A stretch of DNA of 64,000 bases from Demequina litoralis (GTDB taxonomy: Bacteria; Actinomycetota; Actinomycetes; Actinomycetales; Demequinaceae), in NCBI RefSeq assembly GCF_030418455.1, contig NZ_JAUHPW010000003.1, positions 62,001 through 126,000 on the forward strand. The letters run 5' to 3'. The translations under genes were made by a program, and so were the position numbers. Positions within the stretch are counted from its first letter, which is position 1; each line of letters opens with the position of its first letter. Of the stretch, positions 1 to 64,000 are shown piece by piece. The notes under the pieces were generated by a model. It was not told where the DNA came from. It was given only the letters and a program-made list of their open reading frames with translations, and ran no database searches.

Positions 1-1357
1 CCCCGTCGATCAGGTGGGACTGGTAGAGGCGCCACGCGGTCGTCGCGGCGGGCTCGACCGCGACCACGGCCGGCCCGTCGCGCAGGTCGCGGCCCGGCTT
101 GAGGCGCGTCAGCGCGTGACCCTCGGCGGCGCTGTGGAGGCGCGTGCGCGCCGCCTTCGCGACCCGGCCGAGACCGGCGCTGCCGCTGAACGCGAGCGGC
201 ACCGCCTGGGCGTCGGAGGCGAGCGGCTCGCCGATCCCCTCGACCCGGGGTGCGCGCACCACGGGACGCATCGCATCGTCGCTGGCGAACGGTGCCTCGG
301 TGGCTCGCCGGAAGCCGCCGGCGAGGCCGTCGATCACCATCGAGAGGGGGAACTCCGTGGGCTGGGCGTACGGCTCGTCCGCGCCGGTGCGGGCCTCGGC
401 CGAGAGCACGTCGAGGTCGCCGAGCACCGTCGCCCGCGACGCCTTGACCGAGCGCGCCAGCGCGCGGCCGGCCTCCTGCGCGGCGTCGAGGGCCCACGCG
501 GGGAGGGTCGCGGGGCGGCCCTTGGTGCCCGTGCCGCGCTTCATCCCGTTGCCCATGCCCTGCTGGACCAGCTGGACGCGCTCGAAGCTGGTGAGGTGCT
601 GACGCGTGGCCGCTCCCGTGAGCCGGGTGAACTCGCTCTGCGTGAAGGACAGCGACGTGTTGCTCGAGAACTGCCGGAGGGTGCCCTGGTCGAGCCCGAG
701 GAGCTCCTCCATCTCGGCGAACACGCTGGTGCGGTCCTCCGGGTCGGGGATGAGGACCGTGATGTTCTTCGCCCCGACCAGCTTCTTCCACCGGGTCATG
801 AGCGTGTAGCCGTCGTCGCCTCGCATCGACATGAGGGGACGCAGGTCGAGCTTCGCGGGATCCCGCAGCACCTCCCGCAGCCAGTCCTCGAACGGCTCCT
901 GATGCCCCGCGGAGGCACCCTGCTGCCACGACGACGGCAGCAGCTGCGGGATCGAGCGCAGGGTGATGAGGATGCGGACATCGTCGCCCAGGTGCGAGAG
1001 CACCTTCCGGGCCTCGGTGATGTCGATCTCCGCGAGCAGCTCCGAGCTCAGCACCACCTGTGTCACGCCCGGCGCGGAGGCATCACGCTTGAGCCGCTCG
1101 AGCAGGTCGAGGGAGTCGCCCGTGGGGTTCCACGCGCCGTGCCGGCGCCCCATGAGCTGCACGGCGAGGTGGTGGTGGTTGATGCGGCCGTCGAGCTCCG
1201 GGTAGAGGATGCCCGCCTTGCGCAGCTTCCTGCGCGACTTGGCCAGGCCGTTCTGCACGGCGGTGGTCGCCGACTTGGGGATGCCGATGTGCAGCAGGAC
1301 GGGTGCGGGGAAGTCCTCGCGACGCGACCGACCCCACGCGGGCAGCAGGGCCCTCAC
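1..1357 (-). CDS. Sulfotransferase-like protein, C-terminus beyond window
   Basis: The start is a GTG at 1357 that overlaps the stop of the preceding gene as GTGA; the frame runs off the left edge after 452 codons. Residues 21-35 read LLHIGIPKSATTAVQ, which resembles the 5'-phosphosulfate-binding loop of PAPS-dependent sulfotransferases (usually KSGTT; here KSATT). A strand with ILITLRS followed by SSW near residue 130-145 fits the 3'-phosphate-binding segment. It is the last visible gene of an overlapping three-gene operon with two glycan enzymes, so sulfation of a surface glycan is the likely role (inference). The substrate cannot be read from sequence. The PAPS supply genes lie 5 kb away. 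Confidence 0.7.
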   Translation of the reverse strand, partial: MRALLPAWGRSRREDFPAPVLLHIGIPKSATTAVQNGLAKSRRKLRKAGILYPELDGRINHHHLAVQLMGRRHGAWNPTGDSLDLLERLKRDASAPGVTQVVLSSELLAEIDITEARKVLSHLGDDVRILITLRSIPQLLPSSWQQGASAGHQEPFEDWLREVLRDPAKLDLRPLMSMRGDDGYTLMTRWKKLVGAKNITVLIPDPEDRTSVFAEMEELLGLDQGTLRQFSSNTSLSFTQSEFTRLTGAATRQHLTSFERVQLVQQGMGNGMKRGTGTKGRPATLPAWALDAAQEAGRALARSVKASRATVLGDLDVLSAEARTGADEPYAQPTEFPLSMVIDGLAGGFRRATEAPFASDDAMRPVVRAPRVEGIGEPLASDAQAVPLAFSGSAGLGRVAKAARTRLHSAAEGHALTRLKPGRDLRDGPAVVAVEPAATTAWRLYQSHLIDG

Positions 1358-2697
1358 GTGGTGCCCTTGGCACGGGAGGCGCGCACCTTGCGAAGGTACT
1401 GGTAGGTCGGCTGTGCCGCGCTCGCGGGCACGCGCTCGAGCGCGCCGCGCGCCATGCGCGAGACCGCCGACTTCAGCTGCGCGCCGGGCAGCCCGAGCCG
1501 GTTGATGCGGCCCTGCGTGAAGTAGCGTGCGCGGTCCTCGGGAGAGACCTGCTCGAGGTACGCGACCGCCTCGTCCCTGCGACCGCTCAGCGTCTCGGGC
1601 TGCATCACGAACGCGACGGCGACGGTGAGCCTGCGGAGCCTCTCGAGCAGGTCCTCCTCGCCGCGGTGGCGGGAGCGGAAGTCGATGATCGTCAGCGGGA
1701 TGCGGTTGCTGTTCTCGTAGGTCGTGAGCGAACGGAACATCACCTCGGTCCCGACGCAGCGTGTCGGGAGGTCGAAGATCCGCTCGGCGGTGGCGAGCGC
1801 CGTGGAGAACCCCGCGACCACGCCCACGAGGTCGTGGGTGACCATGACCGCCTCGGCGGAGAGCCGCGGGTCGACCAGCTCGATCTCGAGACCCGACCTC
1901 TGCGCCGCCTCGACGAGGGCGGCGGTGTTGGTCGAGGGCGCGGACGGGTGGGGCTTGAAGAGGACCCGTGTCGCGCCGAGCTCATGCGCGGCCTCGAACA
2001 TCTTCACCTGCATCGCCGACTCCTGCGCGGGCGTGATGAGGCGGAGCGCTGCGAGGTACTGGCCGAGCACGAGCGCGGTGGGCGCCGGGTCCGCGACCCG
2101 CGGCAGCTGCGCGGCGTCGCACACCTCGCCCATGAGCGCGCGGAAGTGCTGGGGGGCGACCGGGTGATAGTCGATCCCGTGCTCGGACAGCAGGAGGGGA
2201 TCGAGGCCCTCCACCAGGTCGAGGTAGACCATGCCGGTGATCCGCTGCCCGAACGCGTGCGACTGCGGGTCCCGCGTGGGTCCGTAGCTCATGAGGCCCT
2301 CGGACAGGATGGTGATGCGGGAGCTGTGGAAGACGCGCGCCAGCGTGGCCGCCGGCGGGACGTGCACGGACTCGAGCACGAGCTCGACCTCGGCGTCGCC
2401 GAGGTCCCAGTACCCGCGCATCAGGCGCTCCTGCATCGGCACGTCGATCGCGAAGACCTTCCAATGGGACGGCCGCTGCGGCGCCAGCAGGGCGCCCAGG
2501 TCGACCACCCTGTCGAAGCGCGACAGGATCGCGTCTGCGCCGGGGGTGTCCGCGAGCGAGGTGACCACCTCGGGGATGGGGGCGTTGTTGGAGATGACGA
2601 GCACGCGCTCGTCGGCCTCGCCGAGGAGTCCGGCATCGATCGCGGCGGCGGCCGATGCCGCGCCGAACAGGGTCGTGACGGCGGTGAGCTGGATCAT
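1354..2697 (-). CDS. Polysialyltransferase-like glycosyltransferase
   Basis: This 447-residue protein starts at ATG 2697, overlapping the previous stop as ATGA. It shows the three short motifs of bacterial polysialyltransferase/sialyltransferase families (GT38/GT52-like): an acidic-Gly motif (SEG, residues 132-134), the HP motif inside LFKPHPSAP (around 246-254), and a Ser/Thr motif in GFSTAL (296-301). The known family transfers sialic acid from CMP-sialic acid on the cytoplasmic face of the membrane. No sialic acid synthesis genes (neuB, neuA) are visible, so the donor sugar is uncertain. The overlaps with the GT2 gene before it and the sulfotransferase-like gene after it indicate one operon for a surface polymer. 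Confidence 0.65.
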   Translation of the reverse strand: MIQLTAVTTLFGAASAAAAIDAGLLGEADERVLVISNNAPIPEVVTSLADTPGADAILSRFDRVVDLGALLAPQRPSHWKVFAIDVPMQERLMRGYWDLGDAEVELVLESVHVPPAATLARVFHSSRITILSEGLMSYGPTRDPQSHAFGQRITGMVYLDLVEGLDPLLLSEHGIDYHPVAPQHFRALMGEVCDAAQLPRVADPAPTALVLGQYLAALRLITPAQESAMQVKMFEAAHELGATRVLFKPHPSAPSTNTAALVEAAQRSGLEIELVDPRLSAEAVMVTHDLVGVVAGFSTALATAERIFDLPTRCVGTEVMFRSLTTYENSNRIPLTIIDFRSRHRGEEDLLERLRRLTVAVAFVMQPETLSGRRDEAVAYLEQVSPEDRARYFTQGRINRLGLPGAQLKSAVSRMARGALERVPASAAQPTYQYLRKVRASRAKGTT

Positions 2698-3692
2698 GCG
2701 GAGGCCTTCTCCTTGAGCACGGGCAGGATGGCCGGGCCGAGCTGCGAGCGGCGGGCCATCCCGATGGCCTCCCATTCCTTCGCGAGCGGCTCGCGGTCGA
2801 GCGTCGTGGCGAACTCGCGGATCGATGCGCGCAGCAGTCGACGGTCCGCGTGGCTCATGCCCCTGTCGCGGGCGACGTGGTGAGCCGCGATCGCGAGGAA
2901 CTGACGGATGACCTTGGCCTCGAAGACCCGGTCCTCGTCGCGTGCCATCACCAGGTCGCGCACGAGCGCGAAGCCGTCGATGAAGGCGAGCTGGCGCCTG
3001 TCGAAGACCTGGGTGAGCGACGTGCCCACGTCGCGGCGGTAGACGATCCATGGCGCGTCCACCACGGCGACGGTGGCGTCCGACAGCGCGAGGCGCCAGA
3101 TCGCGACGCGATCCTCGAAGCTGTGCAGGCCCTCGTCGTACGCGAGCCGGCCGTCGTCGACCAGGCGCCGGTGGAAGATGCCCGCCCACGGGAACGGGTA
3201 GTCGACCAGGGAGGCATGGTTGGTCGGCAGGATCGCGTCGCGTGCGGCGATCGGCACGTCGCGGCGGCCCTCGGGCGCACGGTGGATCTCGCGAGGCTGG
3301 CCCGTCTCGAAGGCGCGCACGTGGTCCGTGCGCACGAAGTCGACGCCGAGCTCGTCGCACCGCGCCATGAGGTGGTCGAGCCGGCCGGGCGCCATCCAGT
3401 CGTCGGCGTCGAGGAAGGCGATGTACTCGCGGTCCGCGGCCTTGAGGCCCTGCACGCGTGCCGTTCCCACGCTCTGCGGGCTCTCGTTGCGCAGGATCAC
3501 CATCTCACCCAGGCGGTCGCCGAACTCCCGTGCGATGTCCCCGGTGCGGTCCGTCGAGCCGTCGTCGATGATGACGACCTGCATGCGCGCCGGGTCGGAG
3601 ACCTGACGTTCGAGGGACTGCAGCGCCGTGCCGATGAAGTCGGCGCCGTTGTGGACGGGGATGATGACCGATACGGACCGGTCGAACGGCAT
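2694..3692 (-). CDS. Family 2 glycosyltransferase
   Basis: A 332-residue protein with a GT-A fold signature: SVSVIIPVHNGADF near the N-terminus, VIIDDGSTD around residue 45, and the metal/nucleotide-binding FLDADDW around residue 95. Such enzymes transfer sugars from nucleotide-sugar donors to a growing glycan in the cytoplasm. No membrane segments are evident. The start at ATG 3692 was chosen because homologous sequence begins at SVSVIIP; upstream codons read as arginine-rich non-conserved sequence, and GGAGGG stands just before the start. It is the first gene of the operon that continues with the polysialyltransferase-like and sulfotransferase-like genes. The acceptor and sugar are unknown. 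Confidence 0.85.
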   Translation of the reverse strand: MPFDRSVSVIIPVHNGADFIGTALQSLERQVSDPARMQVVIIDDGSTDRTGDIAREFGDRLGEMVILRNESPQSVGTARVQGLKAADREYIAFLDADDWMAPGRLDHLMARCDELGVDFVRTDHVRAFETGQPREIHRAPEGRRDVPIAARDAILPTNHASLVDYPFPWAGIFHRRLVDDGRLAYDEGLHSFEDRVAIWRLALSDATVAVVDAPWIVYRRDVGTSLTQVFDRRQLAFIDGFALVRDLVMARDEDRVFEAKVIRQFLAIAAHHVARDRGMSHADRRLLRASIREFATTLDREPLAKEWEAIGMARRSQLGPAILPVLKEKASA

Positions 3693-3896
3693 GGGCCCTC
3701 CTGTGGGGTGGACGTCGAGGCGTGATCCCCTTCGCCCGCGGCCGCGAGCGCCTGGGGCGCCCATAGGCACCCGGTTCATCTGGGCGCAGGGAACGTCCCG
3801 CAGGTCATGCGGGCGGGTTGTCCCAACCATAACTCACGGCACGAACGAGCAGCGCATCGGGCGGGCGCACCGGTGGGCACCGCCTACCCTGTGGGG
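3693..3896. promoter_or_regulatory. Divergent intergenic region, glycan operon versus acyltransferase
   Basis: This 204-bp gap must carry promoters in both directions. For the acyltransferase a TACCCT box at 3885-3890 ends exactly six bases before the ATG at 3897, suggesting a leaderless transcript. No clear -10 box or operator was recognised for the leftward glycan operon, and no small gene was found. Confidence 0.45.
3885..3890 (+). promoter_or_regulatory. -10 box TACCCT, leaderless start
   Basis: TACCCT is followed by six bases and then ATG at 3897. With the usual 6-7 base distance from -10 to the transcription start, the mRNA would begin at or next to the start codon; there is no ribosome binding site. 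Confidence 0.5.
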
Positions 3897-6104
3897 ATGA
3901 CGCTCTCCCCGGCTCGTCCCCGCCACAGCGCCGCGCGCACCCGCGCCCGGGTCCCGATGCGGCTCGACATCCAGGGGCTGCGCGCGCTCGCGGTGGTTCT
4001 CGTCGTGGTCTACCACCTGTGGCCGTGGCGGCTGTCGGGCGGGTACGTCGGCGTCGATGTGTTCTTCGTCATCTCGGGCTTCCTCATCACGTCGCACCTG
4101 GTGCGCGAGGCCCAGGCGACGGGCGGCGTCCGCCTGGGCGCCTTCTGGGCGCGGCGGGCCCGCCGCCTGCTCCCGGCCTCCCTGGTGGTGCTGGGTGCGA
4201 CCCTCGCCGCGGTGTGGGCCTGGGTCCCACGCGCCCTGTGGGAGCCGTTCACGCGGGAGGTGATCGCCTCCGCGGCCTATGTCGAGAACTGGGTGCTCGC
4301 GTCCAAGGCCGTCGACTATCTGGCCGCGGACGATGCGCCATCGCCCGTGCAGCACTACTGGTCCCTGGCCGCGGAGGAGCAGTTCTACCTGGTGTGGCCC
4401 CTGATCGTCGTGGCGGCCCTCGTGGCGGCACGGGCCGGTCGCGGCAGGTTCGCACCCCGACGCGCGATCGCGGCGGCCGTGCTCGCCGTGACCGTCGCAT
4501 CGTTCGTGGCGTCGGTGGCGTGGACGGCGGCCAGCCCCGCCCAGGCGTACTTCATCACCCCGACGCGCGCGTGGGAGTTCGGCGTCGGCGCGCTCCTCGC
4601 GTTCGCCTCTGCCGCACGGGCACCGGGCTGGGTGAGGGCTGCGGCGGCATGGACGGGGCTCGCGGCGATCGTCGCGGCGGCGGTCGCGTTCGACGCGCCG
4701 ACGCCGTTCCCTGGGAGCTGGGCGCTGGTGCCGGTCCTCGGCACGGCGCTGGTGCTGTGGGCGGACGGCGATGCGGTGCGGGGCACGCCGGGGCGTCTGT
4801 GGCGCAACCGCGCGGTGCGTGCCACGGGCGAGCTCTCCTACTCCATCTACCTGTGGCACTGGGTCGCGATCGTCATCGTGCCGTACGCGATCGGTCGCGA
4901 GATGGTCGCGATCGACAAGCTCGCGCTGCTCGGCGGTGTGGCAGCCGCCTCGTACCTGACGTGGAGGTGGGTCGAGTCGCCCGTGCGGCGCATGCCGGCG
5001 CTCGCCGAGGCACCCGCGCGCCGCACGTTCGCGGCGGTGGTCGTGGGTATGGTGCTCGTGATCGGCCCCGCCGCATGGATGGCGGTCACGGTCGAGAGGG
5101 ACGTCGCGGCGAGCCTCGCCGAGTCCGAGCGACTCGCGGCGGCCGCGGCGATCGCGGGCGATCCGGCGGCCGTGCGTGACGACGAGGACGTCGCGGGGGA
5201 CGATGCGGCGGTCGACGAGCTGCCGGCCGACGAGCCCGTGGAGGAGCCGGTCTGCCTGGGCGCCGCGACGGTGGATCCCGAGGGCGCGTGCGCGCCGACG
5301 CTTCCCGAGGACCAGGTGGTGCCCCTGCCCGCGGCCGCGAAGGCGGACTCTCCCGAGGACTGCCTGGGGAAGAAGGGCAGCCGCGACTTCGACCTGTGCG
5401 AGTTCGGGGTCCCGCGCGAGGAGGCGACCGAGACGGTCGCCCTCATCGGCGACTCCCACGCCTACCACTGGCTTCCCGCGCTCGAGGCGCTTGCCGAGCG
5501 GAACGGGTGGCACGGCATCGTCATGGCGCGAGCCTCCTGCCCGTTCGTGGCGGAGGACCGCAACCTCGAGGAGCGCATCATCTCCACCTGCGCCACGTTC
5601 AACGAGCGCGTGAGCGCCGAGCTCGCGGAGCGCGAGGACGTGACGGTGGTGGTGATGGCGGCGCTCGCGAAGACCCGCTTCGCGGCGCCGGAGGGGGCGG
5701 ACGCCTGGGGCTTCGCGGTCGACGCTCACGCGACGGCGATCGAGGGCCTGCCGGACCACGTCACGGACGTCTACGTGATGCGGGACTCGCCCCGGCCTCG
5801 CGAGGACAACGTGGAGTGCGTCGAACGCGAGCTGGGATCCCGCTCGGCGGACGGGGCGGGCCGGGCGTGCGGGACGCCTCGCGACGTCTCCGTCGAGGAC
5901 GATGCGCTGGCAGCCGCGGCGCAGGCGGGCGACCGGGCCGCCGTCGTCGACCTCACGGACCTGTACTGCGACGCCGACACCTGCGTGCCGGTGGTGGGCA
6001 ACGTGCTCGTCTACGCCGACCAGGGCCACCTCACGCGCACGTGGGTGAACAGCACCGTGCCTCAGCTCGAGCGGCTCATGCCCGCCTTCTCGGCGCGGAC
6101 GTGA
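3897..6104 (+). CDS. OafA-type membrane O-acyltransferase with SGNH domain
   Basis: A 735-residue protein. Residues about 20-390 are the acyltransferase 3 domain, with MRLDIQGLRALAVVLVVVYH (catalytic His in VYHLW), GVDVFFVISGFLI and about ten membrane segments. An acidic, alanine-rich linker (around 420-460) leads to a periplasmic SGNH-like domain with GDSHAYHW (Ser nucleophile in GDSH) and a C-terminal DQGHLT that supplies the Asp-x-x-His pair. This architecture O-acetylates cell-surface polysaccharide or peptidoglycan. Divergent transcription from the glycan operon suggests it decorates that glycan (inference). The start at 3897 is favoured by the -10 box six bases before it. Confidence 0.88.
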   Translation: MTLSPARPRHSAARTRARVPMRLDIQGLRALAVVLVVVYHLWPWRLSGGYVGVDVFFVISGFLITSHLVREAQATGGVRLGAFWARRARRLLPASLVVLGATLAAVWAWVPRALWEPFTREVIASAAYVENWVLASKAVDYLAADDAPSPVQHYWSLAAEEQFYLVWPLIVVAALVAARAGRGRFAPRRAIAAAVLAVTVASFVASVAWTAASPAQAYFITPTRAWEFGVGALLAFASAARAPGWVRAAAAWTGLAAIVAAAVAFDAPTPFPGSWALVPVLGTALVLWADGDAVRGTPGRLWRNRAVRATGELSYSIYLWHWVAIVIVPYAIGREMVAIDKLALLGGVAAASYLTWRWVESPVRRMPALAEAPARRTFAAVVVGMVLVIGPAAWMAVTVERDVAASLAESERLAAAAAIAGDPAAVRDDEDVAGDDAAVDELPADEPVEEPVCLGAATVDPEGACAPTLPEDQVVPLPAAAKADSPEDCLGKKGSRDFDLCEFGVPREEATETVALIGDSHAYHWLPALEALAERNGWHGIVMARASCPFVAEDRNLEERIISTCATFNERVSAELAEREDVTVVVMAALAKTRFAAPEGADAWGFAVDAHATAIEGLPDHVTDVYVMRDSPRPREDNVECVERELGSRSADGAGRACGTPRDVSVEDDALAAAAQAGDRAAVVDLTDLYCDADTCVPVVGNVLVYADQGHLTRTWVNSTVPQLERLMPAFSART

Positions 6105-6108
6105 CGGC

Positions 6109-6127
6109 GACGGGCCCGCGGCCCGTC
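6109..6127. terminator. Hairpin between convergent genes
   Basis: A perfect 8-bp stem, GACGGGCC / GGCCCGTC, with a three-base loop lies between the acyltransferase stop and the stop of the cysC-like gene. There is no long T-run. It may serve both converging transcripts. Confidence 0.55.
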
Positions 6128-7241
6128 AGATGACGTAGCTGGACTCGGGCTGGATGGCGGCGCGGAGGATCGCCTCGGCGGCGTCCTCGACGGTCTCGGT
6201 GCCGTCCTCGGCGACCACGATGTCCGCGTCGAGCGGTGTCTCGTAGGGGTCGGAGATGCCGGTGAACTCCTTGATCTCGCCGGCGCGGGCCTTGGCGTAG
6301 AGGCCCTTGCGGTCGCGTGCCTCGCAGACCTCGAGGGGGGTGGCGACGTGGACGAGCATGAAGCGGCCGTGCTCCTCGGCCATGGCGCGCATCTCGGCGC
6401 GCATCGTGGCGTAGGGCGCGATGGGGGCGCAGACGGCGATGCCGCCGTGCGCGGCGAGCTGAGAGGCGACCCAGCCGATGCGGCGGACGTTGAGCTCGCG
6501 GTCGGCGCGGGAGAAGCCCAGGCCCGAGGACAGCATCGCGCGGACCTCGTCGCCGTCGAGCAGGGTGACGCGCTGGTGGCTCTCGGCGCGCAGGCGGCGG
6601 GTGAGCTGGCGGGCGATGGTGGACTTGCCGGAGCCGGACAGGCCCGACAGCAGGATGACCATGCCGGCGCCGCGGGCGCGGCCGGTGTGGCGGCGGGTGG
6701 CGACGGTGGAGGCGAAGACGACCTCGGTGAGGTGGGTGAGGAGCTCGTCCGTCGCGGCGGCGTCGAGGTGGGCGGCCGCGGGGCGGGGCAGGACGCGGAC
6801 CTCACGGTCGGCGCGGCGGGCGGCCGTGACGGCGCGGCTGAGCGCCTCGACGTCGCCGTGGTCGACCAGCACGATGTCGTCGTCGCGGTCGGAGACGTCG
6901 TTGCCCAGGGCGAGGGTGGCGTGGTCGAGCATCGGCAGCGACGCGCGCGGTCGGATCTCCGCGAACGATGCGGCCGCGGGCTCGCGCAGCATCGTGACGT
7001 CGCCCGCGACCCAGGTGCCGGCGCCGGTGGTGTGGGAGCCGGTGACGTCGACGCGGGCGACGGGGGTGGCCTCGGTGTCGAGGAGCTCGATCGCGGCCGG
7101 CACGGCGATGTCGCCGACGAGGAGCGTGGCGACGTGGGTGTCGCCGCCGGGCAGCTCGTAGCGCAGCTCCGCTCCGTACGCGCCGGCGCGCATGAGCTCG
7201 AGCTCGTTGAGCTGGCGGGGGGTGAGGCGGAGCTCGAGCAC
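6126..7241 (-). CDS. cysC: Adenylylsulfate kinase with N-terminal ATP-sulfurylase-like remnant
   Basis: The C-terminal half (residues about 192-365) is APS kinase: Walker A GLSGSGKST at 200-208, DGDEVR, and the lid motif EFTGISDPYE near 325. It phosphorylates APS to PAPS, the sulfuryl donor. The N-terminal ~185 residues begin LTPRQLNELELMRAGAYGAE, which resembles the PUA-like start of ATP sulfurylase, but no HxGH-type catalytic domain follows, so this part is probably not a sulfurylase. The start is GTG at 7241, one base after the stop of the permease gene. It is the last gene of the operon cysQ-cysD-cysN-permease-cysC. Free-standing CysC is about 200 residues, so this protein is clearly extended. 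Confidence 0.85.
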   Translation of the reverse strand: MLELRLTPRQLNELELMRAGAYGAELRYELPGGDTHVATLLVGDIAVPAAIELLDTEATPVARVDVTGSHTTGAGTWVAGDVTMLREPAAASFAEIRPRASLPMLDHATLALGNDVSDRDDDIVLVDHGDVEALSRAVTAARRADREVRVLPRPAAAHLDAAATDELLTHLTEVVFASTVATRRHTGRARGAGMVILLSGLSGSGKSTIARQLTRRLRAESHQRVTLLDGDEVRAMLSSGLGFSRADRELNVRRIGWVASQLAAHGGIAVCAPIAPYATMRAEMRAMAEEHGRFMLVHVATPLEVCEARDRKGLYAKARAGEIKEFTGISDPYETPLDADIVVAEDGTETVEDAAEAILRAAIQPESSYVI

Positions 7242-7242
7242 G

Positions 7243-8235
7243 TCAGCTCTCCTTGTCGTGGGCGGGGTCCTTGGGGGGTACGACCGCGGGGGTGTCCTTG
7301 GCGGCCTGCGCGGCGGCCTTGGCGCGCTTGTCCTGCCAGATGAAGAAGTGGAAGCCGAGCTGGTGGCGGATGAGGCCCCAGGCGAGGGTGCCGCCGATGA
7401 GTGCGGCGCCGAGGGCGGCGAGGGTGAGCTCGTTGGACACGCCGAGCATCTTCAGGCCGGAGATCAGCAGCACCATGGCCAGGGCGCGGCGCACGAGCCC
7501 GCCGGACACGCGGCTGGAGAGGTGGGCGCCGATGTAGGTGCCGGGGATGGAGCCGATGATGACGGGGATGGTGACGGTCCAGTCGACGTCGCCGAACATG
7601 AGGTGGGCGATGGCGGCGGACACGACGAGGGGCACGGCCTGGACGAGGTCGGTGCCGACGAGCTGGGAGGCCTTGAGCGCGGGGTAGAGGGCCATCAGCG
7701 CGATGATGATGAGGGAGCCCGAGCCCACCGAGGTGAGGCCGACCATGACGCCGCCGATGATCCCGACGATGATGGTGGGGACGGGGCGGGGGACGACGTC
7801 GGGGCGGTCCTTGGGCAGCGGGGGTGCGGAGCCGTCGCGGGAGCGGGCGCGTTCGCGTAGGCGCAGGTAGGCGCGCAGGAGAAGGCCCGCGGAGGCGATG
7901 ATGAGGGCGATGCCGAGGGCGCCCTTGGTGAACTTCTCGATGGTCTCGACGTCGCCGATGGCGTGCTGGACGAGGACGCCGAGGAACGCGGCGGGCACGG
8001 AGCCGTAGACCAGCAGGCGGACGAGCTGCCAGTTGACGGTCTTGTTGCGGATGTGGACCCAGGAGCCGAAGGGCTTCATCGCGGCCGCCGCGACGATGTC
8101 GGATGACACCGCGACGGGGGCGGGGATGCCGAAGAACAGCACGAGGGTGGGCGTCATGAGGGCGCCGCCGCCCATGCCGGTCAGGCCGACCACCACGCCG
8201 ATGGCGGCGGCGGCCGCGATGAGTCCTACGTCCAT
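7243..8235 (-). CDS. TauE/SafE-family membrane permease
   Basis: A 330-residue integral membrane protein with about eight hydrophobic segments and two internally similar halves, each with a Gly-rich signature (GLTGMGGGALMTP near residue 20, GLTSVGSGSLI near 175). This is the TauE/SafE fold, whose members move sulfite, sulfonates or other anions. Its position inside the PAPS operon, between cysN and cysC with 0-1 bp gaps, points to sulfate uptake or sulfite export; import of sulfate is the more useful role here (inference). The start at ATG 8235 abuts the cysN stop with no gap. The C-terminal tail is Lys/Asp-rich and cytoplasmic. Confidence 0.82.
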   Translation of the reverse strand: MDVGLIAAAAAIGVVVGLTGMGGGALMTPTLVLFFGIPAPVAVSSDIVAAAAMKPFGSWVHIRNKTVNWQLVRLLVYGSVPAAFLGVLVQHAIGDVETIEKFTKGALGIALIIASAGLLLRAYLRLRERARSRDGSAPPLPKDRPDVVPRPVPTIIVGIIGGVMVGLTSVGSGSLIIIALMALYPALKASQLVGTDLVQAVPLVVSAAIAHLMFGDVDWTVTIPVIIGSIPGTYIGAHLSSRVSGGLVRRALAMVLLISGLKMLGVSNELTLAALGAALIGGTLAWGLIRHQLGFHFFIWQDKRAKAAAQAAKDTPAVVPPKDPAHDKES

Positions 8236-9483
8236 CTAGTGCTCGCGGACCACGCCTGCGCCGACGGTGCGGTTGGTCGCCTCGTCGATGAGGATGAACG
8301 ATCCGGTGGTGCGGTTGTCGGCGTAGTCGTCGACCAGCAGGGGGCTGGTGACGCGCAGCTTGACCCGTCCGATGGAGTTCAGGTTCAGCTCGGTGGCGTC
8401 GGTGTTGCGGTGCAGCGTGTTGACGTCGAGCTCGTAGGCGATGTCCTTGACCATGGCGCGGGCCATGCGGGTGGTGTGCAGGATCCCGAGCTTGCGGCCA
8501 GGGGTCAGGGCGTCGGCGTCCATCCAGCAGATGGTCGCGTCGAGGTCCTGGGTGGGCTCGGGGTGGTTGCCCACGCGGCAGATCACGTCGCCGCGGGAGA
8601 CGTCGATCTCGTCCTCGAGGCGCAGCGTGACGGACATGGGCGGCTGGGCGACCTCGAGGGGTCCGCCCGGGCCGTCGATCGCGGCGACCTTGCTGGTCAT
8701 GCCCGAGGGCAGGGCCAGGACCTCGTCGCCGACGCGGATGGTGCCCGAGGCGACCTGCCCGGCGAAGCCGCGGTAGTCGTGGACCTCGTTGCGCATGGGC
8801 CGGATGACGTACTGCACGGGGAAGCGCACGTCCTGCAGGTTGCGGTCCGAGGCGATGTGGACGTGCTCGAGGTGGTGCATCAGCGACGCACCGCCGTACC
8901 AGGGCATGTTCACCGAGCGGTCCACGACGTTGTCGCCCAGCAGCGCCGACAGCGGGATCGCGGTCAGGTCGGGCACGTCGAGCTTCGCGGAGAACTCCGT
9001 GAACTCGTCGTAGATCTCGTTGAAGCGCTCCTCGGACCAGCCCACCAGGTCCATCTTGTTGACCGCGAGGACCACGTGGGGCACGCGCAGCAGCGACGAC
9101 AGGGTCGCGTGACGACGCGACTGCTCCGTCATGCCCTTGCGGGCGTCGACCAGGATGATCGCGAGGTCCGCGGTGGAGGCACCGGTGACCATGTTGCGCG
9201 TGTACTGCTGGTGGCCGGGCGTGTCCGCGATGATGAACTTGCGCTTCGGGGTCGCGAAGTAGCGGTAGGCGACATCGATGGTGATGCCCTGCTCACGCTC
9301 GGCACGCAGACCATCGGTCAGCAGCGCCAGGTCGGTGTACTCCGTGCCCCGGGCCTTGGAGGCCATCTCGACCGCGTCGAGCTGGTCCTCGAAGATCGAC
9401 TTGCTGTCGTACAGCAGACGGCCGATGAGGGTGGACTTGCCGTCGTCGACCGAACCCGCGGTCGCGAAACGGAGAAGATCCAT
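8236..9483 (-). CDS. cysN: Sulfate adenylyltransferase subunit 1 (GTPase)
   Basis: A 415-residue translation-factor-like GTPase. G1 is GSVDDGKSTLIGRLL near residue 10, G3 is DTPGHQQYTRNM near 90, and G4 is NKMDL near 145; EF-Tu-like beta domains follow. With CysD it couples GTP hydrolysis to formation of APS from ATP and sulfate in the cytoplasm. It lacks the C-terminal APS kinase domain found in fused NodQ/CysNC proteins, consistent with the separate cysC downstream. The start ATG at 9483 shares one base with the cysD stop, indicating translational coupling. Its length matches stand-alone CysN. Confidence 0.96.
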   Translation of the reverse strand: MDLLRFATAGSVDDGKSTLIGRLLYDSKSIFEDQLDAVEMASKARGTEYTDLALLTDGLRAEREQGITIDVAYRYFATPKRKFIIADTPGHQQYTRNMVTGASTADLAIILVDARKGMTEQSRRHATLSSLLRVPHVVLAVNKMDLVGWSEERFNEIYDEFTEFSAKLDVPDLTAIPLSALLGDNVVDRSVNMPWYGGASLMHHLEHVHIASDRNLQDVRFPVQYVIRPMRNEVHDYRGFAGQVASGTIRVGDEVLALPSGMTSKVAAIDGPGGPLEVAQPPMSVTLRLEDEIDVSRGDVICRVGNHPEPTQDLDATICWMDADALTPGRKLGILHTTRMARAMVKDIAYELDVNTLHRNTDATELNLNSIGRVKLRVTSPLLVDDYADNRTTGSFILIDEATNRTVGAGVVREH

Positions 9484-10385
9484 CAGAAGTACCCTTCCTT
9501 CTTGCGGTCCTCCATCGCGGCCTCCGACACCCGGTCGTCGCCGCGCGTGGCACCGCGCTCAGTAAGCCTTGTCGCCGCGGTCTCCGCGATGATCTTGTCG
9601 ATCGTGTCCGCGTCCGACAGCACCGCCGCCGTCAACGTCGCGTCGCCGACGGTGCGGTACCGCACCGTGCGCCGCTCGATCATCTCGCCCTCACGAGGCG
9701 TGCAGAACTCGTTGGCCGCCATCCACATGCCGTCACGGTGGAACACGTCACGCTCGTGCGCCATGTAGATCGACGGCACCTCGATGCCGCGGGAGTTGAT
9801 GTAGTCCCAGATGTCCAGCTCGGTCCAGTTGCTCAGCGGGAACACACGGATCGACTCGCCCATGTGCACCCGGCCGTTGTACAGGCTCCACAGCTCGGGA
9901 CGCTGGTTGCGCGGATCCCACTGGCCGAACTCGTCACGGAACGAGAACACCCGCTCCTTCGCACGGGCCTTCTCCTCGTCGCGACGCGCACCACCCATGG
10001 CCGCGTCGAAACGGTTCTTCTCGATCGTGTCCAGCAGCACCGGCGTCTGGATACGGTTGCGCGAGCCGTTGGGCTCCTCCCGCACCGTGCCCTTGTCGAT
10101 GGCCTCCTGCACCGACCCCACCACCAGGTTCAGGCCATGCTCGGCCACGATCCGGTCGCGATAGTCGATGACCTCAGGGAAGTTGTGGCCCGTGTCGATG
10201 TGCACCACCGGCATCGGCAGCCGCGCCGGCGCGAACGCCTTCAAAGCGATATGCAGCAGGACGATCGAGTCCTTGCCACCCGAGAACAGCAGAGCCGGAC
10301 GCTCCATCTGCGCGACGACCTCGCGCACGATGTGAATAGCCTCCGCCTCCAGCGCATCCAGCTGGCTGAACGTGGTTGCCGTCAT
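9483..10385 (-). CDS. cysD: Sulfate adenylyltransferase subunit 2
   Basis: A 300-residue PP-loop ATP pyrophosphatase. The PP-loop LLFSGGKDSIVLLH lies near residues 33-46, with HIDTGHNFPE and GGARRDEEKARAKE further on, and the family-typical C-terminal end EDRKKEGYF. With CysN it makes APS. It sits between cysQ, whose stop abuts its start, and cysN, with which it overlaps by one base. The length is typical for CysD (about 300). Confidence 0.97.
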   Translation of the reverse strand: MTATTFSQLDALEAEAIHIVREVVAQMERPALLFSGGKDSIVLLHIALKAFAPARLPMPVVHIDTGHNFPEVIDYRDRIVAEHGLNLVVGSVQEAIDKGTVREEPNGSRNRIQTPVLLDTIEKNRFDAAMGGARRDEEKARAKERVFSFRDEFGQWDPRNQRPELWSLYNGRVHMGESIRVFPLSNWTELDIWDYINSRGIEVPSIYMAHERDVFHRDGMWMAANEFCTPREGEMIERRTVRYRTVGDATLTAAVLSDADTIDKIIAETAATRLTERGATRGDDRVSEAAMEDRKKEGYF

Positions 10386-11150
10386 CTAAAGGTCTCCGTC
10401 GGTGTAGTCCGAGATCGCCGCGAGGATCCGCGGCGCGAGGTCCGGACGGCACACGACCAGGTCCGGAAGGTAAGGGTCCGAGCCATTGTAGACGAGCGCA
10501 CTGCCGTCGATACGAGAGGTGTGCAGGCCCGCGGCACGCGCGAACGCGACCGGCGCTGCGGAGTCCCACTCGTACTGGCCGCCCGCGTGGACGTACGCGT
10601 CCACCTGGCCGCGGGCCACGGCGGCGATCTTCACGCCCGCCGATCCCATCGGCATGAGCTCGGCGTCCAGGGCGGCGCGCACCGGCTCGGTCACGGCCGG
10701 CGGGCGCGACCGCGACACCGCCAGGCGCAGCGGCGCCGACTCGTCGCGGGCGGGCACCTCGGGGGTGTCCGCCGACGACAGCACGAGGTCCTCGCCCGGG
10801 ATCGCGACGACGCCCAGCGTCAGCTCGCCCTTCTCCCACAGCGCCACGTGCACCGCCCAGTCCGCGCGGCCCTCGGAGAACTCCCGGGTGCCGTCGAGGG
10901 GGTCGATGATCCACACGCGGTCCGCGCTCAGCCGCACGGCGGAGTCCTTGGCCTCCTCGCTCAGCACCGCGTCGTGAGGACGGTGCTCGGCCAGCAGCGC
11001 CGCCAGCACCTCCTGGGCCGCGGCATCGCCGGCGTTGCCCAGCTCCTTGCCCTCCAGGCCCGACTCGCGGCGCACCCGCAGCAGCTCCGCCCCCGCGGCC
11101 CGCGCGAGCAGCGCGGCGAGCTCCGCGTCGGCGACGTCCTGGTGTGCCAT
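10386..11150 (-). CDS. cysQ: 3'(2'),5'-bisphosphate nucleotidase
   Basis: A 254-residue inositol monophosphatase-fold protein with the metal-binding motif WIIDPLDGTREF near residues 85-97, an EEAK acidic site before it, and the second motif EWDSAAPVAFARAAG near 200. CysQ hydrolyses PAP, the by-product of sulfotransferases and PAPS reductases. The start ATG at 11150 has a clear AGGAGG six bases upstream on this strand; longer in-frame extensions read as non-conserved sequence. It is the first gene of the PAPS operon. With two sulfotransferase-like genes nearby and no cysH, recycling after sulfotransfer is the likely main task. Confidence 0.93.
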   Translation of the reverse strand: MAHQDVADAELAALLARAAGAELLRVRRESGLEGKELGNAGDAAAQEVLAALLAEHRPHDAVLSEEAKDSAVRLSADRVWIIDPLDGTREFSEGRADWAVHVALWEKGELTLGVVAIPGEDLVLSSADTPEVPARDESAPLRLAVSRSRPPAVTEPVRAALDAELMPMGSAGVKIAAVARGQVDAYVHAGGQYEWDSAAPVAFARAAGLHTSRIDGSALVYNGSDPYLPDLVVCRPDLAPRILAAISDYTDGDL

Positions 11151-11397
11151 GCATTGCCTCCTGATCGTGCGCGCCCCTGGCGGGACGCGCGTCGGCCCCA
11201 CGCTACAGGCTGGCGCCTCGGGGGTGCGTGCGAGCCAACGTCGCGGACCCGGCGGGGGTTCCCGGGCGGCCTCGAGGGGCGGCGCGGCGCGCATCGTCCG
11301 GCGGCCCGGTTGATAACCTACGGTTCCGTAGCCTACGCTGGCGTAGGTTACGGCGCGGGCGCCACAGCGCCCCGCCCGCTGAACGGAAGGAGCACCC
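11151..11397. promoter_or_regulatory. Divergent intergenic region, cysQ versus dehydrogenase operon
   Basis: The gap of 247 bp separates two divergent operons. It holds one copy of the recurrent CGCATCGTC word at 11290-11298 and the tandem palindromes at 11317-11347. No coding signal or small RNA was recognised. Confidence 0.5.
11317..11347. promoter_or_regulatory. Tandem TetR-like operators
   Basis: Two abutting 16-bp palindromes: CCTACGGTTCCGTAGC (one mismatch at the outer base) and CCTACGCTGGCGTAGG (perfect). Both share the TACG-N4-CGTA core common to TetR-family operators. They lie 50-80 bp before the E1alpha start at 11398, where a repressor would block the promoter. No TetR gene adjoins, so the regulator is elsewhere. 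Confidence 0.65.
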
Positions 11398-12528
11398 GTG
11401 GAAGCACACGGCCCGCACGCTGACGACGACCTCGTCACGATGCTCACCCGCACCGGGGAGCGCGTCCCGCACCCCGACTTCGACCGGTACGCCGAGGACC
11501 TCGACGCGGCGACCCTGCGCCGCATGTGGCACGACATGACCGTGGTGCGCGGCTTCGACAACGAGGCCACGAGCCTGCAGCGCCAGGGCGAGCTGGGGCT
11601 GTGGGTGCAGTCGCTCGGCCAGGAGGCCGCGCAGATCGGCTCCGGCCACGCGCTCAACGGCAACGACTTCGTCTTCCCCTCGTACCGTGAGCACGGCGTC
11701 GCGCTCACGCGGGGCGTCGACCTGCCCGAGATCCTGCGCATCTTCCGCGGGCTGCAGCACGGGGCCTGGGACCCCGAGGCGCACCGCTTCCACCTCTACA
11801 CCCTCGTCATCGGCGCGCACTCGCTGCACGCGACCGGCTACGCGATGGCGATGGACCGCGACGGGCTCGTCGGGACCGGCGACCCGGCGCGCGACGGCGC
11901 GGTGGTCTGCTACTTCGGCGACGGCGCGACCAGCCAGGGCGACGTCAACGAGGCGATGGTCTTCGCGGCCGTGCACGATGCGCCGGTGGTGTTCTTCGTG
12001 CAGAACAACCAGTTCGCGATCTCGGAGCCGGTGACGCGCCAGAGCCGCGTCCCGCTCGCGCAGCGCGGCGCCGGCTTCGGCATCCCGGCGGTGCGGGTCG
12101 ACGGCAACGACGTCGTCGCCTGCTACGCCGTCACCCGCTGGGCGCTCGAGCGCGCCCGCTCGGGCGGCGGGCCCGTGCTCATCGAGGCCTTCACCTACCG
12201 CATGGGCGCGCACACCACCTCGGACGACCCGACGCGCTACCGGACGCGCGCCGACGAGTCGTACTGGGCCGAGCGCGACCCGATCGCGCGCCTCGACGCG
12301 TACCTCTCCTCCCTCGGCGAGCTGGGGGACGATGCGCGGGAGGCCGTCGCCGCCGAGGTCAAGGAGCTCGGACGCCGCACCCGCGAGACCGTCCGCTCCT
12401 GGGAGGTCCCGGCCGTCGCGAGCATGTTCGAGCACGTCTACGCCGAGCCCCACGCCACGGTCGATGCGGAGCGGGCGTGGTTCGAGCGCTACGAGCGCTC
12501 GTTCGCGGAGCAGGGGGTGCACGCGTGA
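11398..12528 (+). CDS. 2-oxo acid dehydrogenase E1 alpha subunit
   Basis: A 376-residue thiamin diphosphate enzyme subunit with the ThDP motif beginning GDGATSQGDVNEA (near residue 170) and ending about 28 residues later in NN. The substrate is either pyruvate or branched-chain 2-oxo acids; the short alpha/beta/E2 arrangement is common for actinobacterial bkd or pdhABC loci, and sequence alone does not decide. The start is GTG at 11398, preceded by GGAAGG with seven bases spacing. The next gene overlaps its stop as GTGA. Tandem TetR-like operators lie upstream, so the operon is probably repressed until a metabolite signal appears. No E3 gene is visible nearby. Confidence 0.88.
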   Translation: MEAHGPHADDDLVTMLTRTGERVPHPDFDRYAEDLDAATLRRMWHDMTVVRGFDNEATSLQRQGELGLWVQSLGQEAAQIGSGHALNGNDFVFPSYREHGVALTRGVDLPEILRIFRGLQHGAWDPEAHRFHLYTLVIGAHSLHATGYAMAMDRDGLVGTGDPARDGAVVCYFGDGATSQGDVNEAMVFAAVHDAPVVFFVQNNQFAISEPVTRQSRVPLAQRGAGFGIPAVRVDGNDVVACYAVTRWALERARSGGGPVLIEAFTYRMGAHTTSDDPTRYRTRADESYWAERDPIARLDAYLSSLGELGDDAREAVAAEVKELGRRTRETVRSWEVPAVASMFEHVYAEPHATVDAERAWFERYERSFAEQGVHA

Positions 12529-13538
12529 CCCAGATGACGATGGCGGGCGCGATCAACCGCGGCCTGCGTGCCGCGATGGACCGCGACGAGAAGGTCCTCC
12601 TCATGGGCGAGGACATCGGCCAGCTCGGCGGGGTCTTCCGCGTCACCGACGGGCTGTGGAAGGACTTCGGCCCCGACCGGGTCATGGACACCCCGCTCGC
12701 GGAGTCCGGCATCGTCGGCACCGCGATCGGCATGGCGATGCGCGGCTACCGGCCGGTCATCGAGATCCAGTTCGACGGCTTCATCTTCCCGGCCTACGAC
12801 CAGATCACGACCCAGCTCGCGAAGATGCACTACCGCTCGCAGGGGCGCATCCAGCTGCCCGTCGTGATCCGCGTGCCGTTCGCCGGCGGGATCGGCGCGG
12901 TCGAGCACCACTCGGAGAGCCCCGAGGCGCTGTTCGCCCACACGGCCGGACTGCGGGCGATCTCGCCCGCGACGCCGCAGGACGCGTACGACATGATCCA
13001 GCAGGCGATCGCATCGCCCGACCCGGTCCTCTTCTTCGAGCCCAAGGCCCGCTACTGGGACAAGGGCGAGGTCGACGAGTCCCGCGTCGACGCGCAGCTC
13101 TCCGCCGAGGACGGCGCCTCCGCCGGCACCGCCGAGATGTCGCGCGGCCGCGTGGCCCGCTCCGGCACCGACGTCACGCTCGTCGCCTACGGGCCCACCG
13201 TGCGGCTCGCGCTGCAGGCCGCCGAGGTCGCGGGCGCCGACGGCACGAGCGTCGAGGTGGTCGACCTGCGCTCGATCTCCCCGCTGGACTCCGCCACGGT
13301 GGTCCGCTCGGCCAAGCGCACGGGGCGCGTCGTCATCGTCCACGAGGCGCCCACCGCGTACGGCCCGGGCGCCGAGCTCTCGGCGCGCATCGCGGAGGAG
13401 GCCTTCTTCCACCTCCACGCGCCGGTGCTCCGGGTCGGCGGCTTCCACGCGCCCTACCCTGGCAGCAAGCTGGAGCACGACTACCTTCCCAACCTTGACC
13501 GCGTGCTCGACGCCGTCGACCGCGTCATGACGCACTGA
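12525..13538 (+). CDS. 2-oxo acid dehydrogenase E1 beta subunit
   Basis: A 337-residue transketolase-like subunit, with MTMAGAINRGLRAAM at the N-terminus, MGEDIGQLGGVFRVTDGL near 25-45 and a C-terminal transketolase domain (VVDLRSISPLD near 245). It pairs with the alpha subunit to bind ThDP and decarboxylate the 2-oxo acid. The start is taken as the GTG at 12525 because it overlaps the upstream stop by four bases and leaves a normal N-terminus; an upstream in-frame ATG would overlap E1alpha by about 50 bases. The E2 gene follows after ten bases. Confidence 0.9.
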   Translation: MTQMTMAGAINRGLRAAMDRDEKVLLMGEDIGQLGGVFRVTDGLWKDFGPDRVMDTPLAESGIVGTAIGMAMRGYRPVIEIQFDGFIFPAYDQITTQLAKMHYRSQGRIQLPVVIRVPFAGGIGAVEHHSESPEALFAHTAGLRAISPATPQDAYDMIQQAIASPDPVLFFEPKARYWDKGEVDESRVDAQLSAEDGASAGTAEMSRGRVARSGTDVTLVAYGPTVRLALQAAEVAGADGTSVEVVDLRSISPLDSATVVRSAKRTGRVVIVHEAPTAYGPGAELSARIAEEAFFHLHAPVLRVGGFHAPYPGSKLEHDYLPNLDRVLDAVDRVMTH

Positions 13539-13548
13539 GAGGCCACGC

Positions 13549-14976
13549 ATGCCCACCAGCGAGACCTTCCACATGCCGGACGCCGGCGAGGGCCTGACCG
13601 AGGCGGACATCGTCGCGTGGCGCGTCGCGCCCGGCGACACGGTCGAGGTCAACCAGCCCCTCGTCGAGATCGAGACCGCGAAGTCCCTGGTCGAGCTGCC
13701 GTGCCCGTTCGACGGCGTCGTGGTCCGCCTGCTCGCGCAGGAGGGCGACACCGTCGAGGTCGGCGTCGCGATCGCGGAGTTCGACGTCGACCCCGGCGGC
13801 GAGGCCCCGGCGGACGATGCGCCGGTCGCGCAGGACGCGGTCGCCGCCGAGGCGGTGGTCGAGGAGGCCGTGGAGGCGCCCGCGGCCGCGCCTGCTCCCG
13901 CACCCGCGCCCGCGGCGCCGGCCGCTCCGGCAGCCGCCGCATCGTCCCCCGCCCAGGAGGGATCCGGCGCGGTGCTCGTGGGCTACGGCGTCAAGGCCGG
14001 TTCCGCGCAGCGGCGCCCGCGCCGCGAGGGTGCGCTCGACCCGATCGGCGGCGCCGACGAGGCGAGCGAGTATCCCGTGCTCGCGAAGCCGCCGGTCCGC
14101 AAGCTCGCGCGCGAGCTCGGCGTGGACCTCACCACCGTGACGCCGTCGGGCCCCGGCGGCCTCGTGACCCGCGAGGACGTCGAGCAGGCGGCGCAGGCGC
14201 GCTCGGCCCGCACGCTCGCGACCTACGCGGCCGACGATCAGCCCTGGCTCGAGTCCGGCTACTCGAAGGACGGCGGCCGCTCGACCCGCGTGCCCGTGCG
14301 GTCGGTGCGCAAGCGCACCGCCGAGGCGATGGTGAAGTCCGCCTTCACCGCACCGCACGTCACGGTGTTCCACACCGCCGACGTCACCGAGACCATGAAC
14401 CTCGTCAAGCGGCTCAAGGCCGACCGCGAGTTCGCCGACGTCCGCGTGACGCCGCTGCTCATCGTCGCCAAGGCGCTGCTGCTCGCGGTGCGCCGCCACC
14501 CGGAGATCAACGCCGCGTGGGACGACGCCGCGCAGGAGATCGTGTACAAGCACTTCGTCAACCTCGGCATCGCGGCCTCGACGCCGCGCGGCCTGCTCGT
14601 GCCGAACATCAAGGACGCCCACCGCCTGCCGCTCAAGGAGCTCGCGCTCGAGATCGGCGAGCTCACCGCGCTCGCGCGCGAGAACCGCACGCCCCCGGCC
14701 GCGCTGTCCGGCGGCACCATCTCGATCACCAACGTGGGTCCGCTGGGCATCGACACCGGCACCCCGATCCTCAACCCCGGCGAGTCCGCGATCCTCGCCT
14801 TCGGCGCGATCCGCGAGCAGCCGTGGGTGCACGAGGGCGAGATCAAGGTGCGCTGGGTGACGCAGCTCGCGCTGAGCTTCGACCACCGCCTCGTCGACGG
14901 GGAGCTGGGCGCGCGCGTGCTCGCGGACGTGGGCCGCGTGATGAGCGACCCGTCCCAGGGGCTCGTCTGGGGCTAG
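13549..14976 (+). CDS. 2-oxo acid dehydrogenase E2 (lipoyl acyltransferase)
   Basis: A 475-residue protein with one lipoyl domain (residues 1-80; lipoylated Lys in IETAKSLVE), an Ala/Pro-rich flexible linker (about 85-140), a peripheral subunit-binding domain (LAKPPVRKLARELGVDL, near 180-215) and the catalytic acyltransferase domain ending in SFDHRLVDGELGA, which contains the His of the HxxxDG motif. It transfers the acyl group from E1 to CoA. GAGAGG precedes the ATG. Two copies of the recurrent 9-mer fall in its linker, where sequence constraint is low. E3 must come from elsewhere. Confidence 0.92.
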   Translation: MPTSETFHMPDAGEGLTEADIVAWRVAPGDTVEVNQPLVEIETAKSLVELPCPFDGVVVRLLAQEGDTVEVGVAIAEFDVDPGGEAPADDAPVAQDAVAAEAVVEEAVEAPAAAPAPAPAPAAPAAPAAAASSPAQEGSGAVLVGYGVKAGSAQRRPRREGALDPIGGADEASEYPVLAKPPVRKLARELGVDLTTVTPSGPGGLVTREDVEQAAQARSARTLATYAADDQPWLESGYSKDGGRSTRVPVRSVRKRTAEAMVKSAFTAPHVTVFHTADVTETMNLVKRLKADREFADVRVTPLLIVAKALLLAVRRHPEINAAWDDAAQEIVYKHFVNLGIAASTPRGLLVPNIKDAHRLPLKELALEIGELTALARENRTPPAALSGGTISITNVGPLGIDTGTPILNPGESAILAFGAIREQPWVHEGEIKVRWVTQLALSFDHRLVDGELGARVLADVGRVMSDPSQGLVWG

Positions 14977-15043
14977 CCCGCACGGGCGCGGTAGAGTCGC
15001 CTGGTTGCACGCCCGCTCGGGCGTGAGAGAGAAGGGTGCTCGC

Positions 15044-15751
15044 ATGGCCGTCGTGTTCGAGGGGCTCGTCTATCTCGATCCGCAGAAGACCGGTTCGACG
15101 TACGTCGAGGAGGTCCTCATCGAGGTCCTCGGCCAGGAGCCGGTCATGCGCAACCGCCACGGCGTGATCAACCAGCACGACCCCGACCTGCTGCACTGCA
15201 TCTCCGTGCGTGATCCGTGGGCGCAGTACCTGTCGCTGTACCGCTACGGCGTCGACCGCCACGGCGGGGTGTCCAAGAACCTGCGCCAGTCCGGCAACGG
15301 CGCCGTCTACGACGACTTCGGCACGTGGCTCGACGTGGTGCTCGACCCGGCCAACACCGCCCTGGTCGCCGGGCGGTGGGGCTCGAGCGGCATCGCGCCG
15401 CTGGTCGGGCTCCAGACCTTCCGCTACCTGCGTCTCGCCGTGTCGCGCCCCTTCGCACGCATGGCCACGATGAAGACCGTCGAGGATGTGCGCGCGCAGC
15501 ACGCCGAGCACAAGATGTGGGACGTGGCGCTCCGCACCGAGTCGCTCGCGGAGGACGTGGTCGGCATGCTCGACGCTCACCGCGACCGCCTCGGGATCAC
15601 CATGAGCCGCGACGAGATCGAGGCGGTCGCGAAGGCGCACGCCGGCGCGAACGCCTCGAAGTCGGGCCGGGTCGGGATGGACGCCGAGCACCGCGCGCGC
15701 ATCGCGGAGCGCGAGTGGCTGCTCCTCGAGGAGTTCGGCTACCAGGTCTGA
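15044..15751 (+). CDS. Sulfotransferase-like protein
   Basis: A 235-residue protein. The N-terminus VYLDPQKTGSTYVEEVL matches the 5'-phosphosulfate loop of sulfotransferases (PKTGST type), and CISVRDPWAQYLSLYRYG near residue 60 matches the 3'-phosphate-binding RxxxxxxxS segment. It probably moves sulfate from PAPS to an unknown acceptor. No signal peptide is seen. The start at ATG 15044 follows GAGAGAAGGG; a -10 box TAGAGT at 14992-14997 gives a leader of about 40 bases. It stands alone, but 4 kb from the PAPS operon. C-terminal residues beyond about 110 are not recognisable. Confidence 0.65.
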   Translation: MAVVFEGLVYLDPQKTGSTYVEEVLIEVLGQEPVMRNRHGVINQHDPDLLHCISVRDPWAQYLSLYRYGVDRHGGVSKNLRQSGNGAVYDDFGTWLDVVLDPANTALVAGRWGSSGIAPLVGLQTFRYLRLAVSRPFARMATMKTVEDVRAQHAEHKMWDVALRTESLAEDVVGMLDAHRDRLGITMSRDEIEAVAKAHAGANASKSGRVGMDAEHRARIAEREWLLLEEFGYQV

Positions 15752-15818
15752 CGATCCGGCCCGGCTGCTAGCCTCGACGAGGTCAAGGACTCGTCAAGCA
15801 AGCACCAAGGAGGCTGCG

Positions 15819-16841
15819 ATGGAGCGGTGGCTCGCCGGGGACGATGTGCCCCTTCCCGAGGTTGCCGCATCCGTGCGCGCCTGGACGCCGTTCGCGGTCG
15901 ACTCGCCGCTCTACGAGGCCTTCGCGCGCCGCCTGGCCGACGACCCCGACGTCCTCGGCGTGCTCGCGCGCATCCGCACGTCGCCCCCGATCAACGTCCT
16001 GTTCGCGGCCGTGCAGCACCTCCTCGCCGCGGACGATGCGCTCGCGGCCTGGTACCCCCGCCTCGCGGAGGCGGCACGCACCCCGGACGACGAGGCCTAC
16101 GCGGCCTTCCGGGCCTTCGTGCTCGCCCGCCGGGACGAGATCCTCGAGCTCGGCGCGACCCGCCGGACACAGACCAACGAGGTCCGCCGGTGCGCGGTCC
16201 TCATGCCGGTGATCGCGGCCGCGCTCGTGGAGCGCGGCTGGGACGGCCCGGTGCACGCGATCGACATGGGCGCCTCGGCCGGGCTGGGCCTGCTCATGGA
16301 CCGCGTCGCGTACCGCTACGGCGGCACCCGCCTCGGCTCGGCGCCGCTGACCCTCGACAGCGAGAACCGTGGCGGCTTCCCGCTGCCCGACGCCCCGCCC
16401 GCGTTCGCGACCCGCACGGGGCTCGACCTCGCGCCCGTCGACGCGACGGACCCCGATCAGGCGGCCTGGCTCGAGGCCCTCGTGTGGCCCGAGCAGCAGG
16501 ACCGCCTCGCGCGCCTGCGTGCCGCGATCGCGCTGCGCCGCGACGTCGACATCGCCATGGTGGCCGGCGATGCCGCGTTGACGCTGCCCCGGGTCGCGGC
16601 GGCGCTCCCGGACGGGCCCATCGTGCTGTGGCACTCGATCGCCCTCTACCAGCTGCCCGATCCGGCGCTCGACGCGATCGACGACGCCGTCGCCGCCGTG
16701 GCGGCGGTCCGGCCGCTCGTGCGGGTCGCGTTCGAGCCTCAGCCCGGCGGCGGCGCCGACATCCGCGTCGCGCTGCGGCCACGCGAGGCGGCGCCGGTCG
16801 CGACCGCGCACACGCACGGCGCCTGGCTCGACCGGCCCTGA
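15819..16841 (+). CDS. DUF2332 family protein
   Basis: A 340-residue soluble protein matching the DUF2332 (COG4427) family common in actinobacteria and proteobacteria; function unknown. Recognisable stretches are an N-terminal helical half (SPLYEAFARRLADDPDVL), QTNEVRRCAVLMP near 110-120, and IDMGASAGLGLLMDRV near 145, which looks like a methyltransferase-style glycine-rich turn. The last third contains IVLWHSIALYQLP. A -10 box TAGCCT at 15769-15774 and AAGGAGG just before the ATG define the unit. The neighbours do not suggest a role. Confidence 0.8.
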   Translation: MERWLAGDDVPLPEVAASVRAWTPFAVDSPLYEAFARRLADDPDVLGVLARIRTSPPINVLFAAVQHLLAADDALAAWYPRLAEAARTPDDEAYAAFRAFVLARRDEILELGATRRTQTNEVRRCAVLMPVIAAALVERGWDGPVHAIDMGASAGLGLLMDRVAYRYGGTRLGSAPLTLDSENRGGFPLPDAPPAFATRTGLDLAPVDATDPDQAAWLEALVWPEQQDRLARLRAAIALRRDVDIAMVAGDAALTLPRVAAALPDGPIVLWHSIALYQLPDPALDAIDDAVAAVAAVRPLVRVAFEPQPGGGADIRVALRPREAAPVATAHTHGAWLDRP

Positions 16842-16884
16842 TCCCGCGACCGCCGGCGCGCGAGGCGGACGTCGCGCACGGCCC

Positions 16885-16890
16885 TACCCT
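16885..16890 (+). promoter_or_regulatory. -10 box TACCCT, leaderless start
   Basis: TACCCT, six bases, then ATG at 16897. No ribosome binding site is present, so the copD-ctaG fusion is probably read from a leaderless transcript. Confidence 0.5.
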
Positions 16891-16896
16891 TGAGGC

Positions 16897-18750
16897 ATGT
16901 CTGTCGAGGTCCTGGTGACGCTGTTCGCCGCGGTGCGGGACCTCGCGATCGCCGCGACCACCGGCGCGCTGCTCGTCATCGCGGCCGTGCTGCCGCGCGG
17001 CCACGCCGCCGTGGGCCGCGCCGCGCTGGTCGCCCGCATCGGCTCGATCGGCTGGGTGGTCGGCGCGTTCGGCCACTCGCTCGCGACGTACGCGAGCATC
17101 CGCGGCTCGCTGCCCGACGCCTCGCGCTTCGTCGAGGAGTGGTGGAGCTACTCCACCTCGGTCGACCTGCTCATCGCGTACCTCCAGGTGCTCGCCGCCG
17201 GGCTCGTCGCATCGGTGCTGTGCACGCTCGTGCGCACCCCGGCCGTGGCCGCGTGGTCGCTCGTGCCGGTCGCGTGGGCGCTCGGCTGGCTCGCCGAGAC
17301 GGGGCACGCCGCCGGCGCCGCCGACCACCACCTCGCCACCTCCGCGATGTTCCTCCACCTCGCGGGTGCGGTGGTGTGGACGGGCGTCATCGGCGTGATG
17401 CTGACGCTGCGCGGGGTCCTCGGAGACGCCACGAAGGCGACGATCGGGCGCGCCTCGAGGATCGCGATCTGGGCGGCCGTCGCGGTCGTCGTCTCCGGCG
17501 CCGTGAGCGGCGGGATCCGGCTGTCGACCCCGTCCGAGCTGTGGACCAGCCCGTACGGACGCCTGCTGGTGCTGAAGATCGGGCTGATGTCCGTCGCCGT
17601 CGCGCTCGCGGCCCTCCACCGGCGCGTGTCGCTGCCGCGCCTCGACGAGGCTCAGGCGCGCGCGCGGTTCTGGCGCCTCATGGCGGTCGACGTCGCCGCA
17701 CTCGTCGCGGTCATGGGCGTCGCGGCCGTGCTCGCCTCGACCGCGCCGCCGATCCCGATCGTGCCCGTCGAGGAGCCGAGCCCCGCCTACTTCCTCACCG
17801 GCTACGAGCTGCCTCCGGCGCCCACCGCGTGGCAGTGGATCGCGCAGTGGCGCCTCGAGATCATCACCGCCTTCGTGCTCGCGGCCGCCGCGCTCACGTA
17901 CGTGCGCTGGGTGCTGCGCCTGCGCCGCCGCGGCGACGCGTGGCCCTGGTACCGGACCGCATCGTTCCTCACCGGGATCGGGCTGCTCGTGTGGCTCACG
18001 CAGGGCGCGCCCACCGTCTACGGCATGGTGACGTTCAGCGGCCACATGCTCGAGCACATGCTGCTCGTCATGGCGGCTCCGGTGCCTCTCACGTTCGGCG
18101 CCCCCGTCACCCTCGCGCTGCGCGCGCTGCCGCCGCGGCGCGACGGCTCCGTGGGCCCGCGCGAGTGGATCCGCATCGTGGTCGAGTCCCGCTGGATGCG
18201 CTTCTGGGCGCATCCCGTGGTGGCCGCGGTGAGCTTCGCGGGCTTCCTCATCGTCTTCTACTACTCGCCGCTGTTCGAGTTCGCGCTGCGCAACCACGTG
18301 GGCCACCTGTGGATGATCCTGCACTTCACGATCGTGGGGTACCTCTTCGTCAACGCGCTCGTCGGCATCGACCCCGGCCCCACGCGCCCGGGCTACCCGA
18401 TGCGCATCGTGCTGCTGTTCGCCACCATGGCGTTCCACGCGTTCTTCGGCGTGGCGATCATGATGTCGACGGTCCTCATCGCGCCCACCTGGTTCGGCCT
18501 CATGGGGCGCACGTGGGGCCCCGATGCGATCACGGACCAGCAGTACGGCGGACAGATCGCGTGGGGCATCGGCGAGTTCCCGGTGGTGCTGCTCGCGATC
18601 GGCATCGTCGTCGCGTGGCGCCGTGCCGATGCGAAGGAGAGCCGCCGGCTCGACCGCAAGGCGGAGCGGGACGACGACGCGGAGCTGCGCGCCTACAACG
18701 CGATGCTCGCACGCACGGCCGAGGAGGACGCCCGCCAGGATTCCCCATGA
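16897..18750 (+). CDS. CopD / CtaG fusion membrane protein
   Basis: A 617-residue protein with about fourteen membrane segments. Residues about 1-275 contain the CopD copper-resistance domain, with His and Trp residues in ETGHAAGAADHHLATSAMFLHL near 130-150. Residues about 310-600 are the CtaG/caa3_CtaG cytochrome c oxidase assembly domain, with HMLEHMLLVMAAPV near 380 and later His pairs (LWMILHFT, FHAFFG). The fusion is known in actinobacteria and is thought to handle copper for oxidase assembly. It stands alone with a leaderless start. Its stop codon lies inside a long inverted repeat. Confidence 0.9.
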   Translation: MSVEVLVTLFAAVRDLAIAATTGALLVIAAVLPRGHAAVGRAALVARIGSIGWVVGAFGHSLATYASIRGSLPDASRFVEEWWSYSTSVDLLIAYLQVLAAGLVASVLCTLVRTPAVAAWSLVPVAWALGWLAETGHAAGAADHHLATSAMFLHLAGAVVWTGVIGVMLTLRGVLGDATKATIGRASRIAIWAAVAVVVSGAVSGGIRLSTPSELWTSPYGRLLVLKIGLMSVAVALAALHRRVSLPRLDEAQARARFWRLMAVDVAALVAVMGVAAVLASTAPPIPIVPVEEPSPAYFLTGYELPPAPTAWQWIAQWRLEIITAFVLAAAALTYVRWVLRLRRRGDAWPWYRTASFLTGIGLLVWLTQGAPTVYGMVTFSGHMLEHMLLVMAAPVPLTFGAPVTLALRALPPRRDGSVGPREWIRIVVESRWMRFWAHPVVAAVSFAGFLIVFYYSPLFEFALRNHVGHLWMILHFTIVGYLFVNALVGIDPGPTRPGYPMRIVLLFATMAFHAFFGVAIMMSTVLIAPTWFGLMGRTWGPDAITDQQYGGQIAWGIGEFPVVLLAIGIVVAWRRADAKESRRLDRKAERDDDAELRAYNAMLARTAEEDARQDSP

Positions 18751-18811
18751 CAAGGGTGACGCGTGTGACTTGCGGCGCGGTCGCGCCAGTCACACCCGTC
18801 ACCCTTGTCAT
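18747..18811. terminator. Long near-perfect inverted repeat between convergent genes
   Basis: Two 24-base arms (18747-18770 and 18788-18811) pair with a single mismatch, starting ATGACAAGGGTGAC. The 17-base middle holds a second perfect stem, GGCGCG-GT-CGCGCC, so the whole 65 bases can fold into one extended hairpin. The left arm includes the stop codon of the CopD/CtaG gene; the right arm ends 22 bases before the UGP stop. It probably terminates both transcripts, though the stem is longer than usual. Confidence 0.7.
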
Positions 18812-18833
18812 TGGCAATCGACGATGTGCGGGG

Positions 18834-20216
18834 TCAGCCTTCCAGCACCGTCCCGTCCGGGATGGTCTCGGCCTTGCCTGTGTCCGCGAGCACCACGTCG
18901 CCGCGGCACACGACCCCGGCGCCGAACGTCCAGTCGCCCTTGACCGTGAGCGACACCGCGTCCTTGAGCGACGGCGCACCATGCGGGAAGCGGGCCTCGA
19001 ACTTCGACATCGTCTTGTAGTGCTTCGAGTCGAGGTCCACGAGCGGGGCCGCGGCCACCGCGAGGCGCAGCGCGCCGTCCTCGTCGAGCGTGTACGCGTC
19101 GGAGCGCAGCAGCAGCAGGTCGTTCGTGGTCTTGACCGGGAGGAAGCGGTCGCGGCCCACGACGATCGACGTCGCTCCCTCGAACACCTCGATCGCGGCG
19201 CCCATGGCGGTCTCGATCTGGAACACCTCGGGGGAGGTCGAGTCGGTCGGATCGACGTTCTTGACGTTGCGGATCAGCGGCAGGCCCAGCACCGCGCCGC
19301 GCTCCTTGAGCGCCGCGTAGAGCTTCTCGAGGTCGAACCACAGGTTGTTCGTGTGGAAGAACGGGTGGTGGTGCTCGTCCGTGAAGTAGTGCATCTCCTC
19401 GGGCGCCGTCTGCGCGGTGTCGCGCAGGATGAGGCGGCCGTCGGCCTTGCGGACGGCGAGGTGGCCGCCCTTGCGGTCCGCGGCGGTGCGCCGGCACAGC
19501 TCCGCGGCGTACGGGGCGCCCGAGGCGGCGAACCAGCCCGCGATCGTGGGGCTCGGCACCGCGCCGAGGTTGTCCGAGTTGCCGGTCGAGGCGTAGCGGA
19601 AGCCCTGCTCGAGCAGCTTCTCGAGGATCCCCGAGCCGAGCAGCGCGGTGTAGATGTCGCCGTGGCCCGGCGGGCACCACTCGAGCGTGGGGTCCTGGGG
19701 CCACTCGGCCGGCATGAGGCCGTCGACGAGGAGCTTGGGCTCGGCGTTCTGGAGGAAGTCCAGCGGCAGCCCGTCGACCTTGAGGTCGATGTACGGCGCG
19801 AGCGCCTCGAGGGTGTCGTCCTGCGTGCGGAAGCTGTTCATCAGCACGAGCGGGAGGCGCGCGCCCGTCGCGGCGCGGGCCTGCTTCACCTGGTCGACGA
19901 TGAGGTCGAGGAAGCTCTTGCCGTCGCGCACCGGCAGCAGCGACTTGGCGCGGTCCATGCCCATCGAGGTGCCGAGACCGCCGTTGAGGCGGATGATCGC
20001 GGTCTTCGCGAAGGCCTCGCGTGCGGCGTCGTCGTCGATGTCGACGCCCTCGAGGAACGGCGGATCGAGCAGCGGCTCGATGGTGTCCTCGCGGATGAGC
20101 CCGGTCGCGCCGGCCTCCAGCTCCGCGAAGTAGTGGGAGAAGACGTCGATGGCGGTCTGCTCGACCCCGGCGGCGGCCATCTTGGCCTGGGCGGCGATGA
20201 GTCCAGGAGCGGTCAT
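18834..20216 (-). CDS. UTP-glucose-1-phosphate uridylyltransferase, UGP type
   Basis: A 460-residue protein of the eukaryote-like UDPGP family rather than the short bacterial GalU type. The nucleotide-binding loop is LNGGLGTSMGMDRAKSLLPV near residues 78-97, followed by LDLIVDQV and LMNSFRTQDDTL. It makes UDP-glucose in the cytoplasm for glycan and trehalose synthesis. Some actinobacteria use this type. The start at ATG 20216 lies seven bases after a TAGGCT box, suggesting a leaderless mRNA. UDP-glucose could feed the surface glycan genes at 0-6 kb, but there is no operon link. Confidence 0.92.
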   Translation of the reverse strand: MTAPGLIAAQAKMAAAGVEQTAIDVFSHYFAELEAGATGLIREDTIEPLLDPPFLEGVDIDDDAAREAFAKTAIIRLNGGLGTSMGMDRAKSLLPVRDGKSFLDLIVDQVKQARAATGARLPLVLMNSFRTQDDTLEALAPYIDLKVDGLPLDFLQNAEPKLLVDGLMPAEWPQDPTLEWCPPGHGDIYTALLGSGILEKLLEQGFRYASTGNSDNLGAVPSPTIAGWFAASGAPYAAELCRRTAADRKGGHLAVRKADGRLILRDTAQTAPEEMHYFTDEHHHPFFHTNNLWFDLEKLYAALKERGAVLGLPLIRNVKNVDPTDSTSPEVFQIETAMGAAIEVFEGATSIVVGRDRFLPVKTTNDLLLLRSDAYTLDEDGALRLAVAAAPLVDLDSKHYKTMSKFEARFPHGAPSLKDAVSLTVKGDWTFGAGVVCRGDVVLADTGKAETIPDGTVLEG

Positions 20217-20223
20217 GACCCCG

Positions 20224-20229
20224 AGCCTA
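20224..20229 (-). promoter_or_regulatory. -10 box TAGGCT for UGP gene
   Basis: On the reverse strand TAGGCT, seven bases, then ATG at 20216; a leaderless start for the uridylyltransferase. Confidence 0.5.
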
Positions 20230-20725
20230 GGGGCTGTGAACGCGACCGGGCCAGGGCGAAGGGCCGGTGTTCACCGCCTCGTAGGGCATGACGTTGTTTC
20301 CACAGATTTCCTCCACAGGTGTGGGTAAAACCCCGCGGCTCCGCACAAGACATGTGGATGAGCATGTGGGTGCGCGGTGGACGGAAGATCGATGCCGCAG
20401 ATGCCTTGCATCACCCCGGGGGACGCGAGTAGAAACGCCTCTAGCGAAAAGGTGCGACGCGTGCCGAAGGGTGAGGGTGAGAACGCTCTCCCGAGGACGT
20501 CGGACCCGCCGCTGCGCCGGAAACGGCACGGGACGGGGGCGACGGCAGGCGTGTGCGCGCGCCGGATCGGACTCCTCGGACAACGGCGGTCCGCGTTCGC
20601 CGTCTCGTACGCGAGGCGGGCGGACCTGTGGGTGACGGCACAGGGCACGACGGGCCCGGGGAGTCGGCCGAGAGGTCGTCGCCGCGAATCGGGCGTCGCC
20701 CACCGTGGTCTCTCGAGCTGCAGGG

Positions 20726-20758
20726 AAGGCCCCCCGGACCCGAATTCCGGGGGGCCTT
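20726..20758 (+). terminator. Orphan terminator hairpin
   Basis: A perfect 13-bp stem (AAGGCCCCCCGGA / TCCGGGGGGCCTT) with a 7-base loop. The A-tract before and T-pair after fit a Rho-independent terminator readable in either direction. No gene ends before it on the + strand and none ends after it on the - strand, so it implies an unseen short transcript in the 20.25-20.72 kb gap. Confidence 0.7.
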
Positions 20759-20861
20759 CGCCATGCCCGGACCTGTGGACGATGCGCCCCGGCCGCGTCG
20801 CCCGGCCTCGCCTTCTCGCCGTGCGACACTTTCCCGGACGTCAGCAGCGAGGGAGGGTCCG

Positions 20862-21416
20862 ATGGTCGACACGATCGAGGTCGAGGCGCCGCAGGAGGTC
20901 GCCGTCGAGGGCGGCAACGGCGTCGGCATCGCCTCCTTCGTCACCGGCTGCCTCGGGCTGGGACCCATCGCGATCGTGCTCGGGCTCGTGGGGCTGTCCC
21001 GCTGGCGCTCGGGCGCCGCGGGCCGGCGCAGCTGGCCGCTCGCCGGTCTCGTCCTCGGCATCGTCGGGACGCTCGGGGCGGCGGCGCTCGCGGCGGCCGT
21101 GCTCACGTCGGGCACCGATGCGGCGGAGCAGGACCTCCGCGCCCAGGCCGACGTCGTCATGCTCGGCAACGCCGTGGTCGAGGGCTACGTCGCCGACCCC
21201 GACGGTGCGGTGACCGTCAGCGTCGAACCCTCCGGCTACGTCGTCGACGGGATCGAGCTGCCCGCGCAGCTGTCGCTGGACGAGGACCGGGCCGTCAGCC
21301 TCGAGGGGACGGATGCCTTCGACTGGTGCCTCACGCTCACCTACGGAGGGGGCCAGGACGATGCGGTCGCGTTCGCCGCGACGGAGGGTCTCGTCCGGTC
21401 CTGCCCCGTTCCGTGA
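20862..21416 (+). CDS. DUF4190-like small membrane protein
   Basis: A 184-residue protein with two close membrane helices: GIASFVTGCLGLGPIAIVLG (about 22-45) and WPLAGLVLGIVGTLGAAALA (about 60-85), separated by a basic Arg-rich turn, as in DUF4190 proteins. The C-terminal ~95 residues are extracytoplasmic and acidic, with VSVEPSGYVVDGIELP and two Cys (FDWCLTL, VRSCPVP) that may form a disulfide. Function unknown. The start at 20862 was chosen for GGGAGGG seven bases upstream; upstream in-frame ATG/GTG codons would extend through the terminator hairpin. It has no operon partner. Confidence 0.75.
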   Translation: MVDTIEVEAPQEVAVEGGNGVGIASFVTGCLGLGPIAIVLGLVGLSRWRSGAAGRRSWPLAGLVLGIVGTLGAAALAAAVLTSGTDAAEQDLRAQADVVMLGNAVVEGYVADPDGAVTVSVEPSGYVVDGIELPAQLSLDEDRAVSLEGTDAFDWCLTLTYGGGQDDAVAFAATEGLVRSCPVP

Positions 21417-21435
21417 TGCCCGTTTTGTGCCGCGG

Positions 21436-21451
21436 TGTGATGGTCGTCACA
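21436..21451. promoter_or_regulatory. CRP/GlxR-like site
   Basis: TGTGATGGTCGTCACA is a perfect TGTGA-N6-TCACA palindrome, the consensus for cAMP-responsive CRP and actinobacterial GlxR proteins. It lies about 200 bp before the small peptide and c-di-GMP gene. It could instead be a weak hairpin closing the DUF4190 gene. Confidence 0.5.
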
Positions 21452-21459
21452 CCCTGAAT

Positions 21460-21610
21460 AGATGCTGGTGCGGCGACGATTGTTGCGCAAGAATGAGCCA
21501 CGGCTGGGCGGTCCAGCCGGAAACCAGGCAGGACGATGTCATGCCGGGGCCTCATCACCCTTCAGCGAGACCCGGGCATAGGCGGGGCTAGCCCTGTCGC
21601 CGGCGGAGTC
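21460..21610 (+). other. Structured leader before the c-di-GMP unit
   Basis: The stretch holds several possible stems, including CGGCTGG / CCAGCCG around a 5-base loop near 21502-21520 and a second GC-rich fold near 21565-21600. It may be a regulatory 5' leader. It does not match the c-di-GMP-I/II or other riboswitch signatures that can be recalled, so only structure, not class, is claimed. Confidence 0.3.
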
Positions 21611-21632
21611 CTCCGAGCAGAGGGAGAACACC

Positions 21633-21743
21633 ATGAAGAAGTGGAACGCATTCAAGGACAACACCGTCGTCCGCGTCGCGGCGAGCACGGGCACGCTCGT
21701 CGCCGTCGCCGTGGTCGTCGGCGCCGGGTTCAAGTGGGTCTGA
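21633..21743 (+). CDS. 36-residue single-pass membrane peptide
   Basis: ATG at 21633 follows a good AGAGGGAG site. The peptide begins MKKWNAFKDNTVVRVAAST and continues as a Val/Ala/Gly-rich membrane helix (about 20-33), ending FKWV. Codons are typical of the genome. It would be an N-in, C-out small membrane protein. Its last ten bases overlap the proposed GTG start of the GGDEF-EAL gene, suggesting translational coupling and a shared role in membrane c-di-GMP signalling (inference). Confidence 0.6.
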   Translation: MKKWNAFKDNTVVRVAASTGTLVAVAVVVGAGFKWV

Positions 21744-23803
21744 ACCACCCGAAGTCAGGGGGCGGCGCGTCCGCGAGGTTCGCGCCGCCCTCGCTTCTTT
21801 CCGCCTACCTCGCGGCGGTCTGCACCCTGGGCCTCGGCGGGATCCTCGCCGTCGTCGCGCTGACGCCGTGGGTCGAGCTCTCCGACCATGTGATGACGCT
21901 GCAGGTCGCGTTCCTGGCGATCGCCGCCATCGCAGGCGAGGTCCGGCCGATCAGGCTCGTGATCGGCGGCGACGAGACCCGCAGGCTCTCCACATCGGCG
22001 CCCTTCGTGCTGGCGTTGATCGGCGTCGCAGGCGTTGGCGTGGCGGTCGTGGTCCAGCTGATCGCGAGCCTTGCCGACGACGCCCTCCGCCGTCGGGAGC
22101 CCAAGAAGTCCCTGTTCAACACCGCGCAGTACGCGCTCAGCGTCATCGTGGCCGGCCTCGTGTACGCGTGGCTGACCGGCGGAGACGTCTTCGCCAGCAC
22201 CCCGAGCGATCCGGTCACCTACCTGGCCGCGCTGCTCGTCGCCGGTGTGGCCATGATCGCCACCAACTGGGTGCTCGTCGCCGTGGTGGTCTCACTCGCG
22301 ACGGGGCAGCCGCTCCGGGACGCGGTGCGCGAGGACATCCGCGATCTGCTGATCACCAACATCGTCCTGCTGAGCATCGGCGGCGTCGCGGCCGAGGTCG
22401 CCGCGGACGGCATCGGTGCGCTCCTCCTGCTGGTCGCCCCCGTCGTGGCCGCGCACCTCTTCACGATGGCCGCAGCGCGCCACGCGCACGACGCGACGCA
22501 CGACTCCCTCACCGGTCTCGGCAACCGCGGCCAGCTCCACCACGAGCTCGACAACGCGTTCGCGGCACCGGCGCCGCTGCGTCTCGGCGGGCCCGGGCTG
22601 GTGCTCATCGACCTCGACCACTTCAAGGACTTCAACGACACGCTCGGCCACCCGGTGGGCGACGAGATCCTCCGCCAGGTCGCCGTGCGCCTGCGCGAGG
22701 TCGCGCCCGAGGGCGCCTCGGTGCACCGGCTGGGCGGCGACGAGTTCGCCGTGGTGGTCCGCGGCGACCTCGCCGCCTCGCGGCAGGTCGCGCGGGACAT
22801 CCTCGCCTCGCTCGACGAGCCGGTGCGGGTCGAGAGCCTCGAGCTGCTCGTGCGCGCGAGCGCCGGGCTCGCGGTCGCGCCGCTCCACGGCGAGGACGGC
22901 GAGACCCTCATGAAGAACGCGGACATCGCGCTCTACCACGCGAAGCTCGAGCGCGACCGGATCAGCACCTTCTCGCCCGAGTTCGACATCAACACGGTCG
23001 AGCGCCTCCAGCTCCTCGCCGACCTGCGCACCGCGCTCGACACGGGCCAGCTGCACGTGGTCTACCAGCCGCAGACGGACCTCACGGACGGCCGCGTCGT
23101 CGCCGTCGAGGCGCTCGTGCGCTGGCGGCACCCCGAGCGGGGGCTCGTGCGCGCCGACGAGTTCATCCCCCTCGCCGAGAACTCGGGGCTCATCTTCCCG
23201 GTCACCGCGTTCGTGCTCGACACCGCCCTCGCGCAGGTCGCGCGCTGGCACGCGGCCGGGCTCGACGTGCGCATGGCCGTCAACCTGTCCGCGCGCCACC
23301 TGTCCGACCAGGGCCTGCCGCAGCAGGTCGGGGCGGCGCTCACACGCCACCAGGTGCCCGCCTCGTCCCTCGTGCTCGAGGTGACGGAGACCGCGATCCT
23401 GTCCGACCCGGCCCGCGCGGACCTGGTCCTGCACGCGCTGCGACGCCTGGGCGTCTCGATCGCGATCGACGACTACGGCACCGGCAACGCCTCGCTCAGC
23501 TACCTCAAGCGCCTCGAGATCGACGAGCTCAAGATCGACCGCTCGTTCGTCAGCAACATCGGCGCCGACCACCACGACCTCATCATCGTCCGGTCGACCA
23601 TCTCGCTCGCCCTCGCGCTCGACCTGCGCGTGGTCGCGGAGGGCATCGAGGATGCGGAGACGGTGACGGCGCTGCGCGGCCTCGGCCACGTCATCGGCCA
23701 GGGGTACCACCTCGGCCGTCCGGTGGAGGCGCCCGAGCTGGAGCGCAGGCTCGGGATCGCCCCGGTCTCCGACACGGACGCCGCGCCTGCGAGAATCGTC
23801 TGA
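21734..23803 (+). CDS. Membrane GGDEF-EAL c-di-GMP enzyme
   Basis: About 689 residues. An N-terminal membrane domain of about seven or eight helices (residues about 15-240) is followed by a GGDEF domain (DSLTGLGNR near 258; intact LGGDEF near 333-338) and an EAL domain (VEALVRWRHPERG near 458, ETAIL, DDYGTGNASLSYL near 578, EGIED). Both catalytic motifs are intact, so it may make and break c-di-GMP. No RxxD inhibitory site is seen five residues before GGDEF. The start is uncertain: GTG at 21734 is in frame and overlaps the small-peptide stop, but has a weak ribosome site. DUF5317 follows after two bases. Confidence 0.9.
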   Translation: MGLNHPKSGGGASARFAPPSLLSAYLAAVCTLGLGGILAVVALTPWVELSDHVMTLQVAFLAIAAIAGEVRPIRLVIGGDETRRLSTSAPFVLALIGVAGVGVAVVVQLIASLADDALRRREPKKSLFNTAQYALSVIVAGLVYAWLTGGDVFASTPSDPVTYLAALLVAGVAMIATNWVLVAVVVSLATGQPLRDAVREDIRDLLITNIVLLSIGGVAAEVAADGIGALLLLVAPVVAAHLFTMAAARHAHDATHDSLTGLGNRGQLHHELDNAFAAPAPLRLGGPGLVLIDLDHFKDFNDTLGHPVGDEILRQVAVRLREVAPEGASVHRLGGDEFAVVVRGDLAASRQVARDILASLDEPVRVESLELLVRASAGLAVAPLHGEDGETLMKNADIALYHAKLERDRISTFSPEFDINTVERLQLLADLRTALDTGQLHVVYQPQTDLTDGRVVAVEALVRWRHPERGLVRADEFIPLAENSGLIFPVTAFVLDTALAQVARWHAAGLDVRMAVNLSARHLSDQGLPQQVGAALTRHQVPASSLVLEVTETAILSDPARADLVLHALRRLGVSIAIDDYGTGNASLSYLKRLEIDELKIDRSFVSNIGADHHDLIIVRSTISLALALDLRVVAEGIEDAETVTALRGLGHVIGQGYHLGRPVEAPELERRLGIAPVSDTDAAPARIV

Positions 23804-23805
23804 CG

Positions 23806-24369
23806 ATGCTGGTCCTCGCCGCGGGCGTCCTCGCCCTCCTGTCCCCGCTCATCGCGCTGCGATGGCCCGCGGGCCTGCTCCTGCGCCGTTGGCGCTGGGC
23901 GTGGCTCATCTGGGCGGCGCTGCTGCTGCAGATCGTCATCATCGACGTGCATCTGCCCGGCATCCTCGCAGAGGCCGGGCACCTGGCCACCTATGCCGCG
24001 GCGCTCGCGTTCGTGTGGCTCAACCGTGAGGTCCGCGGCCTCCTCGTCGTCGGCGCGGGAGCGCTGTCGAACGGCGTCACCATCGCCCTCAACGGCGGTG
24101 TCCTGCCGGCGAGCGCGGCCGCCACCGCCGCGGCCGGTATCGACCCCGACCACGCCTTCGCCAACACCGCGGTGCTCGCCGACCCGGTGCTGCCGTGGCT
24201 CGGCGACGTCTTCGCGTGGCCCGACCCGCTGCCGTTGGCGAACACCTTCAGCATCGGCGACATCCTCATCGTGGTCGGCGTCGGAGTCGTCGCCTGGTCC
24301 GGCTCGCGTCGGCTGGGCGCGGGCACCGCGACGGCGGACGATGCGCCCGTGACGGCCGCGGAGAGGTGA
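23806..24369 (+). CDS. DUF5317 membrane protein
   Basis: A 187-residue protein with about five membrane helices (MLVLAAGVLALLSPLIAL, WLIWAALLLQIVII, LATYAAALAFVW, LLVVGAGALSNGVTIALNGG, ILIVVGVGVVAWSG). The asparagine-glycine rich ALNGGVLP and the NTFSIGDILI segment are characteristic of DUF5317. Function unknown. The ATG lies two bases after the GGDEF-EAL stop, and the next gene overlaps its stop as GTGA, so all three are probably one operon. The start region TGACGATGCT contains the recurrent octamer. Confidence 0.82.
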   Translation: MLVLAAGVLALLSPLIALRWPAGLLLRRWRWAWLIWAALLLQIVIIDVHLPGILAEAGHLATYAAALAFVWLNREVRGLLVVGAGALSNGVTIALNGGVLPASAAATAAAGIDPDHAFANTAVLADPVLPWLGDVFAWPDPLPLANTFSIGDILIVVGVGVVAWSGSRRLGAGTATADDAPVTAAER

Positions 24370-25535
24370 CCGGCAGGTCCCGTGGAGGCCTCGCCGCCGC
24401 GCTGGCGGTGTACCTCGTCGCGCTGACCCTGCGGCCGGCCCAGACGTCCGTCGGGCCCGTCCTCGGCGACATCGGCGCGGACCTCGGCCTGGGCGAGGGG
24501 GCGCTCGGCCTGCTGGGCGCGCTGCCCCTGCTCGGCTTCGCGGCGGTGTCCCCGCTCGTGCATCGGCTGTCCTCGCGCTGGGGTGCCGAGGGCACGCTGC
24601 TCGCAGCCCTCGCCGGGCTCGTGCTCGGCGTCGTCGTGCGCTCCTGGACGGGGGCGCCGGGCCTGTGGCTCGGCACCGCGGTCATCGGCGCGACGGTCGC
24701 CATCGGCAACGTGCTCGTCCCCGTCATCGTCAAGCGCGACTTCCCCGACCGCATCGCGCTCGCGACCGGCGCCTACTCCGCCGTCATCGCCGGGTCCGCG
24801 GCCGTCGGCGCGGCCGTCGCGGTGCCGCTCGCGGCGGCCGGGACGTGGAGGCTGGCGCTCGGGGTCTGGGCCGTGCCGTTCGCCGTGGTGGCGCTCGTGT
24901 GGTGGCTGCGCACGCGGGTACGGCACGATGCGGAGGCGACGGTCGCGGAGGTCGATCTCGCGCACTCCAGCGTCTGGCGGTCCGCCACCGCCTGGCTCGT
25001 CACCGGCTTCATGGGTCTGCAGGCGACCAGCTTCTACGTGCTGGTGACGTGGCTGCCCACCATCGAGGCGTCGTTCGGCGTCTCCGCCCACACCGCCGGC
25101 ATCCACCTCTTCGTCTACCAGATGGTGGGCATCGTCGGCGGACTGCTCATCCCGTTCGTCATGCGGCCCGCGAGCCAGGTCGGCGCGGCGGTCACCTCGA
25201 CGCTGTTCATCACGGTGGGCACCGCCGGTCTCCTGGTGGCGCCCGACGCGGTGGTGGCGTGGATCGTCATCGCCGGGCTCGGTTCCGGCGCCTCCCTCGT
25301 CATGGCTCTGTCGCTCATGAGCCTGCGCGGGCGCACGCCGTCCGAGACGACCCAGCTGTCGGGCATGGCGCAGTCGATCGGCTACCTGCTCGCCGCCGTC
25401 GGTCCGGTGGCCGCCGGCGTCCTCGCGGAGGCCACCGGCTCGTGGACGCCCACGCTGATCCTTCTCCTCGCGTTCGCCGCGGGGCAGCTCGTGGTGGGCC
25501 TCGCGGTCGGGGTGGACCGTCGCGCGCGCCTCTGA
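24366..25535 (+). CDS. CynX/NimT-like MFS transporter
   Basis: A 389-residue protein with twelve predicted membrane helices. LTLRPAQTSVGPVLGDIGADLG near residue 18 and the later MALSLMSLRGRT segment are typical of the CynX/NimT family (cyanate, 2-nitroimidazole and similar small solutes). The substrate cannot be assigned. The start is GTG at 24366 overlapping the DUF5317 stop by four bases. No regulator or enzyme neighbour indicates the substrate; cotranscription with a c-di-GMP enzyme may be incidental. Confidence 0.85.
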   Translation: MTGRSRGGLAAALAVYLVALTLRPAQTSVGPVLGDIGADLGLGEGALGLLGALPLLGFAAVSPLVHRLSSRWGAEGTLLAALAGLVLGVVVRSWTGAPGLWLGTAVIGATVAIGNVLVPVIVKRDFPDRIALATGAYSAVIAGSAAVGAAVAVPLAAAGTWRLALGVWAVPFAVVALVWWLRTRVRHDAEATVAEVDLAHSSVWRSATAWLVTGFMGLQATSFYVLVTWLPTIEASFGVSAHTAGIHLFVYQMVGIVGGLLIPFVMRPASQVGAAVTSTLFITVGTAGLLVAPDAVVAWIVIAGLGSGASLVMALSLMSLRGRTPSETTQLSGMAQSIGYLLAAVGPVAAGVLAEATGSWTPTLILLLAFAAGQLVVGLAVGVDRRARL

Positions 25536-25659
25536 CGCGGCCCCGCGCCCGGCGCGCCGCACCCGCGCGGCGTAGAATTGAAGGCGGCGAATACCAAGGA
25601 CGATGCCCCTCCTCCCGTGGACCCGGACGCTCCGGACCGGCACCGGGGAAGGGGACATC

Positions 25660-26265
25660 ATGAACACGCGCATCGCGTCGGTCGCCATCGCCGCGACCGT
25701 CGTCGCCCTCGCTTCAGGTTGCAGCGCGGGCGGCGAGACGCAGGATCTCGAGGCGCAGCTCGCCGAGGTCACGGAGCAGCGCGACGCGCTGCAGGCCGAG
25801 CTCGACGCGATCGACGCGCGATACGACAAGACGGTCGCGGTGAAGGCGGCCGTCGAGGACATCCTCGCCGACCCGGAGTCGTACGGCACGCCGGACGAGG
25901 TCGCCGACCTGCTCGCGTCCTACGGGACGGACGACGCGGTCATGGACGATGACGTGTTCGGTGCCGTCGGCCTGCGGCAGGCCTGGTACAACACCCTGTC
26001 CAACCAGGTCGATGCGGAGATCGAGACCGTCCAGCAGTGGGTCGACGACGACGGCTCCGTGTCCGGCAGCCTGTGGATCTGGCGAGGCACCAACTTCGCG
26101 GGCGAGCCGTTCGAGCTCGTCGGCATCAACGTCGACACCCACGCCGACGACGGGACCATCGAGAACGAGTGGGTCGCGTACCCGTACCCGGACGAGTTCG
26201 TGCGCGTGGCGATCATCGGGGGCGGCACGCCCACGACCGTCACGGGCGAGCCGTTCGACGAGTGA
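25660..26265 (+). CDS. Lipoprotein with NTF2-like domain (tentative)
   Basis: A 201-residue protein with signal sequence MNTRIASVAIAATVVALASG and lipobox ASGC (Cys at about 21). A short coiled coil follows (LEAQLAEVTEQRDALQAELDAI, about 28-50). The rest (VEDILADPESYGTPDEVADLLASYGTD onward, with WVDDDGSVSGSLWIW) resembles SnoaL/NTF2-like folds, a tentative call. It would sit on the outer face of the membrane. A TAGAAT -10 box at 25573-25578 and GGGGAAGGGG before the ATG define a monocistronic unit. Function unknown. Confidence 0.7.
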   Translation: MNTRIASVAIAATVVALASGCSAGGETQDLEAQLAEVTEQRDALQAELDAIDARYDKTVAVKAAVEDILADPESYGTPDEVADLLASYGTDDAVMDDDVFGAVGLRQAWYNTLSNQVDAEIETVQQWVDDDGSVSGSLWIWRGTNFAGEPFELVGINVDTHADDGTIENEWVAYPYPDEFVRVAIIGGGTPTTVTGEPFDE

Positions 26266-26275
26266 GCCGCGCCTG

Positions 26276-27223
26276 TCAGCCGTCCTGGCCGGGTGCGCCG
26301 CGCGCGGGCGCCGGGGACTCCGGCGCATCGGACGATGCGGCGGCCGCCCTGGTCCTGCGGGAGCGCACGACACGCACGGCCGCCAGTGCCACGGTGGCGA
26401 GCAGCGCGAGCGCGATCACCCACGGCAGCAGCACGCCGGCGACCACCAGGGCGCCCGACACGAAGGCGACCAGGCCGTCCCAGCCGGACTCGAGGCCGCC
26501 CCAGAAGCTGCGCGGCGCATCGTCCACGATGACGACCGGCTCGGTGGTGAGGGAGAGCTCGATCGTGGACATCGAGACCTGGTCGTCAAGGCCGCGCTGG
26601 CGTGCCTCGAGGCTCTCGAGCCGGGCCTGCCGGCCGTCCAGCTCGTCCTCGAGCGTGATGATGTCCTTGATGTCCTCCGCGTCGGCGAGCAGGGACTCGA
26701 TACGCGCGGTGGAGGCGCGCAGCGTCGAGATCTGCGCGTCGAGGTCACGTACCTCGACGGTGACGTCGGCCGAGTCGGTCGAGAACTCGTCCACGGTGCC
26801 GAGCGCGCGGAGCTCGTCGACCGTGGCGTCGAGCGTGCTCGCCGGGATCCGCAGCGTCAGGCGCGCGGAGCCGCCGTCGTAGGTGCTCGGCGCGGTCTCG
26901 GAGCGCGCGTCGACGCGCCCGCCCGCGCGCGCGACGATGTCCGCGGCGCGGTCGGCAGCCCCGATGGGGTCCTCGACCGTCATGTACATCGCGCCCGTGA
27001 CGATGAGGGCACGGTCATCGGCGGCAGGCTCCGCAGAGTCCGCCGCGTCTGCCATGGCGCCGTCGGCCTCCTCGCCCTGCTCGTACGCCTCCTCGACCCC
27101 CGCGAAGGACGAGTCGGAGGCGCCGGAGCTGCATCCCGCCAGCAGCCAGACGGCGGCGAGGAGCGCGGCGACGACAGCGCCCCTGCGGAAGAGGGAGGGT
27201 GTCGCGTCGACGCGTGTGCTCAT
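26276..27223 (-). CDS. DUF4349 lipoprotein
   Basis: A 315-residue DUF4349 protein. A signal peptide ends at lipobox LLAGC (Cys near 28). A ferredoxin-like region (DRALIVTGAMYMTVEDP, about 65-160) is followed by a coiled coil (DLDAQISTLRASTARIESLL to ARQRGLDDQVS, about 165-230), a membrane helix (LVAFVSGALVVAGVLLPWVI) and an Arg-rich cytoplasmic tail with an Ala/Pro-rich end. Function unknown. The start at ATG 27223 is preferred because a TAGCAT -10 box ends seven bases before it; the ATG at 27232 lies inside that box. It converges on the lipoprotein gene, with a ten-base gap. Confidence 0.88.
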   Translation of the reverse strand: MSTRVDATPSLFRRGAVVAALLAAVWLLAGCSSGASDSSFAGVEEAYEQGEEADGAMADAADSAEPAADDRALIVTGAMYMTVEDPIGAADRAADIVARAGGRVDARSETAPSTYDGGSARLTLRIPASTLDATVDELRALGTVDEFSTDSADVTVEVRDLDAQISTLRASTARIESLLADAEDIKDIITLEDELDGRQARLESLEARQRGLDDQVSMSTIELSLTTEPVVIVDDAPRSFWGGLESGWDGLVAFVSGALVVAGVLLPWVIALALLATVALAAVRVVRSRRTRAAAASSDAPESPAPARGAPGQDG

Positions 27224-27230
27224 GGCGCTC

Positions 27231-27236
27231 ATGCTA
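27231..27236 (-). promoter_or_regulatory. -10 box TAGCAT for DUF4349 gene
   Basis: Reverse-strand TAGCAT, seven bases, ATG at 27223; leaderless start that decides between two nearby ATG codons. Confidence 0.45.
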
Positions 27237-27465
27237 GGGAGACGCACGGCGCCGCGGAAGCGTTGGTTGCGAACCCGTGACCATGCTGTGACCAGGCGTG
27301 ATGTTCGGCGCAAGGTCGAGTATGGCGGGATGGTCGGAGGGTGTGTCGAGCGGACTGGGAGCGTTGCCTCGTCGACTCGGGGGAGGCACTCGCACAGAGG
27401 TCGGGCACCGTGCAGGTCCGACAACCAAACGCCTGTCGGGCAAGGTGTCCCCAGGCCAGGTTGCG

Positions 27466-28248
27466 TCAGTCGGCTGCTCTAGGGTGATCGTCGTCTGCGT
27501 ATGGGCTGGGAGATGTGGCGTCTCCGTTGGGCTCCGGGGTCTCTTGTGGTGTAGCCGTGAGAGCGGGGAGCCATCGCCAGACGTCAGCGACCAGTTCCTT
27601 GGCGTCGTTGTAGCCTCCGACTGCCCCAAGCACAACCAGCAGGCTTGTGACTACCGCAGCGGTCTTCTTCGCCCAAGGCTTCGGCGCGCTGCGCGTCCAC
27701 AAGTCGCGTCGCAGGACCGCGTCGGAGACAACTGCCTCAGCGGCTTGCCTGATGCTCGGGGTAGACCGGCCTGGGTCCTTGTTGAGGGCTGCGAGCAGCG
27801 CCTCCAAGAGCTTGACGAAGTGTGACTTGTCTTCCGCAGAGAGATCGTCGTCTTCCGATATCTCCGTTAGCAGTTCTTGGACCTGCCGCTCGTAGTGCGC
27901 GCGAGTGTCTTCGGGGAGCCGTGAGCCGTTCTGTGCTTCGTAGTCTCGGGCCGCCGCTTGGGCGTCCGGTGCAAGCGTGGCAAGTCGTCCCGCAGACATC
28001 TCGAGAAGGACGCCCTCAAGGTAGTTCGGCCAGCCTTTTGCGTACTTGGTCCAGGCGTCGATTTCGTGATCGGGTCCCGTGTACCGCTTGAAGATCCTCG
28101 ACCACATTGGCTCGATAGGGGGATAGATGCCGTGGTAGGCAAGGAACTCGGTCGTCTGTTCGCGGCTCATTCGTTCGCAGGCATCCAGAATCTCCGCGAT
28201 CAGGCGCATCCGGACGCTCCGGTCGTACGCTGCGAAGCTCCTGGACAT
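27466..28248 (-). CDS. Accessory protein of unknown function, low-GC islet
   Basis: A 260-residue protein, not recognised. The N-terminal ~190 residues are soluble and charged (ILDACERMSREQTTEFLAYH, RQVQELLTEISEDDDLS), then a basic stretch (KPWAKK) precedes one membrane helix (AAVVTSLLVVLGAVGGYN, about 200-217) and a Pro/Asp-rich tail. Codon use is clearly less G/C-biased than in neighbours (many codons such as TCG, GAT, CAT, AAG, AGT in mixed use), suggesting recent gain. It has a leaderless-type TAGGCT box six bases before ATG 28248. It lies between the DUF4349 gene and tRNA-Gly, with IS-end-like repeats nearby. A role in defence or in a mobile islet is possible but not shown. Confidence 0.65.
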   Translation of the reverse strand: MSRSFAAYDRSVRMRLIAEILDACERMSREQTTEFLAYHGIYPPIEPMWSRIFKRYTGPDHEIDAWTKYAKGWPNYLEGVLLEMSAGRLATLAPDAQAAARDYEAQNGSRLPEDTRAHYERQVQELLTEISEDDDLSAEDKSHFVKLLEALLAALNKDPGRSTPSIRQAAEAVVSDAVLRRDLWTRSAPKPWAKKTAAVVTSLLVVLGAVGGYNDAKELVADVWRWLPALTATPQETPEPNGDATSPSPYADDDHPRAAD

Positions 28249-28494
28249 GGCCCGAGCCTACGCAGTGAGGTGCCGGCGGTCTAGGTGATTCCCTACAGTA
28301 TTAAGCCTGATAACACTAGCAATGTCGCCCCATTGGATTGGCTTCCGCGGTAGTGGATGGACTCGCGCACCCCTCGAGTTGCATTGCCTCGTCTATCGCA
28401 AGAGCCGGATGGGCCGCTGTCGCCGTGTCCTACAGGAGGCGGCGGCTATTGCCTCTTGCTGAACACTTCCGCGACTACCAGCCCAGGAGACACC
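28249..28494. other. A/T-richer intergenic islet sequence
   Basis: About 245 bases of noticeably lower G+C than the surroundings. It contains the TAGGCT promoter box at 28255-28260 (reverse strand) for the accessory gene. Only short, unconvincing reading frames are present and no transposase fragment was recognised. Confidence 0.45.
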
Positions 28495-28522
28495 AAAGGC
28501 CCCTCCCGAAGGAGGGGCCTTT
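28495..28522. terminator. Terminator downstream of tRNA-Gly
   Basis: A perfect 12-bp stem (AAAGGCCCCTCC / GGAGGGGCCTTT) with a CGAA loop, flanked by T and A runs. On the reverse strand it lies 53 bases after the tRNA 3' end and probably ends that transcript. Confidence 0.75.
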
Positions 28523-28565
28523 GTGAACGATGACCCGAGACATTTGTGAACGATGTCCCGAAACA
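28520..28565. repeat. Two tandem 23-bp repeats, IS-end-like
   Basis: TTTGTGAACGATGACCCGAG.. at 28520-28542 and TTTGTGAACGATGTCCCGAA.. at 28543-28565 match at 21 of 23 positions and abut exactly. Words of the form TGTGAAC-ATGTCCCG recall terminal repeats of IS481-type elements in actinobacteria (from memory, not searched). They lie ten bases from tRNA-Gly. No transposase is present, so this would be a relic. Confidence 0.5.
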
Positions 28566-28574
28566 TCACAAGAG

Positions 28575-28645
28575 AGCGGGTGACGGGAATCGAACCCGCG
28601 CTATCAGCTTGGGAAGCTGAAGTTCTACCATTGAACTACACCCGC
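28575..28645 (-). tRNA. tRNA-Gly(CCC)
   Basis: A 71-base gene on the reverse strand. The acceptor stem is GCGGGTG / CACCCGC, the D arm contains AGTTCAATGGTAGA, the anticodon stem TCAGC / GCTGA encloses loop TTCCCAA (anticodon CCC), and the T arm is CGGGTTCGATTCCCG. CCA is not encoded. The gene borders the low-GC islet, a common place for integration. Confidence 0.95.
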
Positions 28646-28678
28646 GAGCACCGCTCGGCGGCGGTGCGTCACCCCATT

Positions 28679-31189
28679 CTAGGGGGTAGCCGCGGCCTCC
28701 TCGCCCACGCCGCGCGGCGCATCGTCCCCCTGGCCGCGCAGGCCCTCCCGATGGCCGAGCGTCTCGAGCCAGCGCACCAGCTGGAGGTGCACCTGCTCGG
28801 CGCCGCGGAGACGTCCGTGCTCGAGCAGCGTCTCGTCGAGGCTCCACTCGGACGGGTGGACGAGCAGCGGACGCGTCTGCCAGCCGCCCAGCCCGCCGTG
28901 GCAGCCCACGAGCTCCTCGAAGGCGGCGACCTCGTCGAGGGCCGGCTCGTGGAGCGAGTTGACGTAGATGTCGGGCGCCTCGGGGAAGGCCGCGACGCGT
29001 GCGAGGTCGCTCGCTGCGCCCGGCCCGAACGGCGCCAGGGGGTCCTCGCCCTCGATCTCGCCGGTCGCCAGGCGGTGCAGGCCGCGGGGCCCGATCGCCA
29101 CCGGTCCGGATGCGGCGCGCACCACGAGGAAGCCGATGCCGGGGTGCGTCGCGAGCGCCTCCACCAGCCCCGGGTGCTCCGCCTCGAGCTCCGACAGCGT
29201 GAGCGGTCGCGGCGACTCCGTGAACCAGATCCCGCCCAGGTTGCCGCTGCCGACGACGGCGAGCGCGGGACCGTCGCCGGCGTCGGGCGACGATGCGCCG
29301 GCGTCCGTCGCCGCGTCGGCCTCGCGGCGTCGCAGCGCGCGCCGGGCCGCGCGGCCCGATACCGAGTCCTGGGCCGCGGCCTCGCTCACGAGCAGGCGCA
29401 CCCGGCCCCAGGTCTCCTCGTCGTGGGAGGTGTCGAGCGCCCGCCCACCCGTGTGGGCGGCGACCAGCTCCTCGAGCGTCATGCCGTACCGCTGGAGGAA
29501 CGTCGCGCCCTGGCTCTGGCCGTGGTCCGACACGAGGACGATGCGGTACTCGCGGGGCGTGATGCCGGCGCCCGCGACCTGTTCGAGGGTGCGCAGCACC
29601 GCGTCGAGCCCGTAGAGCGAGGCGAGCGACTCGGGCCGCGTGACCCCGGCGTGGTGCGCGATCTCGTCGTAGTCGACGAAGTCCACGTAGATCGACCGTG
29701 CGCCCTCCATCATCGCCTCGATCACGAGCGCCACGTTGAGGTCGCGCAGCAGCACGTTGGTGATGCCGCGCAGCGCGACGTACGAGCCGCCCCGGTGCAC
29801 ACGCGGCTCGACGCCGCGCCACTCCTGGCGGCGCGCCTGCCACACCTCCTTCGCCATCTCGCCGAGCGTGCGTGTGAAGGCGCGCGCGAAGCCGGCCGGA
29901 TGGGTGAAGAAGGCCGCGTAGGAGCGGGAGGGGCCCAGCGAGCGCTCGCCGCCGCGCATGCCGCTCATCGTGAGGAACGAGCGGCCCGCGTCGCCCGAGA
30001 ACAGGTTCGAGATCGACACGCCGTCGTCGGCGAGCAGGCCGCGCCCGTCGCTCACCCGCTCCTCGATGAGCGCCGCGTCGTCCGGACGGTTGGCGACGAC
30101 CATGCGTCCCAGCTCGCGATCCCACCAGCGGAAGGCCGGGATGCCCCGCGACGAGCCGTGGAGGATGCCGGCCTGGCTCACGGGAGTCGTGGACGGCACC
30201 CGCGCGGTCCACTCCGTCCAGGTGTGGGTGCCGCCCCGGATCCAGCGCGCGATCGTGGGCAGGTTGCCGGCGCGCAGCTCCTGCTCGAGCAGCGGCGCCG
30301 ACACCCCGTCGAGCTGCACGAACAGGACGCCCGGCACGCCGTCAGGCTCGGGGCGGTCGCCCCGCATCGCCATGCGCGTGGCATGCACCAGCAGGTAGTC
30401 GTGGGTGCCGACCGAGAACAGCCACGACACGAGGGTCATGAGCACCGTGAGGATCCACGAGGCCACGAGCGCCCACGCGGGGCTGGCGACATCGACGCCG
30501 GGGGCGAGCCACAGCGCAAGCCCCACCGTGGTCGCGTTGGCGAACAGCGCCGCCGTGAGGGCGCCCGCCCAGCCGAACCGGCCGGCGATGCGCAGCCACA
30601 CCGGCTGCAGCACCCAGGTGACCAGCGCGATCGCCGCCGCGGCGAGCAGCGCGGCGATCCAGCCGTCCGCCGTCACGCCCGGGGTGAGCCCGATCGTGGC
30701 CGCGACCACGACGGTCTGCACGGCGAGCTGCGCGGCCCGCGCCGCCCGCGCGCGCACGGTCCGCCGCTCCCCGCCGAGCGCGTCCGCAAGGTCGCGTTCC
30801 CGGTCGCCCTGGAACCAGCGGTCCGCCCGCGGGGTCCACGCGAGCGCGAGGGTGATGCCGGCGCCGGCCGCGACCACGACGGCGGTGGCCGGCGAGCCCT
30901 CGGGCGTGGTCGCCTGGTGGATGGCCTCGAGGACGCGCAGCCCGGCGAGCGCGGACACCACGATGCGCGCGCCGTTGGAGCCGCGCCACAGCGCGATCGC
31001 CGCGGCGATCAGGCCCGCGCCGAGCAGTCCGAGCGCCACGATGGTCGCGGTGGAGGCCTCTGCGCGGGCGGTGTCCCCGGCGAGGGCGAGGATGCTCACG
31101 GTGAGGTCGAGCACGCCTCCGAGCGCGGTGAGGGCGGCGAGGGCGACGACGCCGGGCGGGCGGCGTGCGCGCGTCACGGGCGCAGGCAT
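28679..31189 (-). CDS. Membrane-anchored type I phosphodiesterase / alkaline phosphatase-fold protein
   Basis: An 836-residue protein. Residues about 10-260 hold seven or eight membrane helices. The remainder is an alkaline-phosphatase-superfamily domain: FVQLDGVSAPLL (metal Asp, near 290), RVPSTTPVSQAGILHG (nucleophile Thr, near 335), DFVDYDEIAHHAG (metal Asp/His, near 510) and SDHGQSQG (near 560). This fold hydrolyses phosphodiesters or transfers phospho-alditol groups on envelope polymers. The substrate is unknown. The start at ATG 31189 gives the first membrane helix near residue 12. The tRNA gene follows 33 bases downstream and the gene appears monocistronic. Confidence 0.85.
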   Translation of the reverse strand: MPAPVTRARRPPGVVALAALTALGGVLDLTVSILALAGDTARAEASTATIVALGLLGAGLIAAAIALWRGSNGARIVVSALAGLRVLEAIHQATTPEGSPATAVVVAAGAGITLALAWTPRADRWFQGDRERDLADALGGERRTVRARAARAAQLAVQTVVVAATIGLTPGVTADGWIAALLAAAAIALVTWVLQPVWLRIAGRFGWAGALTAALFANATTVGLALWLAPGVDVASPAWALVASWILTVLMTLVSWLFSVGTHDYLLVHATRMAMRGDRPEPDGVPGVLFVQLDGVSAPLLEQELRAGNLPTIARWIRGGTHTWTEWTARVPSTTPVSQAGILHGSSRGIPAFRWWDRELGRMVVANRPDDAALIEERVSDGRGLLADDGVSISNLFSGDAGRSFLTMSGMRGGERSLGPSRSYAAFFTHPAGFARAFTRTLGEMAKEVWQARRQEWRGVEPRVHRGGSYVALRGITNVLLRDLNVALVIEAMMEGARSIYVDFVDYDEIAHHAGVTRPESLASLYGLDAVLRTLEQVAGAGITPREYRIVLVSDHGQSQGATFLQRYGMTLEELVAAHTGGRALDTSHDEETWGRVRLLVSEAAAQDSVSGRAARRALRRREADAATDAGASSPDAGDGPALAVVGSGNLGGIWFTESPRPLTLSELEAEHPGLVEALATHPGIGFLVVRAASGPVAIGPRGLHRLATGEIEGEDPLAPFGPGAASDLARVAAFPEAPDIYVNSLHEPALDEVAAFEELVGCHGGLGGWQTRPLLVHPSEWSLDETLLEHGRLRGAEQVHLQLVRWLETLGHREGLRGQGDDAPRGVGEEAAATP

Positions 31190-31245
31190 GCGTCCATCAT
31201 CCCCATCACGGCGGCGCGCGCCGCGAGGCTGGCCCGCGCGCCCCC

Positions 31246-31803
31246 TCAGCGGTTCTGGAGCGCGTCCAGCCCGACGGCGAGCGCGTGGACGAGCCGCGGG
31301 TCGTAGCGGTCGTCCTCGACCGTGACGCGGTACGTGTCCCGCACGCCCCACCGCCGCACGATCGTCAGGACGGGAGCCCCGGCGTCCTCGGTGGCGAAGA
31401 GGAAGTCGTACGGCAGCAGGTCGAGGCCGATGCGGCGCAGCACCGCGTACAGCGTGCTCGTCTCCTGTCCCAGCACCCGCGGCAGGCCCTCCTGCTCGAG
31501 GTACCAGGTGGTGACGAGCAGCGAGCGGCGGAAGTCCTTGCGGAAGCCTCCGACCACCGCGCCCGTCTCGTCTCGCACGTCGACCACCGAGGCGAGGTCG
31601 AGGACGTTGCGGGCCTGGAGCGTGAACCGCACGTGCGTCTTCGACTCGTCCGCGTAGAAGGGGACCTCCTCGCGGAGCCTGCCCCGCTTCTGCTGCGCGA
31701 ACGCGAGCTGCTCGACCGGGTTCCAGGCCTCGTCGGCGCGCCAGATCTCGTACCGGTTCACCATGAGGGTGATGCGTTGGCGCACGAGGTACCTGACCGT
31801 CAT
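31246..31803 (-). CDS. LURP-one-related / scramblase-like protein
   Basis: A 185-residue protein with the tubby-like beta-barrel pattern of LURP-one-related proteins: an N-terminal YLVRQRITLMVNRYEIW, LAFAQQKRGRLREEVPFYADES, then repeated strands (VVDVRDETGAVVGGFRK) around a buried C-terminal hydrophobic helix (RLVHALAVGLDALQN). It has no signal peptide. Function unknown; plant homologues relate to defence and phospholipid binding. A TAGGGT box six bases before ATG 31803 suggests a leaderless mRNA. It diverges from the lipoprotein gene. Confidence 0.82.
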   Translation of the reverse strand: MTVRYLVRQRITLMVNRYEIWRADEAWNPVEQLAFAQQKRGRLREEVPFYADESKTHVRFTLQARNVLDLASVVDVRDETGAVVGGFRKDFRRSLLVTTWYLEQEGLPRVLGQETSTLYAVLRRIGLDLLPYDFLFATEDAGAPVLTIVRRWGVRDTYRVTVEDDRYDPRLVHALAVGLDALQNR

Positions 31804-31809
31804 GCCCTC

Positions 31810-31815
31810 ACCCTA
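31810..31815 (-). promoter_or_regulatory. -10 box TAGGGT, leaderless start
   Basis: Reverse-strand TAGGGT, six bases, ATG at 31803. Confidence 0.5.
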
Positions 31816-31845
31816 GGAGCCCTCCGGAGGGGCCACAATGGCGGC

Positions 31846-32301
31846 ATGCATGCCACGTCCGCGCTCCGCGCCGCCGCCGCGACCGCCCTGGTCGCGCCGC
31901 TTCTCGCGGCGTGCGCGGGCACTCCCGACTACCCCGTGGTCGCGACCGCGGCCGCCGCGGAGGTGCCCGACGCCTCGCTCGCGATGCGCTCCGTCGAGGT
32001 GACGATCGGGTCCACCGGCGACGAGGATGTGGTGCTGACGGGCGGCACGGTCTTCACGCCCTACTTCGACCGTCTCGACGCCGTGGGGCTGCACGTGACG
32101 GTGCCCGCCGGCGGCGAGGTCACCATCCGCCTCCCGCTCGGGCTCGCGACGTGCCCCGCCGGCGAGGGCGAGTCCAGCGCCCAGCTGGTGCTCGAGGCGG
32201 GCGGGGAGGAGCTGCTCCAGACGGTCCTGCTGAGGGACCGGCAGCTCGCGCGTCTCAACGAGGCGACCTGCGCACTCCGGCTCGACGACGAGGACCTCTG
32301 A
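31846..32301 (+). CDS. Small lipoprotein
   Basis: A 151-residue protein. The signal peptide (SALRAAAATALVAPLLAAC) ends with lipobox LLAAC, Cys near 22. The mature part looks like a single beta-sandwich (SVEVTIGSTGDEDVVLTGGTVF, GLHVTVPAGGEVTIRLPLG) with two later Cys (ATCPAG, ATCALR) that may pair. Function unknown. ATG 31846 follows CGGAGGGG at a suitable distance; the ATG at 31838 is out of frame. Confidence 0.75.
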   Translation: MHATSALRAAAATALVAPLLAACAGTPDYPVVATAAAAEVPDASLAMRSVEVTIGSTGDEDVVLTGGTVFTPYFDRLDAVGLHVTVPAGGEVTIRLPLGLATCPAGEGESSAQLVLEAGGEELLQTVLLRDRQLARLNEATCALRLDDEDL

Positions 32302-32502
32302 CCCCGACTCCTATTCCCGGCTCGCGGACATTCCATCACCCCTGGTAGATGGCGTTTCTCTGGGGTGGTTACGGGAGGCTTCCGTGCATCGTCCCTGGCA
32401 GGAGCGTGTTGTACCGGTCGGTGGGCCCGCGTGGAAGCGCCCCTCGGCCGGACAGCCCGGCGGAGCGGACAGGCTCGCCGGAGAGCAGGGGAGGACATCA
32501 GC
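32302..32502. other. Intergenic region with recurrent octamer
   Basis: About 200 bases before the DUF6458 gene. It contains GCATCGTC at 32396-32403 and a possible CACCCC / GGGGTG stem near 32337-32367. No further feature was recognised. Confidence 0.35.
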
Positions 32503-32727
32503 ATGGCACTCGGTTCCGGCATCTTCCTGATCGTCGTCGGCGCGATCGCGGCCTTCGCCGTGGACGACGCGATCGACGGCGTCGACCTCGCGATGATCGG
32601 CTACATCTGCATGGCCGCCGGCGTGATCGCGATCGTGGTCTCGCTCGTCGCCAACGCCCAGCGCTCGAAGACCACCCACACCGAGGTGCGCGACGAGCAC
32701 GTCGACCACCACCGCGTCGAGGGCTGA
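32503..32727 (+). CDS. DUF6458-like two-helix membrane protein
   Basis: A 74-residue protein with two membrane helices, GIFLIVVGAIAAFAV (about 6-20) and MIGYICMAAGVIAIVVSLV (about 31-49), and a charged His-rich C-terminus (EVRDEHVDHHRVEG). This layout matches the DUF6458 family of actinobacteria; function unknown. GGGGAGG lies nine bases before the ATG. It appears monocistronic. Confidence 0.78.
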   Translation: MALGSGIFLIVVGAIAAFAVDDAIDGVDLAMIGYICMAAGVIAIVVSLVANAQRSKTTHTEVRDEHVDHHRVEG

Positions 32728-32836
32728 GCCGCGCCCGGGGCCGCCCCGCGCGGGCGGCCCCGGCGCCCCGCCCCGCCGCGCGCATCGTCCCCGCCGGCCG
32801 TAGCCTGACGGGAACGGCCCACCCCGGGGAGAAGCC

Positions 32837-33289
32837 ATGGCCAGCGTCTCGACCTACCTCAACTTCGACGGCACCTGCGAGGAGGCCTTCGCGTTCTACG
32901 TCGAGGTGTTCGGCGGGGCGCTCGTCGACCCGCCGATGCGGATGGGCGACGTGCCGCAGCAGCCCGGCATGCCGCCGCTCTCCGACGACGAGAAGAACCG
33001 GATCATGCACTGCGCGCTCGACATCGTGGGCGGGCATCGCATCATGGGTTCGGACATCCTGCCCTCGATGGGCCACGTGCTCCGCGAGGGCAACAACGTC
33101 TACCTCAACCTGCAGCTCGACGACGAGGACCAGGTGAGGGACCTCTTCGACAGGCTCTCCGTCGGCGGCGCCGTCGAGATGGAACCGACCCCGATGTTCT
33201 GGGGCGACCTCTACTGCGCGTTCACGGACCGCTTCGGGATCCAGTGGATGTTCGTCGCGACGATGACCGAGGGCACCGGGCTGGCCTGA
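32837..33289 (+). CDS. PhnB-like VOC (glyoxalase-fold) protein
   Basis: A 150-residue protein with YLNFDGTCEEAFAFYVEVFGG at the N-terminus, the hallmark of the PhnB/DUF1428-like branch of the vicinal oxygen chelate fold, and CAFTDRFGIQWMF at the C-terminus. PhnB-like proteins are mostly of unknown function and often lack a complete metal site. A TAGCCT box at 32801-32806 and GGGGAGAA before the ATG define its transcript. The partner gene on the other strand converges with a nine-base gap. Confidence 0.85.
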   Translation: MASVSTYLNFDGTCEEAFAFYVEVFGGALVDPPMRMGDVPQQPGMPPLSDDEKNRIMHCALDIVGGHRIMGSDILPSMGHVLREGNNVYLNLQLDDEDQVRDLFDRLSVGGAVEMEPTPMFWGDLYCAFTDRFGIQWMFVATMTEGTGLA

Positions 33290-33298
33290 GCGCGATCC

Positions 33299-33730
33299 TC
33301 AGGAGGTCTCGCCGTAGGTCTCCTCGAGGGAGTCGAAGAACGCGTCCGACAGCAGCTGGAAGGCCTCGCGATCGAGCATGATCGGCTCGCCCGGGTCGAG
33401 GCGCAGCACCGTGGTGCCGGCGTCGAGACCCGAGCCCTCCGGCGGCGCGAAGCGCCCGCCGTTGCCGTTGAGCGACTCGACGACCGCGCGCATCTCGTGC
33501 AGCGGACCCGGCCGGCTGCCCTCCGCCGCCCGGCTGCGGTTGGCGAACATGCCCTCGAGCTGGCTCGCGACGGCGACGAAGTACTCGTCCGCGATGTTCT
33601 GGATCGGGGCGTCCATCGTCCCGTCGCCGGGCGCCTGCTGGCGCAGCAGGTCGAACGCGGCGACCTCGGCCTCGATGCGCCACCGGCACGCGTCGATGTA
33701 GTCGCCGCTGTACTCGGTCACGTCATCCAT
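33299..33730 (-). CDS. Hypothetical acidic protein
   Basis: A 143-residue soluble, acidic protein that was not recognised. It has a helical N-terminal half (CRWRIEAEVAAFDLLRQQ, IADEYFVAVASQLEGMF) and a C-terminal LDREAFQLLSDAFFDSLEE helix. A strong GGAGGTGGATCC ribosome site precedes ATG 33730. Codon use is typical of the genome, so it is a real resident gene. No neighbour suggests its role. Confidence 0.7.
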   Translation of the reverse strand: MDDVTEYSGDYIDACRWRIEAEVAAFDLLRQQAPGDGTMDAPIQNIADEYFVAVASQLEGMFANRSRAAEGSRPGPLHEMRAVVESLNGNGGRFAPPEGSGLDAGTTVLRLDPGEPIMLDREAFQLLSDAFFDSLEETYGETS

Positions 33731-33850
33731 GGATCCACCTCCTGCGCATCGTATGACGCTCAGTATGGTGTGCCGGGGCCGCCGCCGCACAGGGGTGCGC
33801 GCACGGCGCGGCGCGGCGCCCCGGCGCCGCGGACCCAGCGACGATGCACG

Positions 33851-35191
33851 TCACGGCTGCTCCGACCGGTCCGCGAGCTGCTGGGCGAGGATCTCCTCGG
33901 CCGCCTGGGCACGCTGCTCGCGCTCCTCCTCCGCGGGGGTGGGGTAGCGCACGCGCACGAAGGGCCGGGAGAGCTGGTAGCTCACCGTGAGGCGGGCGTC
34001 GCGGACCACCCAGGCGGCGGCGCCGACCGCGACCACGAGCGCCCCGATCGCACCCACGCCGATCGACCAGCGCGGCCCGAAGGTCTCCCCGATCCACCCG
34101 ACGATGGGCGAGCCGATCGGCGTGCCCCCGAGGAAGATCATCATGTAGAGCGCCATCACGCGTCCGCGCATGTGCGGGGTCGTGGTGGTCTGGACGGCGG
34201 CGTTCGCCGACGTGATCATGGTGAGCGCGGTGAAGCCCACGGGGATGCACGTGAGCACGTACAGCGGGTACGTGGGCGCGAGCGCCATCAGCGTGAGCGC
34301 GATCCCGAACGCGAAGGCCGCCCCCACGACCAGGCGCAGCCGAGGACGCTTGCGGCGCGCCGCGAGCAGCGCGCCCGAGAGCGACCCGATGGCCGTGACC
34401 GACCCGAGGATCCCGTACTCGCCGGGACCCTTGTCGAACTCCGTGGCGGCCATCATCGCGCTCGTGAGCTGGAAGTTGAGGCCAAGCGCCGCGACGGTGC
34501 CCACCACCGCGAGGATGACGACGATGTCGGGTCTGCGCCGGATGTAGCGGATGCCCTCGCGCACCTGACCGCGGCCGCGCGCGGCCCGTTCCTGATGGTG
34601 GAGCTCGGACGCGCGCATCATCGCCAGCGCCGCGATGGTGGCGCCGAACGTCGCGGCGTTGATGAGGAACACCCACCCGGTGCCGACCACCGCGATGAGC
34701 AGGCCCGCGACGCCGGGGCCGATGAGGCGCGCGGCGTTGAACGAGGCGCTGTTGAGCGCCACCGCGTTCGGCAGGGAGGTCGCGGGCACGAGGTCCGAGA
34801 CGAACGTCTGGCGCGCGGGCGCGTCGATCGCGGACACGACGCCGAGGCCGAGAGCGAAGGCGTACACGTGCCACAGCTCGACGTGGCCGAGCACGGTGAG
34901 GAGGCCCAGCCCGAGCCCCAGCACTCCCTGGCCGACCTGCGTCCAGATGAGCAGCGTGCGGTGGTCCACGCGATCGGCGAGCACGCCCGCCCACGCCGAC
35001 AGGAAGAGGAACGGCGCGAACTGCAGCGCGGTGGTGACGCCGACCGCGACACCCGACTCGTCCGTGAGCGCGGTGAGCACCAGCCAGTCCTGCGCGACGC
35101 GCTGCATCCACGTGCCCACGTTCGAGACGAGGGCGCCGGCGAACCACAACCGGTAGTTGAAGATGCGCAGGGACGCGAAGGTCTGTGACAT
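33851..35191 (-). CDS. MFS exporter, EntS/MFS_3 type
   Basis: A 446-residue protein with twelve membrane helices. The N-terminus (FASLRIFNYRLWFAGALVSNVGTWMQRVAQDWLV) and the loop ADRVDHRTLLIWTQ are typical of the EntS-like DHA3 branch, whose members export drugs or siderophores. The cytoplasmic C-terminal tail is acidic and Gln-rich. The substrate is unknown. CAAGGTGAC precedes ATG 35191. It diverges from the ABC-F gene across 256 bp that includes one copy of the recurrent 9-mer at 35317; another begins at 33840, just downstream of this gene. Confidence 0.88.
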   Translation of the reverse strand: MSQTFASLRIFNYRLWFAGALVSNVGTWMQRVAQDWLVLTALTDESGVAVGVTTALQFAPFLFLSAWAGVLADRVDHRTLLIWTQVGQGVLGLGLGLLTVLGHVELWHVYAFALGLGVVSAIDAPARQTFVSDLVPATSLPNAVALNSASFNAARLIGPGVAGLLIAVVGTGWVFLINAATFGATIAALAMMRASELHHQERAARGRGQVREGIRYIRRRPDIVVILAVVGTVAALGLNFQLTSAMMAATEFDKGPGEYGILGSVTAIGSLSGALLAARRKRPRLRLVVGAAFAFGIALTLMALAPTYPLYVLTCIPVGFTALTMITSANAAVQTTTTPHMRGRVMALYMMIFLGGTPIGSPIVGWIGETFGPRWSIGVGAIGALVVAVGAAAWVVRDARLTVSYQLSRPFVRVRYPTPAEEEREQRAQAAEEILAQQLADRSEQP

Positions 35192-35365
35192 GTCACCTTG
35201 AGAACCGGCTGAGGCGGGCGGTTCTTCCGCGGCGTCGCCTCGGCACGTGCGCCTCCGCCACCCTACGCCCGTCGGCGCATCGCCCCGGCGCGGACCGGTG
35301 ACCCGGGTTGACGGGCGACGATGCGTGGCGCACCCTGGTGCGGGCGCGCCGTGAGGGTAGGCGCC

Positions 35366-35388
35366 GAGGAGGAACGTTGGAGCTCTAG
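35366..35388 (+). promoter_or_regulatory. Strong ribosome site with minimal leader ORF
   Basis: GAGGAGGA is followed four bases later by TTG GAG CTC TAG, a three-codon reading frame ending about 60 bases before the ABC-F start. Leaders of antibiotic-resistance ABC-F genes often use such short frames for ribosome-stalling control; here it is only suggestive. Confidence 0.35.
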
Positions 35389-35447
35389 GGACGCCGGACC
35401 GCGAGTCTGGCCACGGTCGTGCACCTTCCAGACGCATGGAGCTCCCG

Positions 35448-37058
35448 ATGCAGCACCTCTCCTTCTCCCATCTCACCTTCGCGTGGGCCGACGGTCGCAC
35501 GCTCTTCGACGACCTCACGTTCGCCGTGCCAGACGGGCTGACCGCGCTCGTCGGCCGCAACGGCATCGGCAAGTCCACGCTCCTCCGGCTCGCCCTCGGC
35601 GAGCTCGACCCCGGCGCCGGACGCGTGGCGCGGACCGCCTCCGTCGCGTACGTGCCTCAGGGCGTGACGCTCGCGACCGGGGCGACCGTCGCCGAGGTGC
35701 TCGGCGTCGCCGCGCGGGTCGAGGCCCTTCGCGCCATCGAGGCCGGGTCGACGGATCCCGCCGACCACGACGTGCTCGCGGACGACTGGGCGGTCGAGGA
35801 GCGCTCCGTCGCCACCCTCGCGGCGCTGCGCCTTCCCGTCGATCTCGATCGCACGGTCGGCGGCCTCAGCGGCGGCGAGGCGGTGCTGCTGGCGGTCGCG
35901 GCGGCGCTGCTCGAACGTCCCGACCTGCTGATCCTCGACGAGCCCACCAACGACCTCGACGGCGAGGCGCGTGCGGCGCTCGCGGACCGCCTCGACGCGC
36001 GCGGCGGCGCCACCCTGGTGGTGAGCCACGACCGCGCGCTGCTCGGCCGGGTCGACCGCATCGCCGAGCTGCGCGAGCGCGACGACCGACGCGTGGAGAT
36101 CCGCTGGTTCGGGGGAGCGATCGACGAGCTGGACCGCGCTCGTGAGGCGGAGCGGGCGGCCGCGGCGCAGGCCGTGACCGCCGCGACCGCGGACGCCGCG
36201 CGCCAGTCGCGCGCGCTCGCCGCGCATGCCGACGGAGCGGGCCGCAAGCGTCGCGCGGGAGAGAAGGCGCGCTCCACCCGGCGGTACGTCGGTGCCGCCG
36301 CAGATCTCAAGCAGGCGCAGGCGGAACGCACGGACGCGCGGGTGGGCCGCATCCACCAGCAGCGCCTGGCGGAGGCGCGTGACCGGCTCGCGTCCGCGCG
36401 GGCCGCGATCCCCCGCGACCGCGCCATCCGGGTCGACCTCCCTGGCACGGAGGTGCCGCCCCGCCGGCTCGTGCTGGAGGTGGACCGGCTGGTGACGCGC
36501 ACCGGGGCGACGCTCGACGCTATCGTGCGGGGTCCCGAGCGCATCCACGTGCGCGGCCGCAACGGTGCCGGCAAGACCACGCTCATGGCGTCGCTGCTCG
36601 GCGAGGTCCCGCCGATCGCCGGGGTCGCCGGCGTCGCGGTGCCGGTCGGCGTGCTGCCTCAGCGTCTCACGGGGCTGGACGAGGGCGCCTCGGTCCTCGA
36701 CAACGTGAGGGTCAGCGCGCCCGGCGTCGATCCTCAGGAGGTCCGGGACCTGCTCGGGCGGTTCCAGATCCGGGGCCCCCAGGCGGACGCGCGCGTCGCC
36801 ACGCTGTCGGGCGGCGAGCGCTTCCGCGCCTTCCTCGCCTGCGTGCTGCTCGCGCGACCCGAGCCGCAGCTGCTCGTGCTCGACGAGCCCACCAACAGCC
36901 TCGACCTCGACTCGCAGGCCCAGCTGGTCGACGCGCTCGCCGGGTACCGCGGCGCGCTCCTGGTCGTGAGCCATGACGACGGATTCGTCGAGGCGGTCGC
37001 GCCGACGCGCGAGTGGACCGTCGAGCCCGACGCCCCCGTGAGGGACCGGCCGCTCTGA
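35448..37058 (+). CDS. ABC-F family ribosome-associated ATPase
   Basis: A 536-residue cytoplasmic protein with two ABC domains and no membrane part. The first has Walker A GRNGIGKST (about 36-44), signature LSGGEAVLL and Walker B LLILDEPTN. A charged linker (about 225-310) is the ribosome-contacting arm. The second domain has GRNGAGKTT (about 369), LSGGERFRA and LLVLDEPTN. ABC-F proteins adjust stalled ribosomes or protect them from antibiotics. The start at 35448 is chosen because GGAG lies seven bases upstream; ATG 35436 is in frame but lacks a site. The divergent MFS exporter makes a drug-response role plausible (inference). Confidence 0.88.
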   Translation: MQHLSFSHLTFAWADGRTLFDDLTFAVPDGLTALVGRNGIGKSTLLRLALGELDPGAGRVARTASVAYVPQGVTLATGATVAEVLGVAARVEALRAIEAGSTDPADHDVLADDWAVEERSVATLAALRLPVDLDRTVGGLSGGEAVLLAVAAALLERPDLLILDEPTNDLDGEARAALADRLDARGGATLVVSHDRALLGRVDRIAELRERDDRRVEIRWFGGAIDELDRAREAERAAAAQAVTAATADAARQSRALAAHADGAGRKRRAGEKARSTRRYVGAAADLKQAQAERTDARVGRIHQQRLAEARDRLASARAAIPRDRAIRVDLPGTEVPPRRLVLEVDRLVTRTGATLDAIVRGPERIHVRGRNGAGKTTLMASLLGEVPPIAGVAGVAVPVGVLPQRLTGLDEGASVLDNVRVSAPGVDPQEVRDLLGRFQIRGPQADARVATLSGGERFRAFLACVLLARPEPQLLVLDEPTNSLDLDSQAQLVDALAGYRGALLVVSHDDGFVEAVAPTREWTVEPDAPVRDRPL

Positions 37059-37089
37059 GGGGCGCGGGCACGGGGCGGGCGCGCGGGGG

Positions 37090-38157
37090 TCAGGCGCCGG
37101 CGTTCTGCAGCACGTCGAGCTGTTCGAGGTCGAGCTCGACGTCGACCGCCTCGACGCACTCGAGGTACTGGTCGAACGTGCGCGCCCCGATGATCGGGAT
37201 CATCGACGGCCATCGCCGCGACATCATCCACGCGAGCACCACCTGGTTGCCCGTCGCGCCGGTCTGCGCCGCCACGTCGTCGACCGCCTTGAGCCGCGCA
37301 TCGGAGTCCGCGCCCGCGTACTGGTGCATCGCCCAGAAGCGCCGATCGCGCCTCGCCTTGTCGCTGTAGAGGCCCTTGAGCACCGGGGAGTAGGCGACGA
37401 GCTGCAGGTCGGCGTAGGTGCGCAGGTAGTCGAGGTGCTCGGTGGTGACGATGCCGGGGTGGTGCAGGTCCGCCCGCGGCCGCAGGTAGCTGTGCTGCTG
37501 CTGGAACGCGACGGGCTGCGGCCACCCGTGCGTCTCGCAGATCGCCCGGATCTGGGCGAGGCGCCACGAGGCCGCATTCGACCAGCCGTATGCGCCGATC
37601 AGCCCCGCGTCGACCGCGCTCGCGAGGAAGCCGAGCGTCTCCTCGAGGGGCGTCGACCGGTCGTCGACGTGCACGTAGTACAGGTCGACGCTGTCGAGCC
37701 CGAGTCGGTCGAGCGACGCGGCCAGCGCGAGCCGGAGCGTGTCCGCGGCGGCACCCACGTACAGCTTGCGCGCGAGGTCCCAGTTCGCGACGCCGTCGTC
37801 GAACACGTCGTCGACCGAGCCGAGCATCCCGGACCCCTTGGTCGCGAGCAGCACGTTCGCGCGGGCGCCCGAGACCTGGAGCCAGCGGCCGAGCAGGGCC
37901 TCCGAGTGGCCCCCGAGCGAGCCGGGATCCTCCCACCAGCAGTAGCAGTCGGCGGTGTCGATCATGCCCGGCACGGCCGCGCCGTGGGGTGCTGCGAAGC
38001 GCGGCACCACCTCGGTGACGTAGTGGTCGAGGATACGGCGGGCCTCCGGCTCGGGGGTGCGGGTGCCCATGAGCATCGCGCCGACGGCGAGCGGCGCGAC
38101 GTAGGTGTCGGTGAGCCCGATCCGGCGTGCGGCCGCGGGCGCGGGTCCATCGGTCAT
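37090..38157 (-). CDS. Aldo/keto reductase
   Basis: A 355-residue TIM-barrel NADPH oxidoreductase. The catalytic residues are visible: Asp and Tyr in DTADCYCWW (near 68-76), Lys in LLATKGSG (near 105) and His in YYVHVDD (near 160). The cofactor end contains LAWMMSRRWPSMIPIIGART. The substrate is unknown. The TAGCGT box six bases before ATG 38157 suggests a leaderless mRNA. It converges on the ABC-F gene with a 31-base gap. Confidence 0.92.
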   Translation of the reverse strand: MTDGPAPAAARRIGLTDTYVAPLAVGAMLMGTRTPEPEARRILDHYVTEVVPRFAAPHGAAVPGMIDTADCYCWWEDPGSLGGHSEALLGRWLQVSGARANVLLATKGSGMLGSVDDVFDDGVANWDLARKLYVGAAADTLRLALAASLDRLGLDSVDLYYVHVDDRSTPLEETLGFLASAVDAGLIGAYGWSNAASWRLAQIRAICETHGWPQPVAFQQQHSYLRPRADLHHPGIVTTEHLDYLRTYADLQLVAYSPVLKGLYSDKARRDRRFWAMHQYAGADSDARLKAVDDVAAQTGATGNQVVLAWMMSRRWPSMIPIIGARTFDQYLECVEAVDVELDLEQLDVLQNAGA

Positions 38158-38163
38158 GATCCG

Positions 38164-38169
38164 ACGCTA
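38164..38169 (-). promoter_or_regulatory. -10 box TAGCGT, leaderless start
   Basis: Reverse-strand TAGCGT, six bases, ATG at 38157. Confidence 0.5.
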
Positions 38170-38271
38170 CGTCCGTGCGCGTCCCGTCGCGCGGTGGCGG
38201 GCGCGACGCGACGTCCTTCCGGGCCGCGACGGAGGAGGCTTGAGGCCGCCGCGCGCCGCGCATCGTCCCGC

Positions 38272-38277
38272 TAGCCT
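38272..38277 (+). promoter_or_regulatory. -10 box TAGCCT, leaderless start
   Basis: TAGCCT, six bases, ATG at 38284. It follows a copy of the recurrent word at 38259-38267. Confidence 0.5.
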
Positions 38278-38283
38278 GGCCGT

Positions 38284-39279
38284 ATGCCCTCTCTGCTCGT
38301 CCTCGGCGGTACCGCGTGGCTCGGCCGCGAGACCTCGGCGCAGGCCGTCGCGCGCGGCTGGGAGGTCACCTGCCTCGCACGCGGGGTCTCCGGCGTCGTC
38401 GCGCCGGGCGCCGACCTCGTCGTGGCCGACCGCGATGCCTCATCCGCGTACCGTGACGTCGCGGGCCGCGACTGGGACGCGGTCGTCGAGGTGAGCTGGC
38501 AGCCGCGCCACGTGCGCGAGGCCGCCGAGGCGCTCGAGGGGCGTGCGCTCCACTGGACGTACATCTCCTCGGTGGCGGCCTACGCGCCGACACGGACGGT
38601 CGTGGACGAGCACGCCCCGCTGCGCGAGCCGGTGCTGCCCGACGCGGTGGTGGACGGCTCGCAGTACGACGCGGCGAAGGTCCGCTGCGAGCTGGAGACG
38701 CTGCGCACGCAGCCCGACGCTCTGCTCGTGCGTGCGGGCGTGATCGTGGGACCCGGCGACCCGACCGAGCGCTTCGCCTACTGGCCGCGCCGCGCCGCGC
38801 TCGCGGGCGACGACCCCATGCTCGTGCCCGCGCCGCCCGCCCACCCGCTGCAGCTCATCGACGTGCGCGACCTGGTCGCGTGGAACCTCGACGCGATCGA
38901 GGCGGGCGTGACGGGCGCCGTCAACGCGGTAGGCGAGCAGCGCGAGGGCCTCGAGCTCATCGAGCTGGTGCGCGAGGTCGCGGGGGCCCACGGGCCGCTG
39001 GTCCGGCCGAGCGCCGACTGGCTGCTCGCGCGAGGCGTGCGGCCCTGGAAGGGTCCCGACTCGCTGCCGCTGTGGGTGCCCGACGACGGCGGGCCCGCGC
39101 GGACCGGCTTCCACAGCGCCGCGCGCTTCCGGGAGACCGGCGGCATCCGGCGGCCGTTCATCGAGACGGTCCGCGACGTGCTCGCGGAGGAGCGCGCGCT
39201 CGGAGTGGGCCGACCCGGGCTGGCCGGGCTGTCGCGCCAGCGCGAGCTCGCGCTCATCGCGGAGTACGAGCGGGCCTAG
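38284..39279 (+). CDS. NAD-dependent epimerase/reductase-like protein
   Basis: A 331-residue extended short-chain dehydrogenase-like protein. The Rossmann loop is LVLGGTAWLGRE (about 5-16), with ISSVAAYAP near 98 and the active-site pair YDAAK near 128. The C-terminal half contains PLQLIDVRDLVAW, a common epimerase signature. Members change nucleotide sugars or reduce other substrates; a specific one cannot be named. Its start fits a leaderless promoter. It converges on the antiporter gene. Confidence 0.85.
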   Translation: MPSLLVLGGTAWLGRETSAQAVARGWEVTCLARGVSGVVAPGADLVVADRDASSAYRDVAGRDWDAVVEVSWQPRHVREAAEALEGRALHWTYISSVAAYAPTRTVVDEHAPLREPVLPDAVVDGSQYDAAKVRCELETLRTQPDALLVRAGVIVGPGDPTERFAYWPRRAALAGDDPMLVPAPPAHPLQLIDVRDLVAWNLDAIEAGVTGAVNAVGEQREGLELIELVREVAGAHGPLVRPSADWLLARGVRPWKGPDSLPLWVPDDGGPARTGFHSAARFRETGGIRRPFIETVRDVLAEERALGVGRPGLAGLSRQRELALIAEYERA

Positions 39280-39322
39280 CCCTCAGCGCCGCCGCGCCGC
39301 CCCGCCGCGCCGCGCACAACCG

Positions 39323-39380
39323 TGAGGAATTTTGACGCTTCCGGGACTCCTGCGGGCTCACCTATGAGGAATCCTGACGC
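39323..39380. repeat. Pair of 16-bp direct repeats
   Basis: TGAGGAATTTTGACGC at 39323-39338 and TGAGGAATCCTGACGC at 39365-39380 match at 14 of 16 positions, 42 bases apart. The second overlaps the final codons of the antiporter gene; the first is intergenic. Confidence 0.5.
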
Positions 39381-41197
39381 GTCGCATCGTCCACCGCGGG
39401 GATGGCACCGGTCGCCGACCGCTTGCCGGGGCCGAGGTAGAGGATCGTCGAGCCCTTGGCCGGGATGAAGCGCTGGTCCGGCGACAGCAGCCGCAGGCCG
39501 CCCGCGGAGTCGATCGCGCCGAGCGGGATCGCGCCCGAGCCGCCCCCCACCCGGTCGACGAGCTCGCGCAGCCCGTACTGGCGCGTGAGGTGCGTCGCAT
39601 GCACGTGCCAGCCGTCGGCGACACGCTCGTCGAGCGTGGCCAGATCGGTGAAGCCGTCGAAGGCGTACGAGGCGCGGCGCTCGAACGTGAGCGCGCGACG
39701 CTCGCCCGTGCCCTCGGCCGGCGGGATCTGGAAGGAGCGATGGAAGCCGTACTCCGTGCCGAGGCTGCGGGCGACGAGGGCGTTGTAGTAGTCGTTGTCG
39801 GTCGCGGCGAGGACGTGGCTGACCCCGGCCTCCTCGAGCACCTCGTCCGCATGCTCGGAGAGCACCTCGCCGAAGTACGTGGGCACGCCCGCCATGCGCA
39901 TCGGCTGGAGGCTCTGGTAGCGGCCGTCGGCGACCAGCACGCCGACCCCCTGCCGGCGCAGCGCCTCCGCGAGCTCGAGCCCGAAGCGGGAGGCGCCCAC
40001 GAGCAGGAGGCCGTTGCGCGCGCCCGTGGTGAGCCCGAGCCGTCGCGCGAGCGGCGCCAGCGTGAAGCCGTGCGCGACCACCGTGACGAGGATGACGAGG
40101 AACACCGTGGGGACCAGCTGGGCGCCGTCCGGGTAGCCGGCGTCCACCATCGCCGGGCCGAACGAGCCCGCCGTCGCCGCGGCCACGATGCCGCGCGGCG
40201 CGATCCAGCCCAGCAGGAGCCGGTCCGGCTTGGGCACGTCCGAGCGCAGCGTCACCAGAGCGATCGTGAGCGGCCGCACCACCACCATGAGCACGAGCAC
40301 GAAGGCGCCGATGCGCCAGTCCAGCTCGGCGAGGTCGCCCGCGTCGAGCGTCGCGGGGATGACGATGAACAGCGAGCTCACGAGGACGATCGTGAGCCCC
40401 TCCTTGAAGTGCAGGAGCTGCTCGCGTTCGGGCAGGCGCATGTTGCCGAGCACCAGCCCCATCGCCGTGACGGCGAGCAGGCCCGTCTCGTCCTGCAGGC
40501 GGTTGCCCACGCCCGCGACGAGCAGCACCGCGACGAGCAGCAGCGGCGACTTGAGATGCGACTGGACCCAGCCGCGGCGGAACGCGATCCCCACGAGCGC
40601 GCCGACCGCCACGCCCATGCCGCCGCCCACGACGACCGCGAAGACGAGCCCCCGCGCGACGGACCCGACGCCGTCGTCCGAGAGCGCGAACAGCTGGAAC
40701 GTGAGGAACGCGAGGGTGACGCCGATGGGGTCGTTGACGATCCCCTCCCACTTGAGCAGCGACGCCGAGTCGCGGCGCAGCCCGGCCTGCCGCAGGAGCG
40801 GCGCGATGACCGTGGGGCCCGTGACGACGAGGATCGCGCCGAGCACGAGCGACACCGGCCAGTCGAAGCCGCCCACCCAGTGCGCCGCGGCCGCGGTGAA
40901 CGCCATCGCCACCGGCGGGCCGAGCACCGTCAGCCGCCCGATGCCCCGGCGGACGCGGCGGAACTCGGAGAACCGCAGGCTCATGCCGCCCTCGAACAGG
41001 ATGACCGCGACGCCGATCCCGATGAGCTCGGACAGGTCGTCCTCGGGGATGTCGACGGTGACCAGGCCCGTGAACGGACCCAGGAGGAGGCCGACGGCGA
41101 TGAGGATGACGATCGCGGGCACGCGCAGGCGCGCGGCGAGCAGCTGTGAGGTCATCCCGGCCACGAGGACTAGGACCACCGATGCGGCGAGCGTCAC
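39362..41197 (-). CDS. CPA1-type Na+(K+)/H+ antiporter with C-terminal nucleotide-binding domain
   Basis: A 611-residue protein. About twelve membrane helices (residues 1-390) contain the ion-site motif EGIVNDPIGV near 148-157 and VAVILFEGGMSL near 65. Residues about 392-500 form a TrkA-N/RCK-like Rossmann domain (LLLVGASRFGLELAEAL) and the end resembles a TrkA-C domain (GLRLLSPDQRFIPAKGSTILYLG). Such proteins exchange monovalent cations for protons and are gated by nucleotides. The start at 41197 begins directly in the first helix (MTLAASVVLVLVAGM). No partner gene is seen. Confidence 0.9.
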   Translation of the reverse strand: MTLAASVVLVLVAGMTSQLLAARLRVPAIVILIAVGLLLGPFTGLVTVDIPEDDLSELIGIGVAVILFEGGMSLRFSEFRRVRRGIGRLTVLGPPVAMAFTAAAAHWVGGFDWPVSLVLGAILVVTGPTVIAPLLRQAGLRRDSASLLKWEGIVNDPIGVTLAFLTFQLFALSDDGVGSVARGLVFAVVVGGGMGVAVGALVGIAFRRGWVQSHLKSPLLLVAVLLVAGVGNRLQDETGLLAVTAMGLVLGNMRLPEREQLLHFKEGLTIVLVSSLFIVIPATLDAGDLAELDWRIGAFVLVLMVVVRPLTIALVTLRSDVPKPDRLLLGWIAPRGIVAAATAGSFGPAMVDAGYPDGAQLVPTVFLVILVTVVAHGFTLAPLARRLGLTTGARNGLLLVGASRFGLELAEALRRQGVGVLVADGRYQSLQPMRMAGVPTYFGEVLSEHADEVLEEAGVSHVLAATDNDYYNALVARSLGTEYGFHRSFQIPPAEGTGERRALTFERRASYAFDGFTDLATLDERVADGWHVHATHLTRQYGLRELVDRVGGGSGAIPLGAIDSAGGLRLLSPDQRFIPAKGSTILYLGPGKRSATGAIPAVDDATRQDSS

Positions 41198-41242
41198 GTC
41201 ACGAGACTAGAACCGTCGGGGCGTGGCGGCCGGGTGAGCGCT

Positions 41243-43087
41243 TCACCGCACGTGACGTGCCGCGACATGCGCAGTGCGCGGACGACCCGCGACGAGGGCC
41301 AGCGTGCCGAGCCCGACCAGCGCCGCGGCGAGCGCGCCCAGGCCGCCGACGCGGGCGCCGGTGAGCGACAGCGTCGCGTCGTCGGATCCCGCCGCCGTGG
41401 CCGCTGCGGTGGCGCTCGCGGACGGGGTCGAGGTCGGCTCGGCGGTCTCCGGCGTGCCCGCGGGGACCGCCGCGGACTCGACGGCGGCCTCGGTGGTGTC
41501 GGTCTCCGCGGGCTCGGGCTCGGGCCCCGTCGCGACCGGCCCCGCCGCGATCGCCACGGGGGCCGCGGCCAGCGGGTCGAGGGTCAGGCCGGTCATCGCG
41601 GGCACGAGCGTCGCCGCATAGGTGACGCTGCCGCGAGCCTCGTCGGCCGCGGTGACCTCGTACAGCGCGGTCACCGTGAGGGCCTCCCCGGGGGCGACGG
41701 CAGCGGCCGCCGGCAGCACGGCGCCCAGCGAGAGGTCCGAGCCGTCGTCGGTCACCGTCGCGAGCAGGTCGGGCAGCGACAGCGGGCTGTCGTGCCGCAC
41801 CACGAGCGTGTAGGCGATGGTCTCGCCCGCGTTCGCGAGGCCGTCCCCGTCCGCGTCGTCGAGCGCGCCGGTGACCGTGAGGCCGAAGGCGGGGGTCGCA
41901 TCGTCCAGCGGGACGGTCGGCAGCGAGAGCACCGCCGGGTGCCACGCGCCGCCGTACCGCACCTCGCCCGTGACGCCCGCGAGGGACAGCACGCCGGAGA
42001 CGAGGTCCGCGCGGGTGAGCGGGGACGAGGAGGAGCCGGCGCAGACGCCCTCGTCGCCCTCGGCGAGCGCGGTCGCGGCACCGTCGCAGGCGAGCGGGGC
42101 GCCCGCCAGGCGGAAGCCGTCGATGGGGACGTCGCTCGCGTTGGTCGCGGTGATGCCGGACAGCGCGACCAGGTCACCGGTCGCGGGCCACGCGACGGGA
42201 TCGCCGGTGGCACCGTCGGAGAACGATGCGGTCGCGTCGACCGTCAGCGCGAACGCGGGGGTCACGGTCGCGATCGCGGGGGCGGTCGCGGAGGCCGCGG
42301 CGGCGGCACCCGATTCGCCCATGGCGCTCACGTCGATGCCGCGCGCGGGCACCTCGCCGCCCACCACCTCGGCCGCGGTGACGGTGTGGCTGCCGACCGC
42401 GAACGGGGCGGAGGTGTCGCCGGCGTCGACGAGCGCCGGGCCCGCCCCCGTCATCCCGTCCGACGTGGCGGCGACGTCGCCGACGGGCTCGGTGCCGTCG
42501 TTCGTCACGGCGACGGTGTAGTCGACGCGGTCGCCCGCCGCTGCCAGCCCGTCCCCGGTATCGCCGACGAGCTCGACGAGCGTCGCCGACGCGGTCGCGG
42601 AGATGGCCGTCACGGGCGCGGGGTCGGCGAGGTCGACGACGGTCGCGGTGACGGAGCCGCGCTGCTCGGCGTGCGCGGGAGGCTCGTCGGTGACGAGGTC
42701 GAAGACGGGCGCGAAGGCCGCGGCGTCGCCGCCCGTGGGGATCACCGCGCGGCCGGTCACCGTGAACGTCGTGGTGTTGCTGCCGGAGACCCGCATGCCG
42801 TCCGGGGCGTCGATCGTCGCGATCGTGAGGTCCGCCGACGTGAGTGCCGTGATCTCGGTGGTGCTCGTGCCGCCGGTGGTGGTGAGCGTGAACGTGTAGG
42901 TGAGCAGGTCGTCCCAGTCGCGGACGCCGTTGCCGTTGTCGTCGCTGTAGCCGGTGTACGTCGCGGCGACGGTCAGCTTGGAGATGGTCGCGCTGCCCAC
43001 CGCGAGCGGCACGATCGCGGCGACCGCGAGCACCCCCGTCGTGATGGCCGCCGTGCGCATGCGCGGCAGCATTGCCCTCGTGCTCAT
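41243..43087 (-). CDS. Secreted surface protein with DUF11-like repeats and LSLTG sorting signal
   Basis: A 614-residue protein. A signal peptide (AAITTGVLAVAAIVPLAVGSA) is followed by three or four DUF11/DUF7507-like beta-sandwich repeats, each with DxDGDGxxxxGDxVxYTxxxxN-type segments (DDNGNGVRDWDDLLTYTF, DTGDGLAAAGDRVDYTV, DADGDGLANAGETIAYTL). A Thr/Pro/Ala/Glu-rich spacer (about 515-565) leads to LSLTGA, a hydrophobic helix and an Arg/His tail. LSLTG is a likely variant of the LPxTG sortase signal, so the protein may be wall-anchored. GAGGGGG precedes ATG 43087. No sortase gene is nearby. Confidence 0.82.
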   Translation of the reverse strand: MSTRAMLPRMRTAAITTGVLAVAAIVPLAVGSATISKLTVAATYTGYSDDNGNGVRDWDDLLTYTFTLTTTGGTSTTEITALTSADLTIATIDAPDGMRVSGSNTTTFTVTGRAVIPTGGDAAAFAPVFDLVTDEPPAHAEQRGSVTATVVDLADPAPVTAISATASATLVELVGDTGDGLAAAGDRVDYTVAVTNDGTEPVGDVAATSDGMTGAGPALVDAGDTSAPFAVGSHTVTAAEVVGGEVPARGIDVSAMGESGAAAAASATAPAIATVTPAFALTVDATASFSDGATGDPVAWPATGDLVALSGITATNASDVPIDGFRLAGAPLACDGAATALAEGDEGVCAGSSSSPLTRADLVSGVLSLAGVTGEVRYGGAWHPAVLSLPTVPLDDATPAFGLTVTGALDDADGDGLANAGETIAYTLVVRHDSPLSLPDLLATVTDDGSDLSLGAVLPAAAAVAPGEALTVTALYEVTAADEARGSVTYAATLVPAMTGLTLDPLAAAPVAIAAGPVATGPEPEPAETDTTEAAVESAAVPAGTPETAEPTSTPSASATAAATAAGSDDATLSLTGARVGGLGALAAALVGLGTLALVAGRPRTAHVAARHVR

Positions 43088-43179
43088 CAGGTCGTCCCCC
43101 TCAGCCCCTCAGCCCGTCAGACCCTCGTGTAACGCCGTTATCGACACGCAGCGGACAAGACTTGAGCAGGGACGATGCG

Positions 43180-43650
43180 TCAGTCCCAGAAGCCGCGATG
43201 GGGCGCGGCGGCCTCCTCCTCGAGCAGCGGGCCGGTGACCTCGATGGTGCGCGAGCCGGCGCCGAGCACGTCGCGGCACGGCAGGGTGAGCGTCGGGTTC
43301 TCGTCGTGCGCGCCGGTCATGGCGAGCAGGCCCGTCTCGGCGAGGCCGTAGACGACCGCGCCGATGCCCGACCAGTAGATCGCGCCGGAGCACATCGCGC
43401 ACGGCTCGCAGCTCGTCACGAGCGTGCAGGCGGCGAGCTCGTCGGCGTCGAGCTGGTTGCTGGCCAGGCGGACCAGGTTGGTCTCGGCGTGGCCGGTCGC
43501 GTCGCGATGGGTGACGACGGTGTTCTCGGCTTCGAGGACGATGCGTCCCTCGCGGTCGACGAGGACGGCGCCGAACGGGTGGTTGCCGTGGTCGCGCGCG
43601 GCCTGCGAGACGGCGATGGCGCGGCGGAGGTGGTCGAGGTGATCGCTCAT
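43180..43650 (-). CDS. Nucleoside/base deaminase, CDA fold
   Basis: A 156-residue zinc deaminase. The metal and catalytic motifs HAETN (near 54) and SCEPCAMCSGAIYW (near 79-92) are intact. The family includes guanine deaminase, TadA and related enzymes; the C-terminal GAHDENPTLTLPCRDVL segment looks closer to guanine or cytosine deaminase-like proteins than to TadA, but the base is not certain. A TAGGCT box six bases before ATG 43650 suggests a leaderless mRNA. Confidence 0.88.
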   Translation of the reverse strand: MSDHLDHLRRAIAVSQAARDHGNHPFGAVLVDREGRIVLEAENTVVTHRDATGHAETNLVRLASNQLDADELAACTLVTSCEPCAMCSGAIYWSGIGAVVYGLAETGLLAMTGAHDENPTLTLPCRDVLGAGSRTIEVTGPLLEEEAAAPHRGFWD

Positions 43651-43930
43651 GGGGTCAGCCTACGAACCGGCCGCCGGGCCCGCGGCGCACGCGTGTCCGC
43701 GCGCAGGCGCGCACCTCGTGTCCGCGTATTTCAACGCGGGCTTGAACAGGCCTAGCAGCGGGCGGCGGGACCGCCCCTCCGGCGGGGCCGTTGAAGCGAT
43801 TCCTGAAATTCGCGAGCACGACGTGCACGCGAGCGCGCCGCACGGGGCGATTCCGGGCACTCGGCACCTCGCAGGGGGAGCGCGGAGGGATCGGAAGCGG
43901 CGGAGAGGCGCGGGCCGGGGAGGGGTCGGG
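43651..43930. other. Intergenic region with imperfect inverted repeat
   Basis: 280 bases with the TAGGCT box at 43657-43662 for the deaminase gene. Two GTGTCCGCG words lie 25 bases apart (43693, 43718). From about 43728 to 43812 an imperfect inverted repeat (TTTCA..CTTGAAC against GTTGAAG..TGAAA) encloses a GC-rich hairpin. It could be a small repeated element; no gene was accepted here. Confidence 0.4.
43657..43662 (-). promoter_or_regulatory. -10 box TAGGCT, leaderless start
   Basis: Reverse-strand TAGGCT, six bases, ATG at 43650. Confidence 0.5.
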
Positions 43931-45202
43931 TCAGACCCGCGCGAAGGCCTCGATGTCCTCCTCGAACTCCCCGACCACCTGCTCGGACACGGTCGCCCGC
44001 GTGGCGGACACCGCGTCGAGGTAGTGCGCGGTGGTCGGCCCGGCGCCGTCGCCGCCGTCGACGGCCGACTCGAGCGCCGCCTGGTTGGCCCGGCGCGCCG
44101 CGAACTCGATGTCCGCCGGCGTGAAGCCCTCGGAGGCGTCCACCACGGCCGAGACGTCGACGTCCGTCGCCGCCGACGGGATGAACCTGCCCCAGATCGC
44201 GGTCCGCGCCTCGGCGTCCGGGAGGCCGATCGGGATGACGTAGTCGAAGCGGCCGTGGCGCAGGAACGCCGAGTCGAGCGAGCGGATGAAGTTGGTGGCG
44301 CACACGAGCAGCCGGTCGGGGCGCTCGCGGAACGCGGGGATGAGCTTGAGCAGCTCGTTCGTCACGCCCTGGAGGGGCGACGGCGGGTCGCCCCGGCGGT
44401 GCGAGGCGATCTCCTCGACCTCGTCGATGAGCACCACCGCGTGCTCGAGCTCCGCGATCCGGTGGAACGTGTCGCGCAGCGCCCCGGCGAGCCCGGCGGG
44501 GTCCGCGGCGAGGCGCGACGGGAACACCTCGACGAACGACCAGTCGAGGCGCGACGCGATCGCCTTGGCGAACGTGGTCTTGCCGGTGCCGGGCGGGCCG
44601 AACATCACCACCGCGCGCGGCGGCGCCACGCCGAAGCGGTCCGCCAGCGCCGGCTCGGCGAGGGGCAGCACGAGGCGCTTCTCGATGAGGTCCTTCTCGC
44701 GGCGCATGCCCGCGACGCCGTCCCACAGCCCGCGCGGCAGCACCCGGCCGCCGAGCTCCTCGAGCAGCGCCATCTCCTCGCGCTGCACGCGGATCCGACG
44801 CTCGAGGTAGCGGACCGCCTTCTTCTCGGCGAAGCCGGCGTCGCGAAAGGCGTCGAGGTGCGTCTGCTCCGCCGGGACGAGGGCGGACAGCGTGCTGGGC
44901 CCGGCCTCCGCGACGCGGGTCTCGACCGCCGCGAGCAGGCCCGGCCCGATGCCCTTCCCGTGCCACGCATCGTCCACCCCGTGGAACACGATCCACGCCT
45001 GGTTGTGGGCGCGGCGCGCGACGGCCGCCCCGACGATCTCGTCCTGCACGGTCGCGACCACCGCGATGTCCTCCGCCGCGGAGGTGAGCACCTCCGCCAG
45101 CGCGTAGACCGGCTCGACGCCGGCGGCGCGGGACTGCTCCCACAGCCTCACCACGGACTCGAGGTCCTCGGCGTGGGCGTCACGGATTCGCCAGGTGGGC
45201 AT
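43931..45202 (-). CDS. GNAT acetyltransferase - AAA+ ATPase fusion
   Basis: A 423-residue two-domain protein. Residues 1-135 are a GNAT fold: RIRDAHAEDLESVVRLWEQS, DEIVGAAVARR, and the acetyl-CoA loop WHGKGIGPGLLAAV (80-93). Residues about 150-420 are a Cdc48/FtsH-like AAA+ module: Walker A FGPPGTGKTTF (201-211), Walker B AVVLIDEVEEI (255-265), sensor VCATNF (300-305) and arginine finger in FLRHGRFD (313-320). Both parts look complete. Most AAA+ proteins of this type unfold or remodel proteins; the fusion suggests acetylation-linked remodelling (inference). GAGGAGG precedes ATG 45202. No substrate or protease gene is adjacent. Confidence 0.88.
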   Translation of the reverse strand: MPTWRIRDAHAEDLESVVRLWEQSRAAGVEPVYALAEVLTSAAEDIAVVATVQDEIVGAAVARRAHNQAWIVFHGVDDAWHGKGIGPGLLAAVETRVAEAGPSTLSALVPAEQTHLDAFRDAGFAEKKAVRYLERRIRVQREEMALLEELGGRVLPRGLWDGVAGMRREKDLIEKRLVLPLAEPALADRFGVAPPRAVVMFGPPGTGKTTFAKAIASRLDWSFVEVFPSRLAADPAGLAGALRDTFHRIAELEHAVVLIDEVEEIASHRRGDPPSPLQGVTNELLKLIPAFRERPDRLLVCATNFIRSLDSAFLRHGRFDYVIPIGLPDAEARTAIWGRFIPSAATDVDVSAVVDASEGFTPADIEFAARRANQAALESAVDGGDGAGPTTAHYLDAVSATRATVSEQVVGEFEEDIEAFARV

Positions 45203-45323
45203 GGCGGCCTCCTCGCACGTCGTCGTACCGGGGACGCTCCGACGCTACCCCAGGGGGGTATGCGCGGGCGAGGGGTCGGGGCCCGCGCTTGCCCGCACCC
45301 CAGGAAGCGGCCAGGGTGGACGC

Positions 45324-45989
45324 ATGGCGCCGCCCGCATCGTCCGGACCCAAGGCCCTCGTCGCGATGCTCCACGTGGGCGCCGTCGCGGCGAGCCTGTC
45401 CTTCCTCTCCTTCGGGGTGCACGACTGGTTCGGCGGCGACCTGCCCGTCGCGAGCCCGCTGAGGAGGACGCTCGTCGGCGTCCTCGCGGTGGTCTACCTC
45501 GTGCGCCTGCTCGTCACGCAGTACGTGATGGTGAAGCGGCCGTTCCCGTGGTCGGAGGCGCTCGCGGTCGGGCCGTGGGTGGTGGTGCTGCAGCTGACGA
45601 TGGCGTGGTTCGGCGGCATCGAGCAGGCGCCGGTCGACTGGATCGTGTGGTGCGGCGTGCTCCTCTACGTGCTCGGGTCGTGGCTCAACACCTGGTCGGA
45701 GGAGCAGCGGCGGCGGTTCAAGCGGGACCCCGCGCACCGCGGCGTGCTCTACACGGGCGGGCTGTTCTCGCTGGTGATCCACCCGAACTACCTCGGGGAC
45801 GTGGTGCTGTTCGCCGGCTTCGCGATGGTCGCCGGGGGCTGGTGGCCGCTGCTCGCGCCGGTGCTCATGGCGGCGATGTTCGCGTTCATGCACATCCCGC
45901 GGCTCGATGCGCATCTCGAGGACCACTACGGCGACGCCTTCCGCGCGTACGCCTGGGCGACCAAGCGGCTGTTCCCGTTCGTGTGGTGA
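45324..45989 (+). CDS. ICMT/DUF1295-like membrane methyltransferase family protein
   Basis: A 221-residue protein with five or six membrane helices. The C-terminal part GVLYTGGLFSLVIHPNYLGDVVLFAGFAM is the SAM-binding signature (HPNYLGD) of isoprenylcysteine methyltransferase-like and DUF1295 steroid reductase-like proteins, followed by HIPRLDAHLEDHYGDAFRAYA. The substrate is unknown. The start at ATG 45324 places the first helix near residue 12. Codons 5-7 contain the recurrent word CGCATCGTC, read as Ala-Ser-Ser. Confidence 0.83.
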   Translation: MAPPASSGPKALVAMLHVGAVAASLSFLSFGVHDWFGGDLPVASPLRRTLVGVLAVVYLVRLLVTQYVMVKRPFPWSEALAVGPWVVVLQLTMAWFGGIEQAPVDWIVWCGVLLYVLGSWLNTWSEEQRRRFKRDPAHRGVLYTGGLFSLVIHPNYLGDVVLFAGFAMVAGGWWPLLAPVLMAAMFAFMHIPRLDAHLEDHYGDAFRAYAWATKRLFPFVW

Positions 45990-46055
45990 CGGCGCGCGCC
46001 CGTGGCGCGGCCCGCCGTAGGCTGTCGGGGACAGTCCGCGACCCAAGGAGCGACC

Positions 46056-46448
46056 ATGACGCTGCCCACGATCACCCGCGACGCGAACGGCGCGCCGAGC
46101 ATCGACTTCACCGGTGCCGAGAAGCCCGAGGGGCTCGTGGTGGAGGTCCACGAGGCCGGTGACGGCCCTGCCGTGTCCGAGGGCCAGCACATCACCGTCC
46201 ACTACAGCGGCTGGCTGTGGGACGGCGCGAAGTTCGACTCGTCGTGGGACCGCGGCGAGTCCATCTCGTTCCCCATCGCGTACGGCTCGCTCATCGACGG
46301 CTGGGTCGACGGGATCGTCGGGCAGCCGGTCGGCTCGAAGCTGCTGCTCGTGGTGCCGCCGGAGTCCGGCTACGGCTTCCGTCCCATGGGCCCGATCCCG
46401 GCGGGCTCGACGCTCGTCTTCACGGTGGACGTGCTCGAGGCGCGCTGA
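46056..46448 (+). CDS. FKBP-type peptidyl-prolyl isomerase
   Basis: A 130-residue cytoplasmic FKBP domain without signal peptide. Active-site segments are HYSGWLWDGAKFDSSWDRG (near 47-66), GLIDGW-like SLIDGWVDGIVGQPVGSKLLLVVPPESGYG (about 75-105) and the terminal STLVFTVDVLEA. It catalyses prolyl cis-trans isomerisation and assists protein folding. A TAGGCT box at 46018-46023 and AAGGAG before the ATG define a monocistronic unit. Confidence 0.95.
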   Translation: MTLPTITRDANGAPSIDFTGAEKPEGLVVEVHEAGDGPAVSEGQHITVHYSGWLWDGAKFDSSWDRGESISFPIAYGSLIDGWVDGIVGQPVGSKLLLVVPPESGYGFRPMGPIPAGSTLVFTVDVLEAR

Positions 46449-46513
46449 CGGCGGGCCCTCCGGGTGGCCCTCGCGCGCGGGGGCGCAGGACGCGTGATGC
46501 GCGCCCGCGCGCC

Positions 46514-46801
46514 TCAGCCGACGTCGTGCGTGTCGCGCCGGGTGTGCAGCACGCGGATGACCAGGATGCCCCGCTCGTCGACGCGGTAGAAGAGCCCGTA
46601 GGGGAAGTCGCGGATCCGTGCTCGCCTCACGCCCGGCACGCCGTCGACGGGCGGAGCGCCATGCGGGAACATCGCGAGCCTTTCCATCGCGCGATCGAGC
46701 TGGCCGAGGAAGCGCCGCTCCAGCTCCTCGTCGATCGCGCGGTAGTGGTCGCGGGTCTCGGTCAGATCGCCGACGGCGAGCTCGGTGAGCCGAATCGTCA
46801 C
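46514..46801 (-). CDS. ParE/RelE-family toxin
   Basis: A 95-residue protein with the ParE/RelE fold: LTELAVGDLTETRDHYRAID at the N-terminus, ARIRDFPYGLFYRVDERG near 60-77 and a closing strand VIRVLHTRRDTHDVG. ParE members poison gyrase, RelE members cleave mRNA on the ribosome; the FPY-x-FYRV pattern fits ParE. Its start overlaps the antitoxin stop as ATGA. Expression is likely controlled by the palindrome at 47070-47092 through the antitoxin. Confidence 0.88.
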   Translation of the reverse strand: MTIRLTELAVGDLTETRDHYRAIDEELERRFLGQLDRAMERLAMFPHGAPPVDGVPGVRRARIRDFPYGLFYRVDERGILVIRVLHTRRDTHDVG

Positions 46802-47052
46802 TGCTCGGGGTGCAGCTCGGCGCGGACCTGGGCCCAGTCTCGGCTCCGCTCCGGGTCCTGCGCTGCCTCGTCGAGCCCGGCGAGCAGGCGATGCCGCTCC
46901 TCGGCGGAGGGGACGTATACGGCTTCACCGAAGTGCGTCCGCAACGCCTCCTGGATCACCTCGGAGCGCGTGCGATGCTCGACGGCTCTGGCGCGCTCGA
47001 CGATCTCGAAGAGCTCCTCCGGCAGTGTGACGGCGACCTTGCGCACAGCCAT
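46798..47052 (-). CDS. Ribbon-helix-helix antitoxin
   Basis: An 84-residue protein. The N-terminal RHH/CopG fold (VRKVAVTLPEELFEIVERARAVEHRTRSEVIQEALRTHF, shown here in part as VTLPEELFEIV and RSEVIQEAL) binds DNA; the acidic C-terminus (EERHRLLAGLDEAAQDPERS) would wrap the toxin. GGGAGGATCC precedes ATG 47052. The gene order antitoxin-toxin with a four-base overlap is classic for a type II module. Confidence 0.88.
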   Translation of the reverse strand: MAVRKVAVTLPEELFEIVERARAVEHRTRSEVIQEALRTHFGEAVYVPSAEERHRLLAGLDEAAQDPERSRDWAQVRAELHPEQ

Positions 47053-47069
47053 GGATCCTCCCGACCCCT

Positions 47070-47092
47070 GCGGTATGACACAAGCATACCGC
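47070..47092. promoter_or_regulatory. Toxin-antitoxin operator
   Basis: GCGGTATG and CATACCGC form a perfect 8-bp inverted repeat around seven bases. It overlaps a TATGCT -10 box on the reverse strand, about 35 bases before the antitoxin start, as expected for autorepression by the RHH protein. Confidence 0.65.
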
Positions 47093-47186
47093 TGGCTCGG
47101 CTACGGCATGCCGGCGATGTGGAGGGGCATGGCGGGCGCCCCTCGTCGTCGTCAGGGGTTGCGCCGCGGCGCCCCCGGGGTTAACG

Positions 47187-47204
47187 TACAACCAAATGGT
47201 TGTA
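47187..47204. promoter_or_regulatory. ArsR-type operator overlapping start codon
   Basis: TACAACCAAATGGTTGTA is a near-perfect 18-bp palindrome (central AA). The ATG of the ArsR-like gene lies within it (47196-47198). TAACGT at 47182-47187 may be the -10 box of a leaderless transcript, so repressor binding would block transcription directly. Confidence 0.7.
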
Positions 47205-47564
47205 GAAATTGACCTGTCGGACGCCGAGGTCGACCGGATCTTCCGGGCCCTGGCGGACGCGACGCGCCGCGACATCGTCGAGCGCGTCCTCACCGGGGAG
47301 CAGTCCGTCAGCGCTCTCGCGGACCGGTACGACATGTCCTTCGCGGCGGTGCAGAAGCACGTCGCGGTGCTCGAGAGGGCGGGACTCGTGTCCAAGCAGA
47401 ACCGCGGCCGCGAGCGGCTGGTCCGCGGCAATCCCGACGCCATCCGCAGGGTCCAGGCCCTGCTCGACCGGTACGAGCAGCTGTGGCGCGCTCGCATCGA
47501 CCGGCTCGACGCGCTGCTCGCGCAGCCCGAGCCCCCGTCCCCACCTGCTCCAGAACAGGAGTGA
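47196..47564 (+). CDS. ArsR-family repressor
   Basis: A 122-residue winged-helix protein: IFRALADATRRDIVERVLTGEQSVSALADRYDMSFAAVQKHVAVLERAGLV is the ArsR core, seen here as ADATRRDIVERV (about 20-31) and FAAVQKHVAVLERAGL (about 50-65). There is no CxC metal motif, matching the metal-independent branch that pairs with SRPBCC (AHSA1) genes. The SRPBCC gene follows after three bases. The palindrome over its own start codon indicates autoregulation. No ribosome site is visible, fitting a leaderless mRNA. Confidence 0.9.
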   Translation: MVVEIDLSDAEVDRIFRALADATRRDIVERVLTGEQSVSALADRYDMSFAAVQKHVAVLERAGLVSKQNRGRERLVRGNPDAIRRVQALLDRYEQLWRARIDRLDALLAQPEPPSPPAPEQE

Positions 47565-47567
47565 GCC

Positions 47568-48560
47568 ATGCCCATCACGTCCGTCACCAAGGATCCCGAG
47601 GCCCTCACCATGACGGTGACCGCCGACTTCGCGGTCCCCGTCCAGCGCCTCTGGGATGCGTTCGCAGACCCGCGCGAGCTCGAGCGCTTCTGGGGTCCTC
47701 CCACGTATCCGGCCACGTTCTACCGCCATGACATGACGGCGGGCGGCCGCTCGCAGTACGAGATGCACGGCCCGGACGGCGACGTCTCCGCCGGCTACTG
47801 GGAGTTCCTCGCGGTCGACGCCCCGCACTCCTTCGAGGTGCTCGACGGCTTCGCGCTCGAGGACGGCACGCCCAACCCCGACATGCCGACCATGCGCATG
47901 ACCTTCGCCTTCTCCGCGACGCCGGAGGGGTCGCGCGTCGAGAGCACCACGTGGTTCAACAGCGCCGACGAGCTCGAGCAGCTGCTCGCCATGGGCATGG
48001 AGGAGGGCATGCGCGCGGCCATGGGCCAGATGGACGCGATGCTCGCCGACCTCGAGGCCTTCGCGGCCGGCCGCGGCACGGTTCCGCAGATCCTCTCCGA
48101 CACCCAGGTGCGCGTGAGCCGGGTCATCCGCGGCACGGTGGACCAGGTGTGGCGCGCCCACCACGAGCCCGAGCTGCTCAAGCGCTGGATGCTCGGGCCC
48201 GACGGCTGGAGCATGCCGGTCGCCATCGCCGCCGAGAACCTGGGCGACTCCTACCGCTTCGAGTGGGCGCCCGATCCCGGCGGGCCCGCGGACGGCGCCC
48301 CGCCGTTCGGCTTCGAGGGGGAGCTGCTCGAGTCGAACCCGCCGCACCGCGAGGTCACCTCGGAGCGGATGATCGGCATGGAGGGGCCGGGCACCACCAA
48401 CGAGCTCACCCTGACACCGCGCCAGGACGGCACCACGCTGCTCACGGTGGTCATCACGTATCCCACCAAGGAGCTGCGCGACATCGTGCTCGGCACCGGC
48501 ATGGCCGACGGCATGGAGACCAGCTACGCGCGGCTCGAGGCCGAGCTCGTGGGGGTGTGA
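47568..48560 (+). CDS. Tandem SRPBCC (AHSA1-like) protein
   Basis: A 330-residue protein with two START-like SRPBCC domains, residues about 10-160 (FAVPVQRLWDAFADPRELERFWGPPTYPATF) and about 180-325 (VRVSRVIRGTVDQVWRAHHEPELLKRWMLGPDGW). These folds bind hydrophobic ligands or Hsp90-like partners; genes of this kind commonly follow ArsR repressors, with unknown ligands. Two domains in one chain is longer than the usual ~150 residues. The 3' end overlaps the 3' end of the convergent methyltransferase gene by 37 bases. Confidence 0.88.
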   Translation: MPITSVTKDPEALTMTVTADFAVPVQRLWDAFADPRELERFWGPPTYPATFYRHDMTAGGRSQYEMHGPDGDVSAGYWEFLAVDAPHSFEVLDGFALEDGTPNPDMPTMRMTFAFSATPEGSRVESTTWFNSADELEQLLAMGMEEGMRAAMGQMDAMLADLEAFAAGRGTVPQILSDTQVRVSRVIRGTVDQVWRAHHEPELLKRWMLGPDGWSMPVAIAAENLGDSYRFEWAPDPGGPADGAPPFGFEGELLESNPPHREVTSERMIGMEGPGTTNELTLTPRQDGTTLLTVVITYPTKELRDIVLGTGMADGMETSYARLEAELVGV

Positions 48561-49321
48561 CGCCGCGCCACCACCACGGTCGCGTCGAGCTCCTCGTCGC
48601 GCTCGACCGTCGCCTCGAGGCCCTCGTCGCCCGCCGCACGCGCGGTGAGCTCGACGAGGGCCTCGCTCGTCTCCACGATCGCGACCCCGCCCGGCCGGAG
48701 CAGCCGCGACGATGCGGCGAGCACGCCGCGCTGCAGCGCGGTCCCGTCCGCGCCGCCGTCGAGCGCGAGCGTCGGCTCGTGGTCGCGGGCCTCGCGCGGC
48801 ATCAGGGGGATCTCGGCCGTCGGCACGTAGGGCGGGCAGGAGGCGACGACGTCCACCGTTCCCGCCAGCGCGCCGAGCGCCGCGTCCAGGTCGGAGAGCA
48901 GGGACGATGCGTCGAACCGGGCGAGCGTCGACGCCGAGACGGCGACCGCGGTCGGGTCGACGTCGGCGGCGACGATGCGCAGGTCCGGGCGGGCATGCGC
49001 GACCGCCGCGGCGATGGCCCCGGTCCCACAGCAGAGGTCGACCACGAGACCACCGTGCGGCGCGAGGGCGATCGCGAGGCTCGCCACGAGCTCGGTGCGC
49101 CGGCGCGGCACGAACATGCCCGGCGCCACGGGGATCCGCAGGCCCGCGAAGCCGGCCCAGCCGAGCACGTGCTCGAGCGGCTCGCCCGCGATCCGACGCG
49201 ACAGCAGCCGCGCCGTCCGGCCCTCGTCGCCGCCGCCGGCCTCGGCGATCAGCCGCGCCTCGTCCTCGGCGAACACGCAGCCCGCCGCGCGCAGCCGCGC
49301 CACCGCATCGTTCCCCGTCAC
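48524..49321 (-). CDS. PrmC-related protein N5-glutamine methyltransferase homologue
   Basis: A 265-residue SAM methyltransferase of the HemK/PrmC-like branch: N-terminal helical domain with EPLEHVLGWAGFAGLRIPVAPGMFVPRRRTELV, the SAM loop VVDLCCGTGAIAAAVA (about 90-105), VAADVDPTAV, and the active-site motif VASCPPYVPTAEIPLMPREARDHEPTLALDGG. Typical PrmC has NPPY; here the Asn is replaced by Cys (CPPY), as in a known PrmC-related family. The target is uncertain. The start is GTG 49321, six bases after a TAGCGT box. It lies alone. Confidence 0.85.
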   Translation of the reverse strand: MTGNDAVARLRAAGCVFAEDEARLIAEAGGGDEGRTARLLSRRIAGEPLEHVLGWAGFAGLRIPVAPGMFVPRRRTELVASLAIALAPHGGLVVDLCCGTGAIAAAVAHARPDLRIVAADVDPTAVAVSASTLARFDASSLLSDLDAALGALAGTVDVVASCPPYVPTAEIPLMPREARDHEPTLALDGGADGTALQRGVLAASSRLLRPGGVAIVETSEALVELTARAAGDEGLEATVERDEELDATVVVARRHTPTSSASSRA

Positions 49322-49327
49322 GTTCGC

Positions 49328-49333
49328 ACGCTA
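49328..49333 (-). promoter_or_regulatory. -10 box TAGCGT, leaderless GTG start
   Basis: Reverse-strand TAGCGT, six bases, GTG at 49321. Confidence 0.45.
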
Positions 49334-49377
49334 CCGCTCGGGTGGCGCTCCCGGCCGGAGCGTGGACACTGGAAGGC

Positions 49378-49869
49378 ATGGACCCGGACCAGATCGATCC
49401 CGCCGGCGAGGGACGTGTGCTGTCGCCGGACGACGGCGACTACCTGCGCTTCGAGCGTGCGGTCGCCCAGCCGCCCGCCGAGGTGTGGGCGGCCCTCACG
49501 GACCCCGACCGCACCGCGGCGTGGGCCTTCCGCACCGAGTTCGAGCCCCGCGCCGGCGGCACGGTGACGACCTTCGACGGCGGCGCCGGCGAGGTGCTCG
49601 CGTGGGACGAGCCCCACGCGCTCGAATACGCGTGGGACGGTCCGGGCGGGCGATGGCAGGTGCGCATCGCGATCGCCGAGCACGGAGACGGAGCCTTCGT
49701 CACCTTCGACCACGTGGGCCCCGACCCGAACAGCCCCGACATCGCCGCGGGCTGGCACTGGCACCTCGACCGGCTCGAGCTGCACCTCTCGGGCGGCACG
49801 CCGCCCGAGGTGGACTCGGACCCGCACTTCGAGGAGCTGCAGCGCCTCTACTCCCACGCCGAGGGCTGA
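49378..49869 (+). CDS. SRPBCC-domain protein
   Basis: A 163-residue single SRPBCC domain: YLRFERAVAQPPAEVWAALTDPDRTAAWAFRTEFEPRAGG, then ALEYAWDGPGGRWQVRIAI and the C-terminal AGWHWHLDRLELHLSGG helix. AHSA1-like proteins bind small hydrophobic ligands; function unknown. It is a separate gene from the ArsR-linked pair and converges on the ABC exporter genes with a 13-base gap. GGAAGG just before the ATG may serve as ribosome site. Confidence 0.87.
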   Translation: MDPDQIDPAGEGRVLSPDDGDYLRFERAVAQPPAEVWAALTDPDRTAAWAFRTEFEPRAGGTVTTFDGGAGEVLAWDEPHALEYAWDGPGGRWQVRIAIAEHGDGAFVTFDHVGPDPNSPDIAAGWHWHLDRLELHLSGGTPPEVDSDPHFEELQRLYSHAEG

Positions 49870-49882
49870 GCCGCTCCCGGGC

Positions 49883-50653
49883 TCAGTCCAGCCGGGCGTG
49901 CGCGAAGGCGCGCACCGACGCCCACACGGCCGCGGCCGCGAACGCGACCGCGATCGCGAGCGACATCGGCCCGATCGCCGCGGCCTCCTCGGGGCCGCCC
50001 GCTCCGGCCCACATCGCAGGGGCGACGTACGGGACCCAGGCGCCGAGTCCGACCATCGCGAGGATCTGGCTCGCCGCCGTCACGCCGACGATCGCGCCCG
50101 CGGCACCCAGGTAGCCCCGGGTGAGCACGGCGATCCCGCCGAAGCCCAGCGCGAGCGCGGCCATGAGGAGGCCGGCCAGCCACACGCGGACCAGTTGGCC
50201 CGCCACCGCTGCGGTGAGCGCCGCCGGATCCACGAGCGCGAGCACCGCGGCGGTGAGCGCCACCGCCACGGTGAGGGACGCGGCGGCCCACGCGGCAACG
50301 ACCACGAGCTTCGCGCGGGCGATCTCCGCGCGGCCGACGGGCAGCGCGAAGAGCGAGCCGACCGTCCGGTCCGCCCACTCGCGGCCCACGAGCCAGGCGA
50401 CCGCGAAGCCCACGCCGATGAGCGCGACCACGCTCACGACCTGGCCCGCGAGGCCCGCGACGGTCTCGCCGAAGGGCCCCTCCCGGTACGGTGCGAGCTT
50501 CGCCGCGGACGGGCCCGCCGCATCGGCCGACCGGGCGAGCACCACCATGCCCACGGACATCAGCGGGGGGAAGGCGGCCAGCAGCACGGTCGCGAGCCGC
50601 GCCGTGAGCGAGCGCGAGAACGTCGCGACCTGGAGGGCGAGCGCGATCCTCAT
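49883..50653 (-). CDS. ABC-2 type transport permease
   Basis: A 256-residue protein with six membrane helices, including FPPLMSVGMVVLA, VVSVVALIGVGFAVAWLVG followed by REWADRTVGSLFALPVGRAEIARAK (the ABC-2 coupling region), and later helices in the C-terminal half. It pairs with the ATPase encoded just upstream, whose stop overlaps its ATG. The exporter substrate is unknown; bacitracin, lantibiotic or other drug export is typical of such two-gene systems with a regulator. Confidence 0.87.
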   Translation of the reverse strand: MRIALALQVATFSRSLTARLATVLLAAFPPLMSVGMVVLARSADAAGPSAAKLAPYREGPFGETVAGLAGQVVSVVALIGVGFAVAWLVGREWADRTVGSLFALPVGRAEIARAKLVVVAAWAAASLTVAVALTAAVLALVDPAALTAAVAGQLVRVWLAGLLMAALALGFGGIAVLTRGYLGAAGAIVGVTAASQILAMVGLGAWVPYVAPAMWAGAGGPEEAAAIGPMSLAIAVAFAAAAVWASVRAFAHARLD

Positions 50654-51402
50654 GCGGGAGCCTCCTGACGAGCGAGGGCATCCTCGCGGTGGTCCGCGTC
50701 CCACGCGCGCACCATCTCGAAGAAGCGATGCTCGAGGTCCGCATGCCCGGGCTCGAGGGCGCCCACGACGCGACCCGCATGCACCACGGTGATGCGGTGG
50801 GCGATGCGCGACACCTCGTCGAGGTGATGGCTGGAGACGAGCACGCCCGCGCCCCTGGCGGCCGCCGCCACGATGACGTCGCGCAGCAGCAGCACCCCGG
50901 CGGGGTCGAGCGCGTTGGTGGGCTCGTCGAGGATGAGGACGTCGGGGTCGTGCGCGGCCGCACAGGCGAGGCCCAGCCGCTGGCGGTTGCCCAGCGACAG
51001 CCCACGCGCCCGGCGTGCGGCCCACGGCCCGAGCTCGAGACGCGCGATCCACGACGACGCCGCGCTCACGGCCGCGTGGCGGTCGAGCCCGTGCAGGCGG
51101 GCGGCATGGACGATGTTGTCGCGGACGGTGAGCTCGGGGTACCCGAACGGCTGGTCGATGACGAAGCCGAGCCGCGCGAACGTCACGGGGCCGGCGGACG
51201 CGGCCGGGGCGCCGAGGATCGTCGCGGCGCCCGAGTCGAGCCGCGTGTGCCCGACGAGCGCCTTCATCGCGGTGGTCTTGCCGGCGCCGTTGAGGCCGAC
51301 GATCGCGTGGATCTCGCCCGCCTCCACCGCGAGGGTGAGGCCGTCGAGCGCCCGCAGCCCGCCGTAGACGCGCACGGCGTCGCGAAGCTCGAGGGCGGTC
51401 AT
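50650..51402 (-). CDS. ABC transporter ATP-binding protein
   Basis: A 250-residue ABC ATPase: Walker A GLNGAGKTT (near 37-45), signature LSLGNRQRLGLACA (near 142; LSLGN in place of LSGGQ), Walker B VLILDEPTNALDP (near 165) and the switch His in VLVSSHHLDEVS. It drives the ABC-2 permease downstream. Its start overlaps the stop of the TetR gene as ATGA, so regulator, ATPase and permease are one operon. Confidence 0.93.
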   Translation of the reverse strand: MTALELRDAVRVYGGLRALDGLTLAVEAGEIHAIVGLNGAGKTTAMKALVGHTRLDSGAATILGAPAASAGPVTFARLGFVIDQPFGYPELTVRDNIVHAARLHGLDRHAAVSAASSWIARLELGPWAARRARGLSLGNRQRLGLACAAAHDPDVLILDEPTNALDPAGVLLLRDVIVAAAARGAGVLVSSHHLDEVSRIAHRITVVHAGRVVGALEPGHADLEHRFFEMVRAWDADHREDALARQEAPA

Positions 51403-51989
51403 GGCGTCGCCCCGGCGAATGCGGCGACCGGAGCGTCGGCGAGGCTGGGCACCACGGTGGTCATCGCCTCGGCGACGAGCGCGCCGATGGTGCGGCTCGT
51501 GCCCTCGAGCGCCCAGGAGAACAGGACGGTGGTGACGGCGGCGAGGCAGGCCGCGGCGGCGACGCGCATCTCCCGCTCGGCTCGGGGGCCCGCGGCGGCC
51601 TCGACGATCGCCCGCTCGGTCGCGGCGGAGTTCGCGGCCATGCCCGCCTGGAGCTCGGGCTCCCGCGCCGCGATCGCGATACCGCGGCGCGCGGACGCGG
51701 TGGGCTCCTGGTCGAGCAGCGGCACGAGCGACAGCAGCCCCCGCGCGACGCGCTCGATGGCGGGGAGGTCCACGGGCTGAGCGGCCACCGCGGCGGCGAT
51801 GACGGGGTCGAAGGGGTCGTCGAGGAGCACCCGCTCCTTGGTGGGGAAGTGGCGGAAGAACGTCATGTGGCTGACGCCGGCGGCGGTCGCGATCTCCTCG
51901 ACCGTGACCGCGCGGTAGCCGCGCTGCTCGAACAGGTCGAGCGCGGCGGACTGGAGGCGGGCGCGGGTGGCCTCGGCGCGGGTGGTCAT
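51399..51989 (-). CDS. TetR-family repressor of the ABC exporter
   Basis: A 196-residue regulator. The N-terminal helix-turn-helix is ALDLFEQRGYRAVTVEEIATAAGVSHMTFFRHFPTKERVLL (about 15-55), split here as EEIATAAGVSHMTFFRHF. The C-terminal ligand domain is Ala-rich. The start ATG 51989 is six bases after an AACACT box that overlaps the operator at 51998-52012. It is the first gene of the exporter operon and so likely represses it together with itself, and possibly the divergent cupin gene. Confidence 0.9.
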   Translation of the reverse strand: MTTRAEATRARLQSAALDLFEQRGYRAVTVEEIATAAGVSHMTFFRHFPTKERVLLDDPFDPVIAAAVAAQPVDLPAIERVARGLLSLVPLLDQEPTASARRGIAIAAREPELQAGMAANSAATERAIVEAAAGPRAEREMRVAAAACLAAVTTVLFSWALEGTSRTIGALVAEAMTTVVPSLADAPVAAFAGATP

Positions 51990-51997
51990 GCCTCTAG

Positions 51998-52012
51998 TGT
52001 TAGTCACTAACA
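51998..52012. promoter_or_regulatory. TetR operator between exporter operon and cupin gene
   Basis: TGTTAGTCACTAACA is a perfect 15-bp palindrome, extended by CTAG on both sides (CTAG at 51994-51997 and 52014-52017). It overlaps the presumed -10 region of the TetR gene, nine bases from its start codon. Confidence 0.72.
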
Positions 52013-52037
52013 TCTAGTGCGCAACCCGCGGGGGCGA

Positions 52038-52043
52038 TAGCGT
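52038..52043 (+). promoter_or_regulatory. -10 box TAGCGT, leaderless start
   Basis: TAGCGT, six bases, ATG at 52050. The TetR operator lies at its -35 region. Confidence 0.5.
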
Positions 52044-52049
52044 GCCCGA

Positions 52050-52478
52050 ATGGGTGACTACCAGGTGCTGGAGATGGGCGGCCTCGAGGACTGGCGGGGC
52101 TATCACGGCGGCTTCCAGCCGCACACGCTGCGCGACGGCCGGCGCGTGGTGGACCACGAGATCGCGATGCAGTACATCGGCATGACGGCCAACGCGTTCG
52201 TGCCTGGCGAGGAGGCCGGCTACTGGCACACGCACGACGCGATCGAGGAGCTCTACGTCTTCCTCGCCGGTCGCGGCCAGATGGCGCTCGACGACGAGAT
52301 CGTCGACGTGGGTCCCGGCACCGCGGTGCGCGTGGGCCAGGGCGTGTGGCGGACCTGGAGGTGCGTGCCCGACAGCGCCGAGCCGATGCGGTGGTTCTGC
52401 ATCCGCGCGGGCGGCGGCGAGCTGCCGCACCTGCCCGACGACGCGACGCGCGACGAGGACCGCCCGTCGCCCTGGTGA
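52050..52478 (+). CDS. Cupin-domain protein
   Basis: A 142-residue single cupin. Metal-binding motif 1 is GYWHTHDAIEELYVFLAGRGQM (about 57-78, His, His and Glu present) and motif 2 is PGTAVRVGQGVWRTWR, in which the usual His is replaced. The substrate is unknown; such small cupins bind metals or sugars. It is divergent from the TetR-regulated exporter and shares its control region. Confidence 0.85.
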   Translation: MGDYQVLEMGGLEDWRGYHGGFQPHTLRDGRRVVDHEIAMQYIGMTANAFVPGEEAGYWHTHDAIEELYVFLAGRGQMALDDEIVDVGPGTAVRVGQGVWRTWRCVPDSAEPMRWFCIRAGGGELPHLPDDATRDEDRPSPW

Positions 52479-52506
52479 CGACGGGCGGCCCTGCGGACGA
52501 TGTCGC

Positions 52507-52545
52507 GGGGGCGGGGGCGGGGGCGGGGGCGGGGGCGGGGGCGGG
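52507..52545. repeat. (GGGGGC)6 hexanucleotide repeat
   Basis: Six exact copies of GGGGGC at 52507-52542 plus GGG. It starts eight bases beyond the stop codon of the MFS gene. The G-runs could form G-quadruplexes, and the tract is prone to slippage. Confidence 0.9.
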
Positions 52546-52552
52546 TTCGGGG

Positions 52553-53986
52553 TCAGGCCGGGGCGAGGGCCGGGGCCGGTGCGGCCTCGGCCGCGGGCGC
52601 CGTCGCCAGCTCGGCACGTCGCGACGGCAGCAGCGTCGCGATGCCGGTGGTGGCCGCGAGGATCGCGGCACCCCACAGCACCGCGGTCCGTGCCGCGTCG
52701 GTGTAGCCGGTGGGCGTGAGCTCGCCGCCCACGCCCGTGAACACCGCGGTGAGCACCGCGATGCCGAGCGCGACGCCGATCTCGCGGACGGTGGCGTTGG
52801 TGCCCGACGCCTTGGCGTGGTCCTCGTCGCGCATGTGCGCGAGCACCGCGGTGGCGAGCGGGGCGAAGACCAGGCCCATGCCCACGCCGCACGCGACGAA
52901 TCCCGGCACGAGCTCGCCGTAGGCGACGGCCGGGTCGAGCGTGAGGCCGATCCACGCGAGGCCCCCGGACTGGAGCGCGACCCCCGTCGTCACGAGCGCG
53001 CGGATGCCGACGCGCGGCGCGACGATGCCGGTGAGCGGGGCCACGACGAGCGGCGCCATGGTCCACGGCATCGTCATCGCGCCCGCCTCGAGGGGCGACC
53101 TCCCCTGCACCACCTGCAGGAACTGGATGAGGATGAACACCGCGCCGAAGATGCCGATCGAGAACATCAGGCCCACCGCGTTCGCGACGGAGAACGAGCG
53201 GTCGCGGAACAGCCCGAGCGGCAGCAGCGGGTCGCGGGTGCGGCCCTCCCACGCGAGGAAGGCGAGCAGCAGGACGGCGCCGCCGACGAGCGCGGCGAGC
53301 ACCTGGGGCGAGGTCCATCCCGCATCGTTCCCGCGCACGATCCCGAAGACCAGGCCGAACACGGCCGCCATGCCCAGCCCGAGGCCGACGAGGTCGAGGC
53401 GCACGCGGTCGCCGCGGGTCTCCGCGAGGAACGCTCGGATCAGCACGAGCGCGAGGACCCCGACCGGCACGTTGAGCCAGAAGATCGCGTGCCAGGTGAG
53501 GCCCTCGACCACGGCGCCGCCGACGAGCGGGCCCACCGCGACGCCGAGGCCGGCGACACCGCCCCAGATGCCGATCGCGAGCGGTCGCATCCGCGCGGAG
53601 ACGTTGGTGGACAGGATCGCGAGCGACAGCGGCATGAGCGCCGCGCCGCCGATGCCCTGGAGCACGCGGGCGGCGATGAGCGCCTCCGCGGTCGGGGCGA
53701 GCGCGCACAGGATCGATGCGACGGTGAACAGCGCGACGCCGCCGGAGAACACCCGGCGGCGGCCGAAGCGGTCGCCGAGCGCGACCGCCATGAGGATCAT
53801 GCTCGCGAAGGCGAGCGAGTAGCCGTTGATGAACCACTGGAGCTGCTCGAGCGAGGCGTCGAGGTCGACGGCGAGGACGGGCAGCGCGTTGGTGACGACG
53901 AGGTTGTCGAGGCTCGCCATGAAGGCGGGGATCGACGCCGCGAGCACCACGAGGCCCACGGAAGTCCGGCGTGACGTGGTTGACAT
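52553..53986 (-). CDS. DHA2-type (EmrB/QacA) MFS multidrug exporter
   Basis: A 477-residue protein with fourteen membrane helices. The DHA2 signature ASIPAFMASLDNLVVTNALPVLAVDL (near 15-40; Asp in LDNLVV), LGDRFGRRRVF near 72-82 and the motif C-like GGAALMPLSLAIL are present. It exports cationic or amphipathic drugs using the proton gradient. The C-terminus is Ala/Pro-rich (AEAAPAPALAPA). GGGAGGGAAC precedes ATG 53986. It is divergent from a TetR gene and shares two operators with it. Confidence 0.92.
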   Translation of the reverse strand: MSTTSRRTSVGLVVLAASIPAFMASLDNLVVTNALPVLAVDLDASLEQLQWFINGYSLAFASMILMAVALGDRFGRRRVFSGGVALFTVASILCALAPTAEALIAARVLQGIGGAALMPLSLAILSTNVSARMRPLAIGIWGGVAGLGVAVGPLVGGAVVEGLTWHAIFWLNVPVGVLALVLIRAFLAETRGDRVRLDLVGLGLGMAAVFGLVFGIVRGNDAGWTSPQVLAALVGGAVLLLAFLAWEGRTRDPLLPLGLFRDRSFSVANAVGLMFSIGIFGAVFILIQFLQVVQGRSPLEAGAMTMPWTMAPLVVAPLTGIVAPRVGIRALVTTGVALQSGGLAWIGLTLDPAVAYGELVPGFVACGVGMGLVFAPLATAVLAHMRDEDHAKASGTNATVREIGVALGIAVLTAVFTGVGGELTPTGYTDAARTAVLWGAAILAATTGIATLLPSRRAELATAPAAEAAPAPALAPA

Positions 53987-54045
53987 GTTCCCTCCCGGGG
54001 ATGGCGGTGGGGCCGGGGCGGGCGGGGCGCCGCCTCCGAGCCGTG

Positions 54046-54063
54046 AGTAATCAATTGATTACT
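54046..54063. promoter_or_regulatory. TetR operator 1
   Basis: AGTAATCAATTGATTACT is a perfect 18-bp palindrome between the divergent MFS exporter and TetR genes, 60 bases from the exporter start. Confidence 0.75.
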
Positions 54064-54078
54064 ACACTTCGACACGCT

Positions 54079-54096
54079 AGTAATCGCTTGATAACA
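54079..54096. promoter_or_regulatory. TetR operator 2 with leaderless promoter
   Basis: GTAATC-GCTT-GATAAC is an imperfect second copy of operator 1. It overlaps TAACAT (54092-54097), which lies six bases before ATG 54104 and is probably the -10 box of the regulator gene, giving autorepression. Confidence 0.65.
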
Positions 54097-54103
54097 TGTC
54101 AAC

Positions 54104-54718
54104 ATGAACACCGTGGAAGGCCGTCTGAGCAGCGACGACAGACGCGAGCAGATCCTCGCCGCCGCGACGATCGTGTTCGGCGACCGGGGCTACGCGGGCG
54201 GCACCACCGACGCGATCGCCAAGCAGGCCGGGATCTCGCAGGCGTACGTGGTGCGGATGTTCGGCTCGAAGGAGAACCTCTTCCTCGAGGTCTCCCGCCG
54301 CGCCACCGGGCGGCTCCGCGTCGCGTTCCGCGACATCATCGCCGGCTTCACCGGCGAGGAGACCAACCTCGAGCGCCAGGTGGCGCTCGGGCGCGCGTAC
54401 GGCCAGCTCGTCGCCGACCGCGGGATCCTCCTCACGCTGCTGCACCTCTTCGGGCTGGGTCAGGACCCCGTCTTCGGTCCCGAGGCGCGCGGTTGCTTCC
54501 TCGACGTCTACCGGATCGTCCGTGACGAGGCCGGGTTCTCCGCCGAGGAGGCCACCGAGTTCTTCGCGCGCGGCATGCTCAACACGATCCTGCTCGCGCT
54601 CCGCATGCCCGACCTCAAGGACGATCCGCGGGCCTTCGAGCTGCTGAGCTCCTCGATGGGGGAGCAGTGCGAGACGATCCTCGCGAGCTTCGAGGCGCAG
54701 GCCTCAGCCGCCGGCTGA
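54104..54718 (+). CDS. TetR-family repressor of the MFS exporter
   Basis: A 204-residue regulator. The helix-turn-helix is in ILAAATIVFGDRGYAGGTTDAIAKQAGISQAYVVRMFGSKENLF (about 16-60), shown in part as TDAIAKQAGISQAYVVRMFG. The C-terminal domain has many hydrophobic residues for ligand binding. Two copies of its likely operator lie between it and the divergent exporter. The 3' end overlaps the 3' end of the histidine kinase gene by 15 bases. Confidence 0.9.
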   Translation: MNTVEGRLSSDDRREQILAAATIVFGDRGYAGGTTDAIAKQAGISQAYVVRMFGSKENLFLEVSRRATGRLRVAFRDIIAGFTGEETNLERQVALGRAYGQLVADRGILLTLLHLFGLGQDPVFGPEARGCFLDVYRIVRDEAGFSAEEATEFFARGMLNTILLALRMPDLKDDPRAFELLSSSMGEQCETILASFEAQASAAG

Positions 54719-56134
54719 CCCCTCCGCCGGAGCGAGCGGCAGGGTGATGCGGACCGTCGTGCCGTCGCCCTCGACCGAGTCGACCTCGAGCGCGCCGCCG
54801 TGCACGGCCACGATCGCGGCCGTGATCGCGAGACCCAGGCCCGACCCGCCGGTCGCGCGGGCGCGCGACTGGTCGCCGCGCACGAACCGCTCGGTCGCGC
54901 GACCGGCCACGTCGGGGGCCATGCCGGGGCCGTCGTCCACGACCTCGACCCGGGCCGCCGCATCGTCCCGCCGCACGCGCACCGTGACGTTGTCGCCGCC
55001 GTGCACGGCCGCGTTGGTGACGACGTTGATGATCGCCTGACGCAGGCGGTCGGGGTCGCCCTCGATGGTGACGGCCTCGGGCGCGTCCAGCGCGAACGTC
55101 ACGCCCTCGCGGGCGGCCGTCGCGTCGCGCACGACCTCCTCGCACACGTGCGCGAGGTCGAGGCGGATGGGCGTCAGCTGCGGCTCCGCGTCGTAGCGCG
55201 CGAGCTCCAGCATGTCCTCCACCAGCCTGCGCATGCGGCCGGCCTCGGCCTCGGTGCGGGTCCACGCGTCGGCCACGTCCTCGTCGCGCGCGAGCGCGCC
55301 GCGGCGGTACAGCTCCGCGTAGCCGAGGACCGTCGTGAGGGGCGTGCGCAGCTCGTGCGAGGCGTCCGCGACGAACTCGCGCAGGCGGGCCTCCGAGCGC
55401 GCGCGCTCGTCGAGGGCGTCGGTGAGCGTGTCGACCATGGTGTTGAGGGACGAGGCGAGCTCGCCGGACTCGCTGCCCTGGCCCGCTCCCTCGAGACGGA
55501 CGTCGAGGTCGCCGGTGGCGATCTGCTTGGAGGCGTCGACCATGCGCCGCATCGGGTTGACCCCGAGCGAGATGACGAACCAGCCCACGACGGCGAGGCC
55601 GCCGAGGATGGCCACGAGGCCCAGCCCCTCGATGAGGACGAGGCGGCGGGTGGTGGCCTCGACGTCGTCCATCGGCAGCGCCGTGATGTCGGCGCCGAAG
55701 CTCGTGGCCCGCGCGAGCACGCGGTACTGCCCGTCGCCGTCCGAGGCCGGCACGGTCAGGTACGCGGAGCCGCTCGTGGGCATCGTCACGTCGTCGAAGG
55801 CCGGCGACGTGTTGGCCGCGTCGACGGTGTTGGGCGTGTAGAAGACGTAGCAGTTGCCGGCGAGGTCGACGAAGCCTCTGAAGACGTCCGAGGGGCGGTC
55901 GCCGTCGGTCTCCGTCGCGTCCTCGTCGCCGGACCCGCACTCGAGCGCGAGCCGCGGCTCCCCGCGCCCGCCGATGGTCTCGGAGGACGATGCGAGGCGG
56001 TCGTCGAGCTGACCGACCAGGAAGGTGTGGGTCACCACGGTGACGATGAGCGCGATGCCGACGGCGATCGCCGCGATCGCGCCGAGGCCGATCAGGACAC
56101 GGGAGCGAAGCGTCAGCCCGGCGCGGGCCGTCAC
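54704..56134 (-). CDS. Sensor histidine kinase
   Basis: A 476-residue membrane kinase. Helix 1 is VLIGLGAIAAIAVGIALIVTVV (about 13-34), then an extracellular sensor domain (about 40-165) with two Cys (LECGSG, GNCYVF), helix 2 (GLGLVAILGGLAVVGWFVIS, about 175-195), HAMP, the phosphoacceptor motif DASHELRTPLTTVLGYAEL (about 265-283) and an HATPase domain with NVVTNAAVHGG, DDGPGM and GGSGLGLAI. The start is GTG 56134 overlapping the response regulator stop by four bases. The signal is unknown; the regulated genes suggest phosphate or polyphosphate status (inference). Confidence 0.93.
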   Translation of the reverse strand: MTARAGLTLRSRVLIGLGAIAAIAVGIALIVTVVTHTFLVGQLDDRLASSSETIGGRGEPRLALECGSGDEDATETDGDRPSDVFRGFVDLAGNCYVFYTPNTVDAANTSPAFDDVTMPTSGSAYLTVPASDGDGQYRVLARATSFGADITALPMDDVEATTRRLVLIEGLGLVAILGGLAVVGWFVISLGVNPMRRMVDASKQIATGDLDVRLEGAGQGSESGELASSLNTMVDTLTDALDERARSEARLREFVADASHELRTPLTTVLGYAELYRRGALARDEDVADAWTRTEAEAGRMRRLVEDMLELARYDAEPQLTPIRLDLAHVCEEVVRDATAAREGVTFALDAPEAVTIEGDPDRLRQAIINVVTNAAVHGGDNVTVRVRRDDAAARVEVVDDGPGMAPDVAGRATERFVRGDQSRARATGGSGLGLAITAAIVAVHGGALEVDSVEGDGTTVRITLPLAPAEGSAGG

Positions 56135-56814
56135 GACACCCTCAGCGTGTAGCCCACCCCACGGACCGTGTGGATGAGCTTGGGCTCCTGGGTGTCGACC
56201 TTGCGGCGCACGTAGCCGATGTAGGTCTCGACGACGCCCGGGTCGTCGTCGCGCGAGTAGCCCCACACGCCCTCGAGCAGCTGGCCGCGCGACAGCACGC
56301 GGCCGGTGTTCTGCATGAGGTGGCGCAGCAGGTTGTACTCCGTGGGGGAGAGCTGGATCTCCTCGCCGCCGCGGGTCACGCGGTGGGCCACGTCGTCGAG
56401 CTCGAGGTCCGCGACGCGGTACACGTCGGAGGCGCTGGGCGCGCGCTCGACGCGGCGCGACACCGCCTCGACCCGCGCGACCAGCTCGTCGAGGTTGAAC
56501 GGCTTCTGGAGGTAGTCGTCGCCGCCGATGGTGAGGCCCTCGACCTTGTCCTTCGCGCTGTCGCGCGCGGTGAGGAAGATGATCGGCGTGCGGTCGCCCG
56601 ACTCTCGCAGGCGGCGCGTCACGGCGAAGCCGTCGAGCCCGGGCATCATCACGTCGAGCACGATGAGGTCGGGGCGCAGCTCGCGTACGGCCTTGAGGCC
56701 GGCCTGGCCGTCGCTCGCGTCCATGACCTCGTAGCCCTCGTAGCGGAGGGCGGCACAGAGCATCATGCGGAGGTTGTCCTCGTCGTCGACCACGAGGATG
56801 CGTCGTTCAGCCAT
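56131..56814 (-). CDS. OmpR/PhoB-family response regulator
   Basis: A 227-residue regulator. The receiver domain has VVDDEDNL (about 7-14), phosphoacceptor Asp in LIVLDVMMPG (about 50-59), TAR and KPF switch residues; the C-terminal winged helix has LSPTEYNLLRHLMQNTGRVLSR and YIGYVRRKVD. The start ATG 56814 follows a GATACT box by six bases. It lies first in the operon with the kinase. Likely targets are the 11-bp-phased CTCCCAG boxes in its own promoter region, which also serves the divergent DUF4956 operon, and near 60.38 kb. Confidence 0.95.
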   Translation of the reverse strand: MAERRILVVDDEDNLRMMLCAALRYEGYEVMDASDGQAGLKAVRELRPDLIVLDVMMPGLDGFAVTRRLRESGDRTPIIFLTARDSAKDKVEGLTIGGDDYLQKPFNLDELVARVEAVSRRVERAPSASDVYRVADLELDDVAHRVTRGGEEIQLSPTEYNLLRHLMQNTGRVLSRGQLLEGVWGYSRDDDPGVVETYIGYVRRKVDTQEPKLIHTVRGVGYTLRVS

Positions 56815-56820
56815 GGCCCC

Positions 56821-56826
56821 AGTATC
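56821..56826 (-). promoter_or_regulatory. -10 box GATACT for two-component operon
   Basis: Reverse-strand GATACT, six bases, ATG at 56814; probably a leaderless mRNA. Confidence 0.45.
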
Positions 56827-56847
56827 CCCGCACAACCTCACGGTTTG

Positions 56848-56863
56848 CTGGGAGGACCCTGGG
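56848..56863. promoter_or_regulatory. Response-regulator box A
   Basis: On the reverse strand two CCCAG half-sites are spaced exactly 11 bp apart (CTGGGAG at 56848 and CTGGGCG at 56859 on the + strand). It lies just behind the promoter of the regulator gene and fits autoregulation. Confidence 0.55.
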
Positions 56864-56903
56864 CGTGGGCCTCGAGCCCGGTCCCCAGGAACCCCCGTGC
56901 TCC

Positions 56904-56921
56904 CTCTCAGCGTCCTCCCAG
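56904..56921. promoter_or_regulatory. Response-regulator box B
   Basis: CTCTCAG-CGTC-CTCCCAG, two direct half-sites with an 11-bp period, upstream of the DUF4956 operon. Its right half and box A also form the 10-bp inverted repeat CTGGGAGGAC / GTCCTCCCAG. Confidence 0.6.
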
Positions 56922-56929
56922 GTGGCGCA

Positions 56930-56947
56930 GGTTAACTCGAGGTGAAC
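56930..56947. promoter_or_regulatory. PHO-box-like direct repeat
   Basis: GGTTAAC-TCGA-GGTGAAC; on the reverse strand GTTCACC-TCGA-GTTAACC, two 7-bp units with an 11-bp period. This resembles the GTTCACC repeats bound by actinobacterial PhoP. It lies 46 bases before the DUF4956 start. Confidence 0.5.
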
Positions 56948-56992
56948 ATCGGCCAGGACGCCGGTCCGACGCCCCATAACCGAGAGGTCACC

Positions 56993-57601
56993 ATGCCCTA
57001 CTACGCCTTCATCGCCGCGGATCTCATCGCCGTCGCGCTCCTCGTCTTCGGCCTGTACTTCCCGCGCCACCGGCGTCGCGACCTCATCGTGGCGTTCCTG
57101 TCGATCAACGTCGGCGTCATGGGCGTCACCTACGCGATGACCAACGCCGACATCTCGCTCGGCTTCGGCATGGGCATCTTCGCGGTGCTGTCGATCATCC
57201 GCCTGCGCTCCACCGAGATGGACCACGCCGAGATCGCCTACTACTTCACGGCGATCGCGCTCGGCCTCCTCGGCGGCTTCCCCGCGCTGTCGCCCTCGCT
57301 GAGCTTCACCCTCATGGCGGTGCTCCTCGGCGTCATCCTGGTCGGCGACAACCCGCGGCTCTTCGCGCGCAGCCGTCAGCAGCAGATGGTCCTCGACCAG
57401 GCCTTCACCACGGAGGAGGACGCGCGCAACCACCTCGCGCTCCTGCTGGGCGCCCGCATCGACCGCGTCAACATCCGCAAGGTCGACCTGCTCAACGAGT
57501 CCACCGTGGTCGACGTCCGCTACACGCTCGACGCGGCGGTCGACACCCCGTTCGACGACCGCATCGTCGCCCGGGGCGCGAACGCCGAGGTGACGCGATG
57601 A
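56993..57601 (+). CDS. DUF4956 membrane protein
   Basis: A 202-residue protein with four or five membrane helices in the first ~125 residues (YYAFIAADLIAVALLVFGLYF, DLIVAFLSINVGVMGVTYAM, ISLGFGMGIFAVLSIIRLRSTEM, YYFTAIALGLLGGF, FTLMAVLLGVILVG) and a cytoplasmic alpha/beta domain (about 135-200). The loop SIIRLRSTEMDHAEIAYYF is the family signature. Function unknown; the family commonly accompanies VTC polyphosphate polymerases and CotH/Cthe_2159 proteins. GAGAGG precedes the ATG. Its stop overlaps the VTC start as ATGA. Confidence 0.9.
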   Translation: MPYYAFIAADLIAVALLVFGLYFPRHRRRDLIVAFLSINVGVMGVTYAMTNADISLGFGMGIFAVLSIIRLRSTEMDHAEIAYYFTAIALGLLGGFPALSPSLSFTLMAVLLGVILVGDNPRLFARSRQQQMVLDQAFTTEEDARNHLALLLGARIDRVNIRKVDLLNESTVVDVRYTLDAAVDTPFDDRIVARGANAEVTR

Positions 57602-58365
57602 TCTCGTGGGAGGAGCGCCTCGCGGCGCTGCCGGCGGTGAGCCTGCCCGAGCTCGAGGCCGAGGCCGCCCTGCTCACCCGGGTCGACCGCAAGTACATCG
57701 TGTCGCCTGCGGTGTGGGCCGACGTGCTCGGCTCGGTCGACGGGCTGCGGGCCCTCGAGATCGACGGCGAGCGGGCCTTCGGGTACGCGTCCGTCTACTA
57801 CGACACCCCGGAGCTCGAGTCCTACCGCGATGCCGCCCGGCGCCGCCCGTCCCGCTACAAGGTGCGCACCCGCGAGTACCTCGACACCGGCGGCCGTGCG
57901 ATCGAGGTGAAGCTGCGGTCCGCGAAGGGCGAGACGGTGAAGCACCGCGAGTGGATCGGCGCCGACGTGGCCCGCGGCCGCGAGCTCGACGGCGAGGCGC
58001 GCGACTTCGTCGCGACGTTCCCCGAGGTCGGGACCGCGGTCGAGCGGCTCAGCCCCGTGCTCACCACCCGCTACCGCCGATCGACCCTGGTCGCCGCCGG
58101 CGCCCGCGTCACGATCGACCGTGACGTCGTCGGCATCGGCACCGACGGCGAGCGCATCGGCTTCGGCGGCGCCCTCATCGTCGAGACCAAGTCCTCCCTG
58201 CGGGCGGGCGACGTCGACCGCGCGCTGTGGGCGCGCGGCGTGCGCCCCGCCCGCGTCTCCAAGTACTGCACCACGCTCGCCGCGCTGCAGCCCGGGCTCC
58301 CGGCCAACCGCTGGTCCCGCACGCTGCGCCGACACCTGACCCCCGCTGCCGCGCTCGCGGCCTGA
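57598..58365 (+). CDS. VTC-domain polyphosphate polymerase
   Basis: A 255-residue protein of the triphosphate tunnel / VTC fold. The basic tunnel residues are visible in LTRVDRKYIV (about 22-31), RRRPSRYKVRTREYL (about 81-95), EVKLRSAKGETVKHR (about 102-116), TTRYRRSTLV (about 155-164) and VETKSSL (about 195-201). Yeast Vtc4 uses this fold to polymerise ATP gamma-phosphate to polyphosphate; bacterial relatives are assumed to do similarly. It has no membrane segment and is coupled by overlap to DUF4956, which may provide the membrane channel (inference). Confidence 0.9.
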   Translation: MISWEERLAALPAVSLPELEAEAALLTRVDRKYIVSPAVWADVLGSVDGLRALEIDGERAFGYASVYYDTPELESYRDAARRRPSRYKVRTREYLDTGGRAIEVKLRSAKGETVKHREWIGADVARGRELDGEARDFVATFPEVGTAVERLSPVLTTRYRRSTLVAAGARVTIDRDVVGIGTDGERIGFGGALIVETKSSLRAGDVDRALWARGVRPARVSKYCTTLAALQPGLPANRWSRTLRRHLTPAAALAA

Positions 58366-58383
58366 CCCTGAGAGGCGTTCCCC

Positions 58384-60216
58384 ATGCGCAAGCCCACCAC
58401 CGTCTTCGCCGGCATCCTCGCCGGCTCCCTGCTCCTCGCCGGCTGCTCGACCGGCGCGGCGACCTCGACCGAGGACGCCACCTCCGGGACCGGCACGACG
58501 CAGACCGAGGACACGACCACCAGCACCACCTCGACCGCGGCGGCCAGCGGCGAGTTCGCGGAGGTCAGCTACGCGGACCTCGACATCAAGGACGAGGACC
58601 TCGACGTCGACGAGTCGTCCGCGGTCGACATCGCGCTCGCGGACGGCGCCACCGCCGCGGGCGACGGCTACACGGTCGACGGCGACACCGTCACCATCAC
58701 CGACGGCGGCGTCTACCGCCTCAGCGGCACCCTGTCCGCCGGCCAGGTGGTGGTCGCGACCGACGACAAGGACGTCACGCTCATCCTCGACGGCGTCGAC
58801 ATCACCGCGGAGACCACCGGCGCGCTCGACATCGAGGACGCCGACGAGGTGATCATCCTGCTGGCGGACGGCTCGACCAACAGCATCTCCGACGCCGCGG
58901 ACGCGACCGCGAGCACGGACGAGGACTACGACGGCCCCAACGCGGCGCTGTTCTCCCGCTCCGACCTGTGGATCACCGGCGACGGCGCGCTCACCGTGAA
59001 CGGGGTCGCCAACGACGGGATCACCTCCAAGGACGGCCTCGTCATCGATTCGGGCACCATCGAGGTGACCGCGACCGACGACGGCATCCGCGGCAAGGAC
59101 TACCTGGTGGTCCTCGACGGCGACATCACCGTCGACGCGGGCGGCGACGGCCTCAAGGCCGACAACGAGAACATGGCGGACGACGACGGCGTGCCCGTGG
59201 GCGTGGCGTGGATCTCCGGCGGCACGCTCGACATCACCGCGGGCGTGGACGGCATCGACGCGTACTACCAGGCCATGGTCGAGGGCGGCGACATCACGAT
59301 CGCGGCGGACGACGACGGCATCACCACCAAGGGCGTGCTCCGCATCGCCGACGGCACCGTGGACATCACGAACTCGTACGAGGGCCTCGAGGGCCGCCTC
59401 ATCCGCCTCACCGGCGGCACGGGCTCGATCGTCGCCTCGGACGACGGCTTCAACGTGAGCTCCGGCTCCGGCTCCACCGTGGGCGACGGCAGCGCCGACG
59501 TCGGCGGCGGCATGGGCGGCGGGCGCAGCGGCGACCGTCCGTCCGGCGGCCCGGGCGCGGCGCCGAGCAGCTCCGACACCGAGGACACCACCTCGACCAC
59601 CGGCACCACGGCGACCACCGCCGTCTACTCGACCACCGCATCGTCCACCGATGCGTCCATCGACGGCGCCACCGACGCGACCACCGTCGCGGGCGGCGGC
59701 ATGGGCGGCATGGAGTCCGCCGAGGAGGGCCTCGAGCTCGAGATCTCCGGCGGCACCTGGTACATCGACGCGGACGGCGACGGCCTCGACTCGAACGGCG
59801 ACGCCGTGATGACCGGCGGCACGGTCGTCGTCGAGGGGCCGACCAACAGCGGCAACGGCGCGGTCGACGTCGCGGGCGACTTCACCATCTCGGGCGGCAC
59901 GCTCGTCGCCTCGGGCTCGTCCGGCATGTTCGAGGCGCCCACGGCCGACGGCCAGGGCGTGCTCTCCATCGGCTTCCAGTCCCAGCTCGCCGAGGGCACG
60001 GTGCTGACGGTGACCGATGCGGACGGCGACTTCGTCGCATCGTTCACCACGTCCAAGGTGGCGCAGGCGATCGTGCTGTCGAGCCCCGACGTCGTCTCCG
60101 GCGAGACGTACACGGTGATCGCCGACGCGACGGTCACGGGCGACGACTTCGGCGGCCTGGTCACCGACGGCTCGGTCTCCGGCGGCGACGAGCTCGGCAC
60201 GCTGACCGCCGACTGA
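58384..60216 (+). CDS. Cthe_2159-like carbohydrate-binding beta-helix lipoprotein
   Basis: A 610-residue lipoprotein (lipobox LLAGC, Cys about 21) after a Thr-rich linker. Residues about 55-360 form repeated short beta-strand units such as GVYRLSGTLSAGQ, VTLILDGVDITAE, LWITGDGALTVNG, GTIEVTATDDGIRGKD and GGTLDITAGVDGIDA: the right-handed parallel beta-helix of the Cthe_2159 family, which binds acidic polysaccharide and calcium. A Gly/Ser/Thr-rich insert (about 365-440) interrupts it and the helix resumes with EISGGTWYIDADGDGLDSNGD. It lies 18 bases after the VTC gene. It is strongly acidic. It probably sits on the cell surface. Confidence 0.87.
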   Translation: MRKPTTVFAGILAGSLLLAGCSTGAATSTEDATSGTGTTQTEDTTTSTTSTAAASGEFAEVSYADLDIKDEDLDVDESSAVDIALADGATAAGDGYTVDGDTVTITDGGVYRLSGTLSAGQVVVATDDKDVTLILDGVDITAETTGALDIEDADEVIILLADGSTNSISDAADATASTDEDYDGPNAALFSRSDLWITGDGALTVNGVANDGITSKDGLVIDSGTIEVTATDDGIRGKDYLVVLDGDITVDAGGDGLKADNENMADDDGVPVGVAWISGGTLDITAGVDGIDAYYQAMVEGGDITIAADDDGITTKGVLRIADGTVDITNSYEGLEGRLIRLTGGTGSIVASDDGFNVSSGSGSTVGDGSADVGGGMGGGRSGDRPSGGPGAAPSSSDTEDTTSTTGTTATTAVYSTTASSTDASIDGATDATTVAGGGMGGMESAEEGLELEISGGTWYIDADGDGLDSNGDAVMTGGTVVVEGPTNSGNGAVDVAGDFTISGGTLVASGSSGMFEAPTADGQGVLSIGFQSQLAEGTVLTVTDADGDFVASFTTSKVAQAIVLSSPDVVSGETYTVIADATVTGDDFGGLVTDGSVSGGDELGTLTAD

Positions 60217-60237
60217 CCCGCCACCGACGCGACACGT

Positions 60238-60323
60238 AGCGCTCCTCCACACGGAGGCCCCGTGGATCGGCACGATTCGATCGTGTTCCCGTTCACACCA
60301 GGGGTTTCGTGTGGAGGAGCGCT
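60238..60323. repeat. Perfect 16-bp inverted repeat around an inner hairpin
   Basis: AGCGCTCCTCCACACG (60238-60253) and its exact reverse complement (60308-60323) enclose 54 bases that contain a second perfect stem, CACGAT-TCG-ATCGTG. The 86-base element lies 22 bases after the lipoprotein stop. It may terminate the operon or be a small repeated element. Confidence 0.65.
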
Positions 60324-60367
60324 TCCTGTGCGTGGAGGGGTGCACGCGGGCGGCGACTCCCCGCGAC

Positions 60368-60396
60368 CTCCCGCCGCGCTCCCAGGCTTCTCCCAG
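60368..60396 (+). promoter_or_regulatory. Response-regulator box C
   Basis: Three direct units with an 11-bp period: CTCCCGC (60368), CTCCCAG (60379), CTCCCAG (60390). The unit matches box B of the DUF4956 promoter. A TTGTAT -10-like box follows at 60407-60412. No convincing gene lies downstream. Confidence 0.6.
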
Positions 60397-60412
60397 CATC
60401 CGCCGGTTGTAT

Positions 60413-60686
60413 GGATGTCATGAGCCCCAGCCCCCCCGAGGGCTCTGAGCCGAGAGGCGCCCATGGTCGCCGGCTCGCCGTCCTCCCCGTGTCGACGGCC
60501 CTCGACACCTCCCCGAGGGCCCCGACGGGACGGCGACCGGTGAGCTCCGGGACTGATGACCGGTCCGCCGGGCCGGAGCGAGGCCGTGGACGCCTCTCGG
60601 CTCCCCCCGGGGCGACGGCTGCCAACGCCGCCCCATCCGATCGCGCGAGGCCCTGGTGACTGCCAACACCGGGGCCTCGCGGTCGT
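60413..60686 (+). ncRNA. Possible small RNA under response-regulator control
   Basis: The stretch starts after box C and its -10-like sequence and ends with a hairpin at about 60645-60680 (GCGAGGCCC..GGTG / CACC..GGGCCTCGC), which may also end the convergent LysR gene. A 79-codon frame from ATG 60420 exists, but its codons lack the strong G/C third-position bias of real genes here, so an RNA is the better guess. The class is unknown. Confidence 0.3.
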
Positions 60687-61565
60687 CTACAGCCCGGTGA
60701 CCAGCAGGCTCGCGAACGCCTGAGCCGCCGGAGCGGCATCCCGCGGCAGCGCGAGGAAGATGTCGCGGTACGTGTCGGGCCGGGTGGGCACGGCGACGAT
60801 GCCCGGGATGGCCGGGCTCGCGTCGAGGGCCATGCGCGTGAGCAGCGCGACGCCGAGTCCCTCCGCGATGAGGCGCTGTGCCGCGATGTAGTCCTCCGTC
60901 ACGAACGCGATGTTGGGCACGAAGCCCGCCTCCTCCGCATGCGTGACGAGGTGGGTCCGGCAGCGGATGCAGCCCGAGATCCAGCGCTCGTCGGCGAGCG
61001 TGCTCATCTCGATCACCGCGCGCGAGGCCAGCGGGTGCGCCTCGGGCAGGATCGCGAGGTACTCGTCGCGGCCCAGCGGCGTGGTCGGCAGGTCCTCCGG
61101 CGGCGGCGTGGCCGAGTCGGAGAAGCCGATCACCAGGTCCGCCGCGCCGGTGCGCAGGAGCTCCAGCGCGGGATCCGTCTCGGTCTCCTCGAGTCCGATC
61201 TCGACGCCCGGGTAGGTGCGCGCGAACTGCGCGAGCGGGCGGGGCAGCACCGTCGCGCAGAACGACGTGAACGCCGCGATCCGCAGGTGCCCGACCTGGA
61301 GGTCCGCGTGCCGGTGGAGGCAGCGCTCGGCATCCTCGAGGCTCGCGGCGATCGAGTCCGCGTGCTGCAGGAGCGCGACCCCCGTGGGCGTGAGGCGCGT
61401 GACCCGGCCGGCGCGCATCGTCAGCGGCACGCCCGCGCGCCGCTCGAGCGCGCGCAGGTGGTGGGCCACGGTGGGCTCGCTCAGCTGCAGCGCGCGGGCG
61501 GCGGCGGCCTTCGAGCCGTGACGGGAGACCTCGCGGAGGATGAGCAGTCGCTCGACATCGATCAT
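60687..61565 (-). CDS. LysR-family regulator
   Basis: A 292-residue regulator: winged HTH at residues 1-60 (LLILREVSRHGSKAAAARALQLSEPTVAHHLRALERRAGVPL, seen as SKAAAARALQLSEPTVAHHL) and a substrate-binding-like effector domain (VGHLRIAAFTSFCATVLPRPLAQF onward). It has Cys residues in SGCIRCRTHL (about 195) that might sense redox or metal. It is divergent from a class V aminotransferase-like gene, the usual LysR arrangement, so it probably controls that gene. The start ATG 61565 follows CATGAT by six bases. Confidence 0.9.
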   Translation of the reverse strand: MIDVERLLILREVSRHGSKAAAARALQLSEPTVAHHLRALERRAGVPLTMRAGRVTRLTPTGVALLQHADSIAASLEDAERCLHRHADLQVGHLRIAAFTSFCATVLPRPLAQFARTYPGVEIGLEETETDPALELLRTGAADLVIGFSDSATPPPEDLPTTPLGRDEYLAILPEAHPLASRAVIEMSTLADERWISGCIRCRTHLVTHAEEAGFVPNIAFVTEDYIAAQRLIAEGLGVALLTRMALDASPAIPGIVAVPTRPDTYRDIFLALPRDAAPAAQAFASLLVTGL

Positions 61566-61579
61566 GAGACCATCATGAC

Positions 61580-61599
61580 ATCGAGGTCTAGATGTCGAT
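61580..61599. promoter_or_regulatory. LysR-type operator
   Basis: ATCGAGGTCTAGATGTCGAT is a 20-bp interrupted palindrome (ATCGA..TCTAGA..TCGAT) between the divergent LysR and aminotransferase genes. Confidence 0.55.
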
Positions 61600-61643
61600 A
61601 ATGGCGTCTTGTGTGGGTGTGGCGTCGTGGCGACCATGGACCC

Positions 61644-62675
61644 ATGCTCGCGATCGCCTCCTCCTTCCGCCGGGTGCCGGGCTACCTCGACACCCCGTCC
61701 TACGGCCTGCCCGCCCGCGCCACCGCCACCGCGCTGCGGCGCGCCGCCCGCGCGTGGGAGCAGGGCACGCTCGACCCGGTCGCGCTCGACGCCTCCGTCG
61801 AGCGCATGCGCGCCGCCTTCGCGGCCCTCGTGGGGGCGCACGCCGACGACATCGCGCTCGCGGCGAGCACCTCGCAGGTGGTCGGCATGGTCGCGGCGTC
61901 GCTGCCGGACGGCGCACGCGTCGTCGTCGCGGCGGGCGACTTCGCATCGGTCCCGCTGCCCTTCGTGCACGACCCGCGCCTCACCGTCGACGTGGTCCCG
62001 CTCGACCGCATCGTCGCCGAGACCGCGCGCGGCGCGGACCTCGTCGCGGTGAGCGCCGTGCAGTCCGCGGACGGCGCCGTCGTCGACCTCGCCGCGCTCG
62101 CGATGGCCGCGCGCGTCGCGGGAGCGCGCACCCTGATCGACGTGAGCCACGCGGCCGGCTGGATGCCCGTGGCCGCGCGCGACTTCGACGTGGTGGTGGC
62201 GAGCGCCTACAAGTGGCTCGGCACGCCGCGAGGCATCGCGCTCGCGGCCGTGCGGCCGGAGGCCTCCTGGGTGCGCCCCGTGAGCGCCAGCTGGTACGGG
62301 TCCGATGCGCCGTGGGAGTCGCTCTACGGCCACGACGTCGCGCTCAGCGCCCGGGCGCGCCGCCTCGACATCTCACCGCCCTGGCAGCTCGTCGAGGCCG
62401 GCGCCGCCGCGCTGGAGCTGCTCGCCTCGCAGGGCGTCGAGGCGATCGGGCGCCACAGCGTGGGCCTCGCGAACGAGTTCCGGGCCCGCGTCGGGCTGCC
62501 CGCCGGCGCGTCGCCGATCGTCGCGGTCGACGGCGTCGACCCCGCGGCCCTCGCGCGCGCCGGGGTCAAGGCCGCCGCGCGCGGCGGCCGGGCCCGCCTG
62601 GGCTTCTACGTCTACAACGACGAGCGCGACGTGGAGGCCGCCGCGTCGGCGATCCGCGTCGCGCAGGCGGCCTGA
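61644..62675 (+). CDS. Class V aminotransferase-like PLP protein
   Basis: A 343-residue fold-type I PLP protein. The N-terminus PGYLDTPSYGLP resembles kynureninase/cysteine desulfurase-like substrate loops; LIDVSHAAGWMP (near 180; PLP Asp and adjacent His) and VVASAYKWLGTPRG (near 195-208; Schiff-base Lys) are intact. The reaction could be transamination, desulfuration or racemisation; no specific substrate is evident. The start at ATG 61644 gives MLAIASSFRRVPGYL; an upstream in-frame extension is unlikely because it runs into the operator. Control is probably by the divergent LysR protein. Confidence 0.85.
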   Translation: MLAIASSFRRVPGYLDTPSYGLPARATATALRRAARAWEQGTLDPVALDASVERMRAAFAALVGAHADDIALAASTSQVVGMVAASLPDGARVVVAAGDFASVPLPFVHDPRLTVDVVPLDRIVAETARGADLVAVSAVQSADGAVVDLAALAMAARVAGARTLIDVSHAAGWMPVAARDFDVVVASAYKWLGTPRGIALAAVRPEASWVRPVSASWYGSDAPWESLYGHDVALSARARRLDISPPWQLVEAGAAALELLASQGVEAIGRHSVGLANEFRARVGLPAGASPIVAVDGVDPAALARAGVKAAARGGRARLGFYVYNDERDVEAAASAIRVAQAA

Positions 62676-62713
62676 GAGGCGGCTCGAGAGGCGGACCGCC
62701 CGGCCACACGTGG

Positions 62714-62745
62714 CGCTCGACGGACCGATGACGTTCCGTCGAGCG
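62714..62745. terminator. Terminator hairpin between convergent genes
   Basis: A perfect 11-bp stem CGCTCGACGGA / TCCGTCGAGCG with a 10-base loop lies between the aminotransferase-like gene and proC. Confidence 0.7.
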
Positions 62746-62785
62746 TCGCCCTCGTCGTCCTCGTCGCCCTCGTCGCCCTCGTCGC
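62746..62785. repeat. Short tandem repeat, unit CTCGTCGCC
   Basis: About four copies of a 9-bp unit (CTCGTCGCC, one copy CTCGTCGTC) follow the hairpin and end just before the proC stop. Such tracts vary in copy number by slippage. Confidence 0.75.
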
Positions 62786-62793
62786 AGTCTCGC

Positions 62794-63639
62794 CTAGCCG
62801 GCGAGCTGCGCGCCGAGCTCCTTCGAGCGCGCCACGGCGGCGTTCGCGCCGGCGGAGATCACGCCCTGGAGACCGGCGTGCTCCATCGCCTCGAGCGCGG
62901 CGAGCGTGACCCCGCCGGGGGAGCTCACGCGACGGCGCAGCTCCTGCGGGGTGTCGCCCGACTCGGCGAGCAGCTGGGCCGCGCCGGTGAAGGTCTGCTG
63001 TGCGAGCAGCGACGAGACCTCGCGGTCGAGCCCGTGCATGACGCCGGCCTCCGTGATCGCCTCGACCACCGCGAAGAAGTACGCGGGCGCGGAGCCCGCG
63101 ACCACCGTCACGGCCTCGATGAGGTCCTCGGGCACCCGGACCACCAGGCCCGTCGCGCGCAGGATCCTCTCCGCGAGCAGGAGGTGCTCCTCGGTCGCGT
63201 GCGCGCCCGGGGACACCGAGGTCGCGCCGCGGCCGACCACCGACGGGGTGTTCGGCATGACCCGGACCACCGGCGTGCCGGCGGGCAGGCGCTCCTCGTA
63301 GAACGATGCGGGCAGCGCGGCGGCGACGGTGAGGACCACCACGCCGGGCTCGAGCGAGGCGACGAGGCCGTCGAGCACCTCGGCCATCTGCTGCGGCTTC
63401 ACCGCGAGGACGACCACCTCGGCGCCCTTGACGGCCTCGGCCGCGTCGGCGGTGCCGATCACGTGGTGCGCCTCGACGAGCGCCTCGCGCCGCTCGTCGC
63501 CGCGGTTCGCGACGGTGATCGATGCACCCGGCCAGCCGGCGACGCGCATCGCGGAGATGAGGGTGCCGCCGATCACCCCGCCGCCGATGACGGCGACGGA
63601 GGGCAGGCCGGACTCGGACGTGGAGACGTGGGTGCTCAT
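62794..63639 (-). CDS. proC: Pyrroline-5-carboxylate reductase
   Basis: A 281-residue NADPH enzyme: Rossmann loop VAVIGGGVIGGTLISAM (about 15-31), VVLAVKPQQMAEVL (about 75-88), VVRVMPNTPSVVGRGAT (about 122-138) and the C-terminal signature SPGGVTLAALEAMEHAGLQGV (about 235-255). It catalyses the last step of proline synthesis. A TAGGTT box six bases before ATG 63639 suggests a leaderless mRNA. It is monocistronic. Confidence 0.96.
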   Translation of the reverse strand: MSTHVSTSESGLPSVAVIGGGVIGGTLISAMRVAGWPGASITVANRGDERREALVEAHHVIGTADAAEAVKGAEVVVLAVKPQQMAEVLDGLVASLEPGVVVLTVAAALPASFYEERLPAGTPVVRVMPNTPSVVGRGATSVSPGAHATEEHLLLAERILRATGLVVRVPEDLIEAVTVVAGSAPAYFFAVVEAITEAGVMHGLDREVSSLLAQQTFTGAAQLLAESGDTPQELRRRVSSPGGVTLAALEAMEHAGLQGVISAGANAAVARSKELGAQLAG

Positions 63640-63645
63640 GCGCCC

Positions 63646-63651
63646 AACCTA
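63646..63651 (-). promoter_or_regulatory. -10 box TAGGTT, leaderless proC start
   Basis: Reverse-strand TAGGTT, six bases, ATG at 63639. Confidence 0.5.
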
Positions 63652-63691
63652 TCGCGGGGCGCGGCGGCTCTCGCGGGCAGCGGCCGGACGG

Positions 63692-64000
63692 TCAGGCCGC
63701 CTCGATGTCGCCGTCGATGTAGCGCTGCAGGGTGGGCGCGTACAGCGCCACGAGCTCGTCGGCGGAGGCGTGCGCCACCGCGGGCATCCCGATGACGTAC
63801 CGCGCCATGGCCAAGCCCACGAGCTGCGAGCCGCAGGCCTCCGCCCGCAGCGGCGCATCGTCCTCCCGCACCAGGCGGCTGAGGATGTCGCGGAGCATGA
63901 CGTCCGCGAGGGCCTGGCCGAGGTCGCCCGCGGCGGCGATCGATGCGAGCACCGCGCGCAGGCGCTTGCCCATCTCCGGGTCGTCCCAGACGCCCAGGAA
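63692..64000 (-). CDS. TetR-family regulator, C-terminal part only
   Basis: The frame continues past the right edge, so the DNA-binding N-terminus is missing. The visible 102 residues (FLGVWDDPEMGKRLRAVLASIAAAGD, DILSRLVREDD, SQLVGLAMARYVIGMPAVA, YAPTLQRYIDGDIEAA) match the helical C-terminal domain common in actinobacterial TetR proteins, in which a W-DP turn is followed by an MARYV helix. The ligand and targets cannot be told. It lies 52 bases upstream of proC on the same strand, without overlap. Confidence 0.75.
   Translation of the reverse strand, partial: FLGVWDDPEMGKRLRAVLASIAAAGDLGQALADVMLRDILSRLVREDDAPLRAEACGSQLVGLAMARYVIGMPAVAHASADELVALYAPTLQRYIDGDIEAA

Follow-up and report, generated by a model that had tools for sequence, protein, structure and literature searches.

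A DUF4956-VTC operon of Demequina with two predicted promoter inputs and a candidate structured RNA in its regulon

RESULTS

Gene organization of the locus

The window, the whole 64,000-nucleotide stretch of Demequina DNA that was analyzed, carries a two-component system that diverges from an operon for a DUF4956 membrane protein, a VTC protein and a lipoprotein, a gene set that is kept in most of the genus. The genes are as follows.

54704 to ~56136, minus strand: sensor histidine kinase (Pfam: HAMP, HisKA, HATPase_c)
56131 to 56814, minus strand: response regulator of the OmpR type, with receiver and winged helix (Pfam; PhoP comparison)
56993 to 57601, plus strand: DUF4956 membrane protein, 202 aa (Pfam E 8.7e-55)
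57598 to 58365, plus strand: VTC protein, 255 aa (Pfam E 5.5e-17), in a 4-bp overlap with DUF4956
58384 to 60216, plus strand: Cthe_2159 beta-helix lipoprotein (Pfam E 5.7e-76)

The open reading frames and Pfam matches agree with the layout given in the initial annotation, in which the kinase and regulator genes diverge from an overlapping DUF4956-VTC pair followed by the lipoprotein gene. The kinase start at ~56136 was chosen by eye and overlaps the regulator stop codon (the program-called ORF begins at 56266); the regulator and DUF4956 starts were likewise picked by eye. In the genus alignment, the extracytoplasmic domain of the kinase is poorly conserved in sequence. CutRS was considered as kin of this two-component system and rejected, since the CutRS site is TAWATAAA in the accessible part of PMC12802291; this kinship is also disfavored by the two extracytoplasmic cysteines, which no more than 5 of the 26 kinases in the alignment have (those of the window, L050, L051, L056 and L058). 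The lipoprotein belongs to the Cthe_2159 family (PF14262; 255.7 bits), has a solved relative, 4peu (E 1.4e-31), and is as acidic as was first described, with 107 D/E against 17 K/R residues in 610 aa.

The VTC protein and its DUF4956 neighbor

The VTC protein matched PF09359 at 62.5 bits (cut-off, 23). Its fold model (pLDDT 93.2) was closest to Vtc4 (3g3r_B; Z 17.1, rmsd 2.9, 210 residues aligned), with a Foldseek E of 2.1e-11 and an E of 2.9e-5 for the profile against Vtc4 in the PDB; among the matches listed, VTC chains (Z up to 17.1) ranked ahead of other tunnel-fold entries (≤14.3). Residues R28, R90, R92, K105, K115, R161, R170, E196, K198 and K222 are invariant in 49 sequences. R90 and R92 align with the catalytic R264 and R266 of Vtc4, and E196 is equated with the metal ligand E426 by position only, the alignment ending short of E196. 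The protein consists of the 255-aa tunnel domain only, with neither an SPX domain nor a membrane domain of its own, and we therefore call it a bacterial VTC homologue and not a VTC complex. The earlier proposal that it is a polyphosphate polymerase is thus upheld by the Vtc4-type fold, and the polymerase remains a putative one.

A VTC match adjoins DUF4956 in all 35 Demequina relatives, in 29 of 29 class loci fetched (DUF4956 being present in 39 genomes) and in 76 of 80 named-genome loci, the exceptions being L125, L127, L156 and L186; no DUF4956-VTC fusion was seen among the frames of loci L043 to L091 and L112 to L191. Because PPK1 is encoded in 42 of the 44 genus genomes, VTC would be dispensable for polyphosphate as such. 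Five long helices are predicted for DUF4956, together with an alpha/beta domain at the C terminus. Its structure model was poor (pTM 0.55) and gave no convincing fold match in the PDB (Foldseek best E, 0.029; VIA best Z, 5.8). A relationship to MgtC (PF02308) was unsupported, with an hhalign probability of 0.5% against two MgtC sequences.

Direct repeats shared by the operon, its regulator and CotH genes

The shared promoter and the region beyond the lipoprotein gene contain the following sites.

56848 to 56865, minus strand: PhoP-type box towards the regulator gene, CGCCCAGGGTCCTCCCAG, one mismatch, with similar sites in relatives
56904 to 56921, plus strand: PhoP-type box towards DUF4956, CTCTCAGCGTCCTCCCAG, 10 bp before the predicted -10
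56930 to 56947, minus strand: PHO box, GTTCACCTCGAGTTAACC (GTTCACC-TCGA-GTTAACC), one mismatch to the Streptomyces PhoP site
56932 to 56937, plus strand: predicted -10, TTAACT, placed from spacing and conservation, with a predicted start at ~56944
60379 to 60396, plus strand: third PhoP-type box, CTCCCAGGCTTCTCCCAG, ahead of a structured RNA
60407 to 60412, plus strand: predicted -10, TTGTAT, 10 bp after the third box

CTCCCAG boxes had been pointed out in the shared promoter, and they are indeed there: with at most one mismatch, CTCYCAG-N4-CTCYCAG has three matches in the window against 0.10 expected, a number reached in 0 of 100 shuffles. That inventory was sound for the promoter; it missed the third box, at the edge of the annotated interval, and the RNA behind it. 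Exact copies of CTCYCAG-N4-CTCCCAG number five in the 3.02-Mb genome and are rare outside the locus. Across 44 genomes there are 74 exact boxes, against 2 for the reversed pattern; 55 sit before module-type genes, with CotH kinases among the targets in 12 genomes, and the remaining 19 before unrelated or unidentified genes. There are FMN_bind and DUF3500 sites as well. Five more one-mismatch boxes away from the locus (L007, L008 and L010 to L012) were left out of the analysis. An exact box precedes DUF4956 in only 12 of the 44 genus genomes; many others have variants or none visible. As a sequence pattern common to unlinked CotH, Cthe_2159 and VTC genes, the box joins them in one putative regulon.

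The closest solved relative of the response regulator is Mycobacterium tuberculosis PhoP (247 bits), followed by PrrA (187), MtrA (182) and RegX3 (153), and the 7+4+7 geometry of the boxes, a 7-bp direct repeat with a 4-bp spacer, is that of M. tuberculosis PhoP sites. The base-contacting residues of that protein are given in the available portion of PMC4832192 as Asn212, Val213, Glu215, Ser216, Tyr217 and Tyr220. Val213, Glu215, Tyr217 and Tyr220 are kept in the regulator, Ser216 is replaced by Thr, and Asn212 is replaced by Gly; the latter position is Gly, Ser or Ala in 27 of the 34 relatives' regulators with a script-readable helix. A regulator of this type would suit the CTCYCAG boxes, to which it is predicted to bind. 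M. tuberculosis PhoP is not known to be the phosphate regulator. The claim that the divergent two-component system controls the operon is very probably correct, judging from the autoregulatory box, the PhoP-type regulator, the PhoP-type geometry and the coherent predicted regulon.

The box also bears on which polymer is made. According to excerpts of two reports, CotH/PPP/DUF4956 accessory genes adjoin Pel polysaccharide genes (PMC7112168), and CotH lies beside VTC genes in NELoc-2 of Clostridium perfringens (PMC2879425). The Demequina genes resemble both sets in combining VTC-type genes with CotH (and, as in the Pel clusters, with DUF4956), but the CotH gene of the window genome lies on another contig and is tied to the operon only by the common box. 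Of the recurrence of DUF4956, VTC, Cthe_2159 and CotH genes that had been asserted, the association of DUF4956 with VTC is seen here, and the partnership with CotH comes from print and, in Demequina, through box sharing. VTC and DUF4956 might act with CotH kinases to modify a surface polymer by transferring phosphate or some other polyanion to it, and not make free polyphosphate, a reading favored by the box common to CotH in 12 genomes, by the two published neighborhoods and by the PPK1 already in place. We consider it unlikely, since the closest folds among the matches listed are VTC chains and since the operon is connected with phosphate through its PHO boxes; free polyphosphate remains our preferred product.

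A PHO box over the predicted start of the operon

In the accessible part of PMC4832192, the PHO box of Streptomyces PhoP is GTTCACC-N4-GTTCACC. The initial annotation had called the GTTCACC repeat of the shared promoter PHO-box-like; the site differs from that motif at one position, and the conservation tests back it, so that the link to phosphate is stronger than could be shown before. With up to three mismatches, the motif has four matches in the whole window against 3.89 expected, as by chance; the site at 56930 to 56947 is the sole match with fewer than three. The only perfect PHO box of the genome precedes pstS, is read towards the gene and ends 77 bp before the frame start, and a two-mismatch site lies between phoU and a PhoR/PnpS-like kinase gene. 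A PHO box with at most one mismatch is present in 12 of 35 Demequina promoters, against 0.1% of Markov shuffles, and is weak or missing in 21 of the 35. Among other actinobacterial DUF4956-VTC promoters, 20 of 65 carry one with at most two mismatches, compared with 19 of 3,305 windows taken at random and, for permuted motifs, a mean of 0.35 per 65 promoters; the enrichment is limited to spacer 4, and in the other 45 the box is weak or missing. A second sample of DUF4956-VTC promoters gave 4 of 29, one being shared with the first. The reading of GTTAACT as a mere -10 element without a PHO box was dropped in view of the one-mismatch match and the enrichment across the genome and promoters. The box fits the phosphate system whose genes lie next to phoU, at another place in the genome.

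The predicted -10 and start of the DUF4956 operon both fall within the box, which points away from the operon, and we therefore predict repression, not induction, upon phosphate starvation. Induction through the box, with polyphosphate or phosphate handling switched on under stress, could be argued from the reality and enrichment of the site, from its counterpart at pstS, which reads towards the gene at a distance of 77 bp, and from other genera, where 17 of 20 boxes follow the gene's direction. We nevertheless regard induction as doubtful: the box here is inverted over the -10 and start, no further -10 was seen by eye between it and the DUF4956 ATG, and in Paractinoplanes the box immediately precedes the ribosome site in two loci (L151 and L154) and stands about 40 nt ahead of the start in a third (L172). 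The start sites behind this argument are predictions. Phosphate control, as put forward initially, is thus retained on the strength of the PHO box, and "stress induces" gives way to predicted repression. Likewise, the single scheme of phosphate or envelope stress becomes two separate putative inputs, one through the CTCYCAG boxes and one through the PHO box, both sites being present.

A candidate structured RNA behind the third box

The stretch after the third box contains the following features.

60419 to 60682, plus strand: conserved structured RNA of ~260 nt (alignment, folding, covariation)
60619 to 60625, plus strand: first CTGCCAA loop, in a 3' hairpin of the RNA
60660 to 60666, plus strand: second CTGCCAA loop, in a 3' hairpin that may in addition terminate the convergent LysR transcript

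The RNA has a 5' hairpin with a C-rich loop, an invariant long-range stem, inner hairpins and two 3' hairpins with the CTGCCAA loops. It is present in 10 Demequina genomes, all of one Demequina group, and no match was found in 245 other genomes of the class with a model of the 3' half under Infernal's stricter filters. Rfam 15 covariance models gave no match at E 1 over 50000 to 64000 and, at E up to 10 over 60380 to 60700, three far sub-threshold matches to unrelated families. In the window, the plus strand folds at -166.8 kcal/mol (z -7.87); the minus strand folds deeper, at -171.5 kcal/mol, with a smaller z of -4.56, and is the deeper strand in 5 of the 10 sequences. In 14 pairs both partners had changed, against 6.4 in shuffled alignments (0 of 500 shuffles), and the count of further pair types was near the shuffle level (31 of 500). 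The long stem has no covariation, and helix 1 is only 77% paired. In the wobble test, the plus-strand structure was 93.9% paired against 89.0% when mirrored, compared with 94.0% and 92.9% for the minus-derived structure.

A small-protein gene, or the terminator region of the convergent LysR gene, would account for an SD-like GAGAGG and an ATG (60463) that are invariant in the 10 sequences, a 64-codon frame seen by eye in L047, a last hairpin that ends just past the LysR stop and a minus strand that folds about equally deeply. Both seem improbable. By eye, the frames from the ATG vary in length and sequence, with indels that are not in threes; a terminator leaves the 5' hairpin, the long stem and the promoter-like box unexplained; and the wobble pairs favor the plus strand. 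We infer that the stretch is a previously unlisted structured RNA gene, with transcription predicted from the sequence. No recurring local pairing targets of its loops were seen in the operon of the window or of 6 of the 10 relatives.

DISCUSSION

In this study, we propose that the operon encodes a membrane-coupled polyphosphate polymerase under two promoter inputs, with a trans-acting RNA in the regulon, and we hold this to be somewhat better than an even proposition. It is built on computed families, the Vtc4 fold, conserved tunnel residues, gene order, sites, geometry, conservation and covariation. The cytoplasmic VTC protein would build a polyphosphate chain from ATP inside its tunnel; at the membrane, DUF4956 would anchor this protein and guide or pass the polyanion; and the acidic lipoprotein of the Cthe_2159 family would act outside, probably via cations, with calcium binding and polymer binding as putative properties. 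The PhoP-type regulator is envisioned to bind CTCYCAG-N4-CTCCCAG 10 bp before the -10 and to activate the operon, and also to drive its own gene, the CotH kinases, other surface genes and the structured RNA. A phosphate regulator from elsewhere may bind the PHO box that overlaps the -10 and start and thereby silence the operon at low phosphate. For the RNA, action in trans is most likely, presumably by base pairing via its C-rich and CUGCCAA loops.

The proposed machine resembles the yeast VTC complex (Vtc4, PF09359) in its triphosphate tunnel fold, conserved basic tunnel residues and adjoining membrane partner. Unlike the yeast complex, it has a bare tunnel domain without an SPX sensor, the role of membrane partner would fall to a separate protein, DUF4956, and its control is seemingly transcriptional. 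In the open-licence texts, as far as these were accessible, we found neither a bacterial test of VTC homologues as polyphosphate polymerases nor a function for DUF4956, and no explanation of the CotH partnership.

The regulatory side is reminiscent of M. tuberculosis PhoPR and Mcr7, as described in excerpts of PMC4832192 and PMC4038636: the regulator family, the 7-bp direct repeat with its strict 4-bp spacer, four of the six base-contacting residues and a highly structured noncoding RNA under (here predicted) control are alike. It differs in the residue at Asn212 (here Gly, with Ser or Ala in some relatives), in motif base 3 (A changed to C/T) and in its targets, which are VTC, CotH and surface genes. 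The likeness of the RNA to Mcr7 lies in predicted PhoP-type control and in structure. The PHO box shares motif, spacer, position before pstS and a two-mismatch copy by phoU with that of Streptomyces, but the site here is inverted and overlaps the predicted -10 and start.

The label "polyphosphate polymerase" is often given to bacterial VTC homologues, and the PHO box ahead of the operon in several genera provides a tie to phosphate that is independent of the VTC fold. Both the PHO box and the common CTCYCAG box are open to direct, cheap tests, and the RNA is a candidate noncoding target of a PhoP-type regulator outside the mycobacteria. More speculatively, DUF4956-VTC could be a widespread two-gene bacterial counterpart of the eukaryotic VTC machine that links the synthesis of polyphosphate to its passage through the plasma membrane; it may be a starvation-repressed member of the Pho regulon in many Actinobacteria, may feed an outside polyphosphate-cation layer handled by Cthe_2159 and CotH proteins, and may have been rewired in Demequina to an envelope sensor of the PhoP type that in addition produces structured small RNAs of a new class.

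Conservation of the module and its proteins

The five genes that the initial annotation grouped together (kinase, regulator, DUF4956, VTC, and Cthe_2159) are all present in the window, where the elements considered here are as follows.

54704-60216, divergent kinase/regulator gene pair with the DUF4956, VTC, and Cthe_2159 lipoprotein genes
56930-56947 (- strand), PHO-box-like site between the regulator and DUF4956 genes
60379-60396, third copy of the PhoP-type box
60419-60682 (+ strand), conserved structured RNA stretch

Matches to DUF4956 above the cut-off of this protein family come from 36 genomes of the taxonomic family (47 searched), every one of them belonging to one genus, and from 39 of the 296 genomes drawn across the class. 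In the 35 Demequina relatives with such a gene whose surroundings were read, a VTC match always lay beside DUF4956 (35/35); a divergent regulator was found in 34 (exception, locus L043) and a Cthe_2159 match in 32 (exceptions, L057, L252, and L256). Outside Demequina, the VTC neighbor is kept (29/29 fetched class loci), and the linked regulator is mostly lost: a regulator and kinase of the same kind occur in the fetched flanks of 8 of 66 named loci. With Demequina counted in, VTC adjoins DUF4956 in 76 of 80 named loci. At one Demequina locus (genome G022, L049 8217-9008), the VTC gene is broken into two frames and the RNA match is only weak. Adjoining the kinase, a TetR regulator diverges from an MFS-like transporter (54104-54718 and 52553-53986), an arrangement retained in several close relatives.

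The VTC structure model (pLDDT 93.2) had Vtc4 as its top match in fold comparison (Z 17.1, 21% identity), with other VTC chains also among the best and non-VTC tunnel-fold proteins ranking lower (best Z 14.3); Foldseek gave the same outcome (TM-scores of around 0.6). Vtc4 was recovered from the PDB with a profile built from 49 VTC sequences (E 2.9e-5) and not with the single sequence. Vtc4 is inactivated by changes at R264, R266, and E426, according to a passage of PMC9911596. Invariant R90 and R92 align with R264 and R266, E196 matches E426 by position only, and K32 is the counterpart of Vtc4 K200 from the offset of the fold alignment. Most genomes of the genus (42 of 44) encode PPK1, which would make VTC a second polymerase.

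The DUF4956 model, of low confidence (pLDDT 75.6, pTM 0.55), shows five long helices followed by an alpha/beta domain at the C terminus and gave no convincing match in fold searches. Residues invariant among 50 sequences include R25, R28, R70, R72, and E80. By the positive-inside rule, arginines are expected on the cytoplasmic side of membrane proteins; the invariant arginines would face the cytoplasm, where the VTC product would arrive, and we infer that DUF4956 is a membrane partner of VTC.

PHO box and a probable phosphate input

The PHO-box-like repeat of the initial annotation was recovered as GTTCACC-TCGA-GTTAACC, one mismatch from the Streptomyces PhoP site, GTTCACC-N4-GTTCACC (given in a passage of PMC4832192). 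The genome holds five sites at ≤1 mismatch, and the sole perfect copy precedes pstS. At ≤2 mismatches there are 33, versus 10 for the reversed pattern, so that weak sites mean little alone. One of the 2-mismatch sites separates phoU from a PhoR/PnpS-like kinase with scores under the curated cut-offs; the partial receiver-like frame after this kinase, which had no NCBIfam match, is taken for RegX3.

Among 35 Demequina promoters (the window and 34 relatives), 12 carry a PHO box at ≤1 mismatch and 14 at ≤2, versus 0.1% and 0.2% in Markov shuffles and 0 and 0.15 of 35 (largest, 2) for permuted motifs. Two sequences recur, ending in GTTAACC and GTTCATC; by eye, their positions differ slightly and both are near the predicted start. 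Outside Demequina, 65 promoters (66 less one that was too short) gave 7 at ≤1 mismatch and 20 at ≤2, the 20 including kin (seven Streptomyces and three Paractinoplanes). Forty permuted motifs gave none at ≤1 mismatch and averaged 0.35 at ≤2 (largest, 4); the corresponding numbers were 0 or 1 for other spacers, 6 and 19 of 3305 for random windows of the same loci, and 1 and 1 for the 134 random windows without a long frame. The second sample, with 29 loci from the class, yielded 1 and 4 (controls, 0 and 0.2; largest, 2), one of the four also belonging to the first sample. In Paractinoplanes (L151, L154, and L172), the PHO box lies upstream of DUF4956.

As judged from these promoters, the phosphate link of DUF4956-VTC operons is real, yet it is seen in a minority of them. 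The initial annotation had proposed induction by phosphate or envelope stress. The box is present and enriched; however, it lies inverted over the predicted -10 and start, and therefore repression is predicted in phosphate starvation. The titles, abstract openings, and passages of papers found in an open-licence library yielded no treatment of phosphate control of DUF4956-VTC and nothing on a Demequina system of this kind, both being weak evidence.

PhoP-type box and its probable regulator

CTCYCAG-N4-CTCYCAG occurs exactly five times in the 3.02-Mb genome, with two copies within this locus; the regulator-facing copy has one mismatch. At ≤1 mismatch there are 11 matches, versus 5 for the reversed pattern, and 44 genus genomes hold 74 exact matches (in 29 genomes) versus 2. 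At both the DUF4956 and third sites, the box ends 10 bp before a -10-like hexamer. PhoB-type activators use such spacing to activate from the -35 position, and by analogy this is the layout expected of activation here.

The closest solved relative of the regulator is Mycobacterium tuberculosis PhoP, whose tandem dimer occupies TCACAGC-N4-TCACAGC and whose Asn212 makes a water-mediated bond to the third-base A and closer contacts with adjacent bases (passages of PMC4832192). Read as TC[C/T]CAG, the Demequina motif differs at that third base, and Asn212 is Gly in the window regulator and Gly, Ser, or Ala in those of relatives (27 readable of 34); the replacement would be a neat fit to the altered base.

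Of the 65 non-Demequina promoters, 8 belong to loci where a regulator and kinase are linked, and 5 of these have a 2-mismatch box; among the other 57, 4 do (P = 0.0007 by Fisher test, for a comparison picked post hoc with the hits already seen). By eye, Paractinoplanes L151 and L154 have a TTCACAG/TTCTTAG 11-bp repeat resembling the box upstream of the PHO box.

A candidate structured RNA behind the third box

The third box is followed after 10 bp by TTGTAT and then by about 260 nt of foldable sequence (-166.8 kcal/mol; z -7.87 versus shuffled sequence; opposite strand, -171.5 kcal/mol and z -4.56). In the consensus of 10 aligned sequences, 92 pairs are 93.9% formed. Pairs changed on both sides number 14, versus 6.4 in shuffles (0/500) and 1 to 2 for slid structures; further pair types are not clearly raised (33 versus 29.2; 31/500). 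The long stem of 21 pairs is almost invariant and thus supplies no covariation. The + sense exceeds its mirror in pairing (93.9 versus 89.0%) and has the lower consensus energy (-227.9 versus -213.7), and single sequences split 5 to 5 on the deeper-folding strand; the + assignment is based mainly on the promoter-like box.

DNA matches at E below 1e-50 occur in 10 of 47 family genomes, and 18 more have short weak matches only (E 2e-7 to 0.01). In 10 of the 35 relatives, the Cthe_2159 gene has an exact box downstream of it. CTGCCA-loop hairpins scoring at least 9 number 11 in 367 kb (window plus 20 loci); at a score of at least 7, the 14 among the matches listed all lie directly after the Cthe_2159 gene. 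Among the 40 permuted loops shown, 38 others gave 0 to 3, and ACTGCC gave 9, being the same place one base off. As follows from its construction, a model built on the 3' half recovers the ten genomes it came from at E below 1e-20; its weak matches at the corresponding position in G022 (1.4e-4) and G009 (0.003) are taken for decayed copies. Its weak matches elsewhere, the best of them away from the DUF4956 locus in G041 (L275, G041:C2:46701-46807; E 9.2e-4), are at chance level or without explanation. The model had no match in 245 other class genomes, nor had the RNA one in Rfam, and no local pairing target was found. The Demequina stretch is a candidate RNA gene, absent from Rfam, behind the third PhoP-type box. 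M. tuberculosis PhoP controls the structured RNA Mcr7 (passage of PMC4038636), a working parallel that does not imply homology.

Putative regulon of the PhoP-type box

Module-type genes lie downstream of 55 of the 74 exact boxes; the remaining 19 precede unrelated frames or frames without identity. Assignments were made from resemblance to a single member or from location. For these groups, Pfam searches covered L002, L005, L006, L192, L193, L197, L223, L226, L228, and L237, and the four HlyD-type adaptors besides L228 were recognized by eye.

Table. Elements assigned downstream of exact boxes (55 of 74)
CotH: 14 (12 genomes)
DUF4956: 12
RNA or its place: 11, one (G009) with strongly diverged sequence
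Regulator gene itself: 5
FMN-binding protein: 5
HlyD-type adaptor: 5
Second Cthe_2159 protein: 2
DUF3500: 1

CotH beside VTC-type genes is already known from passages of PMC7112168 and PMC2879425; unlike in those systems, where it is adjacent, CotH here is unlinked to the VTC genes and joined by the box. Some box-preceded CotH proteins of about 150 to 160 aa (L006 1542-1997 and L223 1490-1966) align with the CotH profile over its second half only, and those at the same kind of site in L192, L193, and L197 have 420 to 490 aa. Boxes also precede another, different OmpR-type regulator (G018, L203 1501-2246) and, as an exact copy, an ECF-type sigma factor gene (G022, L205 850-1467).

In the window's own genome, boxes precede a DUF3500 lipoprotein (L002 174-1466) and an FMN-binding protein (L005 880-1455) followed by a ferric-reductase-like membrane protein (L005 4-880). 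The DUF3500 and FMN-binding/ferric-reductase-like genes may form a surface redox branch of the box regulon.
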